From Mesorhizobium sp. 65-26 (lineage in GTDB: Bacteria > Pseudomonadota > Alphaproteobacteria > Rhizobiales > Rhizobiaceae), in the NCBI GenBank assembly GCA_001899205.1, contig MKVL01000025.1, positions 124,001-188,000 on the forward strand: a stretch of DNA of 64,000 nucleotides, given 5' to 3'. The notes beneath the pieces are model-generated. The model searched no databases. It saw nothing but the letters and a program-made list of their open reading frames with translations, and was not told the DNA's origin. Positions 1-64,000 of this stretch are shown here, one piece after another; the stretch's first letter is position 1; each line of letters begins with the position of its first letter. Both the position numbers and the translations under genes were made by a program.

Positions 1-252
1 CAGAACGAAGTGATCAGCCGAAGCGGCGCCGGAATTGTCACTGCATTCTCGGGCGAAGCCATCGCCGAAGGCGTCGCGCGTCTGTTCGACGATCCGCACA
101 AGGCCGAGGCGATGGGCGCCAGGGGACCGGAATGGGTCAAGGCGAATAGGGATTATGCCCGTCTGGCCGATACCGTGGAGCAGCTTTACGCCACCCTGCT
201 GGCTGGCCGGCAGGCAGGGAAATCCGAAGAGACGTCCGCTCGCGCTGGCTGA
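1..252 (+). CDS. Glycosyltransferase family 4, C-terminal fragment
   Basis: The reading frame is open from the first base, so this is the last 83 residues of a gene that begins before the window. The visible part ends like a GT-B fold family 4 transferase: SRSGAGI, an EAIA helix, LFDDP, an AMGARGPEWV segment, then a helical tail with a short polar end. In the family this region closes over the nucleotide-sugar donor. With the sugar-nucleotide dehydrogenase and other transferases that follow, it probably adds a sugar to the lipid-linked repeat unit of an exopolysaccharide. Donor and acceptor cannot be told from this fragment. Confidence 0.7.
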   Translation, partial: QNEVISRSGAGIVTAFSGEAIAEGVARLFDDPHKAEAMGARGPEWVKANRDYARLADTVEQLYATLLAGRQAGKSEETSARAG

Positions 253-448
253 GCGGCGTTGTTATCGCGATATATGTTTCGCGCCTCGTTCGTCGGCGTC
301 CTTTTTACATGCCGCTACGAACGTTTCCGCACTAGGTCGGGCTGCTCGCCCAGCCGCCGCGACGAAGCGGCCAAATCCCAAATTAAGCTTAGCCAGCTGA
401 TATCGCTACGTTAATTATACTGCAACAGCAGCTTGCTAAGCTGGTCTC

Positions 449-2410
449 ATGCTGAGACGACTAGGCTGGTATGCGCGACGGTTCGCTGTCATGGAGCGCG
501 GCGAGATACGCCATCGCGTTCGCGAGCAATTGGCGCGCCGAGCCGCGCGCCGCGAGCGGCTCGACTGGTCGAATTTCAGTCTGTCAGGCGCGCGGCCCAG
601 GACCTTGCCGATGTTTGCGCCACTGTTCGAGCAGGGCGTGCCGGAAGCGGTCGAACGGCAGCTGGAAATCGCGGCGGAGGCGTTTCGTGCCGGCCGCCTC
701 AGACTGCTCAACCGTGACTGGCCGCAGCCAGTTCTCGACAGTACCGGGCGCATCGACCCTGCGGTCTGGACGCTCGATCCGGTCAGCGGAACCAGTTGGC
801 CTGGAGCCGGGCCCTCGGCCTTCGACATAGACTTCCGCTTCGAGAACGGTCACCGCGACGTGAAATACGTCGCCGAGATGAACCGGCTGCATTTCCTCGC
901 GGCGCCCGCGGTTCATGCCCGCCGCAAGGGGGACGCGGAGCTTGCCGGCGCCATATTGGGCTCGATCGGTTCATGGATGGAGGCCAACCCGCCGGGGCGG
1001 GGCGTCAACTGGTATTCAGGCATCGAGGCCGGCTACAGGCTGGTTTCGCTTTCCTGCATCGTCAGCGCGCTCGATCCCTGGATCGACACAGCGCTCGGCG
1101 AGCGGCTGGCGGCTTTCGTCGCGGCCCACGGCACTTGGCTGGCGCGCTTTCCCTCGCTCTATTCTTCCGCCAACAACCATCTCGTCGCCGAAGCGATGGG
1201 GCTTGCCGTCGCGGCACGACTGCTGCCCGACCATCCGCGCGCGGCGGCATGGCTCGCCGAGGGCAGGGCGCATCTGGAAGACAGGGCTCTTGCACTCTTT
1301 CATCCGGACGGCGTGGCCGAGGAGCAGTCACCCGCCTACGGCGCATTCACGCTTGAAATGCTGCTCATCGGGTTCAGCGCGATTGGCGGCGTGCCAGGAG
1401 AAAAAATCCGCGATCGCATGTTCAAGGCAGCCGCTGCCTTGAACACATTCCTCGATGATGCTGGCCAAGTTCCGTCTATCGGCGATGATGACCAGAGCCG
1501 GGTGCTGCTGGCATTCGGCAGTGAAGAGCCGCGCTATGCCGCCTCGATTGCCGGCGCGATTGCCGGATTCCTGGGAAGGCCGGAGCTGGCGCCCGCGATC
1601 AGGGATCCGCATTGGCGCGATATCGTGTTCGCCACTCCGCCTCCCGGTCCTGTTCCAGTCGACGGCACGTCCACATTTTCCGATGGCGGCTATACGGTGC
1701 GGCGCGGGCGGATCGCCGACCGCCGCGTCCATTTTGTTTTCGATCACGGGCCCCTGGGTTTCGGAGGCTTGGCGGCCCACGGCCATGCCGACGCTCTCTC
1801 GGTCTGGCTGTCGCTGGATGGCATGCCGGCGTTGGTCGATGCCGGCACCTATCTCTACCATTCCGAAGGCGAAAACCGCCGGCGCTTTCGCGTCAGCGCT
1901 GTTCACAACACACTGACGATCAACGGCGCCAGCCAGAGCGAACCTTCGGGCGCGTTCAACTGGATGCCGCGGCGAGCACAGGCAACGCTCGAGGCGACCT
2001 GTCACACCGACCGGCTGAATGTCTCGGCTTCGCACGATGGTTATCGGCGGAATTTCGGCGTCATCCATCATCGTGACATCGAGGAAACCGACGACGGCTT
2101 CCACGTCACCGACCGGCTGACGGGTACGCCGCCGTCGGGTGATGTCGAGATGGCGTTTCTGCTTGCACCGGAACTCGATGTGTCGATAGAGGGCGGCAGC
2201 GTCATCGCGCACCGTGGCGACCGACCGGAACTGGCGCTCATCGCGCCCGAAGGAGCCGTCATCGAGATTTCGCGGGGAGATGCCATGTCCGGGCGTGGTT
2301 TTCATTCACCCGGTTTCGGCATCCTGAGGGAAGCCGCAACTGTTGTTTTCAAGGCTCCGGCAAACCGGATGCGTTGGAGAAGTTCAATAGCAGTCAACCC
2401 GCTAACCTGA
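449..2410 (+). CDS. Heparinase II/III-family protein
   Basis: The 653-residue protein has the layout of the alginate-lyase-like/heparinase II-III family. An Arg-rich N-terminal helix (about 1-35) is followed by an alpha/alpha toroid (about 100-400) with NNHLVAEAMG and EEQSPAYGAF, then a beta-sandwich domain from about 415 with the conserved GGLAAHGHADALS near 440-450. Family members are polysaccharide lyases acting on uronic-acid glycans. Homologs inside capsule and EPS loci are thought to trim or release polymer. No clear signal peptide is visible, which is common for EPS-locus members. It precedes an AlgD-like uronate-forming dehydrogenase by 88 bases, consistent with a uronic-acid polymer. 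Activity on a specific glycan is inference. Confidence 0.85.
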   Translation: MLRRLGWYARRFAVMERGEIRHRVREQLARRAARRERLDWSNFSLSGARPRTLPMFAPLFEQGVPEAVERQLEIAAEAFRAGRLRLLNRDWPQPVLDSTGRIDPAVWTLDPVSGTSWPGAGPSAFDIDFRFENGHRDVKYVAEMNRLHFLAAPAVHARRKGDAELAGAILGSIGSWMEANPPGRGVNWYSGIEAGYRLVSLSCIVSALDPWIDTALGERLAAFVAAHGTWLARFPSLYSSANNHLVAEAMGLAVAARLLPDHPRAAAWLAEGRAHLEDRALALFHPDGVAEEQSPAYGAFTLEMLLIGFSAIGGVPGEKIRDRMFKAAAALNTFLDDAGQVPSIGDDDQSRVLLAFGSEEPRYAASIAGAIAGFLGRPELAPAIRDPHWRDIVFATPPPGPVPVDGTSTFSDGGYTVRRGRIADRRVHFVFDHGPLGFGGLAAHGHADALSVWLSLDGMPALVDAGTYLYHSEGENRRRFRVSAVHNTLTINGASQSEPSGAFNWMPRRAQATLEATCHTDRLNVSASHDGYRRNFGVIHHRDIEETDDGFHVTDRLTGTPPSGDVEMAFLLAPELDVSIEGGSVIAHRGDRPELALIAPEGAVIEISRGDAMSGRGFHSPGFGILREAATVVFKAPANRMRWRSSIAVNPLT

Positions 2411-2498
2411 ATTTTACCCGGAGCGGATAAGACATTGGACAGGGAAGCGCCGGGCTTGATGACCTGGTGAACGAAAAAAAGAAAGCGTCAGGTAAGTG

Positions 2499-3812
2499 AT
2501 GAAAGTCTCCGTCTTCGGACTTGGCTATGTTGGTACCGTCTGCGCCGCCTGCCTGGCGGAGCGCGGCCACGAGGTGATCGGCTGCGACGTTAGCGAGGCG
2601 AAGGTCAGCCTCATCAATGCCGGCAAGAGCCCGATCATCGAGCAGGACATCGGCGAACTCGTTGCTTCCAACGTCGCGTCGGGTCGCCTCAGGGCGACGG
2701 TGTCGACCGAGGAGGCCGTGATGAACAGCGATCTGTCGCTGCTCTGCGTCGGTACCCCGTCGCGCCCCAACGGTTCGCTCGACCTGTCGGCGGTCGAGGC
2801 GGTGTCGCGCCAGATCGGCGCCTCGCTCGCCGGCAAGAACAGCTACCACTCGGTCGTCGTCCGCTCCACGGTTCTGCCCGGAACCATGTCGGACATCGTG
2901 CTGCCGTCGCTGCAGGAAGCGTCGTCCAAGAAGGCGGGCGAGGCCTTCGGCACCGCCTCCAATCCGGAATTCATGCGCGAAGGCTCCGCGGTCGCCGACT
3001 TCAACAACCCCGCCAAGACGGTGTTCGGCACCGATGACGCGATAACGCGCGAGCGCTTGCTCGAACTCTACAGCGGCTTGCCCGGCCGGCTGATCGTCAC
3101 CGAGCCCAGGCTGGCCGAGCTGGTCAAATACACCGACAACACCTGGCACGCGCTCAAGGTGGCGTTTGGCAACGAGATCGGCAACATCTGCAAGGCCGCG
3201 GGCGTGGATAGCCACGAGCTGATGAAGGTGTTCTTCGCCGACACCAAGCTCAATATCTCCAATGCCTATCTCCTGCCGGGCTTTGCCTTTGGCGGATCCT
3301 GCCTGCCCAAGGATGTGCGCGCCATCAACGCCTACGCGGTACAAAACGACGTGGAGGCGCCTCTGCTCCGGTCGCTGATGCCGTCCAACAAGCAGCAGAT
3401 CGAGCGTGCGCTGGATTGGGTGCTCAGCCATGGCAAGCGCAACATCGGCTTCCTTGGCTTCTCGTTCAAGGCGGGCACCGATGACCTGCGTGAAAGCCCC
3501 TATCTCGAGCTGATCGAACGGCTGATCGGCAAGGGCTGCGACATCAGGATTTTCGACCAGAACGTGTCCTTGGCGAAGCTCGTCGGTGCCAACAAGGCCT
3601 ATCTGATGAACGCCATACCGCACGTTACGCAGCTCATGGTGCCCACCGTCGCGGACGTGGTAGAGCACTCCGACGTCATTGTAGCGACCAGCCGCTCGCC
3701 CGAATACGAGACCGTGGTTGAAAAGCTGAAGCCGGGTCAGGTCCTGCTCGATATGGCGCGACTGCCGAATGTGGACCGAATTGCGGGGATTTATGACGGC
3801 ATCAATTGGTAG
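2499..3812 (+). CDS. Nucleotide-sugar 6-dehydrogenase, AlgD (GDP-mannose dehydrogenase)-like
   Basis: It oxidises C6 of a nucleotide sugar to the uronate with two NAD+. The 437-residue protein starts MKVSVFGLGYVG, a Rossmann GxGxxG, and has NPEFMREGSA, a central dimer helix and the catalytic-cysteine motif GGSCLPKDVRA with Cys at residue 268. Length, cysteine position, the GTDDLRESP segment and the C-terminal INW resemble AlgD more than UDP-glucose dehydrogenases (Ugd), so GDP-mannuronate is the likelier product, by inference. A GTG one codon upstream (2496) is an alternative start; ATG 2499 gives the usual family N-terminus. No other alg genes are nearby. The 3' end overlaps the next gene by 20 bases. 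Confidence 0.88.
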   Translation: MKVSVFGLGYVGTVCAACLAERGHEVIGCDVSEAKVSLINAGKSPIIEQDIGELVASNVASGRLRATVSTEEAVMNSDLSLLCVGTPSRPNGSLDLSAVEAVSRQIGASLAGKNSYHSVVVRSTVLPGTMSDIVLPSLQEASSKKAGEAFGTASNPEFMREGSAVADFNNPAKTVFGTDDAITRERLLELYSGLPGRLIVTEPRLAELVKYTDNTWHALKVAFGNEIGNICKAAGVDSHELMKVFFADTKLNISNAYLLPGFAFGGSCLPKDVRAINAYAVQNDVEAPLLRSLMPSNKQQIERALDWVLSHGKRNIGFLGFSFKAGTDDLRESPYLELIERLIGKGCDIRIFDQNVSLAKLVGANKAYLMNAIPHVTQLMVPTVADVVEHSDVIVATSRSPEYETVVEKLKPGQVLLDMARLPNVDRIAGIYDGINW

Positions 3813-5058
3813 GCGCGTCCTTATCATCGTCGAGAACCTGCCGGTTCCCTTCGACCGGCGCGTCTGGTCCGAAGCGACCACCCTGGTGAAGGCCGGCTAC
3901 GCGGTTTCGGTGATCTGTCCGAAGGGCAAGGGCGCGACGTCTTCCTATGAAGTGATTGACGGCGTCCATATCTACCGCCACCCGTTGCCTCTGGAGGCGG
4001 AGGGGGCGCTCGGCTACGCGCTGGAGTACGGCGCGGCGCTGTTCTGGGAGTTTCTGCTGTCGCTCAAGGTTGCCCGGCAACGCGGCTTCGACGTGGTCCA
4101 TGCCTGCAATCCACCGGATACGATCTTCCTGATCGGCGGTTTCTACCGTCTGTTCGGCAAGAAGTTCCTCTTCGACCATCACGACATCAATCCGGAATTG
4201 TACGAGGCGAAGTTCAATCGTCGTGATTTCGGCTGGAAGCTGATGGTCTGGCTGGAGCGGCTTTCGTTCCGCACGGCCAACATCTCGATCGCCACCAACG
4301 AGAGCTATCGCGACATTGCGATCACGCGCGGTGGCATGGCCCCCGACAAGGTGCATATCGTGCGCTCCGGCCCGAACCTGGATCGCGTGCGTGAGGTGGC
4401 GCCGGATCCGAAATGGAGAAACGGCCGCCGTTTCGTCGTCGGCTATGTCGGTGTCATCGGCAAGCAGGAAGGGCTCGATCTGCTGCTGGACTCGGTCGAG
4501 CACCTGGTGAAGGTAAGGAAGCGTGACGATATCCAGTTCGTCATCTGCGGCGGCGGCTCCGAGCTTGAAGCCATCAAGGCCGAGACAGTGGCACGCTCGC
4601 TCGGCGATTATGTCACCTACACCGGTCGCTGCTCGGATGAGACGTTGTTCTCCGCGCTGTCGACGTCCGACATCTGCGTCAATCCGGACCGGCCGACGGC
4701 GATGAACGACAAGTCGACCATGAACAAGATCATGGAATACATGGCGCTCGGCAAACCGATCGTGCAGTACGATCTGCGCGAAGGTCGCTTTTCGGCGCGC
4801 GATTCATCGCTTTACGCCAAATGCACCGAACCAGCGGATTTCGGCGACAAGATCGTCGAGTTGCTGGACGATCCGGAGCGTCGCGCGGCGATGGGGGCGA
4901 TTGGCCGCGAGCGGGTGCGCACGGAACTGGCCTGGAGCCACGAGGCGCCGAAACTGCTGGCCGCCTACGGATCCTTGTTCGCTCCCGAAATTCATGACGC
5001 CAGCGTCAGGCGTGATGCCGGCGTTTCCGAAGAATCCGCCACTCGCGGCCAAGGCTAG
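3793..5058 (+). CDS. Glycosyltransferase family 4
   Basis: A GT-B fold transferase of 421 residues. The N-terminal acceptor half starts RRVLIIVENLPVPFDRRVW, a signature of EPS-locus GT4 enzymes, and continues with VICPKGKG and a DHHDINPELY loop. The donor half contains VGYVGVIGKQEGLDLLLD and the donor-binding region MNKIMEYMALGKPIV. Start choice: the frame opens at ATG 3769, but ATG 3793 has a purine-rich ribosome site (GGGGA at about 3785) and gives a normal start, so 3793 is used. It overlaps the dehydrogenase by 20 bases and is followed 11 bases later by the amidotransferase, so the three are probably translated from one message. Sugar specificity is unknown. Confidence 0.85.
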   Translation: MTASIGRRVLIIVENLPVPFDRRVWSEATTLVKAGYAVSVICPKGKGATSSYEVIDGVHIYRHPLPLEAEGALGYALEYGAALFWEFLLSLKVARQRGFDVVHACNPPDTIFLIGGFYRLFGKKFLFDHHDINPELYEAKFNRRDFGWKLMVWLERLSFRTANISIATNESYRDIAITRGGMAPDKVHIVRSGPNLDRVREVAPDPKWRNGRRFVVGYVGVIGKQEGLDLLLDSVEHLVKVRKRDDIQFVICGGGSELEAIKAETVARSLGDYVTYTGRCSDETLFSALSTSDICVNPDRPTAMNDKSTMNKIMEYMALGKPIVQYDLREGRFSARDSSLYAKCTEPADFGDKIVELLDDPERRAAMGAIGRERVRTELAWSHEAPKLLAAYGSLFAPEIHDASVRRDAGVSEESATRGQG

Positions 5059-5069
5059 GACATCGCGTC

Positions 5070-6980
5070 ATGTGCGGCATATTCGGGTTCCATGCCAGGT
5101 CGCGCCTGTCGCTCGTCAAACAGCTCGACAAGGCGACGGACCTGTTGGCCCATCGTGGTCCCGATGGGCGCGGAACCTTCGTCGGGCACAGCGCGAATGG
5201 TGACTGGCAGGTCGGGCTCGGGCATCGCCGCCTGTCGATCCTGGACATCGAGGGCAGCCCGCAGCCGATGCATTCGCACGACGGCCGCTATGTGATCGTC
5301 TACAACGGCGAAATTTACAACTACATCGAGCTGCGCGGTGAGCTCGTCGAGCGTGGACATCGCTTTGCCACGCAGGGCGATACGGAAGTGCTGATCGAGG
5401 CATGGCGTGCCTGGGGCGAGGATTGCCTTTCACGGTTGAACGGCATGTTCGCCTTCCTGCTGTGGGACACGGAGACAGGCCGGCTGTTCGCGGCGCGCGA
5501 TCCCTTCGGCAAGAAGCCTCTCTTCGTGGCCAGCGGCGAGGGCTTTCACGCCTTCGCCTCCGAGATCGAGCCCCTGCGCAATTTTCCCGGTGTGGATGAC
5601 CGGCTCGACCAGGATTCGCTGCGCGAGTTTCTCGCCTATCGCTATGTCCCGGGACCGGCCACCTTCTTTCGCGGGATCTCCAAGGTGCCGCCGGGCACGT
5701 TCATGGCCATCGATGGCGCCAGGATCCGGACCGGCCGCTATTTCACCACGCCGTTTTCGCGCATCACGCCGGACATGGCCGATTTCGATGAAGCAGTGTC
5801 GGCCTTCGGCGAAAAACTCGACGAAGCGGTGCGCCTGAGGCTGCGTTCGGACGCGCCGTTCGGGGCCTATCTTTCGGGCGGGCTGGATTCCTCCACCATC
5901 GTGGCGCTGATGAGCCGCCATATGGGAAAACCCGTCGCCACCTATTCGGTCGGCTTTGACGTTGCCGGTTCTTCCGAGCTTCCCTATGCCAGGAAGGTTG
6001 CGGAGGCGTTCGGCACCGACCATCACGAACTCGCCGTGGGCATGCACGACTTCGTGTCGGTATGGGAGGAAGCGGTGCTTCGGCGCGGCGCGCCGGTGTC
6101 CGAGCCATCCGACCTGCCCGTCCTGTTGCTGTCGCGGCTGGCGAGCCGTACGGTGAAGATGGTGCTCACGGGCGAAGGCGCCGATGAGTTGCTGGGCGGC
6201 TATCCCAAGCATCGTGCCGAGCCCTGGGTCCGGACCTACCAGGGCCTTGTGCCGGAAGGCCTGCACAATCTCCTGGTCGGCCCCGCGGCGCGCGCTTTAC
6301 CCTATTCGGCGAGGCGTTTGAAGACGGTTGTCGGCGTCGCCGGTATTCGCGACCTGCAGGCCCGCATGGTCGCATGGTTCGGCGGCGCGGATGGCGGCCA
6401 GGCCGCGGCCCTTTATGCCGGGCCGCCAAGGTCACGAGACCTCGATCCGCTGCCCTTTGCTCCGGGCGGCGCCAGCAGCGCGCTGAAGCGCATGCTGCAC
6501 TTCGACCAGACGTCGTGGCTTCCCGACAATCTTCTGGAACGCGGCGACCGCATGATGATGGCGGGATCGATCGAAGGGCGCATGCCTTTCATGGATGTCG
6601 GCCTCGCCGAACTCGTCGCCCGCTTTCCGGATGCGTTCCTGACCGGTGCGCCGAAAGGCAAGCGCGTCCTGCGCGCGCTGGCCTCGCGGCTGCTGCCGGC
6701 CGAGATCATCGAGCGCAAGAAGGTCGGCTTCCGCGTGCCGGTCGAGCAATGGTTCCGAACCGGCATGGCCGACCAGCTACGCGACCTGCTGCAGAGCGGC
6801 GATGCAACCATCCGCCAGGTCTGCAATGCCACTGAGATTGACCGCCTGGTGAACGAACATCTGGGTGCCGTTTCGAACCACGAAAAGATACTTTGGGCTC
6901 TGGCCAATCTCGAGCAGTTTTTCCGCGTCTTCCGGCCGGCTATCGCGGATGTCGCACCGCAAGGGCATGAAGCGGCCTGA
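5070..6980 (+). CDS. asnB: Asparagine synthase, glutamine-hydrolysing (EPS-locus type)
   Basis: The 636-residue protein begins MCGIFGF, leaving Cys2 as the glutaminase nucleophile after Met removal. Its N-terminal class II glutamine amidotransferase domain covers about 1-200 (RGPDGRG, YNGEIYN). The C-terminal synthetase domain has the PP-loop LSGGLDSST near residue 268 and LTGEGADELLGGY. The reaction is ATP-dependent transfer of ammonia from glutamine to aspartate or a related carboxylate. AsnB paralogs are common in polysaccharide loci, where they may amidate uronic acids of the polymer. The adjacent uronate-forming dehydrogenase supports that idea, but it is inference. It is the last plus-strand gene of the locus and converges on the next transferase. 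Confidence 0.9.
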   Translation: MCGIFGFHARSRLSLVKQLDKATDLLAHRGPDGRGTFVGHSANGDWQVGLGHRRLSILDIEGSPQPMHSHDGRYVIVYNGEIYNYIELRGELVERGHRFATQGDTEVLIEAWRAWGEDCLSRLNGMFAFLLWDTETGRLFAARDPFGKKPLFVASGEGFHAFASEIEPLRNFPGVDDRLDQDSLREFLAYRYVPGPATFFRGISKVPPGTFMAIDGARIRTGRYFTTPFSRITPDMADFDEAVSAFGEKLDEAVRLRLRSDAPFGAYLSGGLDSSTIVALMSRHMGKPVATYSVGFDVAGSSELPYARKVAEAFGTDHHELAVGMHDFVSVWEEAVLRRGAPVSEPSDLPVLLLSRLASRTVKMVLTGEGADELLGGYPKHRAEPWVRTYQGLVPEGLHNLLVGPAARALPYSARRLKTVVGVAGIRDLQARMVAWFGGADGGQAAALYAGPPRSRDLDPLPFAPGGASSALKRMLHFDQTSWLPDNLLERGDRMMMAGSIEGRMPFMDVGLAELVARFPDAFLTGAPKGKRVLRALASRLLPAEIIERKKVGFRVPVEQWFRTGMADQLRDLLQSGDATIRQVCNATEIDRLVNEHLGAVSNHEKILWALANLEQFFRVFRPAIADVAPQGHEAA

Positions 6981-7085
6981 AACCGGAAAGTGGTCGCGGC
7001 TTTCCTTCGGGAACTGCGTTGAAGCAGGCCAACTCCCGGAGTGGCGCGTAGCCGACGGTACCGACGCGGTTGGCCGCCGGCCGTA

Positions 7086-8189
7086 CTAGCCTTTCCCTGA
7101 CAGGGCTTTCCGGTAGACGTTTCTCAGGGCCTCGATCATCGCCTCGAGGCGGAAGTGCGAAATGTAAATCTCCCGGGAGGCGGCGCGAAACGCTTCGCGG
7201 CGCGCGCCATCGCCGATCAGTTCTGCAAGCGCCCCGGCAAGGCGGTCGGGATCGTCCGGCGCCACAACAAGCCCGTTGCTGCCATCATGCAGCACGTCGG
7301 CCACCGAACCGACCGGCGTGGCGATCAGGGCAGCGCCCGCGCAGGCGCCTTCCAGCAGGCAGACCGGCAGCACTTCATTGCGCGAGGGAAGGACCACGAT
7401 ATCGGCTCGCCGATAGAGCGGAAGTATTGCGTCGCGCGCGACCCATCCGGTGAATTCGACATTGCTGGAAAGCCCCAGTTGCTGCGTGCGCTCGCGGAAC
7501 GTGGCGACGTCGCCGGTGCCGGCAAAGGTCGCATGCCAGGGCGGCAATCCGGCGGGCAGCAGCGCGAACGCCTCGAGCAGGACGCCAGCGCCCTTTGCGT
7601 CGGTCAGATTGCCGGCAAACAGGAGGCGCACGGGCGTGTCCGCTTCCCGTGGCTGCGGCGCTTCAGGAGCGAAGTCGGCAACGCCGTTGGCCACGACGTC
7701 GAAGCGCTCCGGTGGCATATCGTAGAAGCGGGACACGAAGCCGCGCCAATAGCTGCCGAGGACGATGATCGCGTTGGCCCGCTCGAACAGATGCCTCAGG
7801 ACCGGAACCCAGCCTAGTCGCGGGTCGTCTGGCTTGGGAAAGGCAGAGCCATGGAAATGGATCACGGTCGCGCAGCCCGCCAGCCGGGCGACCCACTGCA
7901 TCGCCGCCTTGCGCCAGGCCGAGGCGTTCGTCGCCGCGTTGAGGTGGACGATGTCATAGCGCCGGCTCGCCACCCGCCATGCATAGCGCAGGAAGGCGAA
8001 CGGGAAGTGGAACACCCAGGCCGCGCCCGAAGCGTCGCCGCGCGAGGGCAGGAATTCCATTTCAATGCCGGCGTCGGGGTGTACGCGCAGATATTCGTCG
8101 ACATGTGAGAACAGCGTCTCGATGCCGCCACGGCCGGTCAGGCCTCGTGGCACGACGCACAGCACGCGCATTGGCTTCGCTTCGCTCAC
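7086..8189 (-). CDS. Glycosyltransferase family 4
   Basis: A 367-residue GT-B transferase. The N-terminal half starts MRVLCVVPRGLTGRGGIET, with the Gly-rich loop typical of GT4, and contains HLNAATNASAWRK. The donor half has RLLFAGNLTDAKGAGVLLEAF and the E-x7-E region EVLPVCLLEGACAGAALIAT. The start is a GTG (8189) overlapping the TGA of the upstream gene as GTGA, so translation is probably coupled; an internal ATG at 8171 is the alternative. It is the last gene of the minus-strand half of the EPS locus and faces asnB tail to tail. Sugar specificity is unknown. Confidence 0.85.
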   Translation of the reverse strand: MSEAKPMRVLCVVPRGLTGRGGIETLFSHVDEYLRVHPDAGIEMEFLPSRGDASGAAWVFHFPFAFLRYAWRVASRRYDIVHLNAATNASAWRKAAMQWVARLAGCATVIHFHGSAFPKPDDPRLGWVPVLRHLFERANAIIVLGSYWRGFVSRFYDMPPERFDVVANGVADFAPEAPQPREADTPVRLLFAGNLTDAKGAGVLLEAFALLPAGLPPWHATFAGTGDVATFRERTQQLGLSSNVEFTGWVARDAILPLYRRADIVVLPSRNEVLPVCLLEGACAGAALIATPVGSVADVLHDGSNGLVVAPDDPDRLAGALAELIGDGARREAFRAASREIYISHFRLEAMIEALRNVYRKALSGKG

Positions 8190-9676
8190 GAGACCCCGCG
8201 AAATCCGATACGTGGCGTGGGATCGAGGCAGTCGATAACCTCCAGATGCTCGCTGCTGTTGAGCGTGTGGATCTTGGGGTAGGGCATCTTGGCCGACGAC
8301 AGGAGGGGCACCGGCTGCGTCAGATGCACGGTGTGCTCGTCGAGTTCTACCAGGTCGGCAAGACCCAGGCCACCGCCATAGCCGTCCGTCCCGTCCTGCA
8401 GAGGCAGTACGATGCGCTCACCCACCCGTATGAATTGACCGCCGGGTCTTGCCGCGGCCCGGTCGATCCTCACCGGGTTGCCGGGGTGTGGTATCCATGG
8501 CCCTTCAAGGGAAGCGGCGTGGTAAACCACCAGCATGTCCGAGGAACTGCCGTAACCGTCGCGCTCGGTGGCGAACAGCCAAAGCCGGCCGCCATGCTTC
8601 AGCAGTGTCGCATCGAAGAGCTCGCGACCCGGAATAATGACCGAATGCTCTACCCAGCGGTGCGGAAAAGCCTCCGCCCGATAGAGGGTCAGGTTTCCGG
8701 ACGAACCCTGTTCAGGCAGCATCCAGATCTGGCCGTCGTGGCTGAACACATTGGGATAGGAGAAATGATGGGGCCTTTCGATGATCGGTTGAGGCACCGA
8801 AGGGGTGCCGTCGCTGGCGATCTCCGCTACCGAGATCAACGCCTTGCTGGCGTTGTTCGGAAATTCCTCGACGAAAATGAAATTCCGGCCCTGCCATTCG
8901 AATGGAAAGGGGTCGGCATAGAACCGCTTGCCGTCGTCGGGTAAAGTCATCCACGGCTCGCCCGCAAGCAGGCCGCTATCCGCCACCCTGTTGCCCTTAT
9001 GAAAGCGGTAGCTGACACGCCAGCGATGGAGACGCGACCCCAGCCGTCGCACCGTGCCGCTCGCCTGCCGCGGGATGGTCGAAAACACATATGCGCCGAC
9101 CATTTGCGCCGATGTCGGGCAGACTGCTCTCGTCACGGTTGCGGCTGGCATGTGCCCGGCGATTTCACCCCGCAGATAGCGGTCGGCCTTGTCGACCAGC
9201 AGCGTGGCCACGCGCGCCCACATGTCGTTGAGGCCACGAACTATGGACAGCCGGCTGTCGATCATGGGCGCCGCGTGAGCGACGCTATGCTTGCCGTCGA
9301 GCCTGATCTCCACGTCGGGCAGAAACCCTTGCATCAACAATTGTGCCGCCCTGCCAAGGCAGACCTGGCCGGCGAAAACCGGGCCGAGGAAGGGGGAGGC
9401 CGCTTTTGCCCTGCCTCCGGTCAGGTCGATGCGAAGCCTGGCCTCTGGCCGCGCGGCCGACAGATGGAAATTCTCGGCCGGCTTCAGCAACGTGTTGGCG
9501 CGGATGCGAAGAAACCTTCTTTCAAGCGACAGAAGATTGTTCAGGATCTTGGGCATGCCGGGCGTGTCGACACCGACAAGGACGGCGTCGTAGCCTCTGT
9601 CCGAAAGCCTCTGCGCAATGACGGCGTGGACGCGTCGCACGTCGTACGCTGGTACGAGAATGTCGATCGCTGTCAC
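8186..9676 (-). CDS. GINT1-like (glucosamine inositolphosphorylceramide transferase N-terminal-like) protein
   Basis: About 496 residues in two parts. Residues 1 to about 200 are not recognisable with confidence and may be formyltransferase-like. The C-terminal 300 residues have the five-bladed propeller pattern that Pfam calls the GINT1 N-terminal domain, related to GH43 folds: RFYADPFPFEWQGRNFIFVE, SYPNVF, WMLPE, LFDATLLKHGGRLWLF, SLEGPWIPHPGNPV and ARPGGQ. In bacteria such proteins sit in polysaccharide loci with unproven activity. The start is uncertain: the longest frame opens with TTG at 9703, and GTG 9676 gives MTAIDILVPAY and is used here; neither has a strong ribosome site. It lies between the flippase and a GT4, with GTGA coupling to the latter. 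Confidence 0.65.
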   Translation of the reverse strand: MTAIDILVPAYDVRRVHAVIAQRLSDRGYDAVLVGVDTPGMPKILNNLLSLERRFLRIRANTLLKPAENFHLSAARPEARLRIDLTGGRAKAASPFLGPVFAGQVCLGRAAQLLMQGFLPDVEIRLDGKHSVAHAAPMIDSRLSIVRGLNDMWARVATLLVDKADRYLRGEIAGHMPAATVTRAVCPTSAQMVGAYVFSTIPRQASGTVRRLGSRLHRWRVSYRFHKGNRVADSGLLAGEPWMTLPDDGKRFYADPFPFEWQGRNFIFVEEFPNNASKALISVAEIASDGTPSVPQPIIERPHHFSYPNVFSHDGQIWMLPEQGSSGNLTLYRAEAFPHRWVEHSVIIPGRELFDATLLKHGGRLWLFATERDGYGSSSDMLVVYHAASLEGPWIPHPGNPVRIDRAAARPGGQFIRVGERIVLPLQDGTDGYGGGLGLADLVELDEHTVHLTQPVPLLSSAKMPYPKIHTLNSSEHLEVIDCLDPTPRIGFRGVS

Positions 9677-9787
9677 ATGCTGCCCATTTTGAATGACCCC
9701 CAAACCCCATGAAAGCCAATATTCAATAGGTGCTAAATTTCAGTTTACCCACGATCAAGTAAACGGCCTGCGGCAATTTCGCAATGT

Positions 9788-11128
9788 CTAGGATATTCCT
9801 TGCGGGCTCTGTTCCATCGTCGGAGTTCTGCATGAGCGATTTATCGCGAAGCGTGTAAAGCCTATATAGATCAGGGTCTGAAGGCTCCAGGCGATCGTCC
9901 GCGCGATGACCATGCCTAAGGCGCCGTAATCCTGCAGAAACCATGTGCCGATGATGAAGGTGGCAGCCCAGCCGCCGGTGATCGAAAGGCCGGCCCACAT
10001 GTATCCGGAGGATACCGGAACCTGCCCCAGTGGAAGCGCCCCCGCAATCATTGCGGAAGCGAATACGACGATCATGAAAAGTGGCCAGTGCTGCGCGGGA
10101 TCGAGTTTGAACAGCACCAGAAACCAGTCGCCGAACAGCATCATCACCGTGACGAAGCAGATGGCTATGACCAGGTTGGTGCCGATGCTCATGGCCAGCA
10201 TCGAAAGCACGCGACGCCGATTGGCTTCGCCGAACCCTGTAGAAAGCATCGGAATCGTTACCTGCACCACAATCTGTGGCGCGAACAGCAACAGCGTTTC
10301 GAGCTGCATGGCGATGAAATAGAGGCCGACCTGCTGAAGGCCGCCCGGATTGCCGACCACGATCGTCGTGCAGATCCAGTTGACGGGCTCATACAGCAGG
10401 CTCGCCAGCAGGGCCGGGATTGCATAGCGCGTGATCAGCGGCCACTGCGACAGCGCCCCCCGGAACGCCAGCGGAACGCCGCGCGCTTTCAGCGCCTGAG
10501 CCACAGCAGGGGCGGTAATCAGGCAACCAGCTAAATATGCGCATCCGAGCGCGATAAAGCTGCCTGTGAGACCCTGGAGATACAGGCCGACCGGCACTGA
10601 CGCGATCATCAAGCCACCGATGATCATGTTCAGGCGCGCGATCGTCTTGAACCGCTGGAGGCCGTTGAGGATGGCGACCTGAACGACGTTGAGCGCGCTG
10701 ACGAGGATGATCGGCGAGATGATTCTGAGATAGAACGCGAGTTCAGGCTGCTTCAGCAGGTGATCGGCTATCTCGTCGGAAAAATAGAAGATCGCGAGCC
10801 CTATGAGGGCACTGGAGACGGTTGCCAGAAGCAACGCCATGCCGACCAGGCGTCCAGCCGTGCCGGGGTCGCTTGTGGCATAGGCTGCCACGTTGCGGGT
10901 CGCCATGAGGCTGACGCCCGTGGACGCAAGGAAGCTGGCCGATACCAGCGTGCCGTAGGTGACACCGAACTTGCCGACGGCTTCGATGCCGAACCAATGC
11001 GAAATCAGGATGGTGGTGATCATCGGCGTAAGGCGAACGGCGACTGTGCCGAGAATCGACCAGATCAGACCGAAGCTGAAGACGCGCAGGTCCGCCGACT
11101 GGCCAAGCAATGTCCTGAGGGACCGCAT
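9788..11128 (-). CDS. Wzx-type oligosaccharide flippase (MATE/MVF superfamily)
   Basis: A 446-residue integral membrane protein with about 12 to 14 hydrophobic helices. The first is near GLIWSILGTVAVRLTPMIT and is followed by SHWFGIEAVGKFGVTYG and ASTGVSLMATRNVAAY, a pattern typical of polysaccharide flippases. The role would be to move the undecaprenyl-linked repeat unit across the inner membrane. No Wzy-type polymerase was recognised in the window; it may lie upstream of base 1. A gap of 247 bases to the co-polymerase gene contains no convincing ORF or terminator. Confidence 0.85.
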   Translation of the reverse strand: MRSLRTLLGQSADLRVFSFGLIWSILGTVAVRLTPMITTILISHWFGIEAVGKFGVTYGTLVSASFLASTGVSLMATRNVAAYATSDPGTAGRLVGMALLLATVSSALIGLAIFYFSDEIADHLLKQPELAFYLRIISPIILVSALNVVQVAILNGLQRFKTIARLNMIIGGLMIASVPVGLYLQGLTGSFIALGCAYLAGCLITAPAVAQALKARGVPLAFRGALSQWPLITRYAIPALLASLLYEPVNWICTTIVVGNPGGLQQVGLYFIAMQLETLLLFAPQIVVQVTIPMLSTGFGEANRRRVLSMLAMSIGTNLVIAICFVTVMMLFGDWFLVLFKLDPAQHWPLFMIVVFASAMIAGALPLGQVPVSSGYMWAGLSITGGWAATFIIGTWFLQDYGALGMVIARTIAWSLQTLIYIGFTRFAINRSCRTPTMEQSPQGIS

Positions 11129-11375
11129 TAGAATCTCATTCCTGCAGAAGGCTTTCCAGCAGCCTGCATAACAGCAATGTATGAGTCTGCGATTACCGGG
11201 TGCTTCACCGGTTGGAAAGGTTAACGGTTTCGTCGACCATCGTTGAGGAGCCGAGAGGCAGTGGTGACCTGGGTCGCGCCGCGTCAGTCAAGCTGGCCCG
11301 GGGCGGGGATGCCCATGATCGTCCGCAATCCAGGACGGACCCGTCTCCTGTTACGACGGAACCGATGGCCGTGCC

Positions 11376-13301
11376 TCAGGCCACCTGACCGAGGCTCTTT
11401 TCAGCTTCCGCCGGGACGACTGAAACGGCGACCGCTCCATTGTTCGAGAGCGCCTCGGCCGCTTCCGCCTCGCGGTTATCCGCCTGTCCGCCACGGGCGA
11501 CCAGCACGATCTGGCGGGCCATGTTGGCGACGACCTGAGCCGGCAGGTTGTGTTCGCCGTCCAACTCGCCGACATTGACCACGACGTCATCGTACTCGGC
11601 GCAGATATCCCTGAGCATTGCGCTGAGCACCGGCTGCGAAACCTTGGCGACAGCAGCCGGGCGGCCCGCATTGAGCATGTGGAGATCACTGTCGTGGCGG
11701 ATGCGGACGGCGTCCAGCGGCGATGTCTCATCCAAGGCTATTTCGGCAAGACCCGGAAGCGTGGCAGAGGCGTCATTCGCAAAATCCAGGAGGATCACGG
11801 AGCGGTCGCGCGCGATCGCGCTGTGCGCCATGTCTCGCGCGGCGCGACGCGCAATCGCGGCATCGCCAAGCGTCGTGACCAGCACCATTCCACCCGTGGT
11901 CGGGCTGGTGCTCGTGACGGCTGCCGCTGGTGATGCTCTCTGGCTGCGCCCCAGAAGGCCAGTCACCAGATCCAGCAAGATCGCGGCCAGAATGCCCACG
12001 AAAAGCCCAAGCATCGCGCCGGCTGCCAGCAGCGGCATGCGGGGCGGGAAGGAGGGATTGTCGGGTACCGCGGCCGCTGCGATCACGCGTGCCGTCCGCG
12101 GGTTGAGGCCTTCCTGCTGCGCGGTTTCCTTCGCGCGCACCAGGAACGATTCATAGACAACCTTGATCGACTGGGCTTCTCGCTCCAGTTCCCGCAGCTT
12201 GATCAAATCCTTGTTGGTGGAGAAGGAAGTGTCGGTCGCCTGCTTCAGATCGTCATTGACCTTGTTCTGCGCGGCAACCGCTGCCTGATAGTCATCCCGG
12301 GCGGCCGAAACCAGTCGTTCGCTCTCGGTGCGCACCGCGGCTTCCGCTTGTGCAACCTCTTCCCTGGCGGCGATGTAGCGAGGGTGGCGGGGACCGAGCA
12401 CCTGCCCCGTATCGGCGAGACGCTGCTTGGCGTCCGCCAGCCGGATGCGCAATGTGCCCAGGGAACTGTCGGTATCCGCAGCGGACGCGCCGACGTCGCC
12501 GCGCGTCCGCAACGCATCCTGCATCACCTGCAGGCGAGCCTTGGCATCGTTGACGCGCGCAAGGGCCGCGGCCTGGCTCGCCGACAGGCTGGTGAGCTCA
12601 CGGTCGCCAAGAAGCTGTCCTTCCGAGGATGAGATGTTGTGCTCGCGTTTGAAGGCCTCGACCTTTTCTTCGGAGTCGTGCAGCTGCGTTTGCAGCTCCG
12701 CCAGGCGGCTGTTGATGGCGGTACTGACGTCGCGCACAGCCGCGGTAGCCGAGGACGTCTGGTCCTGCACGAAGGCGGCGGCGATCGCATTCGCCAGCCG
12801 GGCGGACTTGGTGGCGTTCTTCGTCGTCACGCCAATGTCGATAACGTAGGTGTTGTCACGGCGAGTGACCTCGGTGGCCTTGGCCAGCCCTTCCAGCGCG
12901 ACCTCGAAAGGGTCGCGGCCAGCGGCCGTCGGCGGAACGAATTCGGGATCGGTCGCGAGACCGGCCTCTTTCACGACGCGCCCGAGGACGGCTTCCGACT
13001 TGATCACCTCGATCTGGCTCTCGACGAGCGCCATGTCGGAGCCGAGCCCCTGCTGAACCACTTCGTTCTGCACGGCGCGCTGCTCGCGCGGATCGATCAG
13101 GATCCGGGCAACCGCGTTGTAGCGCGGCGAAATTGTGTGCAGCGCGAAGAAGGCCAGTGCAACGAAGACGATGATGCTGGCCAGCACAACCCACCAGCGC
13201 CTGACGAGAGTCTCGGCAAGGCCCATGATATCCACCGAGGAATCGATCTGGCGGCCAGGCTCGGGACCTCGGCTGGCCCTGTTGCCCGATAGGATGGCCA
13301 T
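11376..13301 (-). CDS. ExoP/Wzz-type polysaccharide co-polymerase with degenerate tyrosine-kinase domain
   Basis: The 641-residue protein controls chain length and export of the polysaccharide at the inner membrane. An N-terminal Wzz domain follows a membrane helix (WWVVLASIIVFVALAFFAL). Then come a long periplasmic coiled coil (about 170-400), a GNVR-type segment, a second membrane helix (LLAAGAMLGLFVGILAAILL) and a cytoplasmic BY-kinase-like domain. That domain keeps a Walker A'-like strand (RSVILLDFAND) but has no GxxGxGKS/T P-loop (GGMVLVTTLGDAAIARRAAR instead) and no C-terminal tyrosine cluster, so kinase activity is probably lost. Start: the frame opens at 13355, but ATG 13301 has GCGGAGC about nine bases upstream and is preferred. 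Confidence 0.88.
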   Translation of the reverse strand: MAILSGNRASRGPEPGRQIDSSVDIMGLAETLVRRWWVVLASIIVFVALAFFALHTISPRYNAVARILIDPREQRAVQNEVVQQGLGSDMALVESQIEVIKSEAVLGRVVKEAGLATDPEFVPPTAAGRDPFEVALEGLAKATEVTRRDNTYVIDIGVTTKNATKSARLANAIAAAFVQDQTSSATAAVRDVSTAINSRLAELQTQLHDSEEKVEAFKREHNISSSEGQLLGDRELTSLSASQAAALARVNDAKARLQVMQDALRTRGDVGASAADTDSSLGTLRIRLADAKQRLADTGQVLGPRHPRYIAAREEVAQAEAAVRTESERLVSAARDDYQAAVAAQNKVNDDLKQATDTSFSTNKDLIKLRELEREAQSIKVVYESFLVRAKETAQQEGLNPRTARVIAAAAVPDNPSFPPRMPLLAAGAMLGLFVGILAAILLDLVTGLLGRSQRASPAAAVTSTSPTTGGMVLVTTLGDAAIARRAARDMAHSAIARDRSVILLDFANDASATLPGLAEIALDETSPLDAVRIRHDSDLHMLNAGRPAAVAKVSQPVLSAMLRDICAEYDDVVVNVGELDGEHNLPAQVVANMARQIVLVARGGQADNREAEAAEALSNNGAVAVSVVPAEAEKSLGQVA

Positions 13302-13478
13302 ACTGGATGCTCCGCGAAAGATGAGGCGACGGACCGCCGAATTGTTAAGAAACAATGCGCAGATCGACTTAAAATCGAGTTAAGTACGGTAATGATCGGC
13401 CGAGTTGTGGCGATCCTGTGTCCAAGATGCCACCCGGCGGGACAGGCGGATCATCAACGTCCCTAAGCGCGCGGCAGC

Positions 13479-13835
13479 TTAGTCCGTCGTAGAGCGGCGG
13501 TACCCCCACATCAGGATCCAGGGCAGGAATACGCCCAAGGCTCCTGCCACCGCCTTGACCAGCATGTCGTCAAAGCGGGCATGACGTCCCGGCGCGACGA
13601 GTTGAAGGACTTCCAGCGCAACGGCAACGCCGACGATGAAGAACAGCGAGAGCGGAAACCGCTTGGGAAAGCCTATCCCCAAGGTTGCGCCGAGAAGGAA
13701 AAATGCCACTGCGCGGTCGAGCCCGGCGTGCCCGGTGTCCGGCCTGAATTCGATCGGACCCAGAGTGACCAGTATGATCCCGATCAGGACAACAACACTG
13801 GCGATACGTGAGGCTTTCGTCATGGATTTGCTCAT
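13479..13835 (-). CDS. VanZ-like small membrane protein
   Basis: A 118-residue protein with four hydrophobic helices and the VanZ-like pattern: helix 1 (ASVVVLIGIILVTLGPIEF), then GLDRAVAFFLLGATLG, a third helix ending EVLQLVAPGRHARFDDML, and a final helix before a basic tail. The ELxQ...PGR...DxL segment is characteristic. Family members occur with teicoplanin resistance and, in alphaproteobacteria, at the edges of EPS operons; their biochemical role is unclear. It lies 177 bases upstream of the co-polymerase on the same strand. ATG 13835 is used; a second ATG four codons in (13823) is possible. Confidence 0.8.
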   Translation of the reverse strand: MSKSMTKASRIASVVVLIGIILVTLGPIEFRPDTGHAGLDRAVAFFLLGATLGIGFPKRFPLSLFFIVGVAVALEVLQLVAPGRHARFDDMLVKAVAGALGVFLPWILMWGYRRSTTD

Positions 13836-14163
13836 AGATCATCCGCCGGGCGGCGCGCAATGACGGGAACGCCCCGGCGGAACCGGCAAAGCACTTACAA
13901 TGCGGCGAAGATGCGTCGCGCTAGCCGAATTGCGCCTGCGAGCGGCGCACAGGTCATGCCGCTTTAGTCGCGGATCCCGGTGCAAGGCGGTTTCGGCGAA
14001 GTTTCATCGCAATTTCAGCCGTCCGTCCGGCGCAGCGGTTTGTTGTCTGGGACTGGCATCTGGGATGCCTGGCCATCATAGATCCAGAACTGCTTGTCTG
14101 CGGATTGCATTCCGAAGCACGGAGGGTCTCTGAAGAGCTCAACGATCCCGGGTAAGCCCGCCG
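13836..14163. other. Intergenic stretch between EPS locus and TetR operon
   Basis: About 330 bases, lower in GC than the neighbours. I see no RNA gene, terminator with a T tract or mobile element. The only coding candidate is a 50-codon minus-strand frame, listed separately, that begins on the TetR stop codon. The part near 13880-14010 shows nothing I can name. Confidence 0.5.
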
Positions 14164-14167
14164 TCAT
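14015..14167 (-). CDS. Possible small ORF coupled to the TetR gene
   Basis: A 50-codon frame whose ATG overlaps the TetR stop as ATGA. The predicted peptide starts MTAGLPGIVELF and ends with DKQFWIYDG and PVPDNKPLRRTDG. Its composition (aromatics, acidic residues, few Arg runs) looks more protein-like than the usual shadow frames here. I recognise no family. The overlap alone is weak evidence, because any frame in this register ends or starts there by chance. It could instead be untranslated 3' sequence. Confidence 0.2.
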   Translation of the reverse strand: MTAGLPGIVELFRDPPCFGMQSADKQFWIYDGQASQMPVPDNKPLRRTDG

Positions 14168-14823
14168 GGCGAGGGCTTCGCGGGTCCCTTCAGCCCATAG
14201 GTGATGAACTTCATATAGGTGTCGGTGATCCAGTTCGGGATCGGCTTGATGCCGTCCTTGTCCTTGGCGTAGCGCAGCGCCAGGTAGGAGCGCGCCGAAA
14301 GCAGCATGTACACGATCACCTCGAGTTCGCGCTCCTCGTAGCCAGGATATTCGCCGCGCGCCCAATCGCGCTGCAGGCTGGCAAGATAGCCGGCGACCAC
14401 GAGCTGGAAATGCGCCTCGTGCCCCTTCGGCGCAAGCTGCTCGGCTTCGTTCAGTATGCGCAGGAAGTCGGGATTCTGAACGATGAAGTCGAAGAAGGCC
14501 ATGAAGCCTTTCCGCTCCCGCTCCGAGGCGTCGACGACGCCGCGCGTGCGCTCCTTGATGAAGGCCAGCATCTCGGCGCCGAGCCGCGGCAGCAACTGAT
14601 CGAACAGATCCTGCCGGTTCTCGAAATAGCTGTAGAAAGTGCCCTGGGCGACGCCGGCGCGTTCGGTGATGCGCGAGATGCTGGCATCGACATAGCCATG
14701 CTCGCCGACGATCTCGGAGGCGGCATGCAGCAGCGCGTTGAATTTGGCCTCCGCGTTCTCCTCGCGCTTGGGCTTGCGGCCGCGCGCCCGTCTCACCACC
14801 ACTGCCTGTTCCTTTCCCGTCAT
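14164..14823 (-). CDS. TetR/AcrR-family transcriptional regulator
   Basis: A 219-residue regulator. After a basic leader (RRARGRKPKREE), the N-terminal helix-turn-helix reads ISRITERAGVAQGTFYSYF (about 50-68), and a helical ligand-binding domain fills the rest. TetR proteins usually repress until a small ligand, often an acyl-CoA in catabolic operons, binds the C-terminal domain. It sits 88 bases below the MmgE/PrpD gene in the same direction, so it may be the last gene of that operon. No copy of the 18-bp inverted repeat found at 23864 and 24061 was seen just upstream of it. It is the natural candidate to bind those repeats and so control both divergent operons; that link is inference. Confidence 0.9.
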   Translation of the reverse strand: MTGKEQAVVVRRARGRKPKREENAEAKFNALLHAASEIVGEHGYVDASISRITERAGVAQGTFYSYFENRQDLFDQLLPRLGAEMLAFIKERTRGVVDASERERKGFMAFFDFIVQNPDFLRILNEAEQLAPKGHEAHFQLVVAGYLASLQRDWARGEYPGYEERELEVIVYMLLSARSYLALRYAKDKDGIKPIPNWITDTYMKFITYGLKGPAKPSP

Positions 14824-14911
14824 GCTTTCCTCGGCTGGTCGGCTCGCGATCCCGGTTGGGGACGAAGCTTAGCAGCTTCCGCTGATTCGCGGCGACACCG
14901 GCCGTTGTTGC

Positions 14912-16276
14912 TCACGCCGGCCGTGGGCAGAGCGCAAAGGCCGCGAGGACCTGGTCCACGCCCGTGCCATGCGGGCCGAAGGCGAAATCCTCGATCAGAT
15001 CGTAGGCCTTCGCCGGAACGTCCTGTTCGGCCCCGATGCGCCGCACCAGCCGCGAGACCGTGGCGCGGTCATAGTTGAAATTCTCCGTCGTCATGACCTG
15101 CTCGACGCCGAGCCGTCCGCCATCGGCGAGTTCGGCTTCGATGGTGCAGCAGAGCCGGGCGACGCCCTCGTCGGGCACCAGTTCGACGCGCGACATCAGC
15201 GCGTTCACGTCGCCGTCGTCATAGGTCGTCATCATCTTCAGCGTCGGCTCGCCGCGCACCAGCGTCAGCGCGATGCAGAAGGGGATGCTCATCAGCGTGC
15301 CGGACACGGTATGGAACGGCCCGGTCGAATCCATGCCGGCATAGCCTGTCTCCAGCGGGTTCATGCGCACGCTGATCCGTGCGAAATCCCGCCCGGCTGC
15401 CTTCTCCTTCAGTGCCAGCGCGGCGATCACCGGCGTCTGGTTGAAGGCGCAGACCGGGTAGGGCTTGAACGTCACGCGCCGCGTCGCCCATTCCCGGCCG
15501 AGACGGCCGGCCAGATCGTCCACGTCGCAATCGCTGCCGGCGAAGGCACGCGCGAAGCCGAAGCGCCCCTCCAGCGAGTGCGGCGCCGAGACGGCGCCAT
15601 TGGCGGCAAGCAGCGCGGCGGTCAGTCCCGTCGAGCCGGCGACGCCGACCTGGTAGCGCCATTCGTCGGTGCCCTCGGAGAAGCTCTGCAATATGCCGCC
15701 GGTGAAGGAGGCGGCACAGTCGATCGCGACTGCCGTTGTAGCGGCGTCGAGGCCCATCAGCCTGGCGCTGGCCGCCGCCGCCGCGATGGTGCCGTAGAGC
15801 GGAGACGAGCGCAGGCCGCGCGGCGTGGTGATCGGCGAATAGGCCTTCTCCAGCAGTCCGCCCGCCTCATAGCCGGCGACGAGCGCCGGGATGAGGCGCT
15901 CGACGGGCAGGCGCTTCGCCTCGAGCAGCGCGGTCAGCAGCGGGATCATGATGGCGCCCATATGCGCCGCGCCGCAGGTGTCTTCCTGCGCCCGGCCATG
16001 GAACAGGGCGGAATTGGCGAGCGCGGCGCCGGCTACGGCTGCCTTGCGTCCGTCACCCAGCAGCGTCGCCCCGTCGGGGCGCTCGCCATCGAAGCCGAGC
16101 GCGGCCCGGCGGGCGACGCCGGCGTAAGGTGTCGAATGGCTGCCGAGCCCGATGCCGTAGCCGTTGAGCAGGCAGATGCGCGCCTTCTCCACGATTTCGG
16201 CGGGCAGGGTTTCCATTGACAGGCCGGCGACGAAAGCGCCCATGCGTTGCGAAAGGGTCGCGGTCTCGTTGCTCAT
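14912..16276 (-). CDS. MmgE/PrpD-family protein
   Basis: A 454-residue member of the MmgE/PrpD superfamily, which includes 2-methylcitrate dehydratase, cis-aconitate decarboxylase and iminodisuccinate epimerase. Seen: an N-terminal helical segment with CLLNGYGIGLGSHSTPYAG, the FHGRAQEDTCGAAHMGA region, and a C-terminal lid domain after RVTFKPYPVCAFNQTPV (KPYPxC is typical). The reaction cannot be assigned. In this operon, with CoA ligase, dehydrogenase and hydratase genes, a hydro-lyase or decarboxylase acting on a branched or dicarboxylic intermediate is plausible. The ATG overlaps the stop of the ligase gene as ATGA. A second, different family member lies at 36710-38038. Confidence 0.85.
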   Translation of the reverse strand: MSNETATLSQRMGAFVAGLSMETLPAEIVEKARICLLNGYGIGLGSHSTPYAGVARRAALGFDGERPDGATLLGDGRKAAVAGAALANSALFHGRAQEDTCGAAHMGAIMIPLLTALLEAKRLPVERLIPALVAGYEAGGLLEKAYSPITTPRGLRSSPLYGTIAAAAASARLMGLDAATTAVAIDCAASFTGGILQSFSEGTDEWRYQVGVAGSTGLTAALLAANGAVSAPHSLEGRFGFARAFAGSDCDVDDLAGRLGREWATRRVTFKPYPVCAFNQTPVIAALALKEKAAGRDFARISVRMNPLETGYAGMDSTGPFHTVSGTLMSIPFCIALTLVRGEPTLKMMTTYDDGDVNALMSRVELVPDEGVARLCCTIEAELADGGRLGVEQVMTTENFNYDRATVSRLVRRIGAEQDVPAKAYDLIEDFAFGPHGTGVDQVLAAFALCPRPA

Positions 16277-17784
16277 GGCGTCACCTGGCTGTCATTGGCG
16301 ATCTCGTCGCGCAGCACGCGTTTCAGCACCTTCCCGGAGGGGTTTCTGGGCAGCGTGTCGCGGAAGAAGACCCGGCTTGGCACCTTGAAGCTCGCCAGCG
16401 CGGCGCGGCAGCGGGACTGGACGTCCTCGGCCGACAGCGCCTGCCCGGGCTTGACGACCACGATGGCCGCCGGGCGCTCGCCCCATTTCGGGTCCGGGAT
16501 GCCGATGACGGCGCATTCGGCCACCTCCGGCATCTGGTAGATGACCCGCTCGATCTCGGAGGACGCGATGTTCTCGCCGCCGGAGATGATCATGTCCTTC
16601 TTGCGGTCGGTGATGAACAGGAAGCCGTCCTCGTCGAGATAGCCGACGTCGCCACTTCGGAACCAGTCGCCGTAAAAGCTCTGTTCGGTCTTCTTCGGGT
16701 CGCGCCAGTAGCCCTTGGTCACTTTCGGCCCGCGCAGGCAGATCTCGCCCTCGGTCGCGGCTGGCAGCACCTTGCCCTCGTCGTCACGGATGGTGACCTC
16801 GACATGGGCGAGCGCGCGGCCGGTGGAGCCGATCTTCTCGATCTCTTTGCCGGCCTCCATCAGCGTATCGCCTGAGCAGGTCTCGGTCAGGCCGAAGCCG
16901 TCGATGAAGCGGGCGGCCTTGAACAGGCGGGTGAAGTCACGGATGCGGTTTTCGGGCGTCTTCTCGCCGCCGGCGATGCACCATTTGAACGACGAAAGGT
17001 CGTATGTCTCCGCCCCCTGCAACGCCAGCATCCGGCCCACCATCATCGGCGCGAACCAGGCGCAGGTGACACGCTCGGCCTCGATCAATGCCAGCGTTTC
17101 GGCCTCGTCGAACTGGCGCTGCACGATCAGCGTTCCGCCGACCCACAATATGGCGATGCCCGGCAGGTCGAACGCGCCGACGTGGTAGAGCGGGCCGACC
17201 GCGAGCAGCCGGTCGGCCGCCGTCATGCCGAGCGCGATCACGTGGTCCATGCACTTCCAGTAGAAGTTCTCGTAGCTGTGCATGACGCCCTTCGGCCTGT
17301 CCGTGGTGCCGGAGGTGTACATGAGCCGGAACAGATCCTCGGGCTTGCGAACTTGGGGCGCCGGCACCGCCAGGCCGGGCGACGCCAGCCTGCCGGAATC
17401 CGATTGAGCGGCCGCATCGACCAGCACGACATTGTCGATGCCGGCAACCGTCGCGGCGAATTCCTCGTCGGCGAGCAGGAGCCTGGCGCCGGCATGGGCG
17501 ACGATATAGCCGCACTCCTCGCCGGAGAGGCGGAAGTTCACCGGCAAGAACACGGCGCCCAGATAGCTGGTGGCGAAGGTGATCTCCAGGAAGGCGGCGC
17601 TGTTCTTCATGAACACCGCCACGATGTCGCCGGGGCCGATGCCTTTCGAGGCCAGGAAGGCGGCGGCGCGCGCGATGCGCTGGTCGAGCGCTGCATAGCT
17701 TACGCGCTGATCGGCGTAGATCAGCGCCGGTCGGTCGGGTTGCCGCAGCGCGTGGGCGTGAATGAACGAACTCAGATTGACCAC
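16273..17784 (-). CDS. Acyl-CoA synthetase (AMP-forming)
   Basis: A 503-residue ANL-family ligase that activates a carboxylic acid with ATP and CoA. Motifs: the AMP-binding loop TSGTTDRPKGVM (Asp where Gly is usual), the A5-type GLTETCSGD, YRSGD-like WFRSGDVGYLDEDGF, and the C-terminal PRNPSGKVLKRVLRDE with the catalytic Lys. Substrate unknown. The start is a GTG (17784) with an excellent ribosome site (AGGGAGGA) a few bases upstream. It lies 40 bases below the acyl-CoA dehydrogenase and overlaps the MmgE/PrpD gene, so all are one operon. It probably provides the CoA thioester used by the dehydrogenase and hydratase of the same operon. Confidence 0.88.
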   Translation of the reverse strand: MVNLSSFIHAHALRQPDRPALIYADQRVSYAALDQRIARAAAFLASKGIGPGDIVAVFMKNSAAFLEITFATSYLGAVFLPVNFRLSGEECGYIVAHAGARLLLADEEFAATVAGIDNVVLVDAAAQSDSGRLASPGLAVPAPQVRKPEDLFRLMYTSGTTDRPKGVMHSYENFYWKCMDHVIALGMTAADRLLAVGPLYHVGAFDLPGIAILWVGGTLIVQRQFDEAETLALIEAERVTCAWFAPMMVGRMLALQGAETYDLSSFKWCIAGGEKTPENRIRDFTRLFKAARFIDGFGLTETCSGDTLMEAGKEIEKIGSTGRALAHVEVTIRDDEGKVLPAATEGEICLRGPKVTKGYWRDPKKTEQSFYGDWFRSGDVGYLDEDGFLFITDRKKDMIISGGENIASSEIERVIYQMPEVAECAVIGIPDPKWGERPAAIVVVKPGQALSAEDVQSRCRAALASFKVPSRVFFRDTLPRNPSGKVLKRVLRDEIANDSQVTP

Positions 17785-17824
17785 ATGTTCCTCCCTGCGG
17801 CCGCGCGACGTTTGGCCGGATCCC

Positions 17825-19000
17825 CTAGTAGGAGCGCACCATGCCGAGTTGATGCACCGCGAGATAGTTCAGGATCATCTCCTCCGAGACAGGCGCGAAG
17901 CGGAAGAGGCGGCAATCGCGCCACAACCTTTCGACATGGAATTCCTTGGCATAGCCCATGCCGCCCATGGTCTGCATGGCGTGTTCCGTGGCGGCCGAGC
18001 AGGCCTGTGCGGCGATGAGCTTGGCGATGTTCGACTGCGTGCCGAACGGCCTGCCGAGGTCGAACAGGGTCGCCGCCTGCCGGTTCATCAGCCGCGCGCA
18101 TTCCATCTCGGCATAGGCCTGCGCCAGCGGAAACTGCAATCCCTGGTAGGACGCGATCGGCTTGCCGCCGAACACCTTGCGCTCGCGCGCATAGTCGCTG
18201 GCCAGCCTGATCGCGAGGTCGATCGTGCCGACGAGCCCGGCCGTGGTGGCGATGCGCTCGGCATTGAGAACGTCGAGCAGTTCCGGCCAGCCCTTGTGCA
18301 GCGTGCCGATCAACTCGTCGCCCTCGATGCGAACATCCTCGAAGAACACGGAAGACGACGCGAGCGTGTTGGTGCCCAGCTTGTCGATCCGGGAATGACT
18401 GATGCCCGCGCGATCCGTGTCGATCAGGAACATCGAGATGCCGTCGCTGCGGCGCTCGGCCTCGCCGTATTTCATGGTCCGGGCGACCACCAGCATCTTG
18501 CCGCTTTCCGGCACGTTGGTGATCCAGATCTTCTGGCCGTTCAGGCGGAAACCGTTGCCGTCGGGGGCGGCATAGGCGCGCATTTCCAGCGTGTTCGAGC
18601 CGGCGTCCGGCTCGGTCAGCGCCATGCAGAACTGGAGGTCGCCGGAGATCAGCTTTGGCAGCAGTTCCGCCTTCATCCGCTCGGTGCCGTATTTGGAAAT
18701 GGCCACGCCGCCGAAGATCGGATTGCACATGAAGAGCTGACCTACGGTCGAACCGGCGCCGCTGGCCGCGAGCGTCTCGATGATGAGCGCCATGTCGAAC
18801 GCGCCGCGCCCCGAGCCGCCATGTTCCTCCGGCAGCGCCACGCCGCACAGGCCGGCGTCGCATATGGCCTTCCAGGCCTCCGCCGGGAATTCCTTGCGGC
18901 TGTCCTTGTCGCGCCAGTAGTCGAGGCCGAAATCGGCGCCCACCCGGCGCGCCGTTTCGACGATCATGTTCTGGTCTTCGGTGAGTTCGACGGTCATCAT
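17825..19000 (-). CDS. Acyl-CoA dehydrogenase
   Basis: A 391-residue FAD enzyme introducing an alpha-beta double bond in an acyl-CoA. Family segments: GLCGVALPEEHGGSGRG, MALTEPDAGSN, KIWITNVPESG, YARERKVFGGKPIASYQGLQ and MQTMGGMGYAKEF. The usual C-terminal catalytic Glu (EGT/EGA position) is not there: the sequence reads RFAPVSEEM. A Glu in LNAERIATT (residue 248) lines up with the base used by isovaleryl- and long-chain acyl-CoA dehydrogenases and is the likely substitute. Two consecutive ATGs (19000, 18997) could start the protein. Close to E2 upstream (10 bases). Substrate unknown; a branched or bulky acyl-CoA fits the alternative base position, as inference. Confidence 0.88.
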   Translation of the reverse strand: MMTVELTEDQNMIVETARRVGADFGLDYWRDKDSRKEFPAEAWKAICDAGLCGVALPEEHGGSGRGAFDMALIIETLAASGAGSTVGQLFMCNPIFGGVAISKYGTERMKAELLPKLISGDLQFCMALTEPDAGSNTLEMRAYAAPDGNGFRLNGQKIWITNVPESGKMLVVARTMKYGEAERRSDGISMFLIDTDRAGISHSRIDKLGTNTLASSSVFFEDVRIEGDELIGTLHKGWPELLDVLNAERIATTAGLVGTIDLAIRLASDYARERKVFGGKPIASYQGLQFPLAQAYAEMECARLMNRQAATLFDLGRPFGTQSNIAKLIAAQACSAATEHAMQTMGGMGYAKEFHVERLWRDCRLFRFAPVSEEMILNYLAVHQLGMVRSY

Positions 19001-19010
19001 GCTTCCCAGG

Positions 19011-20210
19011 TCAGATTTGGCGCAAGAGCCGCATCGGGGTTTCGAGATAGGCTTTCAGGCTGGACAGGAACGCGAGCCCTTCCACGCCGGTATGGACGCG
19101 ATGGTCGGCCGACAGCACGACGCCCATCTCGCGTCGCAGTTCGGGTTTCCCCTGCGCGTCCGGTCGAAACAGGCTGCGCACGCTGCCGACGCCGAGGATG
19201 GCCGACTGGCCGGGATTGATGATCGAAGTGACCCAGGTCACGTCGTGCATGCCGGCATTGGAGACGGCGATGGCGCCACCCGTCATGTCGGCGGCGGAGA
19301 GACGGCCGGAACGGGCGCGCTCCACCAGGTCCCGGGCATCCGCGGCCACCGCGTCCAGTGCGCGACGCCCGGCGTCGCGGATGACGGGCACCAGCAACCC
19401 CCGTTCGGTCTCGACGGCCATCGAGACGTCGCTCTCGGCAAAAGCGAGCAGTTCACCCTCCGACCAGACACGGTTGATGTTGGGATGGTCGCGCAGCGCC
19501 CGGCCGGCGGCGGCGAGGACGAAATGGTTGAGCGTCAGGCGAGGGGCGGTCGCGTCGGCATTCAGCGTCTCGCGCAGCGCGATCAGCGCCGAAACCTCGA
19601 TCTCGGTCGACAGATAGAAATGCGGTACGCCCTGTTTCACCTCGGCCAGGCGTCGCGCCATCGCTGCCTGCGTGGCGGAGGGCTTTGCGCGGATGGCGTT
19701 TCCGGCCCCTGCCTTTTCCGGCGCTTGACGGGGCTCGCCAAGCGTTCGCTCGACGTCGATCGCCTTGATGCGCCCGCGCGGTCCGCTGCCGGTGACGGCG
19801 GCGAGGTCGAGCGAATGCGCCCTGGCCATGCGCCGCGCCAGCGGCGTCGCCACGATGCGTTGCGCATCGCCGCGGCGCGAGACGGGGGAGGCGGGAATGG
19901 CCCGCGGCTGCGAGACCTGGATCTTGTCTTCCGTCGCAGCGTTCGGCCGGGGCTTCGCGCCACTGGCCTCGTCCGAGCCGGCAAGCCTGCCGACGACCGC
20001 GCCCACAGGCACGGTTTCGCCCTCGGCGACAAGCTGCGCCTCGAGAACGCCGTCGGCTTCGGCCTCGACCTCGGTGGCGATCTTGTCGGTCTCGATGACG
20101 TAGAGCAACTGACCCCTGGCAACGGCGTCGCCAGGCCGGACCTTCCATTCCAGCAGCACGCCTTCCGTCATCGTCAGGCCGAGTTTCGGCATCAGGAGGT
20201 CGATCGCCAT
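19011..20210 (-). CDS. 2-oxoacid dehydrogenase complex E2 (dihydrolipoamide acyltransferase)
   Basis: A 399-residue E2. Domains: an N-terminal lipoyl domain (about 1-80) with lipoyl Lys43 in ETDKIATEV, a linker, a peripheral-subunit-binding domain ([15 protein letters not shown], about 130-165) and the catalytic acyltransferase core (from about 185). Odd point: the active-site motif HRxxDG reads HRVHTG (His370, Thr374), so the conserved Asp is missing while the His remains. The frame extends far upstream of the true start; ATG 20210 gives the standard [11 protein letters not shown]-terminus, eight bases after the hydratase stop. No E3 (lipoamide dehydrogenase) is encoded in the operon, so a housekeeping E3 would be used. 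Confidence 0.9.
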
Positions 20211-20218
20211 GCTCGCAC

Positions 20219-21004
20219 CTACCTGCCTTCGAAGGTCGGCTGGCGCTTTTCGAGGAAGGCGGAGCAGCCCTCGTGAGCGTCCTTGGTATCGAGCACCAGC
20301 CCGATCATCGCCTGCTCGTGGGCGAGCGCCGCCGGCAGCGGCATGTCGGCGCCATTGGCGAGCGTGCGCTTGAGCAGTTTCAGCACCAGCGGCGACTTCT
20401 GCGCGATGCGTTCCGCCAGCGCCATGGCTTCTTCCAGCAGCCGTTCCTTCTCGACGACACGGTTGATGAGGCCGAGTTGCAGAGCCTCCGCCGCGGTGAT
20501 GCGGTCGCCGACGAACATCAGTTCCCTGGCCTTGCAGGGCGAGACCTGGCGGATCAGGCGTTGCGAGCCGCCGGCGCCGGGAAACAGGCCGAGCGTGATT
20601 TCCGGCAGGCCGAGCTTGGCATGGTCGGCGGCAAGCCGGATATCGGTTGCCAGAAGCAATTCGGTGCCGCCGCCGAGAGCCCAGCCGTTGATGGCGCAGA
20701 TCGTCGGCTTGTCGCAGATCTCGACGCGCCGGAACACGCGATGCACGATCTCGGCGAATTCGAGGTAGTGCGCCAGCCCCTGGCGTGAATCGAGATCGGC
20801 TATGTCGCCGCCGGCCACGAAGGCGCGGTCGCCCGCGCCGGTGAAGACGATGACGCGCACGGCGGGATCGGCCTCCAGCGTGGTCAGTTCCCGCTCCATC
20901 GCGAGCAGCGTTTCGACGTCGAGCGCGTTGAGCGCCTGTGGCCGGTTGATGGTCAGCGTACCCACCGGCCCGTTGACGCTGCGCAGTATCGTGGCTTCGG
21001 ACAT
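20219..21004 (-). CDS. Enoyl-CoA hydratase/isomerase (crotonase) family protein
   Basis: A 261-residue crotonase-fold protein. The first oxyanion-hole region is RAFVAGGDIADLDS, the CoA-binding segment is INGWALGGGTELLLATDIR, and the second acidic position lies in LGLPEITLGLFPGAGGSQRL. Both Glu positions of hydratases (GGTE and LPE) are present, so hydration of an enoyl-CoA is likely, though other crotonase reactions are possible. It is inserted between the E1beta and E2 genes, eight bases from each, which is unusual for 2-oxoacid dehydrogenase operons. This suggests the hydratase and the complex act on the same degradation path. Confidence 0.9.
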   Translation of the reverse strand: MSEATILRSVNGPVGTLTINRPQALNALDVETLLAMERELTTLEADPAVRVIVFTGAGDRAFVAGGDIADLDSRQGLAHYLEFAEIVHRVFRRVEICDKPTICAINGWALGGGTELLLATDIRLAADHAKLGLPEITLGLFPGAGGSQRLIRQVSPCKARELMFVGDRITAAEALQLGLINRVVEKERLLEEAMALAERIAQKSPLVLKLLKRTLANGADMPLPAALAHEQAMIGLVLDTKDAHEGCSAFLEKRQPTFEGR

Positions 21005-21012
21005 GGTGGCTC

Positions 21013-21987
21013 CTAGGCGAGGCTGGCGACGACGGCGGCCTGGATGGCGGCGGCGTCGGGAATGAAGCGGCTCTCCAGCGAGCGGGCGAAGGGCACGGGC
21101 ATGAACGGCGCGCCGACACGCCCGACCGGTGCGTCGAGGTCGTCGAAGCCTTCCTCGCCGATCACGGCGGCGATCTCGGCACCCACGCCGAAGCTGCGCA
21201 CGGCCTCATGCGCCACGACGGCGCGATGGGTGCGGGCGACGGAGCCCAGCACGGTTTCCTTGTCCCAGGGCTGCAGCGAGCGAAGGTCGACGACTTCCGC
21301 CGAGATGCCGTCGCTTGCCAGCGCGTCGGCGGCCTTCAGGCAGTTGAACAGCGTCGCTCCGTAGGTCACCAAGGTGACGTCGCTTCCCTGGCGCGCGATG
21401 CGGGCCTTGCCGATGCTGGCCCTGGCCGGTTCTTCCGGCAGGTCGCCGGCCATCGCGTAGAGCGCCTTGTTCTCCACGAAGACCACCGGGTCCGGGTCGT
21501 CTATCGCCGCGCGCAGCAGGCTGTACGCGTCCTCCACCGTCGCCGGGCACAGCACTTTCAGGCCGGGGATATGGGCGAACCAGGCTTCGAGGCACTGCGA
21601 ATGCTGCGGGCCGGCGTTCAGCCCGCCGCCATGCGGCAGCCGCACCACCATCGGCACGCTTGCCTGCCCGCCGAACATGAAGCGCGACTTGGCCGCCTGG
21701 TTGACGAGCGCGTCCATGGCCAGCGTCACGAAGTCCATGAACATGATCTCGACCACCGGCTTCAGCCCGCCGAGCGCGGCGCCGACGGCGGCGCCGACGA
21801 TGGCGCCTTCGCTGATCGGCGTGTCGCGCACGCGCGCCGGACCGAAGCGGTCGAGCAGGCCGCGCGTCGCCTTGAAGGAACCGCCCGCGTCGGCGATGTC
21901 CTCGCCCATCAGGACGACGCTGGCGTCGGCGTCCATGGCATCTGCAAGGGCCTTGTTGATCGCCCTGATATAGCGTGTGTCGGCCAT
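21013..21987 (-). CDS. 2-oxoacid dehydrogenase E1 component, beta subunit
   Basis: A 324-residue transketolase-like subunit beginning MADTRYIRAINKALADAMD, with LMGEDIADAGG, the RVRDTPISEGAIVGAAVGAA helix, and a C-terminal transketolase domain with VVDLRSLQPWDKETV. It pairs with the E1alpha subunit to decarboxylate a 2-oxoacid and pass the acyl group to E2. The sequence fits pyruvate, acetoin or branched-chain types; the substrate cannot be chosen. Start: the frame opens at 22017, but ATG 21987 sits one base after the E1alpha stop and matches the family N-terminus. Confidence 0.9.
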   Translation of the reverse strand: MADTRYIRAINKALADAMDADASVVLMGEDIADAGGSFKATRGLLDRFGPARVRDTPISEGAIVGAAVGAALGGLKPVVEIMFMDFVTLAMDALVNQAAKSRFMFGGQASVPMVVRLPHGGGLNAGPQHSQCLEAWFAHIPGLKVLCPATVEDAYSLLRAAIDDPDPVVFVENKALYAMAGDLPEEPARASIGKARIARQGSDVTLVTYGATLFNCLKAADALASDGISAEVVDLRSLQPWDKETVLGSVARTHRAVVAHEAVRSFGVGAEIAAVIGEEGFDDLDAPVGRVGAPFMPVPFARSLESRFIPDAAAIQAAVVASLA

Positions 21988-21988
21988 C

Positions 21989-22978
21989 TCAGTGCGCACC
22001 CATCGGCGTGTAGACATCCGCCAGCGTGGCGTCGAAATCCGGCAGCGCGTCGGCGCGCGAGGCCTCCACCGCGGCCGCCACGCGCGCCTCGGTCTCGGAC
22101 ACGATGGCGTCGAGGTCAGCGGCGGCCATGCCGAGTTCGATCAGCCTGGCGCGGCTGCGCGCGACGGGGTCGCCGGCGGCCATCGCCGCCATCTCCTCGC
22201 TGTCGCGGTATTTCTGCGGGTCACCCTCGAAATGGCCGTGGAAGCGCGTGGTCATGCATTCCAGCACCACGGGGCCGGTGGCACGGGCATGATCGGCGGC
22301 CTCGCGCGCCGCATCCGCCGTGGCCTCGGCATCGTTGCCGTCGACGTGGATGTGGCGGATGCCGAATGCCCCGGCGATGTTCGCCAGCTTGCCCCTGAAT
22401 TGCCGCGCGGTGGGCGAGAACTCGGACCAGCCATTGTTCTCGCAGACGAAGATCATCGGCAGCGACCACAGGGCGGCCATGTTCAGCGCCTCGTGCAGCG
22501 CGCCTTCCGCCATCGCGCCGTCGCCGAAGAAAGCAACGGCAATGCCGCCCGTTGCCCGCGTCTGATGGGCCAGCGCGCTGCCAAGCGCCAGTGGCACGCT
22601 GGCGCCGACGATGCCGTTGGCGCCAAGGATGCCAAGGCCCATGTCGGCGACATGCATGGAGCCGGAACGGCCCTTGCACTGGCCGCCCTCGCGCCCCATC
22701 AGCTCCTTGAAGAAGCCGCCAAGATCGATGCCGCGCGCGATCACGTGGCCATGGCCGCGATGGGTGGTGGCCAACGTATCCGCCGGGCCGAGCGCCGAGC
22801 AGACGCCGGCGGCCACGGCTTCCTGGCCAAGCGACAGGTGGATGAAGCCCGGAATCTCGCCGTCGGCGAACAGTTTTGACAATGCCGTCTCCGTCGCCCG
22901 GATGAGCAACATCGTCCGGTGCAGGTCGAGCAGCCGCGAATTGCCGCCGATGGCTTTTTTCGCCGTGCGGCTGTTCAT
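21989..22978 (-). CDS. 2-oxoacid dehydrogenase E1 component, alpha subunit
   Basis: A 329-residue thiamine-diphosphate subunit. Features: the N-terminal LHRTMLLIRATETALSKLF, GFIHLSLGQEAVAAGV, the TPP-binding GDGAMAEG followed by CENNGW (GDG...N motif), and the phosphorylation-loop-like region FHGHFEGDPQKYRD. These are typical of acetoin, pyruvate and branched-chain E1alpha proteins. The ATG overlaps the SDR stop as ATGA. With E1beta and E2 in the same operon it forms a complete E1-E2 set. The presence of an SDR directly before it recalls acetoin/butanediol loci, but the CoA ligase and dehydrogenase genes argue for a carboxylic-acid substrate. Confidence 0.9.
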   Translation of the reverse strand: MNSRTAKKAIGGNSRLLDLHRTMLLIRATETALSKLFADGEIPGFIHLSLGQEAVAAGVCSALGPADTLATTHRGHGHVIARGIDLGGFFKELMGREGGQCKGRSGSMHVADMGLGILGANGIVGASVPLALGSALAHQTRATGGIAVAFFGDGAMAEGALHEALNMAALWSLPMIFVCENNGWSEFSPTARQFRGKLANIAGAFGIRHIHVDGNDAEATADAAREAADHARATGPVVLECMTTRFHGHFEGDPQKYRDSEEMAAMAAGDPVARSRARLIELGMAAADLDAIVSETEARVAAAVEASRADALPDFDATLADVYTPMGAH

Positions 22979-23763
22979 CCGACTCGATCCTGATGCAGGG
23001 ACGGCAAGCCGCCATACGTCGCCCACGTAGAGCCAGCGAGCCAGCCGCAATCGACCGGTAGGTCGACCCCCGAAATGGCGGATGCGGCGGGCGACAGCAG
23101 GAAGGCCACGGCTTGCCCGATTTCGGAAGGCTGCACCAGGCGCCCGAGTGGGGCGTTGCCGGCGAGCCGGGACACGTCGCGGCGGCCCGCGTCGATCTCG
23201 ATCTGCAGGCCGGGCGTCGCCGTGTAGCCCGGCGAAACGGAGTTTACCCGCACGCCGTCGCGGCCCCAGGCCGAGGCCAGGCAGGCACTCATGCTGATGA
23301 CGGCGGCCTTCGCTGGCGCGTAGGAATGCAGCGGCATAGAGCGGGAGCCGGCGACCGAGGCGATGTTGACGATGGCGCCGCCGGTTCCACGCGCGGCCAT
23401 GCGTCGGCCAAACGCCAGGCAGCTCACATAGGTGCCACGCTGGTCGATATGGACGACCTTGTCCCACAGGTCGAGGCCAAGTTCCTCCGGCCTGAGCGGC
23501 GGCTGGATCACGCCGGCGCTGGTGACCAGCCCCGACACCGCGCCGAAGCGCGCTTCTATGGCTTCGGCGGCCGCGTCGACCGCCAGAGCGTCGCCGACGT
23601 CGATGGTGACGAAGTCGCCGCCGACATCGGCGGCCACCTGCTTGCCGGCGGCGTCATTGACGTCGGCGACGATGACATGGAACCCGCCGGCGGCGAGTAC
23701 CGAACAACAGGCCGCGCCGATGCCGCTGGCGCCCCCGGTGACGACCACGACGGCGCGGCTCAT
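22975..23763 (-). CDS. Short-chain dehydrogenase/reductase
   Basis: A 262-residue classical SDR. The cofactor motif TGGASGIG lies at about 8-15, the NNAG-equivalent reads TSAGV, and the active site is YAPAK with an upstream Ser in NIASVAGSR. The Asp at the end of beta-2 (VADVND) favours NAD(H). It is the first gene of the catabolic operon: a candidate operator lies about 100 bases before its start. The frame is open far upstream; ATG 23763 fits the family N-terminus, and an in-frame ATG 15 codons earlier is less likely. It probably oxidises an alcohol group of the imported compound; the substrate is unknown. Confidence 0.87.
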   Translation of the reverse strand: MSRAVVVVTGGASGIGAACCSVLAAGGFHVIVADVNDAAGKQVAADVGGDFVTIDVGDALAVDAAAEAIEARFGAVSGLVTSAGVIQPPLRPEELGLDLWDKVVHIDQRGTYVSCLAFGRRMAARGTGGAIVNIASVAGSRSMPLHSYAPAKAAVISMSACLASAWGRDGVRVNSVSPGYTATPGLQIEIDAGRRDVSRLAGNAPLGRLVQPSEIGQAVAFLLSPAASAISGVDLPVDCGWLAGSTWATYGGLPSLHQDRVG

Positions 23764-23863
23764 GGGCGGCCTCCCGTCATCGAGGGAAGGTGCCTCGTCC
23801 CGCATGCGGGCGGCTTGGATTCGAAAAGCTGCAACGGCTCCTCCCGATCGCAATTTCTTGAAT

Positions 23864-23881
23864 ATTGAACCGATAGTCAAT
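23864..23881. promoter_or_regulatory. Inverted-repeat operator 1 (candidate TetR site)
   Basis: The site reads ATTGAACCGATAGTCAAT, with ATTGA/TCAAT arms (six-base arms TATTGA/TCAATA counting one flanking base each side). It differs from the copy at 24061 at two of 18 positions. It covers the presumed -10 box of the minus-strand catabolic operon, a position suited to repression. Size and half-site spacing fit TetR-family operators. That the TetR protein at 14164 binds it is inference. Confidence 0.6.
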
Positions 23882-23901
23882 AATTTGACGCCTCCTGTCA
23901 A
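23873..23901 (-). promoter_or_regulatory. Possible sigma-70 promoter of the catabolic operon
   Basis: Read on the minus strand, TTGACA (23901-23896) is followed after 17 bases by GACTAT (23878-23873). The -35 matches consensus fully; the -10 is poor. Operator 1 overlaps the -10, which supports the pairing. Start of transcription would fall about 100 bases upstream of the SDR start codon. Confidence 0.4.
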
Positions 23902-24060
23902 GTCGATTTGACGAGCGGTATCCTCCTTTTGTCGGCCTGGGAAAAGATTCGAAAAGCCAGATATGCAGGTATAATTGTGAAAAATCCGCAGCTTAAATCG
24001 ATGAGAAGATGCTGCTGGGCGCGAGAACGACGCTTTCCCGATAAGGGACAAAAAATGATT

Positions 24061-24078
24061 ATTGAATCGCTAGTCAAT
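24061..24078. promoter_or_regulatory. Inverted-repeat operator 2 (candidate TetR site)
   Basis: The site reads ATTGAATCGCTAGTCAAT and matches operator 1 at 16 of 18 bases, including both arms. It ends four bases before a good -35 hexamer of the plus-strand importer operon. Two copies in one divergent region and none seen elsewhere in the window suggest coordinate control of both operons by one dimeric repressor. Confidence 0.6.
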
Positions 24079-24082
24079 TTTG

Positions 24083-24111
24083 TTGACCGTCGCGGCTGTC
24101 GCTGCTACTGT
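24083..24111 (+). promoter_or_regulatory. Likely sigma-70 promoter of the importer operon
   Basis: TTGACC (24083-24088), a 17-base spacer, then TACTGT (24106-24111). Both boxes match at least four of six consensus positions, and operator 2 abuts the -35. A message starting near 24118 would have a leader of about 470 bases before the permease gene, or would include the frame at 24147. Confidence 0.5.
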
Positions 24112-24146
24112 CCGTAAATCTTGTGGTCGCCTGGGAGGAGCGAACG

Positions 24147-24593
24147 ATGAGGCATCCGCGATCGACAGCTGGCTCCTCGGCGCCGCGTCTCCCGATTCTT
24201 GCCGGCGCGATCCCCTCGCGGTCCTGCCTGGTCTCCTCGCCAGTCCCTTTCGAAAGCAGGAACCGCCGGGCCGTGCGGCGCATGGCGCTTGCCCGTGGGC
24301 GTGACGCCAGAACGTTTCCTTATACCGGCCAAACCAACACAGTCTTTGATCTGCGCATCGTTCTTCGCGACAGTTTCGCAACAGAGTCCCGGCGCATGTC
24401 GTGCAGCCGGGCGCCCCGGGGAGAGCAACGCCGGGCAAGCAAGGGTGGAAGCGTGACCATATCATCGGTTCTTGCCGTCCCGGCCGAAGCCGCCGGCGCA
24501 ATCGCGGCGCATTCTGCGGCGTGGCTGGGTGCGGACGGGCCCTGCATGCGGGGCCAACCATTGTTTTGGCGTGACGGGGCGAGCGGACGATGA
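24147..24593 (+). CDS. Doubtful leader ORF upstream of the importer operon
   Basis: A 148-codon frame about 30 bases below the likely promoter. It starts with ATG behind a strong ribosome site (GGGAGGAGCG) and ends as an ATGA overlap with the permease start. A shorter version from GTG 24453, also with a purine-rich site, would give a 46-residue peptide starting MTISSVLAVPAEAAG. Against it: the first 90 residues are rich in Arg and Ser like an out-of-frame product, and no family is recognised. It may be a decayed gene, a small leader peptide, or noise. Confidence 0.25.
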   Translation: MRHPRSTAGSSAPRLPILAGAIPSRSCLVSSPVPFESRNRRAVRRMALARGRDARTFPYTGQTNTVFDLRIVLRDSFATESRRMSCSRAPRGEQRRASKGGSVTISSVLAVPAEAAGAIAAHSAAWLGADGPCMRGQPLFWRDGASGR

Positions 24594-25639
24594 GCGGAAC
24601 CGAACTCAACGGCGGCGGCCAGGCCGAAGCCGTCGCGAAAGCCGGTCCGGCGGGTGGCGCATCCTTCCTGAAGGGCGTCGCCTTCGACCAGCAGATGATC
24701 GTGCTCCTGCTGTTCGCGGCCATCTTCCTTGCCTTCAGCCTCCTGCTTCCGGGCTTCTTCACCGTCGGCAACCTGCTGACCCTGATGCGCACGGTCTCGG
24801 TGCTGGGCATTCTCGGTCTCGGCATGGCCGTCGTCGTCATCGGGCGTGGCATCGACCTGTCCATGATCGCGTCGCTGGCGGTGCCTTCGGCCGTAGTGCT
24901 GATGCTCGCCTCGAAAGACTACGGCATCGCCACGTCGCTTCTCTGCGGCGTGTCGCTGGCCGTCGCCATCGGCGTGCTTAATGGCTTCCTCGTCGCCTAT
25001 GCGGAAATCCCGTCGCTGTTCACGACGCTGGCGGTCGGCATCGGCATCGCCGGCATCGGCCAGAGCGGCCTGTTCGAGTACGAGATCGTGCCGTGGCCCG
25101 CGCAGCTCGCGGCCATCAGCTGGATCGGGCAGGGCAGCTTGCTCGGCATTCCCTATTCGGTGCTGGCCTTCATCGCAGCCGCGATCATCGTCGGCATATT
25201 CATGCGCAAGACGCGGCTCGGCGCCTTCATCTACGCCAGCGGCGACAATCCGAACGCCGCCCGCATCGCCGGCATTCCGGTGCGTCCGATCCTGATGCTG
25301 CAATACATCATCGCCGGGCTTGTCGCGATGTTCGCCGGGCTGGTCCTGTCGGCTTCCAGCTCCAGCATGGACACGCGCATCTTCAACTTGACCTGGATCT
25401 ACGACGTCATCCTGGTCGTCGTGCTCGGCGGCATCGGCCTGTCGGGTGGGCGCGGCGGCGTCATCAACGTCATCATCGGCACGCTGCTCATCGGCACCAT
25501 CGTCAACGGCATGACCATCATGAACGTGTCGTTCGAGATGCAGAACCTCATCAAGGGCGTGGTGCTGCTTGCCGCCCTTTCCATCGACAGCATCGTCAAT
25601 CCTCGCAACGAGGAAACGGCGCAGCAGGGAGATATCTGA
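24590..25639 (+). CDS. CUT2 (ribose-type) ABC transporter permease
   Basis: A 349-residue inner-membrane permease of the RbsC type, with about ten hydrophobic segments. They include MIVLLLFAAIFLAFSLLLPG, a GLGMAVVVIGRGIDLSMIAS region (the GGIDLS-like signature), RLGAFIYASGDNPNAARIAG in the cytoplasmic coupling loop, and LGGIGLSGGRGGVINVIIG. It would form half of the channel, with the fused permease at 26799 as the other half. The Ala/Gly-rich N-terminal 25 residues are cytosolic. A 55-base gap leads to the binding-protein gene. Substrate unknown; CUT2 systems carry pentoses, polyols and other small organics. Confidence 0.9.
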   Translation: MSGTELNGGGQAEAVAKAGPAGGASFLKGVAFDQQMIVLLLFAAIFLAFSLLLPGFFTVGNLLTLMRTVSVLGILGLGMAVVVIGRGIDLSMIASLAVPSAVVLMLASKDYGIATSLLCGVSLAVAIGVLNGFLVAYAEIPSLFTTLAVGIGIAGIGQSGLFEYEIVPWPAQLAAISWIGQGSLLGIPYSVLAFIAAAIIVGIFMRKTRLGAFIYASGDNPNAARIAGIPVRPILMLQYIIAGLVAMFAGLVLSASSSSMDTRIFNLTWIYDVILVVVLGGIGLSGGRGGVINVIIGTLLIGTIVNGMTIMNVSFEMQNLIKGVVLLAALSIDSIVNPRNEETAQQGDI

Positions 25640-25694
25640 CCGCGCCACGGGGCGCGTTCGGGTCAACGACATCGTCACAAATCAGGAGGAGACT

Positions 25695-26705
25695 ATGATC
25701 GGACTGAAGAAGATAGGAATGGCGGTCGCCATGGCGGCGACCGTGCTGACCGGCGGCATCGCCCATGCACAGAACAGCATGAGCGACCCGGCGCGCGCCG
25801 GCTACTACGACAATCTGAAGGGCAAGCGCGTCGTCTTCGTGCCTGTCTTCATGGGGCTGGACCTGACCGAGGGATGGTCCAAGATGATGTCGCGGCAAGC
25901 CGACAAGCTCGGCTACAAATACGAGGTTCGCAACTCGAACTTCAACACGGCCGCCGGCGCCCAGACCATCACGTCGCTGATCACCGAGAAGCCCGACGTC
26001 ATCGTCGTGCAGAACCCCGATGTGCAGTCCTATGCCAAGCTGCTTGCCAAGGCCGAGAAGGCCGGCATCCACGTCATCCAGCTCAACATGAAGACCAACG
26101 TGCTCACCACCGGTTTCGTCGGCGCCGACGTCGAGGAACTGGGCGAGCTGCAGGCCAAGGAAGTCGTCGCCCATTGCGGATCCGGCACCTCGGGCAAGGT
26201 GCTTGTGCTCGCGGGCCCGCCGTCAAGCCCGTTCTCCGCCTACATGCTCAAGGGCTACGAGAACATCCTCAACAAGTCGCCGGAAGTGAAGGTCGTCTCA
26301 GTCCAGTCGACCGGCGATTACGAATCCGCCAAGGCCAAGTCGATCACCCAGGTCGTCCTGCAGCAGCACCCTGACCTGTGCGGCGTGCTCGGCGTCTGGG
26401 ACAATACCGACGTCGGCACCGCAGCAGCGGTCAAGGAAGCAGGCAAGAGCGGCCAGGTGTTCGTCTCGTCCTCTGGCGGCGGCGGCGAGCTGGCCTGCAA
26501 GGGCATCGAGGAAGGCATGTGGCAGCACTACGTCAGCTATGACGTGCCCGGCCAGGCGCGCGACCTCAACAACCTGATCCTTGCCGCGCTGCAGGACAAG
26601 AACCCGGTCGGCACCACCAAGACGATCCTCTACACGCCGCTGGTGATCTACAACAAGGACAACATCAAGAACCAGTTCTGCTGGACCTTGGACACCATCC
26701 GCTGA
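25695..26705 (+). CDS. CUT2 ABC transporter substrate-binding protein
   Basis: A 336-residue periplasmic protein of the ribose-binding (periplasmic-binding type 1) fold. A signal peptide is clear: GLKKIGMAVAMAATVLTGG then a cleavage-like AHA-Q near residue 24. The first lobe starts GKRVVFVPVFMGLDLTEGW, the second lobe has GKVLVLAGPPSSPFSAYMLKG, and the ligand cleft should include the VLGVWDNTDVG and SSSGGGG segments. Two late cysteines (GELACKG and FCWT) might form a disulphide. The ATG 25695 has AGGAGGAGAC just upstream. A GC-rich hairpin follows the stop. It captures the ligand for the two permeases of the operon. Confidence 0.9.
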   Translation: MIGLKKIGMAVAMAATVLTGGIAHAQNSMSDPARAGYYDNLKGKRVVFVPVFMGLDLTEGWSKMMSRQADKLGYKYEVRNSNFNTAAGAQTITSLITEKPDVIVVQNPDVQSYAKLLAKAEKAGIHVIQLNMKTNVLTTGFVGADVEELGELQAKEVVAHCGSGTSGKVLVLAGPPSSPFSAYMLKGYENILNKSPEVKVVSVQSTGDYESAKAKSITQVVLQQHPDLCGVLGVWDNTDVGTAAAVKEAGKSGQVFVSSSGGGGELACKGIEEGMWQHYVSYDVPGQARDLNNLILAALQDKNPVGTTKTILYTPLVIYNKDNIKNQFCWTLDTIR

Positions 26706-26715
26706 TCCCCGGGCG

Positions 26716-26739
26716 AGGGGCGTCGCCAGCGGCGCCCCT
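26716..26739 (+). other. Intercistronic hairpin after binding-protein gene
   Basis: Seven-base arms AGGGGCG / CGCCCCT around a 10-base loop, 10 bases after the binding-protein stop and without a T tract. Such hairpins often protect the upstream binding-protein message or reduce read-through to the permease gene. That role here is inference. Confidence 0.5.
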
Positions 26740-26798
26740 TACCGAAAACACCCGAACTGATCTTTCGTTCACGCAAAGCAGACGGCGTTTTTCCCTCC

Positions 26799-28901
26799 AT
26801 GTCCAATACCCTAACCAAACTGCGGTACCGCTACTGGCCGGACCATGTTTTCGGCGAACTGCTGCAGAAGCAGTGGATGGAAACGGCGGTGCCTCTGCTG
26901 GTGCTCCTGCTGACGATCGCCTTCTTCAGCTCCCGCATCGACAACTTCATCTCCGTCGCCAACCTGTCCGACACGCTTCGGCAGGCGAGTGAACTGGGGT
27001 TCGTCGTGCTCGGCATGTCGCTGGTGCTGATCGTCGGCGGTATCGATCTCTCCGTCGCCTCCGTCTTTGCGCTGTGCAATCTCACCGCGCTCTATTGCAT
27101 CAACGTGCTCGGCCTGCCGACGCCGGCCGTCATCGCGCTGACGCTGCTGCTCGGCGCGGTGCTCGGCGCGGTCAATGGCGTCCTGATCGGCTATATGCGC
27201 ATGCGCGCCTTCCTCACCACCATGGTGACGCTGATCGTCTACAAGGCCATCCATGACCTCCTGAATTTCCAGCTCGCGGTCGCGATCTCGTCCGTCGTTC
27301 CCGACGTTCCGGCCTGGGATTTCCTCGGCAATGGCGACTTCCTGTCCATCCCGACCGTGGTGTGGGTGTTCGCCATCGTCGCGATCGCCAGCCACATCTT
27401 TCTGACCCGCCTGCGTCCGGGCTGGTATGTGATGGCCATCGGCGGCAACCGCCGCTCGGCCTACAATATCGGCCTGCCGGTCAACCGCGTCGTGGCCATG
27501 TCCTACATGGCCTCGGGCGTGTTCGCCGCGACCTCGGCGATCTTCTACGCCTCGCGTCTCGCCAGCCCCGGCGCCGATACCGGCAAGGGCCTCGAGATCA
27601 CGGTGCTCACCGCCGCCATCCTGGGTGGTATCCGCCTCGGCGGCGGCAAGGGGTCGGTCACCAAGGCCGTGCTCGGAACGCTGATCATCCTGATCATCAC
27701 CAACGGTCTGCTCAGGCTCGCCACCCCGGCCGGCGCCGCGCGCCTCATCCTGGCGACCATCCTGCTGCTCGCCGCAACGCTCGACATACGCTGGTTCAAG
27801 AACCGCCACAAAGCGGTGCAGGAACTCTATGTAAGCCCGTCCTACCTGGAACTGCCGCAATCGCCGCCGACGGGAGCCTCGTCCCCCTTCGCGCTCAACG
27901 ACAGGCTGCGCGCGGTCGAGCAGATCGGCCTCGGCGAAGTCGAGTCGCCGGAAGACGTCATCCTCGACAGGGAGGACAATCTCTACTGCGGCAGCCGCCA
28001 CGGCGAGATCATCCGGTTCTTCGCGCCCGACTACAAGCGCATGGAGGTCTATGCGCGTATCGGCGGCCAGCCGCTCGGCATGGCTTTCGATGCCGGCGGC
28101 ACGCTGTTCGTCTGCGTCGGCGGCATGGGCCTCTACCGGGTCAATCCCGACCGCACGGTCGAGAAGGTCACCGACGAGACCAATCGTTCGCTCCTGTCCG
28201 TGGTCGACGACAGCCGCCTGCGCCTGGCGGACGACCTCGACATCGCGCCTGACGGCCGCATCTTCTTCTCCGAGGCGACGATCCGCTACGAGATGCATGA
28301 ATGGCCGACCGACAGCCTGGAAGGCCGCGGCAACGGCCGCATCATCTGCTACGACCCGCGCTCCGGGAAGACGCACACAGTGCTTCGGCACCTCATCTTC
28401 CCGAACGGCGTTGTGCTGGCCTCGGACAAGGAATCCATCATCTTCGCCGAGAGCTGGAACTGCTCGATCAAGCGCCACTGGTTCGCGGGCGCAAAGGAAG
28501 GCACGACCGAGACCGTCATTGCCAGCCTTCCCGGCTATCCCGACAACATCAACGTCTCTTCGGACGGCAACTACTGGCTGGCGCTGATGGGCATGCGCAG
28601 CCCGGCCTTCGACCTTGCCATGCGCAAGCCGGCCTTCCGCCGGCGCATGTCCAAGCGCCTGCCCGGCGACGAATGGCTGGCGCCGAACATCAACACCGGC
28701 TGCATCGTCAAGTTCAACGAGAAGGGCGAGATCCTCGATGCCCTGTGGGATCTCGGCGGCCTCAACCATCCGATGATCACCTCGATGCGCGAGCACAAGG
28801 GCTACCTCTACATAGGCGGCATCTCCAACAACCGCATCGGCAGGATCAAGCTCGAGGGTGCCGACCCTGAATTCGTATCGAGCGGGCGCTATAATGTTTG
28901 A
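26799..28901 (+). CDS. ABC transporter permease fused to a strictosidine-synthase/SMP-30-like propeller
   Basis: A 700-residue fusion. Residues 1 to about 340 are a full CUT2 permease (LVLIVGGIDLSVASVFAL signature, RPGWYVMAIGGNRRSAYNIG coupling loop, GGIRLGGGKGSVTKAVLG). After a linker of about 30 residues, a soluble domain runs from about 375 to 700 with the pattern of strictosidine-synthase-like/SMP-30 six-bladed propellers: VESPEDVILDREDNLYCG, RLADDLDIAPDGRIFFSE, IFPNGVVLASD, FAESW, LPGYPDNINVSSDGNYWLAL, GLNHPMITSM. RbsC-type permeases end in the cytosol, so the propeller should lie there, near the ATPase. Family members hydrolyse lactones or bind ligands. The reading frame is continuous; the fusion is seen directly, its role is unknown. 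Confidence 0.88.
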   Translation: MSNTLTKLRYRYWPDHVFGELLQKQWMETAVPLLVLLLTIAFFSSRIDNFISVANLSDTLRQASELGFVVLGMSLVLIVGGIDLSVASVFALCNLTALYCINVLGLPTPAVIALTLLLGAVLGAVNGVLIGYMRMRAFLTTMVTLIVYKAIHDLLNFQLAVAISSVVPDVPAWDFLGNGDFLSIPTVVWVFAIVAIASHIFLTRLRPGWYVMAIGGNRRSAYNIGLPVNRVVAMSYMASGVFAATSAIFYASRLASPGADTGKGLEITVLTAAILGGIRLGGGKGSVTKAVLGTLIILIITNGLLRLATPAGAARLILATILLLAATLDIRWFKNRHKAVQELYVSPSYLELPQSPPTGASSPFALNDRLRAVEQIGLGEVESPEDVILDREDNLYCGSRHGEIIRFFAPDYKRMEVYARIGGQPLGMAFDAGGTLFVCVGGMGLYRVNPDRTVEKVTDETNRSLLSVVDDSRLRLADDLDIAPDGRIFFSEATIRYEMHEWPTDSLEGRGNGRIICYDPRSGKTHTVLRHLIFPNGVVLASDKESIIFAESWNCSIKRHWFAGAKEGTTETVIASLPGYPDNINVSSDGNYWLALMGMRSPAFDLAMRKPAFRRRMSKRLPGDEWLAPNINTGCIVKFNEKGEILDALWDLGGLNHPMITSMREHKGYLYIGGISNNRIGRIKLEGADPEFVSSGRYNV

Positions 28902-29985
28902 TGCTGTTTCCTCGCTGATCTCCTCTGTCTTCGGGCGCGGCTCCAGCCTTTCGGTGCCGATCCTGGATGGCGCCCTGAAGCCGAACAACATGATCGAGCG
29001 CGCGACGATCCTGGCCGAGCGCCAGGGTCTGGAGGATATCGCGCTCGACCCTGCGAACGTGTTGCACGTGGCCTGCGGCCGCGAGGTGCTGAAACTCTCG
29101 GACAACGGCGAATTCACCGTCGCGGCGAGTTTCGATCGCCCGGTGACCGCGCTCGCCTTCACCACGGGCGGCGAACTCGCCGTCGGCCTCGGCAATGCCG
29201 TGGCCGTCGGTGGCCGTGTCCTGGACAGCGCCGACGGCAAACCCTTCGTGGCGGTCAACGCCCTGTCCGCCACCCCGGATGGCGGCCTGCTGATTACCGA
29301 TGGCTCCGCCTCCAGGCCTTATGCCCAGTGGAGCCACGACCTGATGGAGGCCGGCCGCACGGGGCGGTTGCTCCGCTATGATGGAAACGGGCGCGTCGCC
29401 ACGCTGGCGTCGGGTCTCGGCTATGCCTTCGGCGCGATGGTCGACGCGCGTGGCCGCACGCTGGTCAGCGAAAGCTGGCGCCATCGGCTGAGCCTCGTCG
29501 AGGGCGGCCGCACGCGGGAAGCCGTGCCGGCGCTGCCGGGCTATCCTTCCCGGCTGGCGCCGACGCCGGATGGCGGCTTCTGGCTGACGCTGTTTTCCTG
29601 CCGCACGCAACTGGTCGAATTCGTCCTTCAGGAGGACGATTACCGGCGTGAGATGATGCGCACCATCGACCCGAAATACTGGGTGGCACCGGCCTTGAGC
29701 TCCGGCGAGGACTATATGGAGCCGCTGCAGGGCGGCAGCGTCAAGCAAATGGGCATCCTCAAGCCGTGGGCGCCGCCGCGCTCCTACGGGCTTGCCGTGC
29801 GCTTCGACGCCGATTTCCTGCCGCTCTACTCGGTCCACAGTCGCACGGGCGGCCGCAATCACGGCGTCGTCGCGGCCGTGCAGCGCGGCGACGACCTGTT
29901 CCTGCTGTCCAAGGGCGCCGGACGCGTGCTGCGACTTTCGGTTGCGGAGATCCAGTCGGCATGGACGAAAGGGACAAACGAATGA
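28894..29985 (+). CDS. Strictosidine-synthase/SMP-30-like propeller protein
   Basis: A 363-residue soluble protein of the same fold as the C-terminal half of the preceding gene. It has repeated blades ending in short DG turns: GLEDIALDPANVLHVA, TPDGGLLITDGSASRPYAQW, ESWRHRLSLVEGG, LPGYPSRLAPTPDGGFWLTL and a closing RSYGLAVRFDADF. The ESW and LPGYP motifs are shared with the fused domain, so the two are probably paralogs. No signal peptide is seen, so it is cytosolic. The ATG (28894) lies inside the end of the fusion gene (8-base overlap), which indicates coupled translation. A lactonase or hydrolase step on the imported compound is possible but unproven. Confidence 0.8.
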   Translation: MFDAVSSLISSVFGRGSSLSVPILDGALKPNNMIERATILAERQGLEDIALDPANVLHVACGREVLKLSDNGEFTVAASFDRPVTALAFTTGGELAVGLGNAVAVGGRVLDSADGKPFVAVNALSATPDGGLLITDGSASRPYAQWSHDLMEAGRTGRLLRYDGNGRVATLASGLGYAFGAMVDARGRTLVSESWRHRLSLVEGGRTREAVPALPGYPSRLAPTPDGGFWLTLFSCRTQLVEFVLQEDDYRREMMRTIDPKYWVAPALSSGEDYMEPLQGGSVKQMGILKPWAPPRSYGLAVRFDADFLPLYSVHSRTGGRNHGVVAAVQRGDDLFLLSKGAGRVLRLSVAEIQSAWTKGTNE

Positions 29986-31472
29986 GCCCGATCCTCGAAC
30001 TGCGCCAACTGACCAAGGTCTACGCGCGTGTCGCCGCCGTCGAGAGCATCGACTTTACCTTGCTCAAGGGCGAGGTCCATGCCCTGCTCGGCGAGAACGG
30101 CGCCGGCAAGTCGACGCTGACCAAGATGATCGCCGGCGTTGTGTCTCCGACTTCGGGGACGATCGTTCTCGACGGCAAGGACATCACCTTGCGCACGCCG
30201 TCGGACGCGCTGGCCGCCGGAATCGCCATGGTGTTCCAGGAAACCAGCCTGGTGCCGTCCATGACGGTGGCGCAGAACCTGTTCCTCGGCAACGAGCACT
30301 TCTTCAACCGCGTGCGCGGCATCAACATCGCCGCACAACAGTTCATGCAGTCGCTGAGCTTCCAGGTCGATCCGACCGTGCAGGTCGGCTCGCTGGGAGC
30401 GGCCAAGAAGCAGATGGTGGAGATCGCCCGCGCCATGCTGCTCAAGGCGCGCATTATCGTCTTCGACGAGCCGACCGCGACGCTGACGCCCGAGGAGAAG
30501 CGCCACTTCTTCGAACTCGTCAACACGCTCAGGGAGCGCGGCGTCTCCGTCATCTTCATCTCGCACGCGCTGGAAGAGGCGTTGTCGATCTCCGACCGCA
30601 TCACCATCCTGCGCGACGGCAAGCTGGTGCTGACCGACAAGACCGCGAATTTCGACCGCGCCCGCATCGTCCAGGCGATGGTCGGCCGAACCCTCTCGCA
30701 GGAACTCTACGGCACGCGCAAGACCAGCGTGCGCCCGGCGGGTCGCCGGGTGCTCAGCGTCAGCAACCTGCGCGTCGGCAACGTGGTGAAGAACAATTCG
30801 CTCTCCGTCTTCGCCGGGCAGATCACCGGCATCTTCGGCCTTGTCGGCTCGGGCCGCACGGAGACCTTCAAGGTCGTCGCCGGCGCGATCAAGCGCGACT
30901 ACACCAATGGCGGCGAAGTGTTCCTCGACGGCAAGCGGGTGCGCTATCGCGTGCCGGCGCAGAGCGTTCGCGACGGCGTCGCCTACATCACCGAGGATCG
31001 CAAGATCGAGGGCTTCTTCGAAACCATGTCGATCAAGTCGAACATCTTCATGGGGCTACTCGCCAAGCTGCGCGGCAAGTTTTGGCTGAAGGGGCGCGAG
31101 GTCGACACCGTCGGCGAAAAATGGGTGAAGTCGCTGCAGGTGCGCGCCGTCAGCAAGGGCGCGCGCGTCATCGAACTGTCCGGCGGCAACCAGCAGAAGG
31201 CGGTGATCGCCAAGTCGCTGGTGCAGGAGCCCGAGCTCATCATCTTCGACGAGCCGACGCGCGGCGTCGACGTCGGCGCCATCGCCGAGATCCATCAGAT
31301 CATCAACCGGCTCGCCGACGAGGGCAAGGCGGTGGTGGTGATCTCATCCTACCTGCCGGAGGTCATGCAGCTCTCCGACCGCTTGCTTGTGGCGCGCCAG
31401 GGCAAGGTGGTGGAGGAGTTCTCGCCTATCGAAGCGACCGAGGAAAAGCTCATGTACGCCGCCGTGCACTAA
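29982..31472 (+). CDS. CUT2 ABC transporter ATP-binding protein (two NBDs)
   Basis: A 496-residue RbsA-type ATPase with two nucleotide-binding domains. The N-terminal half has Walker A GENGAGKST, Walker B IIVFDEPTATLT and a weak signature (LGAAKKQ). The C-terminal half has a degenerate Walker A (GLVGSGRTE), a normal signature LSGGNQQKAVIAK and Walker B IIFDEPTRGVDVG. This asymmetry is usual for the family. It energises the two permeases at 24590 and 26799. The ATG overlaps the propeller stop as ATGA. It is the last gene of the operon; a strong terminator follows 84 bases later. Confidence 0.93.
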   Translation: MSPILELRQLTKVYARVAAVESIDFTLLKGEVHALLGENGAGKSTLTKMIAGVVSPTSGTIVLDGKDITLRTPSDALAAGIAMVFQETSLVPSMTVAQNLFLGNEHFFNRVRGINIAAQQFMQSLSFQVDPTVQVGSLGAAKKQMVEIARAMLLKARIIVFDEPTATLTPEEKRHFFELVNTLRERGVSVIFISHALEEALSISDRITILRDGKLVLTDKTANFDRARIVQAMVGRTLSQELYGTRKTSVRPAGRRVLSVSNLRVGNVVKNNSLSVFAGQITGIFGLVGSGRTETFKVVAGAIKRDYTNGGEVFLDGKRVRYRVPAQSVRDGVAYITEDRKIEGFFETMSIKSNIFMGLLAKLRGKFWLKGREVDTVGEKWVKSLQVRAVSKGARVIELSGGNQQKAVIAKSLVQEPELIIFDEPTRGVDVGAIAEIHQIINRLADEGKAVVVISSYLPEVMQLSDRLLVARQGKVVEEFSPIEATEEKLMYAAVH

Positions 31473-31555
31473 ACGCGGGGGATAGCGAGCTGTCCCCTTG
31501 GCGGCATCTGCGCCGGCCCCAACCCTGGACATAGCCGGCGCATTGCCTCCCAAGG

Positions 31556-31598
31556 CAAGCAAAAACCCCCGGATCGATGATCCGGGGGTTTTTGCTTG
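31556..31598. terminator. Bidirectional intrinsic terminator
   Basis: A perfect 20-base stem (31556-31575 with 31579-31598) and a three-base loop. The arms are CAAGCAAAAACCCCCGGATC and its complement, so each strand ends in a T run after a GC-rich core. It sits between the convergent ATPase (plus) and SDR (minus) genes and can end both operons. Confidence 0.9.
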
Positions 31599-31613
31599 GG
31601 TCCGTGAGATGTC

Positions 31614-32363
31614 TCAGACGGTGCGGCCGCCATCCACTTCCAGCACGACGCCGGTGATGAAGTCGGCATCGTCCGAAGCCAGGTAGAGGCAGGCGTTGGC
31701 AATGTCGCGCGGCGTCGAGAAGCGGCCGAGCGGAATAGTGGCGATGAAGCGCGCACGGTTCTCCGGCGTGTCGGGCACGCCCATGAACTGCTCGATCAGG
31801 CCGGTGGCGCCCATGACCGGGGCAACACAGTTGACGCGGATGTTGTGCGGAGCGAGCTCCACGGCCATCGAGCGCGACAGGAGATTCACCGCGCCCTTGG
31901 TGGAGTTGTACCAGGTGAGGCCCGGACGCGGGCGGATGCCGGCCACCGAGCCGATGTTGATCATGACGCCGCCGCCCTGCTTTTGCATCGGCGGCACCAC
32001 GGCGCGCGACATGTGGAAGATCGAGCGCACGTTGATGTCGTAGACGCGCTCGAATTCCTCTTCCGTCACTTCCAGCATCGGCTTGTTGCGATGTGTCCAT
32101 CCGGCATTGTTGATGACGATGTCGATCTTGCCGCCGAAGTCGACCGTGGCGGCGACCGCGGCGTTGATGTCGGCGGCCTTGGTGACATCGCCCTTGACGG
32201 CGCGCGCGGCCGCGCCGATCGATTTCGCCGTCGCGTCGGCTCCTTCACCGTTGAGGTCCATGATCACCACCTTGGCGCCCTCGCGCGCGAAGGTCTTGGC
32301 GATCTCGACGCCGAAGCCGGACGCCGCTCCCGTCACCAGTGCTGTCTTGCCGTCTAGTCTCAT
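31614..32363 (-). CDS. Short-chain dehydrogenase/reductase
   Basis: A 249-residue classical SDR: TGAASGFG cofactor loop (about 11-18), VIMDLNGE at the end of beta-2 (Asp, NAD preference), VINNAGW, and the YNSTK active site. The start ATG 32363 has AGGAGACAG upstream and is preferred over an ATG five codons earlier. It is the last gene of the itaconate-type operon, after an aldehyde dehydrogenase, so the pair could convert an alcohol to a carboxylic acid. It is not part of the known itaconate pathway, and its substrate is unknown. Confidence 0.87.
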   Translation of the reverse strand: MRLDGKTALVTGAASGFGVEIAKTFAREGAKVVIMDLNGEGADATAKSIGAAARAVKGDVTKAADINAAVAATVDFGGKIDIVINNAGWTHRNKPMLEVTEEEFERVYDINVRSIFHMSRAVVPPMQKQGGGVMINIGSVAGIRPRPGLTWYNSTKGAVNLLSRSMAVELAPHNIRVNCVAPVMGATGLIEQFMGVPDTPENRARFIATIPLGRFSTPRDIANACLYLASDDADFITGVVLEVDGGRTV

Positions 32364-32389
32364 CTTCTGTCTCCTCACTTTGCTGTCTG

Positions 32390-33859
32390 TCAGTCGTGCT
32401 TGACGACGATGGTTTTCATGGTGGTGAAGTCGTGCAGGGCGGCGAAACCCTTCTCGCGGCCATGGCCGGATTTGCGCACGCCGCCGAAGGGCAGCTCGAT
32501 GCCGCCACCCGCCCCATAGGCGTTGACGTATACCTGGCCGGCGCGAACCTTGCGGGCGACGCGCGTGGCGCGCTTGGCATCCTGCGTCCAGACGCCGGCG
32601 ATCAGGCCGAACTCGGTGCCGTTGGCGGTCGCGATCGCGTCGGCCTCGTCATCGAACGGGATGACCGAAAGCACCGGGCCGAACACTTCCTCCCGCGCCA
32701 GCGTGTTGGAGCGCGGCACCGGTCCGTAGAGCTTCGGCGCGACGAAATAGCCGGCCTGCGGCGCGCCGTCGGCGACGCGACCCTCTGCCAGGAGCGGGAT
32801 GCCGTCATCCGCGGCCTTGGCGCAGAAACTCTCGACGCGTTTCTTCTGGCGCGGGTTGATCAGCGCGCCAAGATCGAGATCCATCTCCGGCGTTCCCGCG
32901 CGCAGCGTCGAGAAGCGAGCGACCACCGCCTCGACCACCCGGTCGTAACCCTTCTTCTCGACCAGCAGGCGAGAGCCTGCGGAGCAGGTCTGCCCGGCGT
33001 TCTGCACAATGGCGTTGACCAGGCTGGGCAGGGCCGCATCGAGGTCGACGTCGTCAAACACGATGTGCGGTGATTTCCCGCCGAGTTCGAGCGTACAGGT
33101 GATGTGGTTCTTCGCCGCCTCCGTCTGCACCATCACGCCCACCTCTGGGCTGCCGGTGAAGGACAGGAAGTCGACGCCGGGATGCGAGATCAGCGCGGCG
33201 CCCGCCTCCGCGCCGATGCCCGGCACGATGTTAAGCGCGCCCTCGGGAAAGCCGGCCTCCGCCGCCAGCTCGGCAAGGCGCAGCGGGGTGAGGCAGGCGT
33301 CCTCCGCCGGCTTCAACACGGTCGCGTTGCCGGTGGCCAGCGCCGGCGCCAGTGTGCGGCCGAACATCTGCGCCGGGTAGTTCCATGGAATGATGTGGCC
33401 GGTCACGCCGTGCGGTTCGCGCTCCGTGGCGACGAAATAGCCGTTCATGAACGGGATCGTCTCGCCATGGAACTTGTCGGCCGCGCCGCCGTAGAATTCG
33501 AAATAGCGGGCGCAGGCAAGAATGTCGGCGCGCGCCTGCCTGAGCGGCTTGGAGGTATCGCGCGCCTCGATCAACGTCAGCTCGTCGGCATGGTCGAGGA
33601 TCAGTTGCCCGAGCTTCGACAGCAGGCGGCCGCGATCGACCGCTGCGAGCCGGCCCCAGGCGCCTTCATGGGCGCGGCGCGCCGCCTTGACCGCCAGGTC
33701 GATATCCCCTGCGCCGCCCGCGGCGATCTCTGCGAACACGACCCCTTCGGCGGGCGCGTAAACGTCCACAGTCCGGCCGGACAGGGCAGGGCGCCACTGG
33801 TTGTCGATGAAGACGCCTTTCGCCTTCTGCACCGGTGCCTGCCTCGTTCCATCATTCAT
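32390..33859 (-). CDS. NAD(P)+-dependent aldehyde dehydrogenase
   Basis: A 489-residue ALDH-superfamily enzyme oxidising an aldehyde to an acid. Catalytic elements: the NAD loop FTGSPEVG, Glu in LELGGKSPHI, Cys at about residue 292 in QNAGQTCSAGSR, and the C-terminal ELPFGGVRKSGHGREKG. The last motif is typical of broad ALDH families acting on betaine- or semialdehyde-like substrates. The frame opens at TTG 33865, but ATG 33859 has GAGGAG eight bases upstream. It follows the lyase gene after 12 bases and is probably in the same operon; the substrate is unknown. Confidence 0.9.
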   Translation of the reverse strand: MNDGTRQAPVQKAKGVFIDNQWRPALSGRTVDVYAPAEGVVFAEIAAGGAGDIDLAVKAARRAHEGAWGRLAAVDRGRLLSKLGQLILDHADELTLIEARDTSKPLRQARADILACARYFEFYGGAADKFHGETIPFMNGYFVATEREPHGVTGHIIPWNYPAQMFGRTLAPALATGNATVLKPAEDACLTPLRLAELAAEAGFPEGALNIVPGIGAEAGAALISHPGVDFLSFTGSPEVGVMVQTEAAKNHITCTLELGGKSPHIVFDDVDLDAALPSLVNAIVQNAGQTCSAGSRLLVEKKGYDRVVEAVVARFSTLRAGTPEMDLDLGALINPRQKKRVESFCAKAADDGIPLLAEGRVADGAPQAGYFVAPKLYGPVPRSNTLAREEVFGPVLSVIPFDDEADAIATANGTEFGLIAGVWTQDAKRATRVARKVRAGQVYVNAYGAGGGIELPFGGVRKSGHGREKGFAALHDFTTMKTIVVKHD

Positions 33860-33871
33860 GTCCAAATCTCC

Positions 33872-34696
33872 TCACGATATCTGTTGCTGGCCTGCGCCGC
33901 GTCTGCTGTTGCGTTGCAGGACGAGCCGCGCCCTGGCGATGACAGGTGCGTCGATCATCTGGCCATCCACGGCCCGCGCGCCGCCGTCGCTGGCCGCGCT
34001 GACGATCCGGCTGGCCCATTCGACTTCGGCCGGGCCGGGCAGAAAATGCTCCAGCACGGCGACAGGCTGCGAAGGATGGATGCAAAGCTTGCCGCCGGCG
34101 CCGCACCCGACGGCCGTCCGGCACTCGTCGGCAAGTGCCTCCGCGTCGCCGATCCTGAAGGCGGGGCCGTCAAGCGGCGGCGCGATGCCGGCCGCTCGGC
34201 TGGCAACGGCAAGCCGGCACAGCGCATGCCGTGTCATTTCGACCGAGGCGGACATGCCCATGTCGAGGAAGAAATCCGCCGGTCCGAAAGCCAGTTGCGC
34301 GACCTGGCGATGCCGCGCGATCGGTAGCGCATGCTCAAGGCCGCTGGCCGTCTCGATCTGCGCGATCAGCGTAACCGCGTAAGGGAAACGGGCGGCGATG
34401 CGGTCGAGCAGCCCAGGGTCCTCGACCTTGGGAACGCAGATGCGAGTGAGGCCATGCGCGCGCAGCGCCGCGAGATCTGCCTCGTGCCAGGGCGTGCCTT
34501 CCGCGTTGATGCGCACGAAGGCTGGAACGGCAAGGGCGGCGACCGCCCCGAGATTGCCGCGCGCTTCGTCCTTCAGGCTCTCCGGCACCGCATCCTCAAG
34601 GTCGACGATCACCGCGTCGGCGCTCGAGGCGGCCGCCTTGGCGAAGCGCTCCGGCCGGCTTGCCGGCACGAACAGCGGGGCGGCGACCGGCGCCAT
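33872..34696 (-). CDS. ccl: CitE-like CoA ester lyase, probable (S)-citramalyl-CoA lyase
   Basis: A 274-residue HpcH/HpaI-type TIM barrel related to citrate lyase beta. Seen: RSxxFVPAxRPE-like start (PLFVPASRPERFAKA), the metal region VIVDLEDAVPESLK, VRINAEGT, a catalytic/metal Glu in IAQIETASGLEH, and GGKLCIHPSQP near the end. Family members split malyl-, citramalyl- or HMG-like CoA esters. In the itaconate pathway citramalyl-CoA gives acetyl-CoA and pyruvate. The assignment rests on the neighbours (class III CoA-transferase, MaoC hydratase, MmgE/PrpD, acyl-CoA dehydrogenase, LysR), which match the P. aeruginosa set. The ATG overlaps the hydratase stop by one base (TGATG). Confidence 0.8.
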   Translation of the reverse strand: MAPVAAPLFVPASRPERFAKAAASSADAVIVDLEDAVPESLKDEARGNLGAVAALAVPAFVRINAEGTPWHEADLAALRAHGLTRICVPKVEDPGLLDRIAARFPYAVTLIAQIETASGLEHALPIARHRQVAQLAFGPADFFLDMGMSASVEMTRHALCRLAVASRAAGIAPPLDGPAFRIGDAEALADECRTAVGCGAGGKLCIHPSQPVAVLEHFLPGPAEVEWASRIVSAASDGGARAVDGQMIDAPVIARARLVLQRNSRRGAGQQQIS

Positions 34697-35541
34697 CACG
34701 GTTGCGCCCTCGCTTCCATGTGAATGTGCCCGTCGCTTTCGGTCCAGTAACTCGTCGTGTCGTCCGCACCGTGGCAAACGCTCAGCTCGCCGCCGACGAT
34801 GGCCGGCGCCACGCCGCGATAGCTGAAGCGTCGCGGCGTGTGGCCGATTTCAGCGGCCGCGAGATTGAACAGCAGTGTCGCCTGCATCGGCCCATGCACC
34901 ACCAGCCCGTCATAGCCTTCGACGCCGGTGGCGTAGGGATGGTCGTAGTGGATGCGGTGGCCGTTGAAGGTGATGGCCGAGTAGCGGAACAGGAGCACCG
35001 GCGAGGTGCGCAGGTTCCAGGCGGAGGCGTGCGCCCGTCGGGCAAGTATGGGTTCCGCCTTGCCGGCCGGGGACGGCTGCGGGCGCGCCGCGTCGCGATA
35101 GACGATGTCCTGCCGGTCCCGGATCGCGACGCCCCTGGCGGTGCGGTATTCGTGCGCGACTGTGACGAACCAGAGCTCGCCCGAGCGACCCTGCTTGTGC
35201 TGGATGTCGCTGATGGCGGACGTCCGCGTGACCGCGTCGCCGACGCGCAGCGCATCGAGGGTCTCCACCTCTCCGCCCGCCCACATGCGGCGCGGCAGCG
35301 GCACGGGCGGCATGTCGCGGTTCTTGGCCGGATGCCCGTCGGGGCCGAGTTCGTCCATCGGCGCGATGGCCGGGCACAGGCACCAGTGCAGGCCGGGTGG
35401 CGCATGTCCCTCCTCGACCGGGGCGAGGTGTGGGGCAAGTATGGCCCTGAAGCTGGCGTCGAGCCGCCCGGTGACGACGTCCTCCGAGTGGCTCGCGCGG
35501 CCTATCCAGTCCGAGAGTTGGCTGGGCAACGGGTCGGTCAT
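34696..35541 (-). CDS. ich: MaoC/FAS1-type hydratase, probable itaconyl-CoA hydratase
   Basis: A 281-residue double hot-dog hydratase of the mesaconyl-C4-CoA/itaconyl-CoA hydratase group. The N-terminal part has the substrate-tunnel segment PKNRDMPPVPLPRRMWAGG-like (GHPAKNRDMPPVPLPRRMW) and GGEVETLDALRVGD. The C-terminal hot dog contains the hydratase motif FNGHRIHYDHPYA with the catalytic Asp/His pair and GYDGLVVHGPMQATLL. It would hydrate itaconyl-CoA to citramalyl-CoA. It lies 18 bases after the acyl-CoA dehydrogenase and is coupled to the lyase. Mesaconyl-CoA is the main alternative substrate. Confidence 0.8.
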   Translation of the reverse strand: MTDPLPSQLSDWIGRASHSEDVVTGRLDASFRAILAPHLAPVEEGHAPPGLHWCLCPAIAPMDELGPDGHPAKNRDMPPVPLPRRMWAGGEVETLDALRVGDAVTRTSAISDIQHKQGRSGELWFVTVAHEYRTARGVAIRDRQDIVYRDAARPQPSPAGKAEPILARRAHASAWNLRTSPVLLFRYSAITFNGHRIHYDHPYATGVEGYDGLVVHGPMQATLLFNLAAAEIGHTPRRFSYRGVAPAIVGGELSVCHGADDTTSYWTESDGHIHMEARAQP

Positions 35542-35559
35542 CGCGGTTCTCCGGTATCC

Positions 35560-36720
35560 TCAGTAAGAGCGCGGCATCTTGAGCACGTGCTCGGAGAGGA
35601 AGGACAGGACCAGGTTGGTCGAGATCGGCGCCACCTGGTAAAGGCGGGTCTCGCGGAACTTGCGCTCGACGTCGTATTCCTCGGCGAAGCCGAAGCCGCC
35701 ATGCGTCTGGATGCAGGCGTTGGCCGCTTCGTTGGAGGCGTCGGCCGCCAGCATCTTGGCCATGTTGGCTTCGGCGCCGCAGTCCTTGCCCTGTTCGTAG
35801 AGGCGCGTTGCCTCCTTCACCATCAGCTCGGCGGCGCGCATGTTGGCGTAGGCGCGCGCGATCGGGAACTGCACGCCCTGGTTGGCGCCGATCGGCCGTC
35901 CGAAGATGTTGCGTTCGCCGGCATAGCGGGAGGCCTTCTCGATCAGCCATTTCGCGTCGCCGACGCATTCGGCCGCGATCAGGATGCGTTCGGCGTTCAT
36001 GCCGGAGAGGATATAGCGGAAGCCCTTGCCTTCCTCGCCGACGAGGTTTTCCGCCGGCACGCGCACATTGTCGAAGAAGACCTCCGTCGTGGCGTGGTTC
36101 ATCATCGTGCGGATCGGCCGGATGGTAAGCCCGTTGCCGATCGCTTCGCGCATGTCGAGGATGAAGACCGAAAGCCCGTCCGTGCGCTTGGCTACCTCGT
36201 CGCGTGGCGTGGTGCGCGCGAGCAGCAGCATCAGGTCGGAATGTTCGGCGCGGCTCGTCCAGATCTTCTGGCCGTTGACGACATAGTGGTCGCCCTCGCG
36301 GCGTGCGAAGGTGCGCAGCGAGGTGGTGTCGGTGCCGCTCGAGGGTTCGGTGACGCCGAATGCCTGCATGCGCAGTTCGCCGCTCGCCACCTTCGGCAGG
36401 TAGCGCTGCTTCTGCGCTTCGCTGCCGTGCCGCAGGACGGTGCCCATAACATACATCTGCGCATGGCAGGCGCCGCCATTGCCGCCGGAACGATGGATCT
36501 CCTCCAGAACGGCCGCCGCCGCCGACAGCGTCAGCCCCGCGCCGTCATATTCCTCAGGGATCAGCGTCGCCAGATATCCGGCCTCGGTCAGCGCATTCAC
36601 GAACTCGGCGGGGTAGGCGCGCTCGGCGTCGAGCTTGCGCCAGTACTCCCCGGGGAAGCGTTCGCACAGCTTGCGCACCGCCTCGCGGATATCCTTGTGG
36701 TCTTCTGCTTCAAACATCAT
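35560..36720 (-). CDS. Acyl-CoA dehydrogenase
   Basis: A 386-residue FAD enzyme. Family segments: GYLATLIPEEYDGAG, FGVTEPSSGTDTTSL, KIWTSRAEHSDLM, YAGERNIFGRPIGANQGVQ, and THGGFGFAEEYDVERKF. As in the dehydrogenase at 17825, the C-terminal catalytic Glu is missing (QVAPISTNL), and a Glu in MNAERILIA (residue 244) is the likely base. An acyl-CoA dehydrogenase also sits in the P. aeruginosa itaconate operon, where its role is not settled; methylsuccinyl- or itaconyl-type CoA esters are possible substrates. Its start overlaps the end of the MmgE/PrpD gene by 11 bases. Confidence 0.88.
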   Translation of the reverse strand: MMFEAEDHKDIREAVRKLCERFPGEYWRKLDAERAYPAEFVNALTEAGYLATLIPEEYDGAGLTLSAAAAVLEEIHRSGGNGGACHAQMYVMGTVLRHGSEAQKQRYLPKVASGELRMQAFGVTEPSSGTDTTSLRTFARREGDHYVVNGQKIWTSRAEHSDLMLLLARTTPRDEVAKRTDGLSVFILDMREAIGNGLTIRPIRTMMNHATTEVFFDNVRVPAENLVGEEGKGFRYILSGMNAERILIAAECVGDAKWLIEKASRYAGERNIFGRPIGANQGVQFPIARAYANMRAAELMVKEATRLYEQGKDCGAEANMAKMLAADASNEAANACIQTHGGFGFAEEYDVERKFRETRLYQVAPISTNLVLSFLSEHVLKMPRSY

Positions 36721-38038
36721 TCATACCGGGCGTTGCGCCCGCCTTTGCTTGCGGAAAGAGGGCGAGGGAACGGACCGGCGCGTCGTCCGGAAGCGCCAGG
36801 ATCGCGGCGATCAGTGCCTCGGCGCGGTTTTGGCCGATGCCGCCGTCGGCGAGCACCGTGCGCGCCTTGGCGGTCATCTCGGCCGCGTTGACCGGATTCT
36901 CCGGATCGCCCTTGGCATCGCGGCGGGCGGCGCTGAAGCGCCGTCCGTCCGTGGTCTCGACATCCAGTTGCGTGCCCCAGGAAGCCGGATAGGCAGCGTC
37001 GACGGCGGCGGCGAGACCGACCTCGACCTTGGCGCGGTCCGCCGCCAGCCGCGCGCGGGCATCGGCGTCGAAGCTCGACTGCACGACGAAGCCGTCGCTG
37101 AGCGCCGCTGCCACGCAATGCTGCAGCGAGAATTTCGCGCTGTAGGGATCCTGCGGCAGCGGCCTGTCGCACACGTCGAGCGCGGCCTGATAGGCGCCGA
37201 CCTTCACATTCGCGATGTCGGCGTCGCCGATCGCCTGGCGCAGTTCCAGCGCAGCGTCGATGGACGGGTGCGTGTGGCGGCAGCACGGCCAGGGCTTGAT
37301 CGAGGTCCGTGTCAGTTCCCAGGTGCGTTGCGGCTCGGCGGTCACGGCGTCCGGGACGGGATCGGGGCACAGCCCCGCGAAGAAGCCCTTCTTGCCCTCC
37401 AGTATCTCTTCCGGTCCGGTAAAGCCCTGCTCGGCCATCAGCGCAGCCAGCACGCCGGATTCGGCGGCGCGCGCCGTGTGCAGGTGCTTGCTCATGGCGC
37501 CCGTTTCCAGGAATTGCCACAGCCCGGAAGATTGCGTGCCGGCATTGCCCAGCGCCCACACGGCCTGGTCTTCCGACAGGCCGATCAGTTCGGCCGCCGC
37601 CATGGCGGAGCCGAATGGGCCGCAGGTCGAGGTGTTGTGCCAGACGCGGTAGTGCGCCTTGCCCGCGGCCATGCCGACACGGCAGCAGGCTTCGTAGCCC
37701 GCAAGCACGGCCTCCAGGAAAGCGATGCCGCCGCGATCGTCGCGGGTCGCGACCGCCAGTGCCGCCGGGATGACGACGCAGCCGGGATGCGTGACGGAAT
37801 CGCGATGCAGGTCGTCCATCTCGAGGATGTGCGAGAGCCCGCCGAAATGGAAGGCACCGCGCGGCGTATCCGCGCTCTCCAGCGGCGCGATCGCCCTCAG
37901 GATGCGCGCCGGCTCGGTCTTTCCCGCGCCGAGCGCGCAGGCCAGAGTGTCGAGCACGAACAGCGATGCCTGCTCCAGGTCCTGCCGGCTGTATGGCCTG
38001 GCGCGGATGAGGCGCACGAGGTCTCGGCTGAGGCTCAT
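36710..38038 (-). CDS. MmgE/PrpD-family protein of the itaconate-type operon
   Basis: A 442-residue MmgE/PrpD superfamily member: an N-terminal helical domain with FVLDTLACALGAGKTEPARIL, the GLSHILEMDDLHRDSVTHPGC segment, the GAMSKHLHTARAAESGVLAA helix and a lid domain after RTSIKPWPCCRHTHPSIDA. The family covers methylcitrate dehydratase and cis-aconitate decarboxylase, the itaconate-forming enzyme. Which reaction applies here is unknown; a hydro-lyase or isomerase on a related dicarboxylate is reasonable. The start ATG (38038) overlaps the CoA-transferase stop as ATGA. The upstream extension of the frame has no family features. Confidence 0.85.
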   Translation of the reverse strand: MSLSRDLVRLIRARPYSRQDLEQASLFVLDTLACALGAGKTEPARILRAIAPLESADTPRGAFHFGGLSHILEMDDLHRDSVTHPGCVVIPAALAVATRDDRGGIAFLEAVLAGYEACCRVGMAAGKAHYRVWHNTSTCGPFGSAMAAAELIGLSEDQAVWALGNAGTQSSGLWQFLETGAMSKHLHTARAAESGVLAALMAEQGFTGPEEILEGKKGFFAGLCPDPVPDAVTAEPQRTWELTRTSIKPWPCCRHTHPSIDAALELRQAIGDADIANVKVGAYQAALDVCDRPLPQDPYSAKFSLQHCVAAALSDGFVVQSSFDADARARLAADRAKVEVGLAAAVDAAYPASWGTQLDVETTDGRRFSAARRDAKGDPENPVNAAEMTAKARTVLADGGIGQNRAEALIAAILALPDDAPVRSLALFPQAKAGATPGMNDV

Positions 38039-39198
38039 GACTTGGCTGCCCCGGCGACGGCGTTGCGGGCAACGGGACCGCCGAATTCGGAGCGTATCGC
38101 CTGGCTGTGCTCGCCAAGCGCCGGCACCTTGCCCAGCGCCGGGCGGCGGCCATTGAGCACCACCGGCGGCGCCAGCACTTCCACCGGTCCGGCCGGTGTC
38201 TGCACCGATGCCGTCGTCGCGCTCTTGTGCGCCATCAGGTCGGCCATGGTGGAGATGCGTCCATAGGCGATGCGCACCCTGTCGAGCAGGCGGCACAGCG
38301 CGTCGACGGTGCGGCGCGCCACGGCGGCCTGCACATTGCGGTCCAGCTCGGTGCGGTTCTGCACGCGCGCCGTGTTGCGATCGAAACGGGGGTCGTCTGC
38401 AATGCTCGGATTGCCCAGCACGTGCTCGCAGAACAGTTTCCATTCGCGCTCGTTCTGGATGGCGATCAGCACGTCGCCGTCGCTGGCGCTGAACACGCCA
38501 TAAGGTGCAATCGAAGGGTGGGCGAGTCCGAGCCGCTGCGGCTCGCGCCCGCTGTAGCGGCGGCCGAGATAGGGCACGTTGAGATATTCGGCGATGGTGT
38601 CGAACAGGGACACCTGGATGTGCGAGCCCTGGCCGGTCTTCTCGCGCAGCAGCAGCGCCTGCAGGATGGCCGCGTAGGCCGCCTGGCCGGTGGCGATGTC
38701 GCAGATGGAGATGCCCACGCGCGTCGGGCCGGACAGGCTGGAACCGGTCACGCCGGAAAGGCCGGCCTCGGCCTGGATCAACAGGTCGTAGGCCTTGCGC
38801 TCCTCGTCGGGCGTGCCGGCGGCGAAGCCGACGATGTCGCAGACCGTGAGCCTGCCGTGGCGCTTGCGCAGCGCCTCGCTGCCGATGCCGAGACGCTCCG
38901 TCGCGCCGGGCGCCAGGTTCTGCACGAAGACATCGGCGCCGGCGATCATCTCCTCGACAAGGGCGAGGTCCTCGGGGTCCTTAAGGTCGACGATGCAGGA
39001 TTCCTTGCCGCGGTTGTTCCACACGAAATAGGACGATTGGCCGAGCACGTAGTCGTCGTAGCCACGCGCGAAATCGCCCTCGGGGCGCTCGAGCTTGATG
39101 ACGCGCGCGCCGGCGTCCGCGAGCCGGGATGTCGCGAGCGGCGCCGCCACGGCTTGCTCCAGCGCGACAACGACCGTTCCCTGGAGTACGCCGCTCAT
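38035..39198 (-). CDS. ict: Class III CoA-transferase, probable succinyl-CoA:itaconate CoA-transferase
   Basis: A 387-residue CaiB/BaiF-type transferase moving CoA between carboxylates. Seen: LEQAVAAPLATSRLADAGARV with KLERPEGD (CoA-binding part), NRGKESCIVDLKDPE, VFVQNLAPGATERLG, and the catalytic Asp in KAYDLLIQAEAGLSG. It is the first gene of the operon, about 250 bases below the LysR gene. In P. aeruginosa a class III enzyme charges itaconate from succinyl-CoA, and the gene set here matches; other dicarboxylates such as mesaconate or methylsuccinate remain possible. Confidence 0.82.
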   Translation of the reverse strand: MSGVLQGTVVVALEQAVAAPLATSRLADAGARVIKLERPEGDFARGYDDYVLGQSSYFVWNNRGKESCIVDLKDPEDLALVEEMIAGADVFVQNLAPGATERLGIGSEALRKRHGRLTVCDIVGFAAGTPDEERKAYDLLIQAEAGLSGVTGSSLSGPTRVGISICDIATGQAAYAAILQALLLREKTGQGSHIQVSLFDTIAEYLNVPYLGRRYSGREPQRLGLAHPSIAPYGVFSASDGDVLIAIQNEREWKLFCEHVLGNPSIADDPRFDRNTARVQNRTELDRNVQAAVARRTVDALCRLLDRVRIAYGRISTMADLMAHKSATTASVQTPAGPVEVLAPPVVLNGRRPALGKVPALGEHSQAIRSEFGGPVARNAVAGAAKS

Positions 39199-39400
39199 GA
39201 CCCGTCCTTATCTTCTTCGAGATGCCGGTCGAACTGTCGCCGAGGGGGGTCTGAAGTCAAATATGATAAAGTAATGGCGGGTATAGCGTTTTGCGCGATG
39301 GCCGCCCCGCGCTGGCCGCACAGAGCAAAACACCGGGGCTACACCGCGATTTTCCATGGATATAGGCGAGCGAGGGTGACACGATCGCGCCGATGCGTGT

Positions 39401-39416
39401 CGCGATCCGGATCGCG
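39401..39416. repeat. Perfect 16-base palindrome below the LysR gene
   Basis: CGCGATCC followed directly by its complement GGATCGCG, 31 bases after the LysR stop and about 200 bases before the CoA-transferase start. It has no T tract. It could fold as a small hairpin at the end of the lysR message or be a protein-binding site for the operon promoter; I cannot decide. Confidence 0.35.
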
Positions 39417-39446
39417 GATCCGGTGACTGGTCAGGAGAGGGGAAGC

Positions 39447-40403
39447 CTAGCGGAACAGGTCTGGCTTCTGGCTGTCGTCCGAGAGTTCGGCGATCCAGGC
39501 CCGGTCCTTCACCAGTTGGCGCAGGATCTCCCACGACAACTGGCCGATGGCGCGCGGCGCGTTGAGCAGGGGGCGTTCGGTCGAATAGGCGAGGTAGACC
39601 TTGCGCGTTATGCTCGGCTTGGCCAGGCGCCACATGCGGAAGACGCCTTCCTCGACCTCCCGGTTGATCGCCATCAGGGGAAGGATGCCGAAGCCGAGTC
39701 CGCGCATCACCACCTTCTTGATCTGGCTGTAGGAGTCGATTTCGATGGCCGGGTTGAGCGGGACGCCGGCGGTCAGCGCGGCTTCCTCGATCAGTTCGCG
39801 CAGGCCGTGGCCCGGTCCTGGAATCACCAGGGGCAGGCGGGCGGTCTCCTCCAGGGTTGCCGTGTCGCCGGAAGGTCCGCCTTCGGTTCCGCTGGCGGCA
39901 AACAGGAATATCTCCTCCGACAGGCCATGGTGCACGGCAAGGCCGCTTGGATCGGAAGTCGAGTAGAGCATCGCCAGGTCGACGTCGCCACGCCGCAGCC
40001 AGCCGAGTATGTAGCCGCTCATGGCCTCGACGACACGGATGCGGACCTGTGGATAGCGCTCCCGCGCGGCCTCGATCAGCGGCGCGGCCAGCAGTTCGCT
40101 GACCGTGCCCGGCATGCCAAAGCGCACGTCGCCGCGTGGCGCCACCGCCTCGCCGCGCACGCTGTCGGGAATCTCCGCGAATTCGGCCAGGATCTGCTTG
40201 GCATGGCGCAGCAAGCGTTCGCCGGCCTCCGTTGCCGTCACGCCTTGCGCGTTACGATAGAGCAGGGCGACGCCGAGCTCGTCCTCCATGTGGCGCACAT
40301 GCTGGCTCAGCGCCGGCTGCGCCACATGCAGCGTGTTGGCCGCCTTGGAAAAGGAGCCGCTTTCGACCACTTGCGTGAAATATCTCAGCTGCCGCAGATC
40401 CAT
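39447..40403 (-). CDS. LysR-family transcriptional regulator of the itaconate-type operon
   Basis: A 318-residue LysR protein. The N-terminal winged helix reads MDLRQLRYFTQVVESGSF, then SKAANTLHVAQPALSQHVRHME (recognition helix) at about 18-40. The effector domain follows, with GDVRFGMPGTVSELLAAPLI. Start: ATG 40403 has GGAGGA seven bases upstream and gives the canonical N-terminus; an upstream ATG at 40475, also near a GGAGG, is less likely. It is in tandem with, not divergent from, the operon it probably activates. LysR regulators accompany itaconate operons in Pseudomonas and Yersinia. Confidence 0.9.
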   Translation of the reverse strand: MDLRQLRYFTQVVESGSFSKAANTLHVAQPALSQHVRHMEDELGVALLYRNAQGVTATEAGERLLRHAKQILAEFAEIPDSVRGEAVAPRGDVRFGMPGTVSELLAAPLIEAARERYPQVRIRVVEAMSGYILGWLRRGDVDLAMLYSTSDPSGLAVHHGLSEEIFLFAASGTEGGPSGDTATLEETARLPLVIPGPGHGLRELIEEAALTAGVPLNPAIEIDSYSQIKKVVMRGLGFGILPLMAINREVEEGVFRMWRLAKPSITRKVYLAYSTERPLLNAPRAIGQLSWEILRQLVKDRAWIAELSDDSQKPDLFR

Positions 40404-40606
40404 GGCCGGGTCCTCCGCTCTGAAACCCGGCCCGGCCGGCTCGTCCATCAAGCCGGATTGGCGGGAATCTGTCATCCCGCCTCCGTTTAACGAATGCCGA
40501 TCGATTTGTTGAGGGCGCCTCTTCGGGCGACGCTCAGTAGGTCGTGCGCCCGCCGACAGATCGAAGGTCGAGGCGGTGGTGAAGCTGTGGAGCCGGCCGA
40601 CCCAGC

Positions 40607-41863
40607 CTAGGCGCCGAAGCGTCGCGGCGACAGCGCCGCTATGTCGATGCTCGCCGCGCCGTCGCAGATCCACTCGGTCAGCAGCCGTCCGGTGACGGGG
40701 CCGAGCGTGAAGCCATGATGGGCGTGACCGAAGCCGAACCACAGGCCGCGATGGCGTGGGGCGGGGCCGATCACCGGCAGCATGTCTGGCATGAACGGTC
40801 GCGTGCCCATCCATGGCTTTTCGGTCAACCGGTCGCCCAGTTCGACGAAGCCGCGCGCATTGGCCTCGCCCATGTCGATCTGCACATAGGACGGCGCGGC
40901 GCCGGCCGCCGCGAACTCGACGCCGGTGCCGAGCCGCAAGCCGTTGGCCAACGGCACCACGGCCCAACCTCCGCCGGGGTTGCCGACGGGCAGCCGCAGG
41001 CGCTCGCCTTCGGGATAGGCGAACATCTGGTGGTAGCCGCGCTTTTCGGCGAGCGGAATGCGATAGCCGAACTGGTCGACGAGCATCTTCGCGGCCGAGC
41101 CGAGCGCGACGATCGCGTCGCGCGCCGACAGCCGCACCGTCTCCGTGTCGAGCGTCCAACGTTCTCCAGCCTGCCGGATCGCGCGAGCATCCCCTCGCAG
41201 GATCCTTCCGCCAAGCGCCTCGAAGCGGCGCGCAAGGCCCAGCACGACACCCCTCGGATCGCTTGATGTCCAGGCGTCCTTCCAGTGCATCGCGCCCGTG
41301 AAGTCGCCGCCCAGCATCGGTTCCAGTGCCAGCACGGCCTTGCGGTCGAGATAGCGGGGCGCGACGCCGAACGGTCGCAACCGCTCGATCTCTGCCTGCG
41401 CCGTCTCGTGCTGGCGCGCGCCCGAAACGATCGTCAGCCAGCCGCCGGGTCGATAGAGGTGTTCCAGCCTGGCCTCGCGGGCGAGCAGGAAATGCTCCTC
41501 GGCGGAGCCGAGCATCAGCGGCGCCAATGTCCGGGCGAGGCGGTCGTAGCGACGGGAACCGGAATGCCACCAGTAGCGCGCCAGCGTCGGCGCAATCAGC
41601 GGCAGCGATGACCAGCGGAAGCGGGCGGCGGGGGATTGGTTCAGCGCATAGCGCGCCATCTCGCCGAGCTTGCGGGGAAAGGCGTAGGGGAAGATCGACG
41701 ACGTCTCGACGAAGCCCAGATTGCCGAACGAGGCGCCGGCGGCGATCCCATTGAGGTCGACCACCACGGTCGAGCGTCCCCGCATGACGAGGTGCAGGGC
41801 GGTGGAAAGGCCGACGATGCCCGCCCCGAGGACGAGCGCGTCCACCTGCTCTGTCGTTGTCAT
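40607..41863 (-). CDS. FAD-dependent amino-acid oxidoreductase (DadA-like)
   Basis: A 418-residue DAO-fold flavoprotein. The FAD motif GAGIVGLSTALHL is near residues 11-23, with a second conserved region RGVVLGLARRFEALGG in the middle and the C-terminal GFGHAHHGFTLGPVTGRLL. It probably oxidises a D-amino or secondary amino acid with transfer of electrons to the respiratory chain. As the last gene of the amino-acid importer operon it likely acts on the imported compound. The start at ATG 41863 is preferred to the ATG at 41884 because it gives a normal family N-terminus, with GGAAAGG upstream. Confidence 0.87.
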   Translation of the reverse strand: MTTTEQVDALVLGAGIVGLSTALHLVMRGRSTVVVDLNGIAAGASFGNLGFVETSSIFPYAFPRKLGEMARYALNQSPAARFRWSSLPLIAPTLARYWWHSGSRRYDRLARTLAPLMLGSAEEHFLLAREARLEHLYRPGGWLTIVSGARQHETAQAEIERLRPFGVAPRYLDRKAVLALEPMLGGDFTGAMHWKDAWTSSDPRGVVLGLARRFEALGGRILRGDARAIRQAGERWTLDTETVRLSARDAIVALGSAAKMLVDQFGYRIPLAEKRGYHQMFAYPEGERLRLPVGNPGGGWAVVPLANGLRLGTGVEFAAAGAAPSYVQIDMGEANARGFVELGDRLTEKPWMGTRPFMPDMLPVIGPAPRHRGLWFGFGHAHHGFTLGPVTGRLLTEWICDGAASIDIAALSPRRFGA

Positions 41864-41891
41864 CGCCAACGCCTTTCCGGACAATGCGAAA

Positions 41892-42659
41892 TCAGAAGGA
41901 GGAGTTCTTCAGGAAGGCCGTCAGCCTTTCCGTGCCCGGCTTCCTGAAGAGCGACTTGGGCGGTCCCTGCTCGGCGATCCGTCCCTGGTCCATGAAGATG
42001 ATGCGGTTCGACACGTCATGGGCGAAGCGCATCTCATGTGTGACCAGCAGCATGGTCATGCCGTCGCCGGCAAGCTCGCGGACAACCTCCAGCACTTCCG
42101 CGACCAGTTCGGGATCGAGCGCCGAGGTGATTTCGTCGAACAGCATCAATTGCGGGCTCATGGCGATCGCGCGGGCGATGGCGACGCGTTGCTGCTGCCC
42201 GCCGGAAAGCTGCTTCGGATAATGATCGCGCCGGTGGGACAGCCCGACGCGGTCGAGCCAGTCGGCTGCGATCTTCTCGGCTTCGGCGCGTGCCATGCCG
42301 CGCACCTTGACCAGGCCGAGCATGATGTTGGCCTGCGCCGTCATGTGCGGGAACAGGTTGAACTGCTGGAAGGCCATGCCCGTCAGCGCCCGCTGGCGGG
42401 CGCGCGTCCGCTCGGTCAGCGGCTTGCGCTGGCGGCCGTCCCCGCTGTAGCCGATCGTCTCGCCGGCGACTTCGATGTGGCCGTCCTGATACTCTTCCAG
42501 CAGGTTGATGCAGCGCAGAAGCGTCGTCTTGCCCGAGCCGCTGGAGCCGATGATCGAGACCACTTCTCCCCTGGAGACGTCGAGGTCTATCCCGCGCAAT
42601 ATCGGCACGGCGCCATAGCTCTTGACCAGGCCTTTTATGCTGAGGACGGTTTCGGACAT
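41892..42659 (-). CDS. Polar amino-acid ABC transporter ATP-binding protein
   Basis: A 255-residue HisP/GlnQ-type ATPase: Walker [10 protein letters not shown], the insert with [19 protein letters not shown] (Q-loop), signature [15 protein letters not shown], Walker [15 protein letters not shown] and the switch His in LLVTHEMRF. It drives the two permeases encoded just upstream (9 bases away) and precedes the DadA-like gene in the same operon. Confidence 0.93.
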
Positions 42660-42668
42660 TTTCGACGT

Positions 42669-43328
42669 CTACCTTTCGAAAGTCAGGCGCTTCTCGATGC
42701 GCCTGCCGAGCCGCTCCAGCGCATAGTCGACCGCGAAGTAGAGCAGGCCGGCGACGGCGAAGAACTGGATGCTCATATGGTTGCGCGCGATGATCTGCTG
42801 GGTGGCCAGCATCAACTCCGTCGCGCCGATGACGAGCAGCAGCGACGAGCCCTTCACCGTCTCGATAAGGGTGTTGACCCAGGCCGGCAGTCCGATGCGC
42901 AGCGCCTGCGGCGCCAGGACGTAGAGCAGGATCTGGTGGAAGCGCAGCCCGATGCTCAGCGCTGCCTCTGTCTGTCCGCGGTCGACGGCGAGCAACGAGC
43001 CGCGCGTGATCTCGGCGACCTGGGCGCTGCAGAAAAGGCCGAGCGCGATCACGCCCGCGAGCGACGCGGAAAGGTTGGGGCCGATCAGCGGGACGATGTA
43101 GTAGCTGGCCAGGATCAGCACCAGCACCGGCGTGCCGCGCACCAGGTCGACATAGAGCGCCAGCAGCAGCCGCAGTGGCAGGCGGCTCCGGAACATGACG
43201 ACGCCGAGCGGGACGCCCAGCAGGGTACCGAGGGCGGCCCCTGCCAGCGACAGCATGACCGTCTGCGACAGCGCCATCGCCAGCCGTGGAGCGTTGACCG
43301 CGAGTTCCGTGGCGAAGCCGGCGCTCAT
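42669..43328 (-). CDS. Polar amino-acid ABC transporter permease (HisM/Q type)
   Basis: A 219-residue permease with about five membrane helices. They include MALSQTVMLSLAGAALGTLL near the start, the DLVRGTPVLVLILASYY segment typical of the HisMQ family, and the coupling-loop motif EAALSIGLRFHQILLYVLAPQALR (EAA loop). Its ATG overlaps the stop of the other permease as ATGA, so the two channel halves are made together. The frame is open far upstream but the true start is ATG 43328. Confidence 0.9.
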   Translation of the reverse strand: MSAGFATELAVNAPRLAMALSQTVMLSLAGAALGTLLGVPLGVVMFRSRLPLRLLLALYVDLVRGTPVLVLILASYYIVPLIGPNLSASLAGVIALGLFCSAQVAEITRGSLLAVDRGQTEAALSIGLRFHQILLYVLAPQALRIGLPAWVNTLIETVKGSSLLLVIGATELMLATQQIIARNHMSIQFFAVAGLLYFAVDYALERLGRRIEKRLTFER

Positions 43329-44002
43329 GGCGCGGTCCTCCCTTCGCGGCGGTTCGCCCGCCAGTCGAGATAGCGCAGCAGGTTGGCGATCGCGACCGCG
43401 GTCAGCACGTAGAGCAGGCTCGTGACCAGCCAGGTCTCGACGATGCGGAATGTCTCGAGGTTGAGCTTGCGTGCCTGGAAGGTGAGTTCGGGTACGGCGA
43501 TGGCGGCGGCGAGCGACGTGTCCTTGAACAGCGATATATAGGCGTTGCCGAGCGCCGGCCTTGTCGTCCTGAACAGGATCGGCAGGATCAGATAGAGCTT
43601 GATCTGCAGGGGCCTGAGGCCGATCGCGCGTCCCGCCTCGACCACGCCATGCGGCACGGCCTGCAGTCCGCCGCGGAAGATCTCGGCCATGTAGGCCGCC
43701 CCGTAGAGCGTCAGCGAGCCGGCGAAGGCCGTGTACTTGTCGAGCCGGATGCCGAGCTGCGGCAGGCCGAGGAAGGCGAAATAGATGAGCAGCAGCAAGG
43801 GGATGTTGCGCAGGAACGTCACATAGCCGCTCGCCAGGCGGCGCAGGCCGCCCTGCCGCGAGACCATGCCGAAGGCGACGGCGAGCCCGAGGGCCATGCC
43901 GACGGCCAGCGAGGCCAGCGCCAGGCCGAGCCCGAGACCAAGCCCGCGCAGCAGGTCGGGCAGGCTTTGCCAGACGGGCGTGAAGTTGAAGGTGTAACCC
44001 AT
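43325..44002 (-). CDS. Polar amino-acid ABC transporter permease (HisM/Q type)
   Basis: A 225-residue permease paired with the next gene. It contains LGLGLALASLAVGMALGLAV (helix 1-2), TFLRNIPLLLLIYFAFLGLP and the EAA loop EAGRAIGLRPLQIKLYLILP. The start used is ATG 44002 (MGYTFNFTPVW); the frame opens at 44089 but the extra 29 residues are polar and not family-like. A long gap with a strong hairpin separates it from the binding-protein gene, as is common in such operons. Confidence 0.88.
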   Translation of the reverse strand: MGYTFNFTPVWQSLPDLLRGLGLGLGLALASLAVGMALGLAVAFGMVSRQGGLRRLASGYVTFLRNIPLLLLIYFAFLGLPQLGIRLDKYTAFAGSLTLYGAAYMAEIFRGGLQAVPHGVVEAGRAIGLRPLQIKLYLILPILFRTTRPALGNAYISLFKDTSLAAAIAVPELTFQARKLNLETFRIVETWLVTSLLYVLTAVAIANLLRYLDWRANRREGRTAP

Positions 44003-44125
44003 GATCCGGTTCCAATGGTCGCCGACCTCGGCTTCCGGCGGCAAAGCCGGATACCTCCTGATCGGTCGACGCTTGCTCCCGAAAGCCAATGCGGGTTTCG
44101 GTAGAGGTCCTGCGTGAGATCATCC

Positions 44126-44157
44126 GCCCCCGCGCGCCTGAGGAGACGCGCGGGGGC
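44126..44157 (-). other. Strong hairpin between binding-protein and permease genes
   Basis: Perfect 11-base arms (GCCCCCGCGCG and its complement) around a 10-base loop, nine bases beyond the binding-protein stop. No T tract follows. It probably stabilises the binding-protein message and lowers read-through into the permease genes, a known pattern in ABC operons; the role here is inferred. Confidence 0.6.
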
Positions 44158-44165
44158 GCGTGCGA

Positions 44166-45020
44166 TTATCTGGACCTGAACTCCGAGGGGACGCCGAAGG
44201 AGGGCGGATCGAGCTTGATGCCGAACCACTTTTCGAACGACGCCGCGTAATAGTCGAACTCGAACCCGGTCATCATCTCGTGCAGCGTGGTGTTGACGAA
44301 GTTGAGCCAGACCTGGTCGCCCTTGCGCACGGCGCAGGCAAAGCTGTTCGGCGCCCAGGTGTAGCCGGCGTCGGCATAGCGCTCCGGCTCCTGCTTCATC
44401 AGCCAGCGGACATTGGAGCTGTCGATCGCGGCGACGTCGACGCGGCCGCTGTTGAGCGCCTGCACGGTGGCGTCCTGGCTCTCATACTGGTCGACCTTCG
44501 CCTGCGGCAGGGCGCGATGGATGATCTCCTCGGTGAAGACGTTCTGCAGCGACGACACGGTGAGGTCGGCGCCGGCCTTCTTCAGCTCGTCGTAGCTCTT
44601 GTACTTGCCGTCCTTCAGAAGCAGCAGGCCGGTGGTCTGCGTGAAGTAGGGAATGGTGAATTCGACCTGCTGCGCGCGGCCCGGCGTCACCGTCATGAAC
44701 TGGCAGGTGATGTCCACCTTCTTGGTCAGCAGGTTGGCGATGCGGGCATCGGCGCCCTGGTCGACGAACTTCACCTTGGTCTCGTCGTTGAACAGGCCGC
44801 GGGCGATGCCCTTGGCGATGTCGATGTCGAAGCCGGTCAGCTCGCCCTTGTCATCGAGGAAATGGAACGGGGCATTGGTGCTGCCGGTGCCGACCGTCAC
44901 GTAGCCGCGCGCCAGCACCTCGTCGAGCAGGCTGCCGCCCTTGTCGTCGGCCCATGCCTTTGCCCCGCCGGCAATGGTCAGCGCGGCAAGCATGGCCAGG
45001 GTTGTCATGTATCGCTTCAT
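44166..45020 (-). CDS. Polar amino-acid ABC transporter substrate-binding protein
   Basis: A 284-residue periplasmic protein of the family 3 (lysine/arginine/glutamine-binding) type. It has a signal peptide MKRYMTTLAMLAALTIAGG with cleavage near AWA-D. The mature part starts with VLARGYVTVGTGSTNAPFHF, and the ligand site includes GFDIDIAKGIARG and PGRAQQVEFTIPYF. The ATG 45020 has GAGAGGGGA upstream. It is the first gene of the importer operon and is divergent from the IclR gene; the inverted repeat at 45066 lies about 45 bases upstream. An amine or amino-acid ligand is expected, given the DadA-like oxidase in the operon. Confidence 0.92.
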   Translation of the reverse strand: MKRYMTTLAMLAALTIAGGAKAWADDKGGSLLDEVLARGYVTVGTGSTNAPFHFLDDKGELTGFDIDIAKGIARGLFNDETKVKFVDQGADARIANLLTKKVDITCQFMTVTPGRAQQVEFTIPYFTQTTGLLLLKDGKYKSYDELKKAGADLTVSSLQNVFTEEIIHRALPQAKVDQYESQDATVQALNSGRVDVAAIDSSNVRWLMKQEPERYADAGYTWAPNSFACAVRKGDQVWLNFVNTTLHEMMTGFEFDYYAASFEKWFGIKLDPPSFGVPSEFRSR

Positions 45021-45065
45021 CGAATTTTCCCCTCTCGCCCCCAAGGGCGATCGTCTCGTTTCTGG

Positions 45066-45101
45066 ACGTTCGTATGTCTTTTATAATGGACATATGAACG
45101 T
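45066..45101. promoter_or_regulatory. Inverted-repeat operator between amino-acid importer and iclR genes
   Basis: Thirteen-base arms (45066-45078 and 45089-45101) with one mismatch: ACGTTCGTATGTC and GACATATGAACGT, separated by 10 bases. The spacer contains a perfect TATAAT (45082-45087), a -10 box reading toward iclR. Placement between divergent genes, arm length and symmetry fit an IclR-family operator, so autoregulation plus control of the importer is likely. The nearby ATGs at 45094 and 45103 fall in or next to the repeat, arguing against them as iclR starts. Confidence 0.6.
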
Positions 45102-45162
45102 TATGGCGTATACTGATACGATCGATCATGAGCATCGTCAACAGTGGCTGGCGGGAGGGCCG

Positions 45163-45936
45163 ATGCAGCGCGCCAAGGGTACGGAACGACTTCTGGAGGT
45201 TCTGGATTGCGTGATCGACCAGGATCAGCCGATGACACGCAACGCGATCGCGGCCGCCATCAACGCGCCGCGCTCCACGATCTACAGCATCATCGAGGTG
45301 ATGCTCGCGCATGACTATCTGGAGCAGATCGAGCCGGAGGGCCTGATCGTGCCAGGCCCGAAATGCGGCCTTATGGGGCTCGCCTATGACAGGCACGCCA
45401 CACTCGGTCGCAAGGCCAGGCAGGTCGTGTCGCGGCTGGCCCGCAAGGCAGGCGAGGTCGCGGAACTGGACGTCATGCGCGGCTGGCGCCAGATGGTGCA
45501 GATCTCCGAGACCGGTCGCGGCCACAACTACCGCGTCGCCAGCGAGGGCTCCACCTCGCCGTTGCCGCAGACGGCCTCTGGCCGCTTCCTGCTGGACGGC
45601 GTCTCCCGCGAGGACATGAAGAAGAACTTCGCGGCAGACGATTACGTCATGGCCGATGGATCGGTGCTATCGCTCGACGAACTGTGCCAGCACATCGAGC
45701 GCGCGAGGCGCCAGGGATACTGGGTCGCCAGCGGTCTGATCGATCCCTACATCGCCTGCATCGCGTCGCCGGTGCGGGATCGGGAGGAGCGCTGCATCGG
45801 CGCCATCTGCCTCGTGGTGCCGCTTCCGGAAATGACGCATCGTTCCGAGGAGTTCGTTGCCATGACGCGCGAGGCCGCCGAGGAACTGACGCAGCTTCTG
45901 AGGGCGACCAGTCGGTTCGCCGACATGGGTCGCTGA
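45163..45936 (+). CDS. IclR-family transcriptional regulator
   Basis: A 257-residue regulator. The N-terminal winged helix has MQRAKGTERLLEVLDCVID, then PMTRNAIAAAINAPRSTIYSIIEVM (recognition helix near residues 28-48). The C-terminal effector domain contains GEVAELDVMRGWRQMVQ, PLPQTASGRFLL and the closing PEMTHRSEEFVAMTREAAEEL. Start: ATG 45163 with GGAGGG seven bases upstream is preferred; ATG 45094 and 45103 lie in or beside the operator. It probably controls the divergent amino-acid importer and oxidase operon. Confidence 0.88.
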   Translation: MQRAKGTERLLEVLDCVIDQDQPMTRNAIAAAINAPRSTIYSIIEVMLAHDYLEQIEPEGLIVPGPKCGLMGLAYDRHATLGRKARQVVSRLARKAGEVAELDVMRGWRQMVQISETGRGHNYRVASEGSTSPLPQTASGRFLLDGVSREDMKKNFAADDYVMADGSVLSLDELCQHIERARRQGYWVASGLIDPYIACIASPVRDREERCIGAICLVVPLPEMTHRSEEFVAMTREAAEELTQLLRATSRFADMGR

Positions 45937-46137
45937 CGAGAGCTATTGCCGCCGCCGCGCGAGATCGAGAGCCGGCAAACCTTCTCCCGACAGAGGCGAG
46001 ATCGGTTCGCGGTCTGCCCGCAGCCATTACCTATGGCGATAGCTGGGACGACAACGGATATAGCGCCCCCGGTTTGCGCTGTGAAATCCTCCCCCTGACG
46101 GTGCGCGGTAATGGGCCGCACTGCAGGGGAGAAGATC

Positions 46138-47154
46138 ATGAACGACATCAATCGCAGAACTGTTCTCAAGGGCATGGCCGCCGGTGGCGCCGGCCTGATG
46201 CTCGGCACCATGCCGGTGTTCGCCCAGTCGTCGAACAAGCTCGTCTTCATGGAGCCGTACGACATGGCCCTGGAGTATCTTCACGAGATGAACGCGATCG
46301 TCGGCGGACATTTCGAGAAGGAAGGCCTCACCGTCGAGATCGCCTCCATCCGCAACACCTCGGCCGCCATCCAGCAGGTCGTCACCGGGCAGGCCTTCGT
46401 CAGTCGCGTCGGTCTGCTCGACGTCTTCAAGGCGTCGGAAGCGCAGACCGAGCCGGTCTTTTCGGTCGGCACCAGCCTGCAGCACGGCATCTTCAGCGTC
46501 GTCAGCCGCGAGGGCGATCCGATCCGCACGCCGGAGGACTTCAAGGGCAAGCTCGTCGGCCTCGCCTCGATCGGCGGCGGCCAGGAGAACATGCTGAACC
46601 TGCTGCTGGCTGGCGCCGGCGTGCCGTTCGAAGCCGTGCAGCGCCAGGCGATCGGCTCGAACGCCGGCAATGTCGAGATCCTTAAGGCAAAGCGCGTCGA
46701 CGCCTTCCTCGCCACCGTCGAGACTTCGCTGATCCTGAAGCGCAACAAGGAGCCGGTCGAAATCTGGCCCGCCTCGAAATACGCGCCCCTGCCGGGCGGC
46801 GTTCTGCTGATGACGAAGAAGTTCGCCACCGAGAATCCGGAGACCGCCGTCAAGTTCGTTCGCGCCATGCGCAATTCGGCTCTGGAGGCCAACACCGAGG
46901 ACGCCGGCAAGATCCTCGACCGCATCACCGCCAAGTTCGATCTCGCGGCCAACGACGATCGCGATTTCCGCATCGCCGCCATCAAGGCCTACAACGAGAT
47001 GACTTTCGTCAACGGCACCGACAACGTCATGCGCAACGTTCCCGAGGTCATGAAGCTCTCGGCCGAACTCGCCTCGAAGGCCAAGATCGTCGAGGTCAAG
47101 GACGTCGATAGCCTCTACACCAACGAGTATTTCGACAAGGCGATCAAGGCCTGA
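46138..47154 (+). CDS. NitT/TauT-type ABC substrate-binding protein (orphan)
   Basis: A 338-residue periplasmic protein of the SsuA/THI5-like group. It has a twin-arginine-type leader INRRTVLKGMAAGGAG and a cleavage site near VFA-Q. The mature part starts KLVFMEPYDMALEYLHEMN, with GGHFEKEGLTVE, GQAFVSRVGLLDV, and SIGGGQENMLNLLLAG. No permease or ATPase is adjacent; its closest relative in the window is the binding protein at 62147, with which it shares most motifs. It may use that transporter. ATG 46138 has GGGGAG upstream. A hairpin and a MaoC hydratase gene follow. Confidence 0.88.
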   Translation: MNDINRRTVLKGMAAGGAGLMLGTMPVFAQSSNKLVFMEPYDMALEYLHEMNAIVGGHFEKEGLTVEIASIRNTSAAIQQVVTGQAFVSRVGLLDVFKASEAQTEPVFSVGTSLQHGIFSVVSREGDPIRTPEDFKGKLVGLASIGGGQENMLNLLLAGAGVPFEAVQRQAIGSNAGNVEILKAKRVDAFLATVETSLILKRNKEPVEIWPASKYAPLPGGVLLMTKKFATENPETAVKFVRAMRNSALEANTEDAGKILDRITAKFDLAANDDRDFRIAAIKAYNEMTFVNGTDNVMRNVPEVMKLSAELASKAKIVEVKDVDSLYTNEYFDKAIKA

Positions 47155-47171
47155 TCCTCGCCTCCGGGCAT

Positions 47172-47196
47172 GCCCCGTCCGCTTCGCGGGCGGGGC
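47172..47196 (+). other. Hairpin after orphan binding-protein gene
   Basis: Eleven-base arms GCCCCGTCCGC / GCGGGCGGGGC with one G-T pair and a three-base loop, 17 bases after the stop. Only a broken T run follows. It may be a weak terminator or a message-stabilising hairpin before the hydratase gene. Confidence 0.5.
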
Positions 47197-47224
47197 TGTT
47201 CGTCGTTGAGACCACAGGGAGACG

Positions 47225-47692
47225 ATGATGGCGGAGATTCCGTTCGGATTCACTTATGACACCGTCCAGATCGGCCAGGTCTCGCGCACCCATGGCCGCA
47301 CCATCACCGACACCGACATCACCTTCTACATGATGCTGACGGGCGGCTGGCATCCGGTCCATTGCGACAGGGAGTTCATGCGCAGGAACGGGCTCGGTCC
47401 GGTGCGCGCGCAAGGCTCGTTCGGCATCGCGATTTCGCTCGGCAGCCATCTGGAAAGCTCGGTCCTGGAAGGCGCCGAGGAGTTCGTGCGCGCCATGGGC
47501 GTCGACAAATGGGAGTATCTGCGGCCGCTGGTGTCGGGCGACACGATCCACCTCGAGGTCGAGATCGTCGGCAAGGATCTGCAGGAGAACGGCCGCGACT
47601 ATGTCGTGTCGCGCCTGGTGCGCATCATCAACCAGGCGGGCGAGATCCTGCAGCAGGGCGTCGCGAAGTCGATGTGGCGCCGCGCCGCCTGA
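47225..47692 (+). CDS. MaoC-like hot-dog dehydratase
   Basis: A 155-residue single hot-dog protein of the MaoC/(R)-hydratase family. The active-site motif is LTGGWHPVHCDREFM (Asp-to-Gly change relative to the usual GDxNPxH, with the His kept), followed by the conserved SFGIAISLGS helix and a strand rich in EVEIVGKD. It would hydrate or dehydrate an acyl-CoA-type substrate. The ATG 47225 (a second ATG is adjacent) has AGGGAGACG upstream. It follows the orphan binding-protein gene by 70 bases and converges on the flavin reductase. Confidence 0.82.
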   Translation: MMAEIPFGFTYDTVQIGQVSRTHGRTITDTDITFYMMLTGGWHPVHCDREFMRRNGLGPVRAQGSFGIAISLGSHLESSVLEGAEEFVRAMGVDKWEYLRPLVSGDTIHLEVEIVGKDLQENGRDYVVSRLVRIINQAGEILQQGVAKSMWRRAA

Positions 47693-47712
47693 GACGCCGC
47701 TTCTATCGGGGT

Positions 47713-48333
47713 TCAGGGCGCCGGCGGCGTCACGCGCTGGAACCAGTCGGTCATGCGCGTGTACCAGCCATTGCCGTGCATGCGGGCGATGAGGTCGAGC
47801 TTCGGCGTGTCGATATAGCATCGACCGGCGTCGAGCACCGCGTCGTCCAACACGTGGATGCCCACCACCTCGCCCAGCACCAGCGACTGCCCGTCGCCGA
47901 TGTCGATGTTCCTGAACAGCCGGCATTCCAGCGACACCGGGCTCTGGCCGATGCGCGGCGCGTCGACCTTGGTCGCGGGCGATGTCGCGAGTTGCGCGAA
48001 ATCCAGCTCGCTCATGCCGGCGGGCAGGTTGACCGCCGTCTTCACCATGGCGTCGGCATTGCCGAAGCCGACCAGGTTGACCACGAACTCGCCGGTGCGC
48101 CGGATGTTGACGCCGGTGTCCTTGAGGTCGCCCTCGAAGCGCTCGCCGCTGCCGACGCCGATCGAGACGAGCGGCGGCTCCTCGCAGACAATGTTGAAGA
48201 ACGAGAACGGGCCGATATTGATCGTGCCGCCCGCGTTGACGGTGCTGACCCAGGCGATCGGCCTTGGCACGATCGTCGATGTCATCAGCTTGTGGCGCTC
48301 GCGTCGCGACAGGTCGCCGAAATCGAAGAACAT
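47713..48333 (-). CDS. Flavin reductase-like, FMN-binding protein
   Basis: A 206-residue split-barrel flavoprotein. Features: MTSTIVPRPIAWVSTVNAGG (flavin-binding start), NIGPFSFFNIVCEEPPLVSI, and EFVVNLVGFGNADAM. Members reduce FMN/FAD with NAD(P)H for a partner monooxygenase or act as stand-alone reductases. No partner oxygenase is seen in this operon. Start ATG 48333 (MFFDFGDLS) fits the family; the upstream open frame does not. It is the last gene of the operon, 10 bases after the hydroxyacid dehydrogenase. Confidence 0.85.
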   Translation of the reverse strand: MFFDFGDLSRRERHKLMTSTIVPRPIAWVSTVNAGGTINIGPFSFFNIVCEEPPLVSIGVGSGERFEGDLKDTGVNIRRTGEFVVNLVGFGNADAMVKTAVNLPAGMSELDFAQLATSPATKVDAPRIGQSPVSLECRLFRNIDIGDGQSLVLGEVVGIHVLDDAVLDAGRCYIDTPKLDLIARMHGNGWYTRMTDWFQRVTPPAP

Positions 48334-48343
48334 GGGCCCGCCT

Positions 48344-49315
48344 TCAATAGCCGCGCGCGAAATCGGCGATATCGGCCAGCGGCTCGCCATTGGCATAGCG
48401 CCCGAGATTGTCGAGCAGCTTGGCGGTGACGCGGTCGAAGTGATCTGGCGAATACCACGCCGCGTGCGGCGTGATCGTCGCCCTTTCATGCGACATCAGC
48501 GGATGGTCCTTCGGCAGCGGTTCGGGATCCGTGACGTCGAGCGTCGCATGGTGCAGCCGGCCCGCATCGAGGGCGCGCAGCAGCGCTTCATGGTCGACCA
48601 GCGTGCCGCGCGCGACGTTGATCAGGTGCGCGGTCGGCTTGACCAGTGAGAGCACCCGATCGTCGATCATGCGCAGCGTCTCGGCGGTCGCGGGCGCGCA
48701 CAACACGAGCTGGTCCGCCCGCGCGGCCAGTTCATCGATGCCGGCAACAAAGCGGGGCGAGCCGTCGCCGCCGCTGCGGCGCGTGGCGATGACCTCCATG
48801 CCGAAGGCTTCGGCCCGCCGCGCGATCGCCTGGCCGATGGCGCCGTAGCCGACGAGGCCAAGCGTCTGGCCCTTGATCGAGCGCATCGCGCCCGTCGGCC
48901 ATTGCGTCTCGTCGAAGGGGACGTCGCTCGCGCGCATGCCCGCCACCAGCAGGTCGAGCCTCTTGCAGTCCGCCATGATGGCGGCCATCACATATTCCGC
49001 GATCGGCTCGGCGGTAATTCCGCGCGCGCTCGCTACATAGGGGATAGTGTGTGCCCATTCGGGAAGCGTGTCGACGCCGGCCGACGCGAACTGGATGTAT
49101 TTGATGTTGAACGGCCACCCCTCAGGCGCCTGTTTCGGCGCCTTGGCCCAGCTGCCGAGAAAGCACACGATCGCGTCGGCATCGGCGGGCGGCAGCCACA
49201 CCGGCACGCCTGGCGGGTTGTCGATGAGCCTTGGCGCGCACGGATGCGCCGCGAAACGCGCCCGCTGCGCCGGGTCATATGCGTAGAGCAGTGTCGGTTG
49301 GTGTCTTGTCGCCAT
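48344..49315 (-). CDS. D-2-hydroxyacid dehydrogenase
   Basis: A 323-residue NAD-dependent enzyme. The cofactor motif GYGAIGQAIARRAEAFG is in the middle, the catalytic Arg in NVARGTLVDHEAL, the Glu in DVTDPEPLPKDHP and the His in ITPHAAWYS, so the Arg-Glu-His set is complete. It interconverts a 2-hydroxyacid and a 2-oxoacid. ATG 49315 has AGGAAAG upstream; the frame opens earlier without family sequence. The intergenic repeat doublet separates it from the aldolase-family gene, so transcription may start anew here. Confidence 0.88.
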   Translation of the reverse strand: MATRHQPTLLYAYDPAQRARFAAHPCAPRLIDNPPGVPVWLPPADADAIVCFLGSWAKAPKQAPEGWPFNIKYIQFASAGVDTLPEWAHTIPYVASARGITAEPIAEYVMAAIMADCKRLDLLVAGMRASDVPFDETQWPTGAMRSIKGQTLGLVGYGAIGQAIARRAEAFGMEVIATRRSGGDGSPRFVAGIDELAARADQLVLCAPATAETLRMIDDRVLSLVKPTAHLINVARGTLVDHEALLRALDAGRLHHATLDVTDPEPLPKDHPLMSHERATITPHAAWYSPDHFDRVTAKLLDNLGRYANGEPLADIADFARGY

Positions 49316-49347
49316 TGCTTTCCTGCCGGCTCTCGATCGAAAAGATC

Positions 49348-49390
49348 GAGCATGATGTCGTCCGAAGCCCGCCCTATCGGCATCATGCTC
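49348..49390. repeat. Palindromic intergenic repeat, copy 1 (rhizobial type)
   Basis: Ten-base arms GAGCATGATG / CATCATGCTC with an inner TCGTCCGA. From memory it resembles the short palindromes scattered through Mesorhizobium and related genomes; I cannot run a search. It lies in the 200-base gap between the hydroxyacid dehydrogenase and the aldolase-family gene. Confidence 0.6.
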
Positions 49391-49458
49391 TAGAGCAATT
49401 CCAGAAAAAGCGCGCAGCGGTTTGCGTCCGGAATTGCGTGACAACAAAGAGATAGATC
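49391..49458. repeat. Palindromic intergenic repeat, copy 2 (rhizobial type)
   Basis: Directly joined to copy 1. It has arms GCAATTCC (49395-49402) and GGAATTGC (49430-49437) and ends with an ACAACAAAGAGATAGATC tail. The AGCAATTCCAG...CGGAATTGCGT frame and the AAAGAGATAGA tail match what I remember of a second widespread rhizobial repeat. As RNA it would form a hairpin after the aldolase-family gene. Confidence 0.6.
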
Positions 49459-49516
49459 AACACGGGCAAAGCCCCGGGCGAGACGGCGATCTCGCTCCGG
49501 GACCCAGCGACGTTGA

Positions 49517-50293
49517 TCAGGTGCGATACGGGATCGGATCGCTGTCGACCATGCGCAGGCAGGCTGCCCAGGCCAGTTCCTGGTGCTGGGCAAAGCCGTC
49601 CGGGTTGGCCTGCTTCTGCGTGGTCTGGCGTACCTCTTCCGGCGGGTAGACCAGTTCGCGATTGCCTGCCAGCGCCGCGATCTGGGCCTGGCATGCGCGC
49701 TCCAGGAAGTAGATCCAGTTCCAGGTCTGCGACGCCGTCGGGCCGCCGACGAGCAGGCCGTGGTTGCGCAGGATCATAGCATTGTGCGGCCCCAGGTCGG
49801 CGATCAGGCGCTCGCGCTCGTCGAGGTTGAGCGCGATGCCCTCGTAGCCGTGATAGGCGATGCGGCCGTAGAATTTGAGCGCCAGCTGCGTGATCGGCAG
49901 CAGGCCCTCCTTCTGGCACGACACCGCCATGCCGGCGGCGGTGTGGGTATGCAGGACGAACTTCAGGTCCTTTCGCGCCATGTGCACGGCCGAATGGATG
50001 GTGAAGCCCGCCGGATTGACGATCTTCTTGTCCCTGTTCGGCTGGTCGACGATGTTGCCGTTCATGTCGATCTTGACCAGGTCGGACGCGCGCATCTCGT
50101 TGAAGAGCAAGCCGTACTGGTTGATCAGGAAATGGTGTTCAGGCCCGGGAACCCGGGCGCTGATGTGGGTGTAGATCAGGTCCGTCATCCGGAACTGCGC
50201 GACGAGGCGGTATAGCGCCGCGAGGTCGCAGCGGATCTGCCATTCCTCGTCCGATATCCCCTCGATGGGCGAGGGATTTGCGGCTGCTGTCAT
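49517..50293 (-). CDS. Class II aldolase/adducin-family protein
   Basis: A 258-residue protein of the fuculose-aldolase/adducin fold. Metal-binding residues are visible: HTHTAAGMAV (two His) and the later NHGLLVGG (third His). Other segments are YTHISARVPGPEHHFLIN and ADLGPHNAMILRN. Members are aldolases, epimerases or decarboxylases on sugar phosphates or hydroxy acids. The substrate is unknown; the next gene is a D-2-hydroxyacid dehydrogenase. ATG 50293 has AAGGAG upstream. It follows the binding-protein gene by 24 bases. Confidence 0.87.
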   Translation of the reverse strand: MTAAANPSPIEGISDEEWQIRCDLAALYRLVAQFRMTDLIYTHISARVPGPEHHFLINQYGLLFNEMRASDLVKIDMNGNIVDQPNRDKKIVNPAGFTIHSAVHMARKDLKFVLHTHTAAGMAVSCQKEGLLPITQLALKFYGRIAYHGYEGIALNLDERERLIADLGPHNAMILRNHGLLVGGPTASQTWNWIYFLERACQAQIAALAGNRELVYPPEEVRQTTQKQANPDGFAQHQELAWAACLRMVDSDPIPYRT

Positions 50294-50317
50294 GATGGTC
50301 TCCTTATCTTCGGTCAC

Positions 50318-51406
50318 TCAGCGCTTGGAGTACCAGTCGAGCCAGCGGCGATTGACTTCCTCGTTGTTGGCGGTCCACCAGGCGGCGTCGATCTGCGCCT
50401 GCATCGGCAGGTTCTGCGGCGACGTCGGGATGTTGGCTTTTGTCTCGGCCGACATCAGGTCGTAGGACTTCTTGTTGGGCATGCCATAGGGATAGATCTT
50501 GACGAATTCCGCCTCGTTCTGCGCCTGCGACATCCAGGCGATCAGCTTCATGGCGTTCTCGGCGTTAGGCGCATCCTTCGGCACGATCCAGTAACTCTGC
50601 TGCCACAGGCCGTCGTTCATCGTGTAGTCGACGGGCAGGCCCTTGCCCTTGGCGATGGTGGAGCGGCCGAGGCTGCCCATCATCATGTCGACTTCCGCGT
50701 TCTGCAGCAGCACGTCGAACTGGCCGGTGTTCTCCACCCAGACGCTGACATGCGGCTTGAGCTCGTCGAGTTTCTTGAACGCGCGGTCGATGTCGAGCGG
50801 ATAGAGCTTGTCGTGCGGCACGCCGTCGGCCATCAAGGCCACTTCGAGCAGCGGGCGGGGGTTGGCGTAGACGGCGCGGCGTCCGGGGAACTTCTCGACG
50901 TTCCAGAAGTCGGCCCAGTTGCCCGGCGCGCCCGACTTGTAGGTGTCGGTGTTCCAGGTCAGCACCCAGCCGAAGGCGACCGACGGGAAGCCGTATTCGT
51001 TGAGGGCCTCGGTGAGCAGGTCGTCCGCCGGGGTCACCTTGTGGATGAGGTCGTAGTTGACCTTCTGGATGAGGTCATCCTTGGCGGCGAGCAGCATCAT
51101 CTGGCCTTCGGCGTCGAGGAGGTCCCATTCGACATTGCCGCTCTGTTGCATCAGCTTCAGCTTGGCGGCGTCCGGCGTGCCGGTCGTGACGACCTCGATG
51201 CCGGTCGCGTCGGTGAAGGGCTTGAAGAAGACCTTTGTCTGGGCGTCGACATAGGATCCGCCCCAGGTCGAGACGACGACCTTGCCCGATCCCTTCAGCG
51301 TGGCAGCCGCGTCGTCGGCGGCAAAGGCGCGCGAGCCGAAGGCAAGCGTTGCGCCGGCGAATGCGGTCGCCGCGAGCAGTTCGCGGCGGTTCATTGTGTA
51401 TTTCAT
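50318..51406 (-). CDS. Spermidine/putrescine-type ABC substrate-binding protein
   Basis: A 362-residue periplasmic protein (PotD-like family 1). The leader has a twin-Arg feature (MNRRELLAATAFAG) and a cleavage site near AFA-A. The mature start is GKVVVSTWGGSYVDAQTKVF, then FTDATGIEVVTTGTPDAAKL; ligand-cleft candidates include WGGSY and MGSLGRST. Members bind polyamines and various organic amines or amides. It is the fourth gene of the amidase-importer operon; the amide substrate could link amidase and importer. Confidence 0.9.
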   Translation of the reverse strand: MKYTMNRRELLAATAFAGATLAFGSRAFAADDAAATLKGSGKVVVSTWGGSYVDAQTKVFFKPFTDATGIEVVTTGTPDAAKLKLMQQSGNVEWDLLDAEGQMMLLAAKDDLIQKVNYDLIHKVTPADDLLTEALNEYGFPSVAFGWVLTWNTDTYKSGAPGNWADFWNVEKFPGRRAVYANPRPLLEVALMADGVPHDKLYPLDIDRAFKKLDELKPHVSVWVENTGQFDVLLQNAEVDMMMGSLGRSTIAKGKGLPVDYTMNDGLWQQSYWIVPKDAPNAENAMKLIAWMSQAQNEAEFVKIYPYGMPNKKSYDLMSAETKANIPTSPQNLPMQAQIDAAWWTANNEEVNRRWLDWYSKR

Positions 51407-51429
51407 GAGTGTTCTCCCAATCGTGGTGG

Positions 51430-52569
51430 TTATTCTTGGACCATCAAATGGCCAAGTTCGGGGTCCCAGCCGAAGGTCAGCCTGGTGCCTTCTGGCGGGG
51501 CGTCGTCGGTGGTGTTGATGTGCCGCACGGCCATGATCGGTCCCAGCGGGGTGCGCAGCGAGATGCGCAGGATGCTGCCCTGGAAACGGGTCTCGACGAC
51601 TGTGCCTTCGAGGCTCGGAAAGCCCTCTTTCTGCTTGTCGCCGAAGACGATCATCTCCGGGCGCACGCACAGCACCGCCTTGCCCCTGGCGCTCCTGGCG
51701 AGCGGCAGCCGCGCGCCGCTCTCGGTGACGAACGCGGCCGCCTCGGCGTTGCCGCGAAACAGGTTCGCCTCGCCGAAGAAGCCGGCGACGAAGGGATTGG
51801 CCGGACGGAGGTAGAGGTTCTTCGGCGTATCGACCTGCTGCAGTCTGCCATGATCCATCACCGCGACGCGGTCGGACAGGTTGAGCGCTTCCTCCTGGTC
51901 GTGGGTGACATAGATCACCGTCTGGCCGAGCGAACGCTGCAGGCTGCGGATCTCGTGCTGCATGTCGACGCGCAGGTTGCGGTCGAGCGCCGCCAGCGGC
52001 TCGTCCATCAGCAAGGCGCGGGGCTCGAAGACGATGGCGCGCGCCAGGGCGACGCGTTGCTGCTGGCCGCCGGAGAGCTGCGAGACGCGCCGGTCGGCAT
52101 ACTGGCTCATATGCACGCGCTCGAGCGCCCAGGCGACGCGGCGCGCGATCTCGTCCTTGGCGACCTTGCGGACCTCGAGCGGGAAGGCGACGTTGCGGCG
52201 GACGTCGAGATGCGGAAACAACGCATAGTTCTGGAAGACGACACCGATGTCGCGCTTGTGCGGCGGGATGCGCGAGATGTCCTGGTCGCCGAGCAGCAGC
52301 CGGCCCGAGGACGGCGAGACGAAGCCGGCGATCAACATCAGCACCGTGGTCTTGCCCGAACCGCTGGGGCCGAGGATGCTCAGGAATTCGCCGGGAGCGA
52401 CGTCCAGATTGACGCCGTCGACCGCGTAGAGATCGTTGTAGCGCTTGGCCAGGCTCTCGAAGCGGACCCCCACGCCGGCCGTTCCGATCGGCTTGCCGGA
52501 TGCCGGTCGGGCGGCCGCGCGCGGCGCCGCGGCGCCGGACGCGGATTGTTCGATGAATGCGGTGGTCAT
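51430..52569 (-). CDS. Spermidine/putrescine-type ABC ATP-binding protein (PotA-like)
   Basis: A 379-residue ATPase with Walker A GPSGSGKTT, signature [15 protein letters not shown], Walker B ALLMDEPLAALDRN, switch His in YVTHDQEEAL and a C-terminal TOBE-type regulatory domain from about 270. An Ala-rich extension of about 30 residues precedes the usual start of the domain. Its ATG overlaps the permease stop as ATGA. It drives the PotB/PotC-like permeases of the operon. Confidence 0.92.
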   Translation of the reverse strand: MTTAFIEQSASGAAAPRAAARPASGKPIGTAGVGVRFESLAKRYNDLYAVDGVNLDVAPGEFLSILGPSGSGKTTVLMLIAGFVSPSSGRLLLGDQDISRIPPHKRDIGVVFQNYALFPHLDVRRNVAFPLEVRKVAKDEIARRVAWALERVHMSQYADRRVSQLSGGQQQRVALARAIVFEPRALLMDEPLAALDRNLRVDMQHEIRSLQRSLGQTVIYVTHDQEEALNLSDRVAVMDHGRLQQVDTPKNLYLRPANPFVAGFFGEANLFRGNAEAAAFVTESGARLPLARSARGKAVLCVRPEMIVFGDKQKEGFPSLEGTVVETRFQGSILRISLRTPLGPIMAVRHINTTDDAPPEGTRLTFGWDPELGHLMVQE

Positions 52570-53402
52570 GGACGGTCAGCCTTGTCGCGGGCGGGGGCGG
52601 GACGCGCCTTCGGGCGCCACTGCCAGGTGGTGATGAAGAGCATGGCCACGACAGCGAGGATGAGCTGAACGGTGGTTACCGCGGTGATGGTCTTGTCGAG
52701 GCCGCCCATCTGGATGCCTTCCCACATGCGCCGGGGCAGTGTTTCCATCTGCGGGCCGGAGAGGAACTGGGCGACCACCACCTCGTCGAACGAAAAGATG
52801 AAGGCGAAGGCGAAGCCGGCCAGGATCGCCGGCTTGAGCTGAGGCAGGACGACCCGGATGATCGTCTGGTAGGGGCCGGCGCCGAGCGAGGCCGCAGCCC
52901 ATTCGAGCCGCTGGTCCATGCTGTAGAGGCGTGCCGACACCGGCAGCATCACGAAGGGCAGCACCAGCACGGCGTGCGCGGCGCCCAGCGGCACGAAGCC
53001 CCCGAGCAGGCGCAGCCGCGCATAGAGCACGTAGAAGCCGACGCCGATGACCATCAACGGCACGATCATCGGCGCGATGAACAGCAGCCGCAGCGCCTTG
53101 GCCAGCTGCGGCGCGGCGCGGCTGACGCCGATGGCCGCCAGCACGCCGGCGACGGTCGCCAGCACCGATGCGAAGACGGCCAGCTTCAGCGAAAGGATCA
53201 GCGCGTTGCGCCAGCGCGTGTCTGTGAACAGTGTCTGGTACCAGCGCAGCGACAGCTCGTGCGGGATGATGACGAAGGAATCGTCCTTGCCGATCGATAC
53301 GGGCACGAGCACCAGCGCCGGGACGATGATGAACAGGATGAGCAGCCAGCCATAGGCGATGAGCAGGCGGCGGCCGTTGGCGCCGAGCAGGTATTCGCTC
53401 AT
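52566..53402 (-). CDS. Spermidine/putrescine-type ABC permease (PotC-like)
   Basis: A 278-residue permease with six predicted membrane helices, starting MSEYLLGANGRRLLIAYGWL. The EAA loop is WAAASLGAGPYQTIIRVVLP and the FSFDEVVVAQFLSGP segment is typical of PotC. The ATG (53402) overlaps the stop of the PotB-like gene. The frame is open further upstream but inside the neighbour. Together with PotB it makes the channel. Confidence 0.9.
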   Translation of the reverse strand: MSEYLLGANGRRLLIAYGWLLILFIIVPALVLVPVSIGKDDSFVIIPHELSLRWYQTLFTDTRWRNALILSLKLAVFASVLATVAGVLAAIGVSRAAPQLAKALRLLFIAPMIVPLMVIGVGFYVLYARLRLLGGFVPLGAAHAVLVLPFVMLPVSARLYSMDQRLEWAAASLGAGPYQTIIRVVLPQLKPAILAGFAFAFIFSFDEVVVAQFLSGPQMETLPRRMWEGIQMGGLDKTITAVTTVQLILAVVAMLFITTWQWRPKARPAPARDKADRP

Positions 53403-54298
53403 TGGCGTCCCTTTCCGAAGATGCGCTCGACGCCGGCGATCCTCTCGTAGACGACGAGGATGAGAAGGCTGACGAGGAGCAGGACCACCGAGGTCGCGGC
53501 GGCCAGGGGCAGGTCGACGAGCACCTGCACCTGGTTCTGGATCGCCATCACGATGGTGTTGACGCGCCCGCCGCCCAGGATGGCCGGTGTCACGAAGAAG
53601 CCGATCGCCATGGTGAAGACGAGGATGCTGCCCGAGACCAGGCCGGACAGCGAAAGCGGAAAGTAGACGCGGCGGAATGTCGTCCATGGCGAGGCGCCGA
53701 GGCTCAGCGCCGAACGCACCAGCGAGCCGTCGATGGCGCGCAGCGTCGGATAGAGCGTCATCCCCATGTACGGCAGCAGGATGTGGATCATCCCGATATA
53801 GACGCCGGTTTCGTTGTAAACCAAAGGTAATGGCTTACTGGTTATACCGGCCTGTTGCAGAAGGTCGTTCACCACGCCGTTCCGTTGCAGGATGATGATC
53901 CAGCTGTAGGTGCGCGCCAGCACGCTCAGCCACAGCGATATGACCAGCCCGACGATCATCAGGCGCGATACGGCGCTTTCGATATTGGCCAGCAGATAGG
54001 CCAGCGGGTAGGCGATGACGGCGCAGGCGACGGTCACGATGAAGGCGAGCTGCAAGGTGTAGTACGCCAGGTTCAGATAGACCGGCGCGGCTAACTGTCT
54101 GTAACTGTTGACATTCGGTCCGGACGGTCCACCAAGGCTCAGCCATACGAGATAGCCAAGCGGCACCAGGAACAGCAGCGCCATCATCGCGATCGGCACG
54201 ACCAGCAGCGTCACCGTCACGCGCCGGCGCTGCGTTTCCCAGTCGGCGCCACCGGGCGTGTCCGTGATTGAATGGCTGATCGATGTGGCGTTGCCCAT
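53399..54298 (-). CDS. Spermidine/putrescine-type ABC permease (PotB-like)
   Basis: A 299-residue permease with six hydrophobic helices. It includes LLVVPIAMMALLFLVPLGYL, VTVACAVIAYPLAYLLANIE, and the EAA loop RSALSLGASPWTTFRRVYFP, followed by GFFVTPAILGGGR. The start is taken at ATG 54298 (MGNATSISHS); the open frame continues upstream with non-membrane sequence. A gap of 197 bases separates it from the amidase and may hold its own promoter. Confidence 0.88.
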   Translation of the reverse strand: MGNATSISHSITDTPGGADWETQRRRVTVTLLVVPIAMMALLFLVPLGYLVWLSLGGPSGPNVNSYRQLAAPVYLNLAYYTLQLAFIVTVACAVIAYPLAYLLANIESAVSRLMIVGLVISLWLSVLARTYSWIIILQRNGVVNDLLQQAGITSKPLPLVYNETGVYIGMIHILLPYMGMTLYPTLRAIDGSLVRSALSLGASPWTTFRRVYFPLSLSGLVSGSILVFTMAIGFFVTPAILGGGRVNTIVMAIQNQVQVLVDLPLAAATSVVLLLVSLLILVVYERIAGVERIFGKGRQ

Positions 54299-54495
54299 CC
54301 GGAATCCAGGTGCAGAGGCGGTTTGGTAGACTTCATTTCTTGGGCCGCCAGGGTTTCCTGTCCATGCATCAGATGCGTCAGGCCATTCCAAACGGTTATG
54401 ACTGGGCGACATCGAGCGTGGAGCGCCCATCGCGCACGAGGGGCCGCCGTCGGTGCTCGATTCCATTCTGCTGGCCTTCGCCATCGGAATGCGGC

Positions 54496-55809
54496 TCAGC
54501 AGGCGCCGTCGCCGGCATCGGTGCCGGCGAGAGGCCTGGGCCGTTCGCACCATGCGGCGACGGACAACAATGCGTGATCGGATCCGGACCGCCCGACAAG
54601 TTGCAGGCCGAGCGGAAGGTTGGCTTCGCCGGCTGCCCACGGCAGAGTCAGCGCCGGAAGGCCGAGCAGTGTCCACGTTACGCAAGGGGCGGCATTGCCT
54701 GTGCCTTCGCCGAGCGGCGGCGCCTCGCCGAGGGCGGGCAGCGTCAGGATTGCATCGCATCCCGCGATCGCCTCGCCGAATGCCCGCTTCAGTTCGGAAC
54801 GCGCCAGGAGCGCGCCCTCGACCTCATCGCGGGAGAGTGCCTGTCCGCGCGCGACAAGCTCCTTCATGTGCTGGCTCAGCAGATCGGGATGCGAGGCCGC
54901 CAGCGGCGCATAGATCCGCCCGGCCTCGTGACAGAGGATGACCTCGGCGATTGCCAGCGCCTCGTCGAAGGCGACAGGAAGCTCGGCCTCCTCGACAGTC
55001 GCGCCGCGCCCGGCGAAGCTGGCCGCTGCCTTGTCCAGCACCGCGCGCTGGGTACCACTTGCCTGGGGCCAGTAAGGACCGCGCACGAGGCGCAGGCGCG
55101 GCGACCGCTCCGGGGGCGCGGTGGTCTCGTTGGTCAGATGTCCGAACACATGAGCGATGTCCGCGACCGATCGCGCGAACAGCCCGCCATGGTCGAGCGT
55201 CGGGCTGAGCGGTTGCACCCCATCCAGCGGCAGAAGGCCGTGGCTAGGCTTGAAGCCGACGATGCCGCAGAAGGCGGCCGGCCGGATGACTGAGCCGAAG
55301 GTCTGCGTTCCGGTCGCCAGCGGCACCAGCCCCGCCGCGACCGCCGCGGCGCTTCCGCTCGATGAGCCGCCCGGCGTGTGGGCCGTGTTCCAGGGGTTCA
55401 CCGTCGGCCCTGCCTGGCGCCAGGCGAACTCCGTCGTCACCGTCTTGCCGGCGACATGGGCGCCCAGTTCGCGAAGCCGGGCGACCAGCGCGGCATCGGC
55501 CGTCGGCACATGGTCGCGATAGATCGGCGAGCCGTAGGTCGTCGTCATGCCAGCGGTGTCATAGAGATCCTTGACGCCGACAGAGATGCCGGCGAGCGGC
55601 AATTCGGATGCCACGGGGCTCGCTGCCGCCTCGTTGACGACGGTGAAGGCGGCCAGCGCGTCGTTGGTCTCGCGAATGCGCGCCCGGCAGGCGGCCACGG
55701 CTTCGTCGACGGTCACGGCGCCGCGCAGGATGGCGTCGCGCGTCTCGATGACGGTCGCGGCCGTGCCCCTGGTCAGTGGCGTGTCGACGAGGGCGGTTGG
55801 CTCGTGCAT
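54496..55809 (-). CDS. Amidase signature-family hydrolase
   Basis: A 437-residue amidase. The Ser-cisSer-Lys triad can be traced: Lys in GVKDLYDTAG, cis-Ser in TPGGSSSGSAAAVAAG and the nucleophile Ser in GTQTFGSVIRPAAFCG. It hydrolyses a C-N amide bond; the family includes enzymes for malonamide-, ureido- and allophanate-type compounds, and none can be selected. It is the first gene of the minus-strand operon with the polyamine-type importer, and lies divergent from the CoxG-like gene and near the malonate genes. Confidence 0.88.
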   Translation of the reverse strand: MHEPTALVDTPLTRGTAATVIETRDAILRGAVTVDEAVAACRARIRETNDALAAFTVVNEAAASPVASELPLAGISVGVKDLYDTAGMTTTYGSPIYRDHVPTADAALVARLRELGAHVAGKTVTTEFAWRQAGPTVNPWNTAHTPGGSSSGSAAAVAAGLVPLATGTQTFGSVIRPAAFCGIVGFKPSHGLLPLDGVQPLSPTLDHGGLFARSVADIAHVFGHLTNETTAPPERSPRLRLVRGPYWPQASGTQRAVLDKAAASFAGRGATVEEAELPVAFDEALAIAEVILCHEAGRIYAPLAASHPDLLSQHMKELVARGQALSRDEVEGALLARSELKRAFGEAIAGCDAILTLPALGEAPPLGEGTGNAAPCVTWTLLGLPALTLPWAAGEANLPLGLQLVGRSGSDHALLSVAAWCERPRPLAGTDAGDGAC

Positions 55810-55984
55810 GGCGGCTCCCGGCTGGCTATCCGTGCCTCCAAACTAGCCAGCCTGGCCTGTGCCGGATAAGTGGCCAAGCGGGGCGAGACATAACCAACGT
55901 CGATAGATCAGCGGCTTTGTGGGCTGGTTGCGAAGGGATGGCGCATGCCATGCAGCGGCCATTCATTCGAGCCGGAGCTGACCC

Positions 55985-56452
55985 ATGGCATTCACGATGC
56001 AGAACGAAGTCCTTCTCGAGGCCTCGCCGGACGCGGTGTGGGCCGCGATCAACGATGCCGGCCTGCTGAAGCTGAGCATACCGGGCTGCGAGAGCCTGGA
56101 GCAGAGCGACGACGGTTGGTTCGATGCCGTCGTGAAGCTGAAGATCGGTCCCATTTCCGCGCGCTTCAAAGGAACGGTCCGCTTCGTCGATGTCGAGGCG
56201 CCCGTGAGCTGCAGGATCGTCGGCGAGGGGCAGGGCGGCATCGCCGGCTTTGCCAAGGGCGGCGCGCGTGTCCGCCTTGTTCCCGAAGGGCTGTCGACGC
56301 GGCTTTGCTATGACGTCGAGGCGGAGATCGGCGGCAAGATCGCGCAGCTCGGCTCGCGGCTGATCGACGGCGTCGCCAAAAAGCTGTCCGACCAGTTCTT
56401 CCAGAATTTCTCGAAGGCATTCGGCGAAGCGGGCGCTAGCGACGCGGCCTGA
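55985..56452 (+). CDS. CoxG-like SRPBCC-family protein
   Basis: A 155-residue START-like helix-grip protein of the carbon-monoxide-dehydrogenase subunit G type. It begins MAFTMQNEVLLEASPDAVW, then INDAGLLKLSIPGCESLEQ, KLKIGPISARFKGTVRFVD and GGKIAQLGSRLIDGVAKKL, all typical. CoxG proteins help recruit or assemble molybdenum hydroxylases at the membrane; no CoxMSL genes are present, so its role here is unclear. It is alone on the plus strand between the amidase and malonyl-CoA synthetase genes. A terminator follows. Confidence 0.85.
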   Translation: MAFTMQNEVLLEASPDAVWAAINDAGLLKLSIPGCESLEQSDDGWFDAVVKLKIGPISARFKGTVRFVDVEAPVSCRIVGEGQGGIAGFAKGGARVRLVPEGLSTRLCYDVEAEIGGKIAQLGSRLIDGVAKKLSDQFFQNFSKAFGEAGASDAA

Positions 56453-56486
56453 ACCATCCCCCGGAAATGCCGAGCAAACACGAAAC

Positions 56487-56514
56487 GGCGCTGGGCGTGG
56501 GCCCGGCGCCTTTT
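56487..56514. terminator. Intrinsic terminator between convergent genes
   Basis: Arms GGCGCTGGGC / GCCCGGCGCC (one G-T pair), four-base loop, then TTTT on the plus strand. It ends the coxG-like gene and lies 21 bases beyond the end of the malonyl-CoA synthetase gene, so it may serve both directions. Confidence 0.75.
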
Positions 56515-56534
56515 CCGTTCGGACCGTCCCGGCC

Positions 56535-58049
56535 CTATTTGTAGAGATCCTCGTGCTGCTTGCGGATCTCGTTCTTCAGCACCTTGCCCATCGTGTTGCG
56601 CGGCAGCGATGCTTCGAACAGGATCCGCTTGGGCAGCTTGTATTTGGCGAGCACCGGATCGAGCCGTGACATGATGTCGGCTTCGGTCAGCGCGACGCCG
56701 TCCTTGAGGATCACGACCGCGGTTACCGCCTCGCCGAAATCCGCGTGCGGCAGGCCGACAACGGCGCTCTCCTCGACGCCTTCGATGGAGTCGATCTCGC
56801 TTTCGATCTCCTTCGGGTAGACGTTGTAGCCGCCGGTGATGACGAGGTCCTTGCTGCGGCCGCTGACGAAGACGTAGCCGTCATCGTCCATGTAGCCGAT
56901 GTCGCCGGTGATGAAGTAGCCGTCGGCGCGGAACTCCGACTGCGTCTTGTCCGGCATGCGCCAGTAACCCTTGAAGACGTTGGGACCCCTGACCTCGATC
57001 ATGCCTGCGCTGTTCGCCGGCAGCAGCTTGCCGCTCTCGGGCTCGGTGATGCGCACGCTCACGCCGGGCAGGGCAGGGCCTACGGATCCCGGCACGCGCT
57101 CCCCGTCATAGGGGTTCGACGTGATCATGTTTGTCTCGGTCATGCCGTAGCGCTCGAGGATGTGATGCCCCGTCTTCTCGGTCCAGGCGCGGTGGGTATC
57201 CGCCAGCAGCGGGGCCGAGCCCGAAATGAACAGCCGCATGTGGTCCGTGCTGTCCCTGTTCAGCCAGTCTTCCCTCAGCAGGCGCGTGTAGAAAGTCGGC
57301 ACGCCCATCATCACCGTGGCAGTTCGCATCTCCTGGCGTATCAGCTTCGGATCGAACTTCGGCAGGAAGCACATCGATGCCGACGACAGCAGGATCACGT
57401 TGGTGGCGACGAACAGGCCGTGCGTGTGGAAGATGGGCAGGGCGTGCAGCAACTCGTCCCTGTCGGTGAAATGCCAGTATTCGACCAGGGTGCGGGCGTT
57501 GGAAGCTAGGTTCGCATGGGTCAGCATCGCGCCCTTCGAGCGGCCGGTCGTGCCGGAGGTGTAGAGGATGGCGGCGAGGTCGCTCTGCTCAACCAGGATC
57601 GTCTCGTAGGAGGGGGCGGCGCTGGCGGCCTCCTCGGCCAGTGTGCCGTTGCCCTCCACTCCCAGCGTCAGCGTGCTGAAGACACCGAGCGACGATGCCA
57701 TGGGCTCGATCGCGTCGTATTTGTCCGGCGTGCAGACCACCACATGCGGTTTCGCGTCGCCGATGAAATATTCGAGCTCGGCCAGCGTGTAGGCGGTGTT
57801 GAGCGGCAGGTAGACGACACCGGCGCGAAGGCAGGCGAGGTAGAGGATGATCGCTTCCGGAGATTTGTCGACCTGCACGGCGACGCGGTCGCCGATGACG
57901 ACCCCCTTCGAGCTCAGCACGTTGGCGAACCGGGCCGACAGTTGCCACATTTCGCCATAAGTATAGCTGCGGCCGTCGACGGTGCGGATGAAGACTTTGT
58001 CGTCATCCGTGGTGCGGCTTCGGATGAGTGAGAAAAAATTTTGTGACAT
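56535..58049 (-). CDS. matB: Malonyl-CoA synthetase
   Basis: A 504-residue ANL ligase that makes malonyl-CoA from malonate, ATP and CoA. Motifs: ATP loop LYTSGTTGRSKGAML, A5 ERYGMTETNMITSNPYDG, YFITGDIGYMDDDG, and the C-terminal LPRNTMGKVLKNEIR with the catalytic Lys. The MTETNMITSNPY segment and the overall length are typical of MatB. It lies 30 bases below the decarboxylase gene, the standard mat pairing of rhizobia. No GntR-type matR or malonate carrier gene is seen beside it. Confidence 0.92.
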   Translation of the reverse strand: MSQNFFSLIRSRTTDDDKVFIRTVDGRSYTYGEMWQLSARFANVLSSKGVVIGDRVAVQVDKSPEAIILYLACLRAGVVYLPLNTAYTLAELEYFIGDAKPHVVVCTPDKYDAIEPMASSLGVFSTLTLGVEGNGTLAEEAASAAPSYETILVEQSDLAAILYTSGTTGRSKGAMLTHANLASNARTLVEYWHFTDRDELLHALPIFHTHGLFVATNVILLSSASMCFLPKFDPKLIRQEMRTATVMMGVPTFYTRLLREDWLNRDSTDHMRLFISGSAPLLADTHRAWTEKTGHHILERYGMTETNMITSNPYDGERVPGSVGPALPGVSVRITEPESGKLLPANSAGMIEVRGPNVFKGYWRMPDKTQSEFRADGYFITGDIGYMDDDGYVFVSGRSKDLVITGGYNVYPKEIESEIDSIEGVEESAVVGLPHADFGEAVTAVVILKDGVALTEADIMSRLDPVLAKYKLPKRILFEASLPRNTMGKVLKNEIRKQHEDLYK

Positions 58050-58079
58050 CGCGGCTTTGATCCAGATCCTTGGGCGTCG

Positions 58080-59411
58080 TTATTTCGCTGCGACCTGTTT
58101 CGCCAGCGTCTTCAAGCGACCGGAAATGGCGATACTGCCATTCTCGGCATATTCTTCATGGTTCGCCTCGATGTCCCCGGTCTTGTAGAGGTAGTTCACC
58201 ATCAGGCCGTACGACGTCGCGAGCCCCTTGGTGGAAAGGTCGGCCATCGGATGGATGTCCTCCAGGCTGGCGCCATTGCCCAGATGGAAGCGCGCGACCG
58301 AATCGAAGGGTTGGTTCTGGCGGCCCTTTGCCTGGGTGAAGTAGCGGATGGCGATGCGCCGCAGCATCGGGTTGAGTTCCCTCAGCAGCGCCTTGTCGTT
58401 TTGCCAGCCATCGACATCGGTCCTGGCAAGCAGCGCGAGATCGGCGGCCGAGAGCGCCGATTGCCTGGGATCGGCGCGCAATTGGGTCAGCCAGCGCGCG
58501 AAATCCGGAACCGGCGACAGGGTCACGAACGTGCGCAGGCCGGGCATCTCGCGGCGCAGTTCCTCCACCACCTGCTTGATCAGGAAGTTGCCGAACGAAA
58601 TGCCGCGCAGGCCGCGCTGGCAATTGGAGATGGAGTAAAAGACAGCAGTCGTCGCTTCGCCGCGTTCGACGATAGGCCGGTCGGCGCGCAGCACGTCGGA
58701 GATGCTGGTAGGGATAGCAGTCGTCAGCGCCACCTCGACGAAGATCAGCGGCTCGTCATGCATCTGCGGATGGAAGAACGCGAACAGCCGCCGGTCTTCG
58801 GGTTCGATGCGTCGCCGCAGCTCGTCCCAGTCGGTGATCGCATGCACGGCCTCGTAACGGATCACCTTTTCCAGGACCGAGGCGGCGGTTTCCCAGTTGA
58901 CCGGCTTGAGCTGCAGGAAACCTCTGTTGAACCACGAGGTGAACAAATGGACGAAGTCCCGGTCTAGGCCGGCCAGGGACTTGTCGCTCGTCAGCGCGTC
59001 GAGCAGCGTCTCGCGCATCTGCACCAGGCGGCGCGTGCCGTTGCGCGCGTGATTGAGGCGGCGGATCAGTTCCTGCGAGCGCGGCTCGCTGATGGTGTGC
59101 AGCCGGTATAGATTGTCAGGGGAAGGGTCTTTCTCGATCGCCTTGATATGGTCGAGGATCGCCTTGGCGTCGGGCGCGAAGCGGTTCGCCAGCGCGCCGA
59201 GGCAGGCCCGCCGCTGTTCTGGGCTCAGCGCTTCCCATTGCTGGAAGATGGCTTCGGCAATGACGAAGCAGGAGATTTCGCCGCGCCCCGAGACGAGCGA
59301 GTCGCACAGCGAGACGATGTCCCGCTTCGTTTCCTCCCGTGCCCGCGACAGGAAGTTGAAGCTCTTGTAGCTGAGGCCAGCCACGAAGTCCGACAGCAGG
59401 GCCACGCTCAC
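58080..59411 (-). CDS. matA: Malonyl-CoA decarboxylase
   Basis: A 443-residue decarboxylase giving acetyl-CoA and CO2 from malonyl-CoA. The helical N-terminal domain is followed by a GNAT-like catalytic domain with FFHPQMHDEPLIFVEVALT, SISNCQRGLRGISFGNFLIK and the Ser in TLSPVPDFARWL; the catalytic His lies in the CARFHLGNGA region. The start is GTG 59411 with GGGGAG upstream. With MatB it turns malonate into acetyl-CoA. It follows the DUF1116 gene by 27 bases. Confidence 0.93.
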   Translation of the reverse strand: MSVALLSDFVAGLSYKSFNFLSRAREETKRDIVSLCDSLVSGRGEISCFVIAEAIFQQWEALSPEQRRACLGALANRFAPDAKAILDHIKAIEKDPSPDNLYRLHTISEPRSQELIRRLNHARNGTRRLVQMRETLLDALTSDKSLAGLDRDFVHLFTSWFNRGFLQLKPVNWETAASVLEKVIRYEAVHAITDWDELRRRIEPEDRRLFAFFHPQMHDEPLIFVEVALTTAIPTSISDVLRADRPIVERGEATTAVFYSISNCQRGLRGISFGNFLIKQVVEELRREMPGLRTFVTLSPVPDFARWLTQLRADPRQSALSAADLALLARTDVDGWQNDKALLRELNPMLRRIAIRYFTQAKGRQNQPFDSVARFHLGNGASLEDIHPMADLSTKGLATSYGLMVNYLYKTGDIEANHEEYAENGSIAISGRLKTLAKQVAAK

Positions 59412-59438
59412 TTGGAATGCTCCCCAGGTTTCCGTCGT

Positions 59439-60755
59439 TCAGGACTGCCGGTCGAGCGCGTCGAGCGCCGCGGTGAAGCAGCCCATCGGTATCTGCTGCA
59501 CGCCGGCGCCGATCTGGCCGACCCCGGGCACGCGCGAAGCGATGCCGGTGTTGATCAGCGGGTTGATGCCGGTCGCCACGACCTTGCGGACATCGATGCC
59601 GGAGGGAACGCCCTTGTAGCCCAGCGCCGGGATGCGGAAATGGCGATGCTCGTCGACGGTGATGTCGCGCATGCGCTCGGAGCGCGCGATCAGTTCCTCG
59701 ACCGTACCGCCGATAAAGGCCGAGATCGCCGGTGCGGCGGCAAGCGCGAAGGCTCCGAGGCCGATGCTCTCGGTGATGTAGGAATCACCCATGGTGGGTG
59801 TCGCCTCGTCCAGGCCATGGCCCTCGAACAGGTTGACGTCGGCGACGCTGGCGGGCGCTGTGAACCACCGCTTCCCCAGGCTGGCGACGCGTATCCCGAC
59901 CTCGACGCCGTTGCCTGCCATCACCGTGACGATGTCGCCGGCGCCGAGCTCCTCCACGTAGAGTGAGACGGCCTTGGCATGCGCGATCGACAGCGACAGG
60001 AAGAAGTGGTCGTTGCGGCTGATGAAGCGCAAGGCCTTCTCCAACTCGTCGTGCGGCGCGCGCGTCGCCACCAGCGCCAGGGCGATCTCGCGGAAGAACT
60101 GGCTGGTGGCAGCCTTGTTGCGATTGTGCACTTCGTCGCCGCGCCGCAGTGCTTCGGCAATCATCAGCTTCAGGTCCATCGGGCCGCTGATCGCCAGCGC
60201 CTGCTTCAGCAGGGGATAGAGGCCGTCGCGCATCCAGCGCAGCCGCTCCAGGACCTCCGGGCCGTTGGCGCCGAAGCGTAACGCCTTGCCCAACCCCTCA
60301 TTGACGCCGACATAGGAGCGTAACCCCGAATTGCGCTCCTCGACGATGAACACCGGCATCGAGGCCGTGATGGTGCCGGCCATGGCTCCGGCGGCGGCGT
60401 GGTCATGCGCCGGCGCGAAGCTGATCTTGCCCGATCCGGCCAGCGCTTCCGCTTCCTCGATCGTCTCGCACAGCCCTTCGAAGACGAGTCCGCCGAGGAT
60501 CGAGGCGCGCATGGCGCTTTCCATCCTGTCCCAGGTGATCGGCGGTCCGGCATGCAGGACGAGGTCGCGGCGCATGCCGGGGATGACGTTGCCGGCCTGC
60601 TCGATGCCGATCAGCATCGGATGCGCCTCGCACAGCCGGTCGAACGCGGCCTGCGTCGCGGAGGAAGGTGTCGGGGTGAGGGCCGGGGCGTCGTGCATCA
60701 TTCGTCCGTCCATGAGATCGGCCGCATATTGAAAATGCGCTCCCACCCTGTCCAT
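59439..60755 (-). CDS. DUF1116 (AllG/YlbE-like) protein
   Basis: A protein of up to 438 residues belonging to DUF1116, the family of E. coli YahG and of AllG from the oxamate carbamoyltransferase system. Typical segments: GIEQAGNVIPGMRRDLVLHAGPPI, SFAPAHDHAAAGAMAGTIT, the RNKAATSQFFREIALAL helix, FISRNDHFFLSLSIAHAK, MAGNGVEVGIRVASLG and GINPLINTGIA. Known AllG works with AllF (FdrA) and AllH; neither partner is seen here. It heads the malonate operon, so it may release a carbamoyl or related group before malonate forms; this is inference. Starts at 60713 or 60701 are also possible. Confidence 0.75.
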   Translation of the reverse strand: MDRVGAHFQYAADLMDGRMMHDAPALTPTPSSATQAAFDRLCEAHPMLIGIEQAGNVIPGMRRDLVLHAGPPITWDRMESAMRASILGGLVFEGLCETIEEAEALAGSGKISFAPAHDHAAAGAMAGTITASMPVFIVEERNSGLRSYVGVNEGLGKALRFGANGPEVLERLRWMRDGLYPLLKQALAISGPMDLKLMIAEALRRGDEVHNRNKAATSQFFREIALALVATRAPHDELEKALRFISRNDHFFLSLSIAHAKAVSLYVEELGAGDIVTVMAGNGVEVGIRVASLGKRWFTAPASVADVNLFEGHGLDEATPTMGDSYITESIGLGAFALAAAPAISAFIGGTVEELIARSERMRDITVDEHRHFRIPALGYKGVPSGIDVRKVVATGINPLINTGIASRVPGVGQIGAGVQQIPMGCFTAALDALDRQS

Positions 60756-61121
60756 TGCCGTATGGAGGCGAGCTATCTCCCTTGGTTATAGTGGGCCGGG
60801 CAGCCGGTGGCGGCCTGGCATCAAGGGAGCCCGGCTGGTGGCCGTTTACGGGCGCTGCGTTCCGGGGCGAAGGGCTCCCGGTCTCTTCCCTGGTCGACAG
60901 GATCCGCACCGTCGCGGAGATGTGACAGGGGTGAGGTATTCCTGATGGAGATAGCAGGAACGATCCTATATGTTCCGGAAATAGCGATTATGTGGAACGT
61001 CTTGCCGCAGACACATTCGTCCGCGCAAACGCAATTCCGTTTCAGACGGATCGCGGGCCGACTCCTGCCTGATGAGCACTGGAGACACGACGAAAGTGCT
61101 CATGGGGTGAGGAGGACATTG
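60756..61121. promoter_or_regulatory. Divergent intergenic region, malonate operon and oxidoreductase operon
   Basis: About 366 bases between divergent genes. The part at 60957-60998 has GGAAC (60957-60961), GTTCC (60972-60976) joined to GGAA, and another GGAAC (60994-60998), forming overlapping inverted half-sites around TTCCGGAA (60973-60980). This could be a regulator site. No clear sigma-70 promoter pair was identified, and no ORF with family features is present. Confidence 0.35.
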
Positions 61122-62123
61122 ATGAAGACCACGAATGGCAGTCACCTGCCGCAGGACTGGATCGACAGCCTGGCCATGCCGGTGATCGCCGCGCCCATGT
61201 TCCTGGTATCGAGCATCGCCATGGTGCTGCAGGGTTGCCGCAACGGCGTCATCGGCTGCATTCCGACCGTCAACGCCCGTACGCCGGAAATCCTCGACGG
61301 CTGGCTGGGCGAACTGACCACGGGTCTCGCCCAGGCCCGCGCCGAGGGCATCAAGGTGGCCCCGTGGGCGCTGGGGCTCACCACGCATCGCACCAACGCG
61401 CGTCTGCCCGAGGATCTCGAACTGTGCCGCAAGTACCAGCCGCCGCTGGTCATCACCGCGCTGGGCAGCCCCAAGCCAGCGATCGAAACGGTGCATTCCT
61501 ATGGCGGGCTTGTGTTCGCCGACGTCAGCACGCCCGAATATGCCCGCAAAGCGGCCGAGGGTGGCGCGGACGGTCTCGTGCTGGTCTGCTCGGGCGCCGG
61601 CGGCCACACCGGCCAGATCGCGGCGGCGGCCTTCGTCCAGGCCGTGCGCGAGTTTTTCGACGGCATCATCGTCATCGGCGGCGCGATCTCGAGCGGCAGC
61701 GCCGTCCGCTCCGCCCAGATCCTCGGCGCGGACCTCGTCTATGTCGGCACCCGGCTGATCGCCTGCGAGGAGAGCAACGCCGATCCGCGCTACAAGCAGA
61801 TGGTCGTCGACGCCACGTCGAAGGACCTCGTCATGACCAACGTCATCACCGGCGCGTGGTCCTACAAGCTGCGCCCCAGCCTGGAAGCCGTGGGGCTCGA
61901 CCCCGACAATCTCGGGACGGGCAAGGGCTTCGATCTCAATTATGCCGAAAAGCAGCCCAAGGCATGGAAGGACATCTGGTCCGCTGGCCAGGGGGTCGGC
62001 GCGGTCAAGGAGGTCGAGCCAATGGCCAGGATCATCGCCAATCTGCACCATGAATACCAGCAGGCGATCCGCGCGGAGAGCAACGACCCGTGGTTCCGCA
62101 AATACAGCGCCGCCTGCGCCTGA
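61122..62123 (+). CDS. Nitronate monooxygenase-like FMN oxidoreductase
   Basis: A 333-residue TIM-barrel flavoprotein of the nitronate monooxygenase/2-nitropropane dioxygenase group. It starts with MPVIAAPMFLVSSIAMVLQG, has the FMN-binding GADGLVLVCSGAGGHTGQ with the catalytic His, and IGGAISSGSAVRSAQILGAD near the phosphate site. Substrate unknown: nitronates, or NAD(P)H-dependent reduction of quinones or enoyl compounds. The ATG 61122 has GAGGAGGACA upstream. It heads an operon with a NitT-type binding protein and its ATPase, so the substrate may be imported by that system. Confidence 0.87.
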   Translation: MKTTNGSHLPQDWIDSLAMPVIAAPMFLVSSIAMVLQGCRNGVIGCIPTVNARTPEILDGWLGELTTGLAQARAEGIKVAPWALGLTTHRTNARLPEDLELCRKYQPPLVITALGSPKPAIETVHSYGGLVFADVSTPEYARKAAEGGADGLVLVCSGAGGHTGQIAAAAFVQAVREFFDGIIVIGGAISSGSAVRSAQILGADLVYVGTRLIACEESNADPRYKQMVVDATSKDLVMTNVITGAWSYKLRPSLEAVGLDPDNLGTGKGFDLNYAEKQPKAWKDIWSAGQGVGAVKEVEPMARIIANLHHEYQQAIRAESNDPWFRKYSAACA

Positions 62124-62146
62124 CGGCCCTATTCGGAGACAATAAC

Positions 62147-63166
62147 ATGATTGAAAATGCCGTATCCCGCCGCTCTTTCCTGAAGGGCGCCGCCGTCGGG
62201 TCTTCGGTGTTCCTCGCCGGCGGCCTGCCGGTCTTCGCCGAGAGCGCCACCAAGCTGGTGTTCATGGAACCTTTCGACCTGGCGCTGGAATACGCGCATG
62301 AGATGAACGCCGTCGCCGGCGGGCATTTCGAGAAGGAAGGCCTGGACGTCTCGATAACCAATGCGCGCGGCACCGCGGTCGGCATCCAGCAGGTGATAGC
62401 CAACCAGGCCACCACCACCCGCATCGGCCTGCTCGACCTGCTCAAGGCGGCCGGCTCCCAGGAAGCCAAGATCCTCTCCGTCGGCACCAGCCTGCAGGGC
62501 GGCATCTTCAACGTCGTCAGCCGCAAGGACGCCCCGATCAACTCGCCCGCCGACTTCAAGGGCAAGACCGTCGGCGTCGCCTCGCTCGGCGGCGGCCAGG
62601 AAAATGTGCTCAACCTCATGCTGTCCAGCGTCGGCATCAAGCCGGAGGAGGTCGAGCGCCAGGCGATCGGCTCCAACGCCGGCAACGTCGAGATCCTCAA
62701 GCAGGGCCGCGTCGACGCCTTCATCGCCAGCACCGAGACCGCGCTGATCCTGCAGATGAACAAGGAGCCGATCGACGTCTGGCCGACCTCGAAGTTCACG
62801 CCGCTGCCCGGCGGAGTCATCATGATGACCAGCGCGTTCGCGGAAGGAAATCGCCCGACCGTGGTCAAGTTCCTGCGCGCCATGCGCGCCTCGGCGCTGG
62901 AGATCATCGACACCGATCCGGCCGTCATCCTCGACCGCATCGTCGCCAAGTTCGATATCACGACCAACGACGACCGCGCCTTCCGGCTCGCCGCCATCAA
63001 GACCTACAACGAGTTGACGCTCGCCCAGGGCCGCGACAACGTGATGCGCAACGTGCCTTCGGTCTTCGAGGCCGCCGCCAAGCTGGTCAACGACGCGGGT
63101 ATCGTCGCGGTGCCGAACGTCGCCGCCCTCTACGACAACAGCTTCGCGGACGAGGCCTTCAAATGA
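62147..63166 (+). CDS. NitT/TauT-type ABC substrate-binding protein
   Basis: A 339-residue periplasmic protein with a twin-arginine-like leader SRRSFLKGAAVGSSVFLAGG and cleavage near VFA-E. The mature part starts KLVFMEPFDLALEYAHEMN, then GGHFEKEGLDVSITN, and SLGGGQENVLNLMLSS. It is a close paralog of the orphan at 46138, with shared blocks such as ERQAIGSNAGNVEILK and LPGGV. It lies 23 bases after the oxidoreductase gene and overlaps the ATPase gene by four bases. Ligand unknown; relatives bind sulfonates, nitrate, pyrimidine precursors and other small compounds. Confidence 0.9.
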   Translation: MIENAVSRRSFLKGAAVGSSVFLAGGLPVFAESATKLVFMEPFDLALEYAHEMNAVAGGHFEKEGLDVSITNARGTAVGIQQVIANQATTTRIGLLDLLKAAGSQEAKILSVGTSLQGGIFNVVSRKDAPINSPADFKGKTVGVASLGGGQENVLNLMLSSVGIKPEEVERQAIGSNAGNVEILKQGRVDAFIASTETALILQMNKEPIDVWPTSKFTPLPGGVIMMTSAFAEGNRPTVVKFLRAMRASALEIIDTDPAVILDRIVAKFDITTNDDRAFRLAAIKTYNELTLAQGRDNVMRNVPSVFEAAAKLVNDAGIVAVPNVAALYDNSFADEAFK

Positions 63167-63963
63167 GGGCTGCCGCCGCCGACAAAAGCGACAAGTCGAT
63201 CTCGCTCAAGGCGACCGAAAAGGAGTTCGGCGCGCGCGGGGCGGGTGTTCAGGCACTGACGCCGACGACGATCGACATTGCCGGTGGCGGAATGACGATC
63301 CTGCTTGGACCGTCGGGCTGCGGCAAGACCACCATGCTGCGCCTGATCGCCGGGCTCGAGACGCCGACCTCCGGCATCATCGAGGTCGGCGGCGTCAATC
63401 TGTGGGCCAACGGCAAGCGCAACAGCGAGGCGCTGTCGCATCTCGGCATGGTCTTCCAGGAAGCCAACCTTTTTCCGTGGCTGAACATCGAGGACAACAT
63501 CGCTCTGCCGCTCAAGCTGCGCGGCGTGAAGAAGGCCGAGCGTCTCGCCAAGGCGCATGAACTGTGCCGGCTCGTCGGCATCTCCGGTTTCGAACGCCGC
63601 ATGCCGCGCGAACTCTCCGGCGGCATGCGCCAGCGCGCCTCCATCGCCCGCGCGCTGAGCTACGATCCGGGCATCCTGCTCATGGACGAGCCGTTCGGCG
63701 CGCTCGACGCCATCACGCGCGACACCATGAACAACGAGCTGCAGCGCATCTGGATGGAAACCGGCAAGACGGTGGTGCTCGTCACGCACTCGATCGGCGA
63801 AGCCGTCTTCCTTGCCGACCGGATCGTGCTGCTCTCGCCACGCCCGGGCAGGGTCCAGGAAGTCATCGAGGTGCCGTTCCCGCGCCCGCGCGACCAGAGC
63901 GTTCACCATGATCCGGAATTCCAGCGGATCGTCGCCTATCTCCGCGGCAAGCTCGACCACTAG
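63163..63963 (+). CDS. NitT/TauT-type ABC ATP-binding protein
   Basis: A 266-residue ATPase of the SsuB/TauB type: Walker A GPSGCGKTT, Q-loop GMVFQEANLFPWL, signature LSGGMRQRASIARAL, Walker B ILLMDEPFGALD and switch His in VLVTHSIGEAV. Its ATG overlaps the binding-protein stop (ATGA). A permease gene is expected just beyond base 64000, since none has been seen so far. It probably energises import for both NitT-type binding proteins of the window. Confidence 0.93.
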   Translation: MRAAAADKSDKSISLKATEKEFGARGAGVQALTPTTIDIAGGGMTILLGPSGCGKTTMLRLIAGLETPTSGIIEVGGVNLWANGKRNSEALSHLGMVFQEANLFPWLNIEDNIALPLKLRGVKKAERLAKAHELCRLVGISGFERRMPRELSGGMRQRASIARALSYDPGILLMDEPFGALDAITRDTMNNELQRIWMETGKTVVLVTHSIGEAVFLADRIVLLSPRPGRVQEVIEVPFPRPRDQSVHHDPEFQRIVAYLRGKLDH

Positions 63964-64000
63964 GCATGGTGCGCGCAGGTCATCAGTTCAGCGGATGCAG

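Follow-up and report, generated by a model that had tools for sequence, protein, structure and literature searches.

Closest described systems

RbsABC-type importers of monosaccharides and AI-2 are the closest described transporters to the cassette analysed here, with which they share a complete permease domain, a binding protein and an RbsA-type ATPase. The cassette differs from them in that its two permeases are unlike each other and one of them ends in a propeller, in an additional free propeller and, in the window (the whole 64,000-nucleotide stretch of Mesorhizobium sp. 65-26 DNA that was analysed), in neighbouring genes that point to CoA-ester catabolism. The transinhibited methionine and molybdate ABC importers also carry an extra cytosolic domain, but in these known importers the domain is found on the ATPase and has another fold, so that both the domain type and the subunit differ from the cassette.

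The fused propeller itself appears closest to the strictosidine-synthase-like (SSL) proteins of the N6P superfamily (closest solved member TGW6, 8kg3), with which it shares the fold, the SSL_N and Str_synth domains and the metal-site residues of the hydrolytic majority. Hydrolytic members of this superfamily are recognised by four such ligands, while true strictosidine synthases are metal-independent outliers (PMC4215206); the ligand set of PON1 is Glu53, Asn168, Asn224, Asp269 and Asn270 (PMC6100192). In contrast to these SSL proteins, the propeller studied here is joined to a transporter and probably cytosolic, whereas in the 13 stand-alone relatives that we examined the N-terminus contains a hydrophobic stretch, which suggests that their propellers are extracytoplasmic. 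Fusion of such a propeller to an unrelated domain is known from DrSOD, in which a Cu/Zn-SOD is joined to a calcium-dependent propeller lactonase with ligands Glu200, Asn290, Asn339 and Asp381, but DrSOD is a two-enzyme protein with, in the accessible text of that report, neither a transporter nor a partner propeller (PMC12362111).

Organisation of the cassette

The genes of the cassette and its neighbours, in window coordinates, are as follows.

24590..25639, + strand: permease 1, the unfused BPD_transp_2 partner (ORF; PF02653 match at G000:C25:148773-149579)
25695..26705, + strand: sugar-type binding protein (ORF 25569-26705; inferred start, the ATG ahead of a signal-peptide-like N-terminus as judged by eye)
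26799..27788, + strand: fusion gene, permease half, residues 1-330 (PF02653; PRK09512)
27789..27890, + strand: fusion linker, residues 331-364, starting RWFKNRHK
27891..28901, + strand: fusion gene, SSL-type propeller, residues 365-700 and stop (PF20067, PF03088, PF08450; fold matches)
27951..27953, + strand: putative metal ligand E385 (E in 57/57 fusions and 13/13 stand-alone relatives)
28230..28232, + strand: putative metal ligand D478 (D in 47, N in 10 of 57 fusions)
28404..28406, + strand: putative metal ligand N536 (57/57 fusions)
28542..28547, + strand: putative metal ligands D582 and N583 (each 57/57 fusions)
28894..29985, + strand: free propeller gene, 363 aa (ATG 28894 overlaps the fusion stop by 8 nt; alternative start GTG 28858)
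29982..31472, + strand: RbsA-type ATPase (ORF; CP031586.1 orthologue annotated rbsA), sharing an ATGA overlap with the free-propeller end
31614..39198, - strand: SDR, aldehyde dehydrogenase, HpcH/HpaI-type lyase, FAS1-like dehydratase, acyl-CoA dehydrogenase and CoA-transferase III (the last at 38035-39198, - strand)

Orthologues of the binding protein carry the annotation 'sugar ABC transporter substrate-binding protein'. The initial annotation had the permease frame running unbroken into a lactonase-like propeller, and a single 700-aa frame (26799-28901, zero internal stops) indeed encodes a complete RbsC-type permease and an SSL propeller, with Pfam domains in both halves. BPD_transp_2 (PF02653) covers residues 56-325 (101.3 bits against a cut-off of 26.8; positions 2-267 of the 269-position profile), SSL_N (PF20067) residues 363-407 (46.0 bits, cut-off 18.9), Str_synth (PF03088) residues 478-563 (62.8 bits, cut-off 25) and SGL (PF08450), also above its cut-off, residues 392-598. 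The RbsC model PRK09512 matches residues 21-329 with E 4.3e-47, under the equivalog cut-off, and the permease fits none of the named equivalogs listed (ribose, AI-2, arabinose and others; best NCBIfam score 160.9 versus 398). Residues Y344 and P347 of the linker are kept in at least 97% of 57 fusions.

Neither a frameshift nor a stop separates the two domains. Six intact copies of the fusion are found in the organism's own genome, and 57 fusions with distinct last 300 residues, one of them the window's, each form one open frame across both domains. The fusion is also a single frame in several bacterial families, and we rejected a frameshift or assembly error on these grounds. Three more loci (L019, L042 and L059) are interrupted by contig ends.

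The structure prediction for the fusion has a mean pLDDT of 52 overall, with the propeller half mostly at 70-90; the permease half, at about 30, was not used. The modelled propeller matches best 8kg3 (TGW6) and strictosidine synthases; RPA3624 lactonase, SMP30 and DFPase are also among its fold matches. The description 'lactonase-like' thus appears fair by fold and by the kept ligands, but the domain type is, by its sequence, strictosidine-synthase-like. The next gene encodes a separate propeller sharing two motifs with the fused one, as had been noticed initially: ESW is located at 551-553 in the fusion and 193-195 in the free protein, and LPGYP at 577-581 and 214-218, respectively. The predicted fold of the free propeller also matches strictosidine synthase, while its Str_synth score lies around the cut-off of 25 (24.0 bits for the protein, 26.6 for the whole frame); in its own genome three of the six free propellers match Str_synth at E 0.01, one above the cut-off.

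Distribution and annotation

The fusion recurs as a conserved cassette across alpha-, beta- and gammaproteobacteria, and hence is not unique to this genome; phyla beyond Pseudomonadota were covered by one near-relative scan. The order permease 1, binding protein, fusion, free propeller, ATPase is found in 35 of 36 loci (the 36th being a 4-kb contig, and the ATPase being cut at the end of the stretch in some loci). A survey of 289 genomes of the class revealed 14 fusions and 14 free propellers, all paired. With at most seven candidates scored per genome, all 14 matches to the fused-propeller profile with E below 1e-170 lie within frames of 712-745 aa, and no split version of the high-scoring propeller was seen.

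Among 15 plasmid records of the fusion, 10 are named 'SMP-30/gluconolactonase/LRE family protein', two are named as a permease and three have no listed feature; the free partner is listed as 'hypothetical protein' in 10 of the 12 plasmid regions opened and as 'strictosidine synthase' in the other two. The initial annotation regarded the arrangement as uncharacterised: the cassette is recurrent in three proteobacterial classes, but the literature searched contained no earlier description of a permease-propeller fusion and no precedent for the arrangement. In the accessible part of one such paper an SMP-30 family gene appears merely as a table entry (PMC6710368).

The putative metal site is kept in the fused propeller and broken in the free one

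All five putative metal-site positions (E385, D/N478, N536, D582 and N583), mapped by alignment and not from a metal-bound structure, are retained in 57 of 57 fusions. Position 478 is D in 47 fusions and N in 10, PON1 having Asn there, and with D or N allowed at this position the fused propeller appears to possess the four ligands of hydrolytic N6P members. The same residues also occur in stand-alone SSL relatives (E385 equivalent in 13 of 13). True strictosidine synthases have a metal-independent site that lacks the four ligands, and the fused propeller, keeping the metal-site residues, does not resemble them in this respect.

The free propellers are different. With positions matched to those of the fusion by profile alignment, 40 of 58 have lost all five ligand-type letters, 12 have one and six have two, and the Asp-Asn pair is absent from all 58. 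Residue 219 is A in 27, G in 17, S in 12 and C in two, and residue 220 is R in 55 and N in none. Position 47 mostly stays acidic (D in 41, E in 12 of 58), and therefore the site is better described as broken than as erased. In the window's free propeller two ligand-type letters remain (E47 and N122), while three are missing (F179, S219 and R220). W263, P266, S316, R317, G320 and H323 are present in all 58. Judged by these residues, the two propellers differ in kind, and the free one is not a second copy of the fused one.

Location of the fused propeller

Under a ten-helix model the 57 fusions have on average 17.6 K+R in inside loops versus 2.6 outside, so the charge rule supports the cytosolic placement that had been expected of the fused domain. 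A periplasmic propeller was considered, given the hydrophobic N-termini of the 13 stand-alone relatives, and was rejected on this charge distribution; it is also opposed by the coverage of residues 21-329 by the RbsC model. A hydrophobic stretch (19 residues, mean hydropathy 1.6) was found in the last 365 residues of none of the 57 fusions and, by the same test, in the first 40 residues of none of the 58 free propellers.

Divergence and gene neighbourhood

Across 28 operons the distances of the fused propeller correlate with those of the binding protein beyond what the permeases and ATPase account for (partial r 0.51, Mantel p 0.001), although eight of the operons come from the window's close subgroup and subgroup structure may contribute. 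The same test gives -0.23 (p 0.97) for the free propeller in these 28 operons. The tracking of the binding protein by the fused propeller is thus supported by statistics.

In the organism's own genome CoA_transf_3 lies within 10 kb of four of six cassettes versus one of 63 other BPD_transp_2 loci (Fisher p 8e-5), the counts not being independent, as two of the six cassettes are in tandem on one contig and six of 12 CoA-transferases are on two contigs that carry four of the cassettes. The statistics nevertheless support a CoA-gene neighbourhood. Other neighbours vary by copy and include dihydroxyacetone kinase with triose-phosphate isomerase, a degradative HMG-CoA reductase, an RND efflux pump, and ornithine cyclodeaminase with MFS genes. 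Since the neighbours differ between copies, no single substrate is indicated, and we do not support reading one shared substrate from the gene context.

Proposed role and alternatives

Among the processing, gating and regulation suggested initially, we favour processing. Our main reading, to which we assign a probability of about 45%, is that the importer carries a tethered metal-dependent hydrolase, which acts on the cargo at the exit and is accompanied by a partner with a broken site. In this RbsC-type ABC importer, one of the two permeases bears the SSL-type propeller, a putative metal-dependent hydrolase, on its probably cytosolic C-terminus, and cargo leaving the channel would reach the active site at the exit and be hydrolysed there. 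By gene neighbourhood the likeliest cargo is a carboxylic acid in lactone or ester form, and hydrolysis would both trap it and ready it for CoA activation. The free propeller would be a pseudo-enzyme partner that docks on the unfused permease or the ATPase, bringing the complex to two propellers for its two permeases.

In sequence conservation the fused propeller (63.3%) is level with the ATPase (63.2%), and the binding protein is at 44%. This counts against the main reading, in that an enzyme working on varied cargoes could have been expected to be less conserved.

Conservation of the propeller despite diverging binding proteins suits a common ligand, and the fused propeller could instead be a sensor that slows the importer on binding an internal product or common metabolite, much like the transinhibition of methionine and molybdate importers. 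The free propeller would then form the second half of the gate, which would agree with their pairing in 14 of 14 cases. We consider this unlikely, as not one of the 57 fusions has lost the metal-site residues and known transinhibition domains differ in subunit and fold. Small fused domains for allosteric control are nonetheless described as a common theme (PMC10710835).

Somewhat less probable still is that an ordinary cytosolic SSL hydrolase was attached to the permease to fix its stoichiometry and position, without being mechanically coupled to transport. Stand-alone SSL relatives do share the metal-site residues and DrSOD provides a precedent for such a fusion (PMC12362111), but all 14 high-scoring propellers are fused, with no split version, and the dedicated partner that follows in each of the 14 exceeds what a tether needs.

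The distances of the free propeller follow those of the fused permease slightly more closely (r 0.85) than the distances of the fused propeller do (0.79), an order that is reversed in 1.1% of subsamples; when the comparison is made with the ATPase, the difference is not significant (18% reverse). The free propeller also begins with a segment that is amphipathic on average (moment 0.60 versus 0.44; 11% of control segments higher). Both observations would suit two propellers that merely stabilise the permease-ATPase complex, with any metal being structural, but this is improbable, as it leaves unexplained why one propeller never varies in its catalytic-type residues when the other has them broken.

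Returning to the tethered hydrolase, a more tentative extension is that transport and the first catabolic step form one machine, which would make this a new kind of ABC importer, with the hydrolase under one permease and its broken-site twin under the other; cargo would be converted while exiting, and the twin would link enzyme occupancy to the ATPase cycle.

The naming of 10 of 15 plasmid copies after the propeller half alone shows the impact on annotation. The six copies in one genome, with their different neighbours, represent a ready comparative set. If cargo is hydrolysed by the built-in enzyme, the cassette would encode a primary active transporter to which a catabolic enzyme is covalently linked, and so would offer a concrete test case for the coupling of transport to metabolism.

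A permease–propeller fusion in a conserved transport cassette

The initial annotation had the permease frame running without a break into a propeller domain, and this is confirmed by a single stop-free frame of 700 residues. A nearly full-profile match to the permease family BPD_transp_2 covers residues 56–325 and matches to the propeller domains SSL_N, Str_synth and SGL cover residues 363–598, while the free propeller encoded by the next gene scores slightly below the Str_synth cut-off (24.0 bits against 25). The cassette consists of:

24590–25639, permease 1, upstream of the fusion
about 25695–26705, binding protein, upstream of the fusion
26799–28901 (+), fusion of permease and strictosidine-synthase-like (SSL) propeller, 700 residues
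28894–29985 (+), free propeller, 363 aa
29982–31472, RbsA-type ATPase, downstream of the fusion and free propeller

This order was seen in 35 of the 36 loci examined, although some of the ATPases are truncated where the stretch ends; the exception, L011, is a contig of 4 kb. In AlphaFold2 models built with 11 close sequences, the fused propeller is usable (blocks mostly 70–90 pLDDT) and the permease is not (about 30; 52.3 for the whole), and the free propeller is usable at a mean pLDDT of 75.2. Against the PDB, Foldseek matched the fusion model first to TGW6 (8kg3, E 7.6e-18), next to strictosidine synthases and later to the RPA3624 lactonase, DFPase and SMP30; the top matches of the free propeller model are strictosidine synthases (E 1.4e-15).

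Putative metal site in the fused and free propellers

The two propellers align in a profile comparison (304 columns, probability 100, 21% identity) but differ at the putative metal site. All five positions carry ligand-type residues in 57/57 fusions: E385, N536, D582 and N583 are invariant, and at position 478 there is D in 47 sequences and N in 10. These residues match, in order and in motifs, the metal ligands of paraoxonase as listed in PMC6100192 (Glu53, Asn168, Asn224, Asp269, Asn270). According to PMC4215206, four metal ligands are retained by the majority of SSL proteins; these are likely hydrolases, and the true strictosidine synthases are exceptions.

In the 58 free propellers the corresponding positions are 47 (D 41, E 12, other 5), 122 (T 48, N 7, other 3), 179 (N in 5, the rest varied), 219 (A 27, G 17, S 12, C 2) and 220 (R 55, other 3, never N). 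None of the five ligand-type letters is retained in 40 of them, one in 12 and two in 6, including the window's own (E47, N122). Since other residues are kept in 58/58 (G180, Y217, W263, P266, S316, R317, G320 and H323), the free propeller appears to be under selection for a different role than the fused one. Its residues 1–30 (window 28894–28983) have a mean amphipathicity above that of control segments, some rows beginning upstream of the likely start, and are followed by a DG-x-x-x-PN-like motif; this segment is possibly a docking helix.

Membrane side of the propellers

When the fusions are modelled with ten helices, an inside N-terminus and hand-placed helix borders, the inside loops of 57 sequences contain on average 17.6 K+R versus 2.6 outside. 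The fusion point, RWFKNRHK, carries a strong positive charge. No 19-residue stretch with mean hydropathy ≥1.6 is found in the last 365 residues of the 57 fusions or in the first 40 residues of the 58 free propellers. From the loop charges and the absence of a further hydrophobic stretch both propellers should be cytosolic, in agreement with the earlier placement of the fused domain.

Thirteen stand-alone SSL relatives (start codons assigned by hand) have an N-terminal hydrophobic stretch, with a best mean hydropathy of 1.59–2.66, the weakest resembling a lipoprotein signal, and are apparently extracytoplasmic. A W-P motif follows the stretch in many of them. Their metal-site residues are mostly retained (E 13; D/N 13; N 12, D 1; D 13; N 11, G 2). 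By both features the fused propeller would appear to be an extracytoplasmic type of putative hydrolase relocated inside.

Distribution

The source genome (6.84 Mb, 42 contigs) encodes six fusions, each adjoined by a free propeller; its nine Str_synth matches at E 0.01 are the six fusions and three of the six free propellers. Two complete cassettes, L029 and L030, stand in tandem on one contig of this genome (C27, about 17800–33900), with an acyl-CoA dehydrogenase and an IclR-type regulator between them; their fusions share 55% and 49% identity with that of the window. With 113 BPD_transp_2 matches at E 1e-10, the genome is also very rich in permeases of this type.

The fusion is present in 25 of 61 genomes (the source and 60 relatives) at E ≤1e-100, and in wider draws at E 1e-90 in 10/385 genomes of the class and 11/398 of the phylum; the draws overlap and include the source genome, and copies in the two wider ones are undercounted because at most two candidates were scored per genome. 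Fifteen plasmid records (Shinella, Rhizobium, Salipiger, Sulfitobacter, Paracoccaceae bacterium, Paraburkholderia, Celeribacter, Paracoccus, Pantoea) and 11 contigs, among them Thalassovita, Roseovarius and Antarcticimicrobium, carry it. The distribution is patchy and spans alpha-, beta- and gammaproteobacteria, other phyla having been covered by the near-relative scan only.

In 289 class genomes (source included, at most seven candidates scored in each), the fused-propeller profile found 14 copies at E <1e-170, every one in a frame of 712–745 aa, and the free-propeller profile 14 copies at E <1e-110, each directly adjoining one of these fusions. The next-best matches were stand-alone SSL proteins (E 1e-55 to 1e-76) and two free propellers for the former, and fusions (E 1e-25 to 1e-35) and stand-alone SSL proteins (E 1e-16 to 1e-29) for the latter. 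We found no description of the arrangement in the open-licence PMC literature searched; a study of how SSL proteins evolved (Hicks et al. 2011, cited in PMC4215206) may mention it.

Gene neighbourhood

The window's cassette is surrounded by acyl-CoA dehydrogenases, CoA-transferase III, HpcH/HpaI-type lyase, FAS1-like dehydratase, MmgE/PrpD, an AMP-binding enzyme, aldehyde dehydrogenase, SDRs and an E1/E2 dehydrogenase set with enoyl-CoA hydratase. The last of these, at 19011–23467 (-), comprises three components of a 2-oxoacid-dehydrogenase-type complex (E1 alpha, E1 beta and E2), the hydratase gene lying between them. Elsewhere in the source genome, L029 neighbours CoA-transferase III, acyl-CoA dehydrogenases and aldehyde dehydrogenases; L032 CoA-transferase III, HMGL-like, carboxymuconolactone decarboxylase, enoyl-CoA hydratase and MmgE/PrpD; L031 an RND pump and LysR regulator; and L033 ornithine cyclodeaminase, MFS, amidohydrolase and CoxE-like genes. 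CoA-ester genes adjoin some plasmid copies and not others. In the source genome CoA_transf_3 lies within 10 kb of 4/6 cassettes versus 1/63 other BPD_transp_2 loci (p 8e-5), an enrichment to which regional clustering adds, since 6 of the 12 CoA-transferases are on the two contigs with four of the cassettes.

Co-divergence and proposed mechanism

Across 28 operons the mean pairwise identity is 63.3% for the fused propeller, 63.2% for the ATPase, 50% for the permeases, 44% for the binding protein and 41% for the free propeller. With both permeases and the ATPase removed, fused-propeller and binding-protein distances are correlated (0.51, Mantel p 0.001), whereas the free propeller shows no such correlation (-0.23, p 0.97); two-thirds subsamples give a raw contrast of 0.10 to 0.41. 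On this basis we take the fused propeller to be probably linked to the cargo, with the reservations that the set is small and structured and that the high conservation of this propeller could equally reflect a common ligand.

What is the role of the propellers then? The main rival explanation is that the fused propeller acts as a metabolite-sensing gate. Putative import-coupled hydrolysis is the best-supported reading: the fused propeller, with its intact metal-site residues, would hydrolyse the cargo in a step coupled to import, and the free propeller would serve as its partner with a broken metal site.
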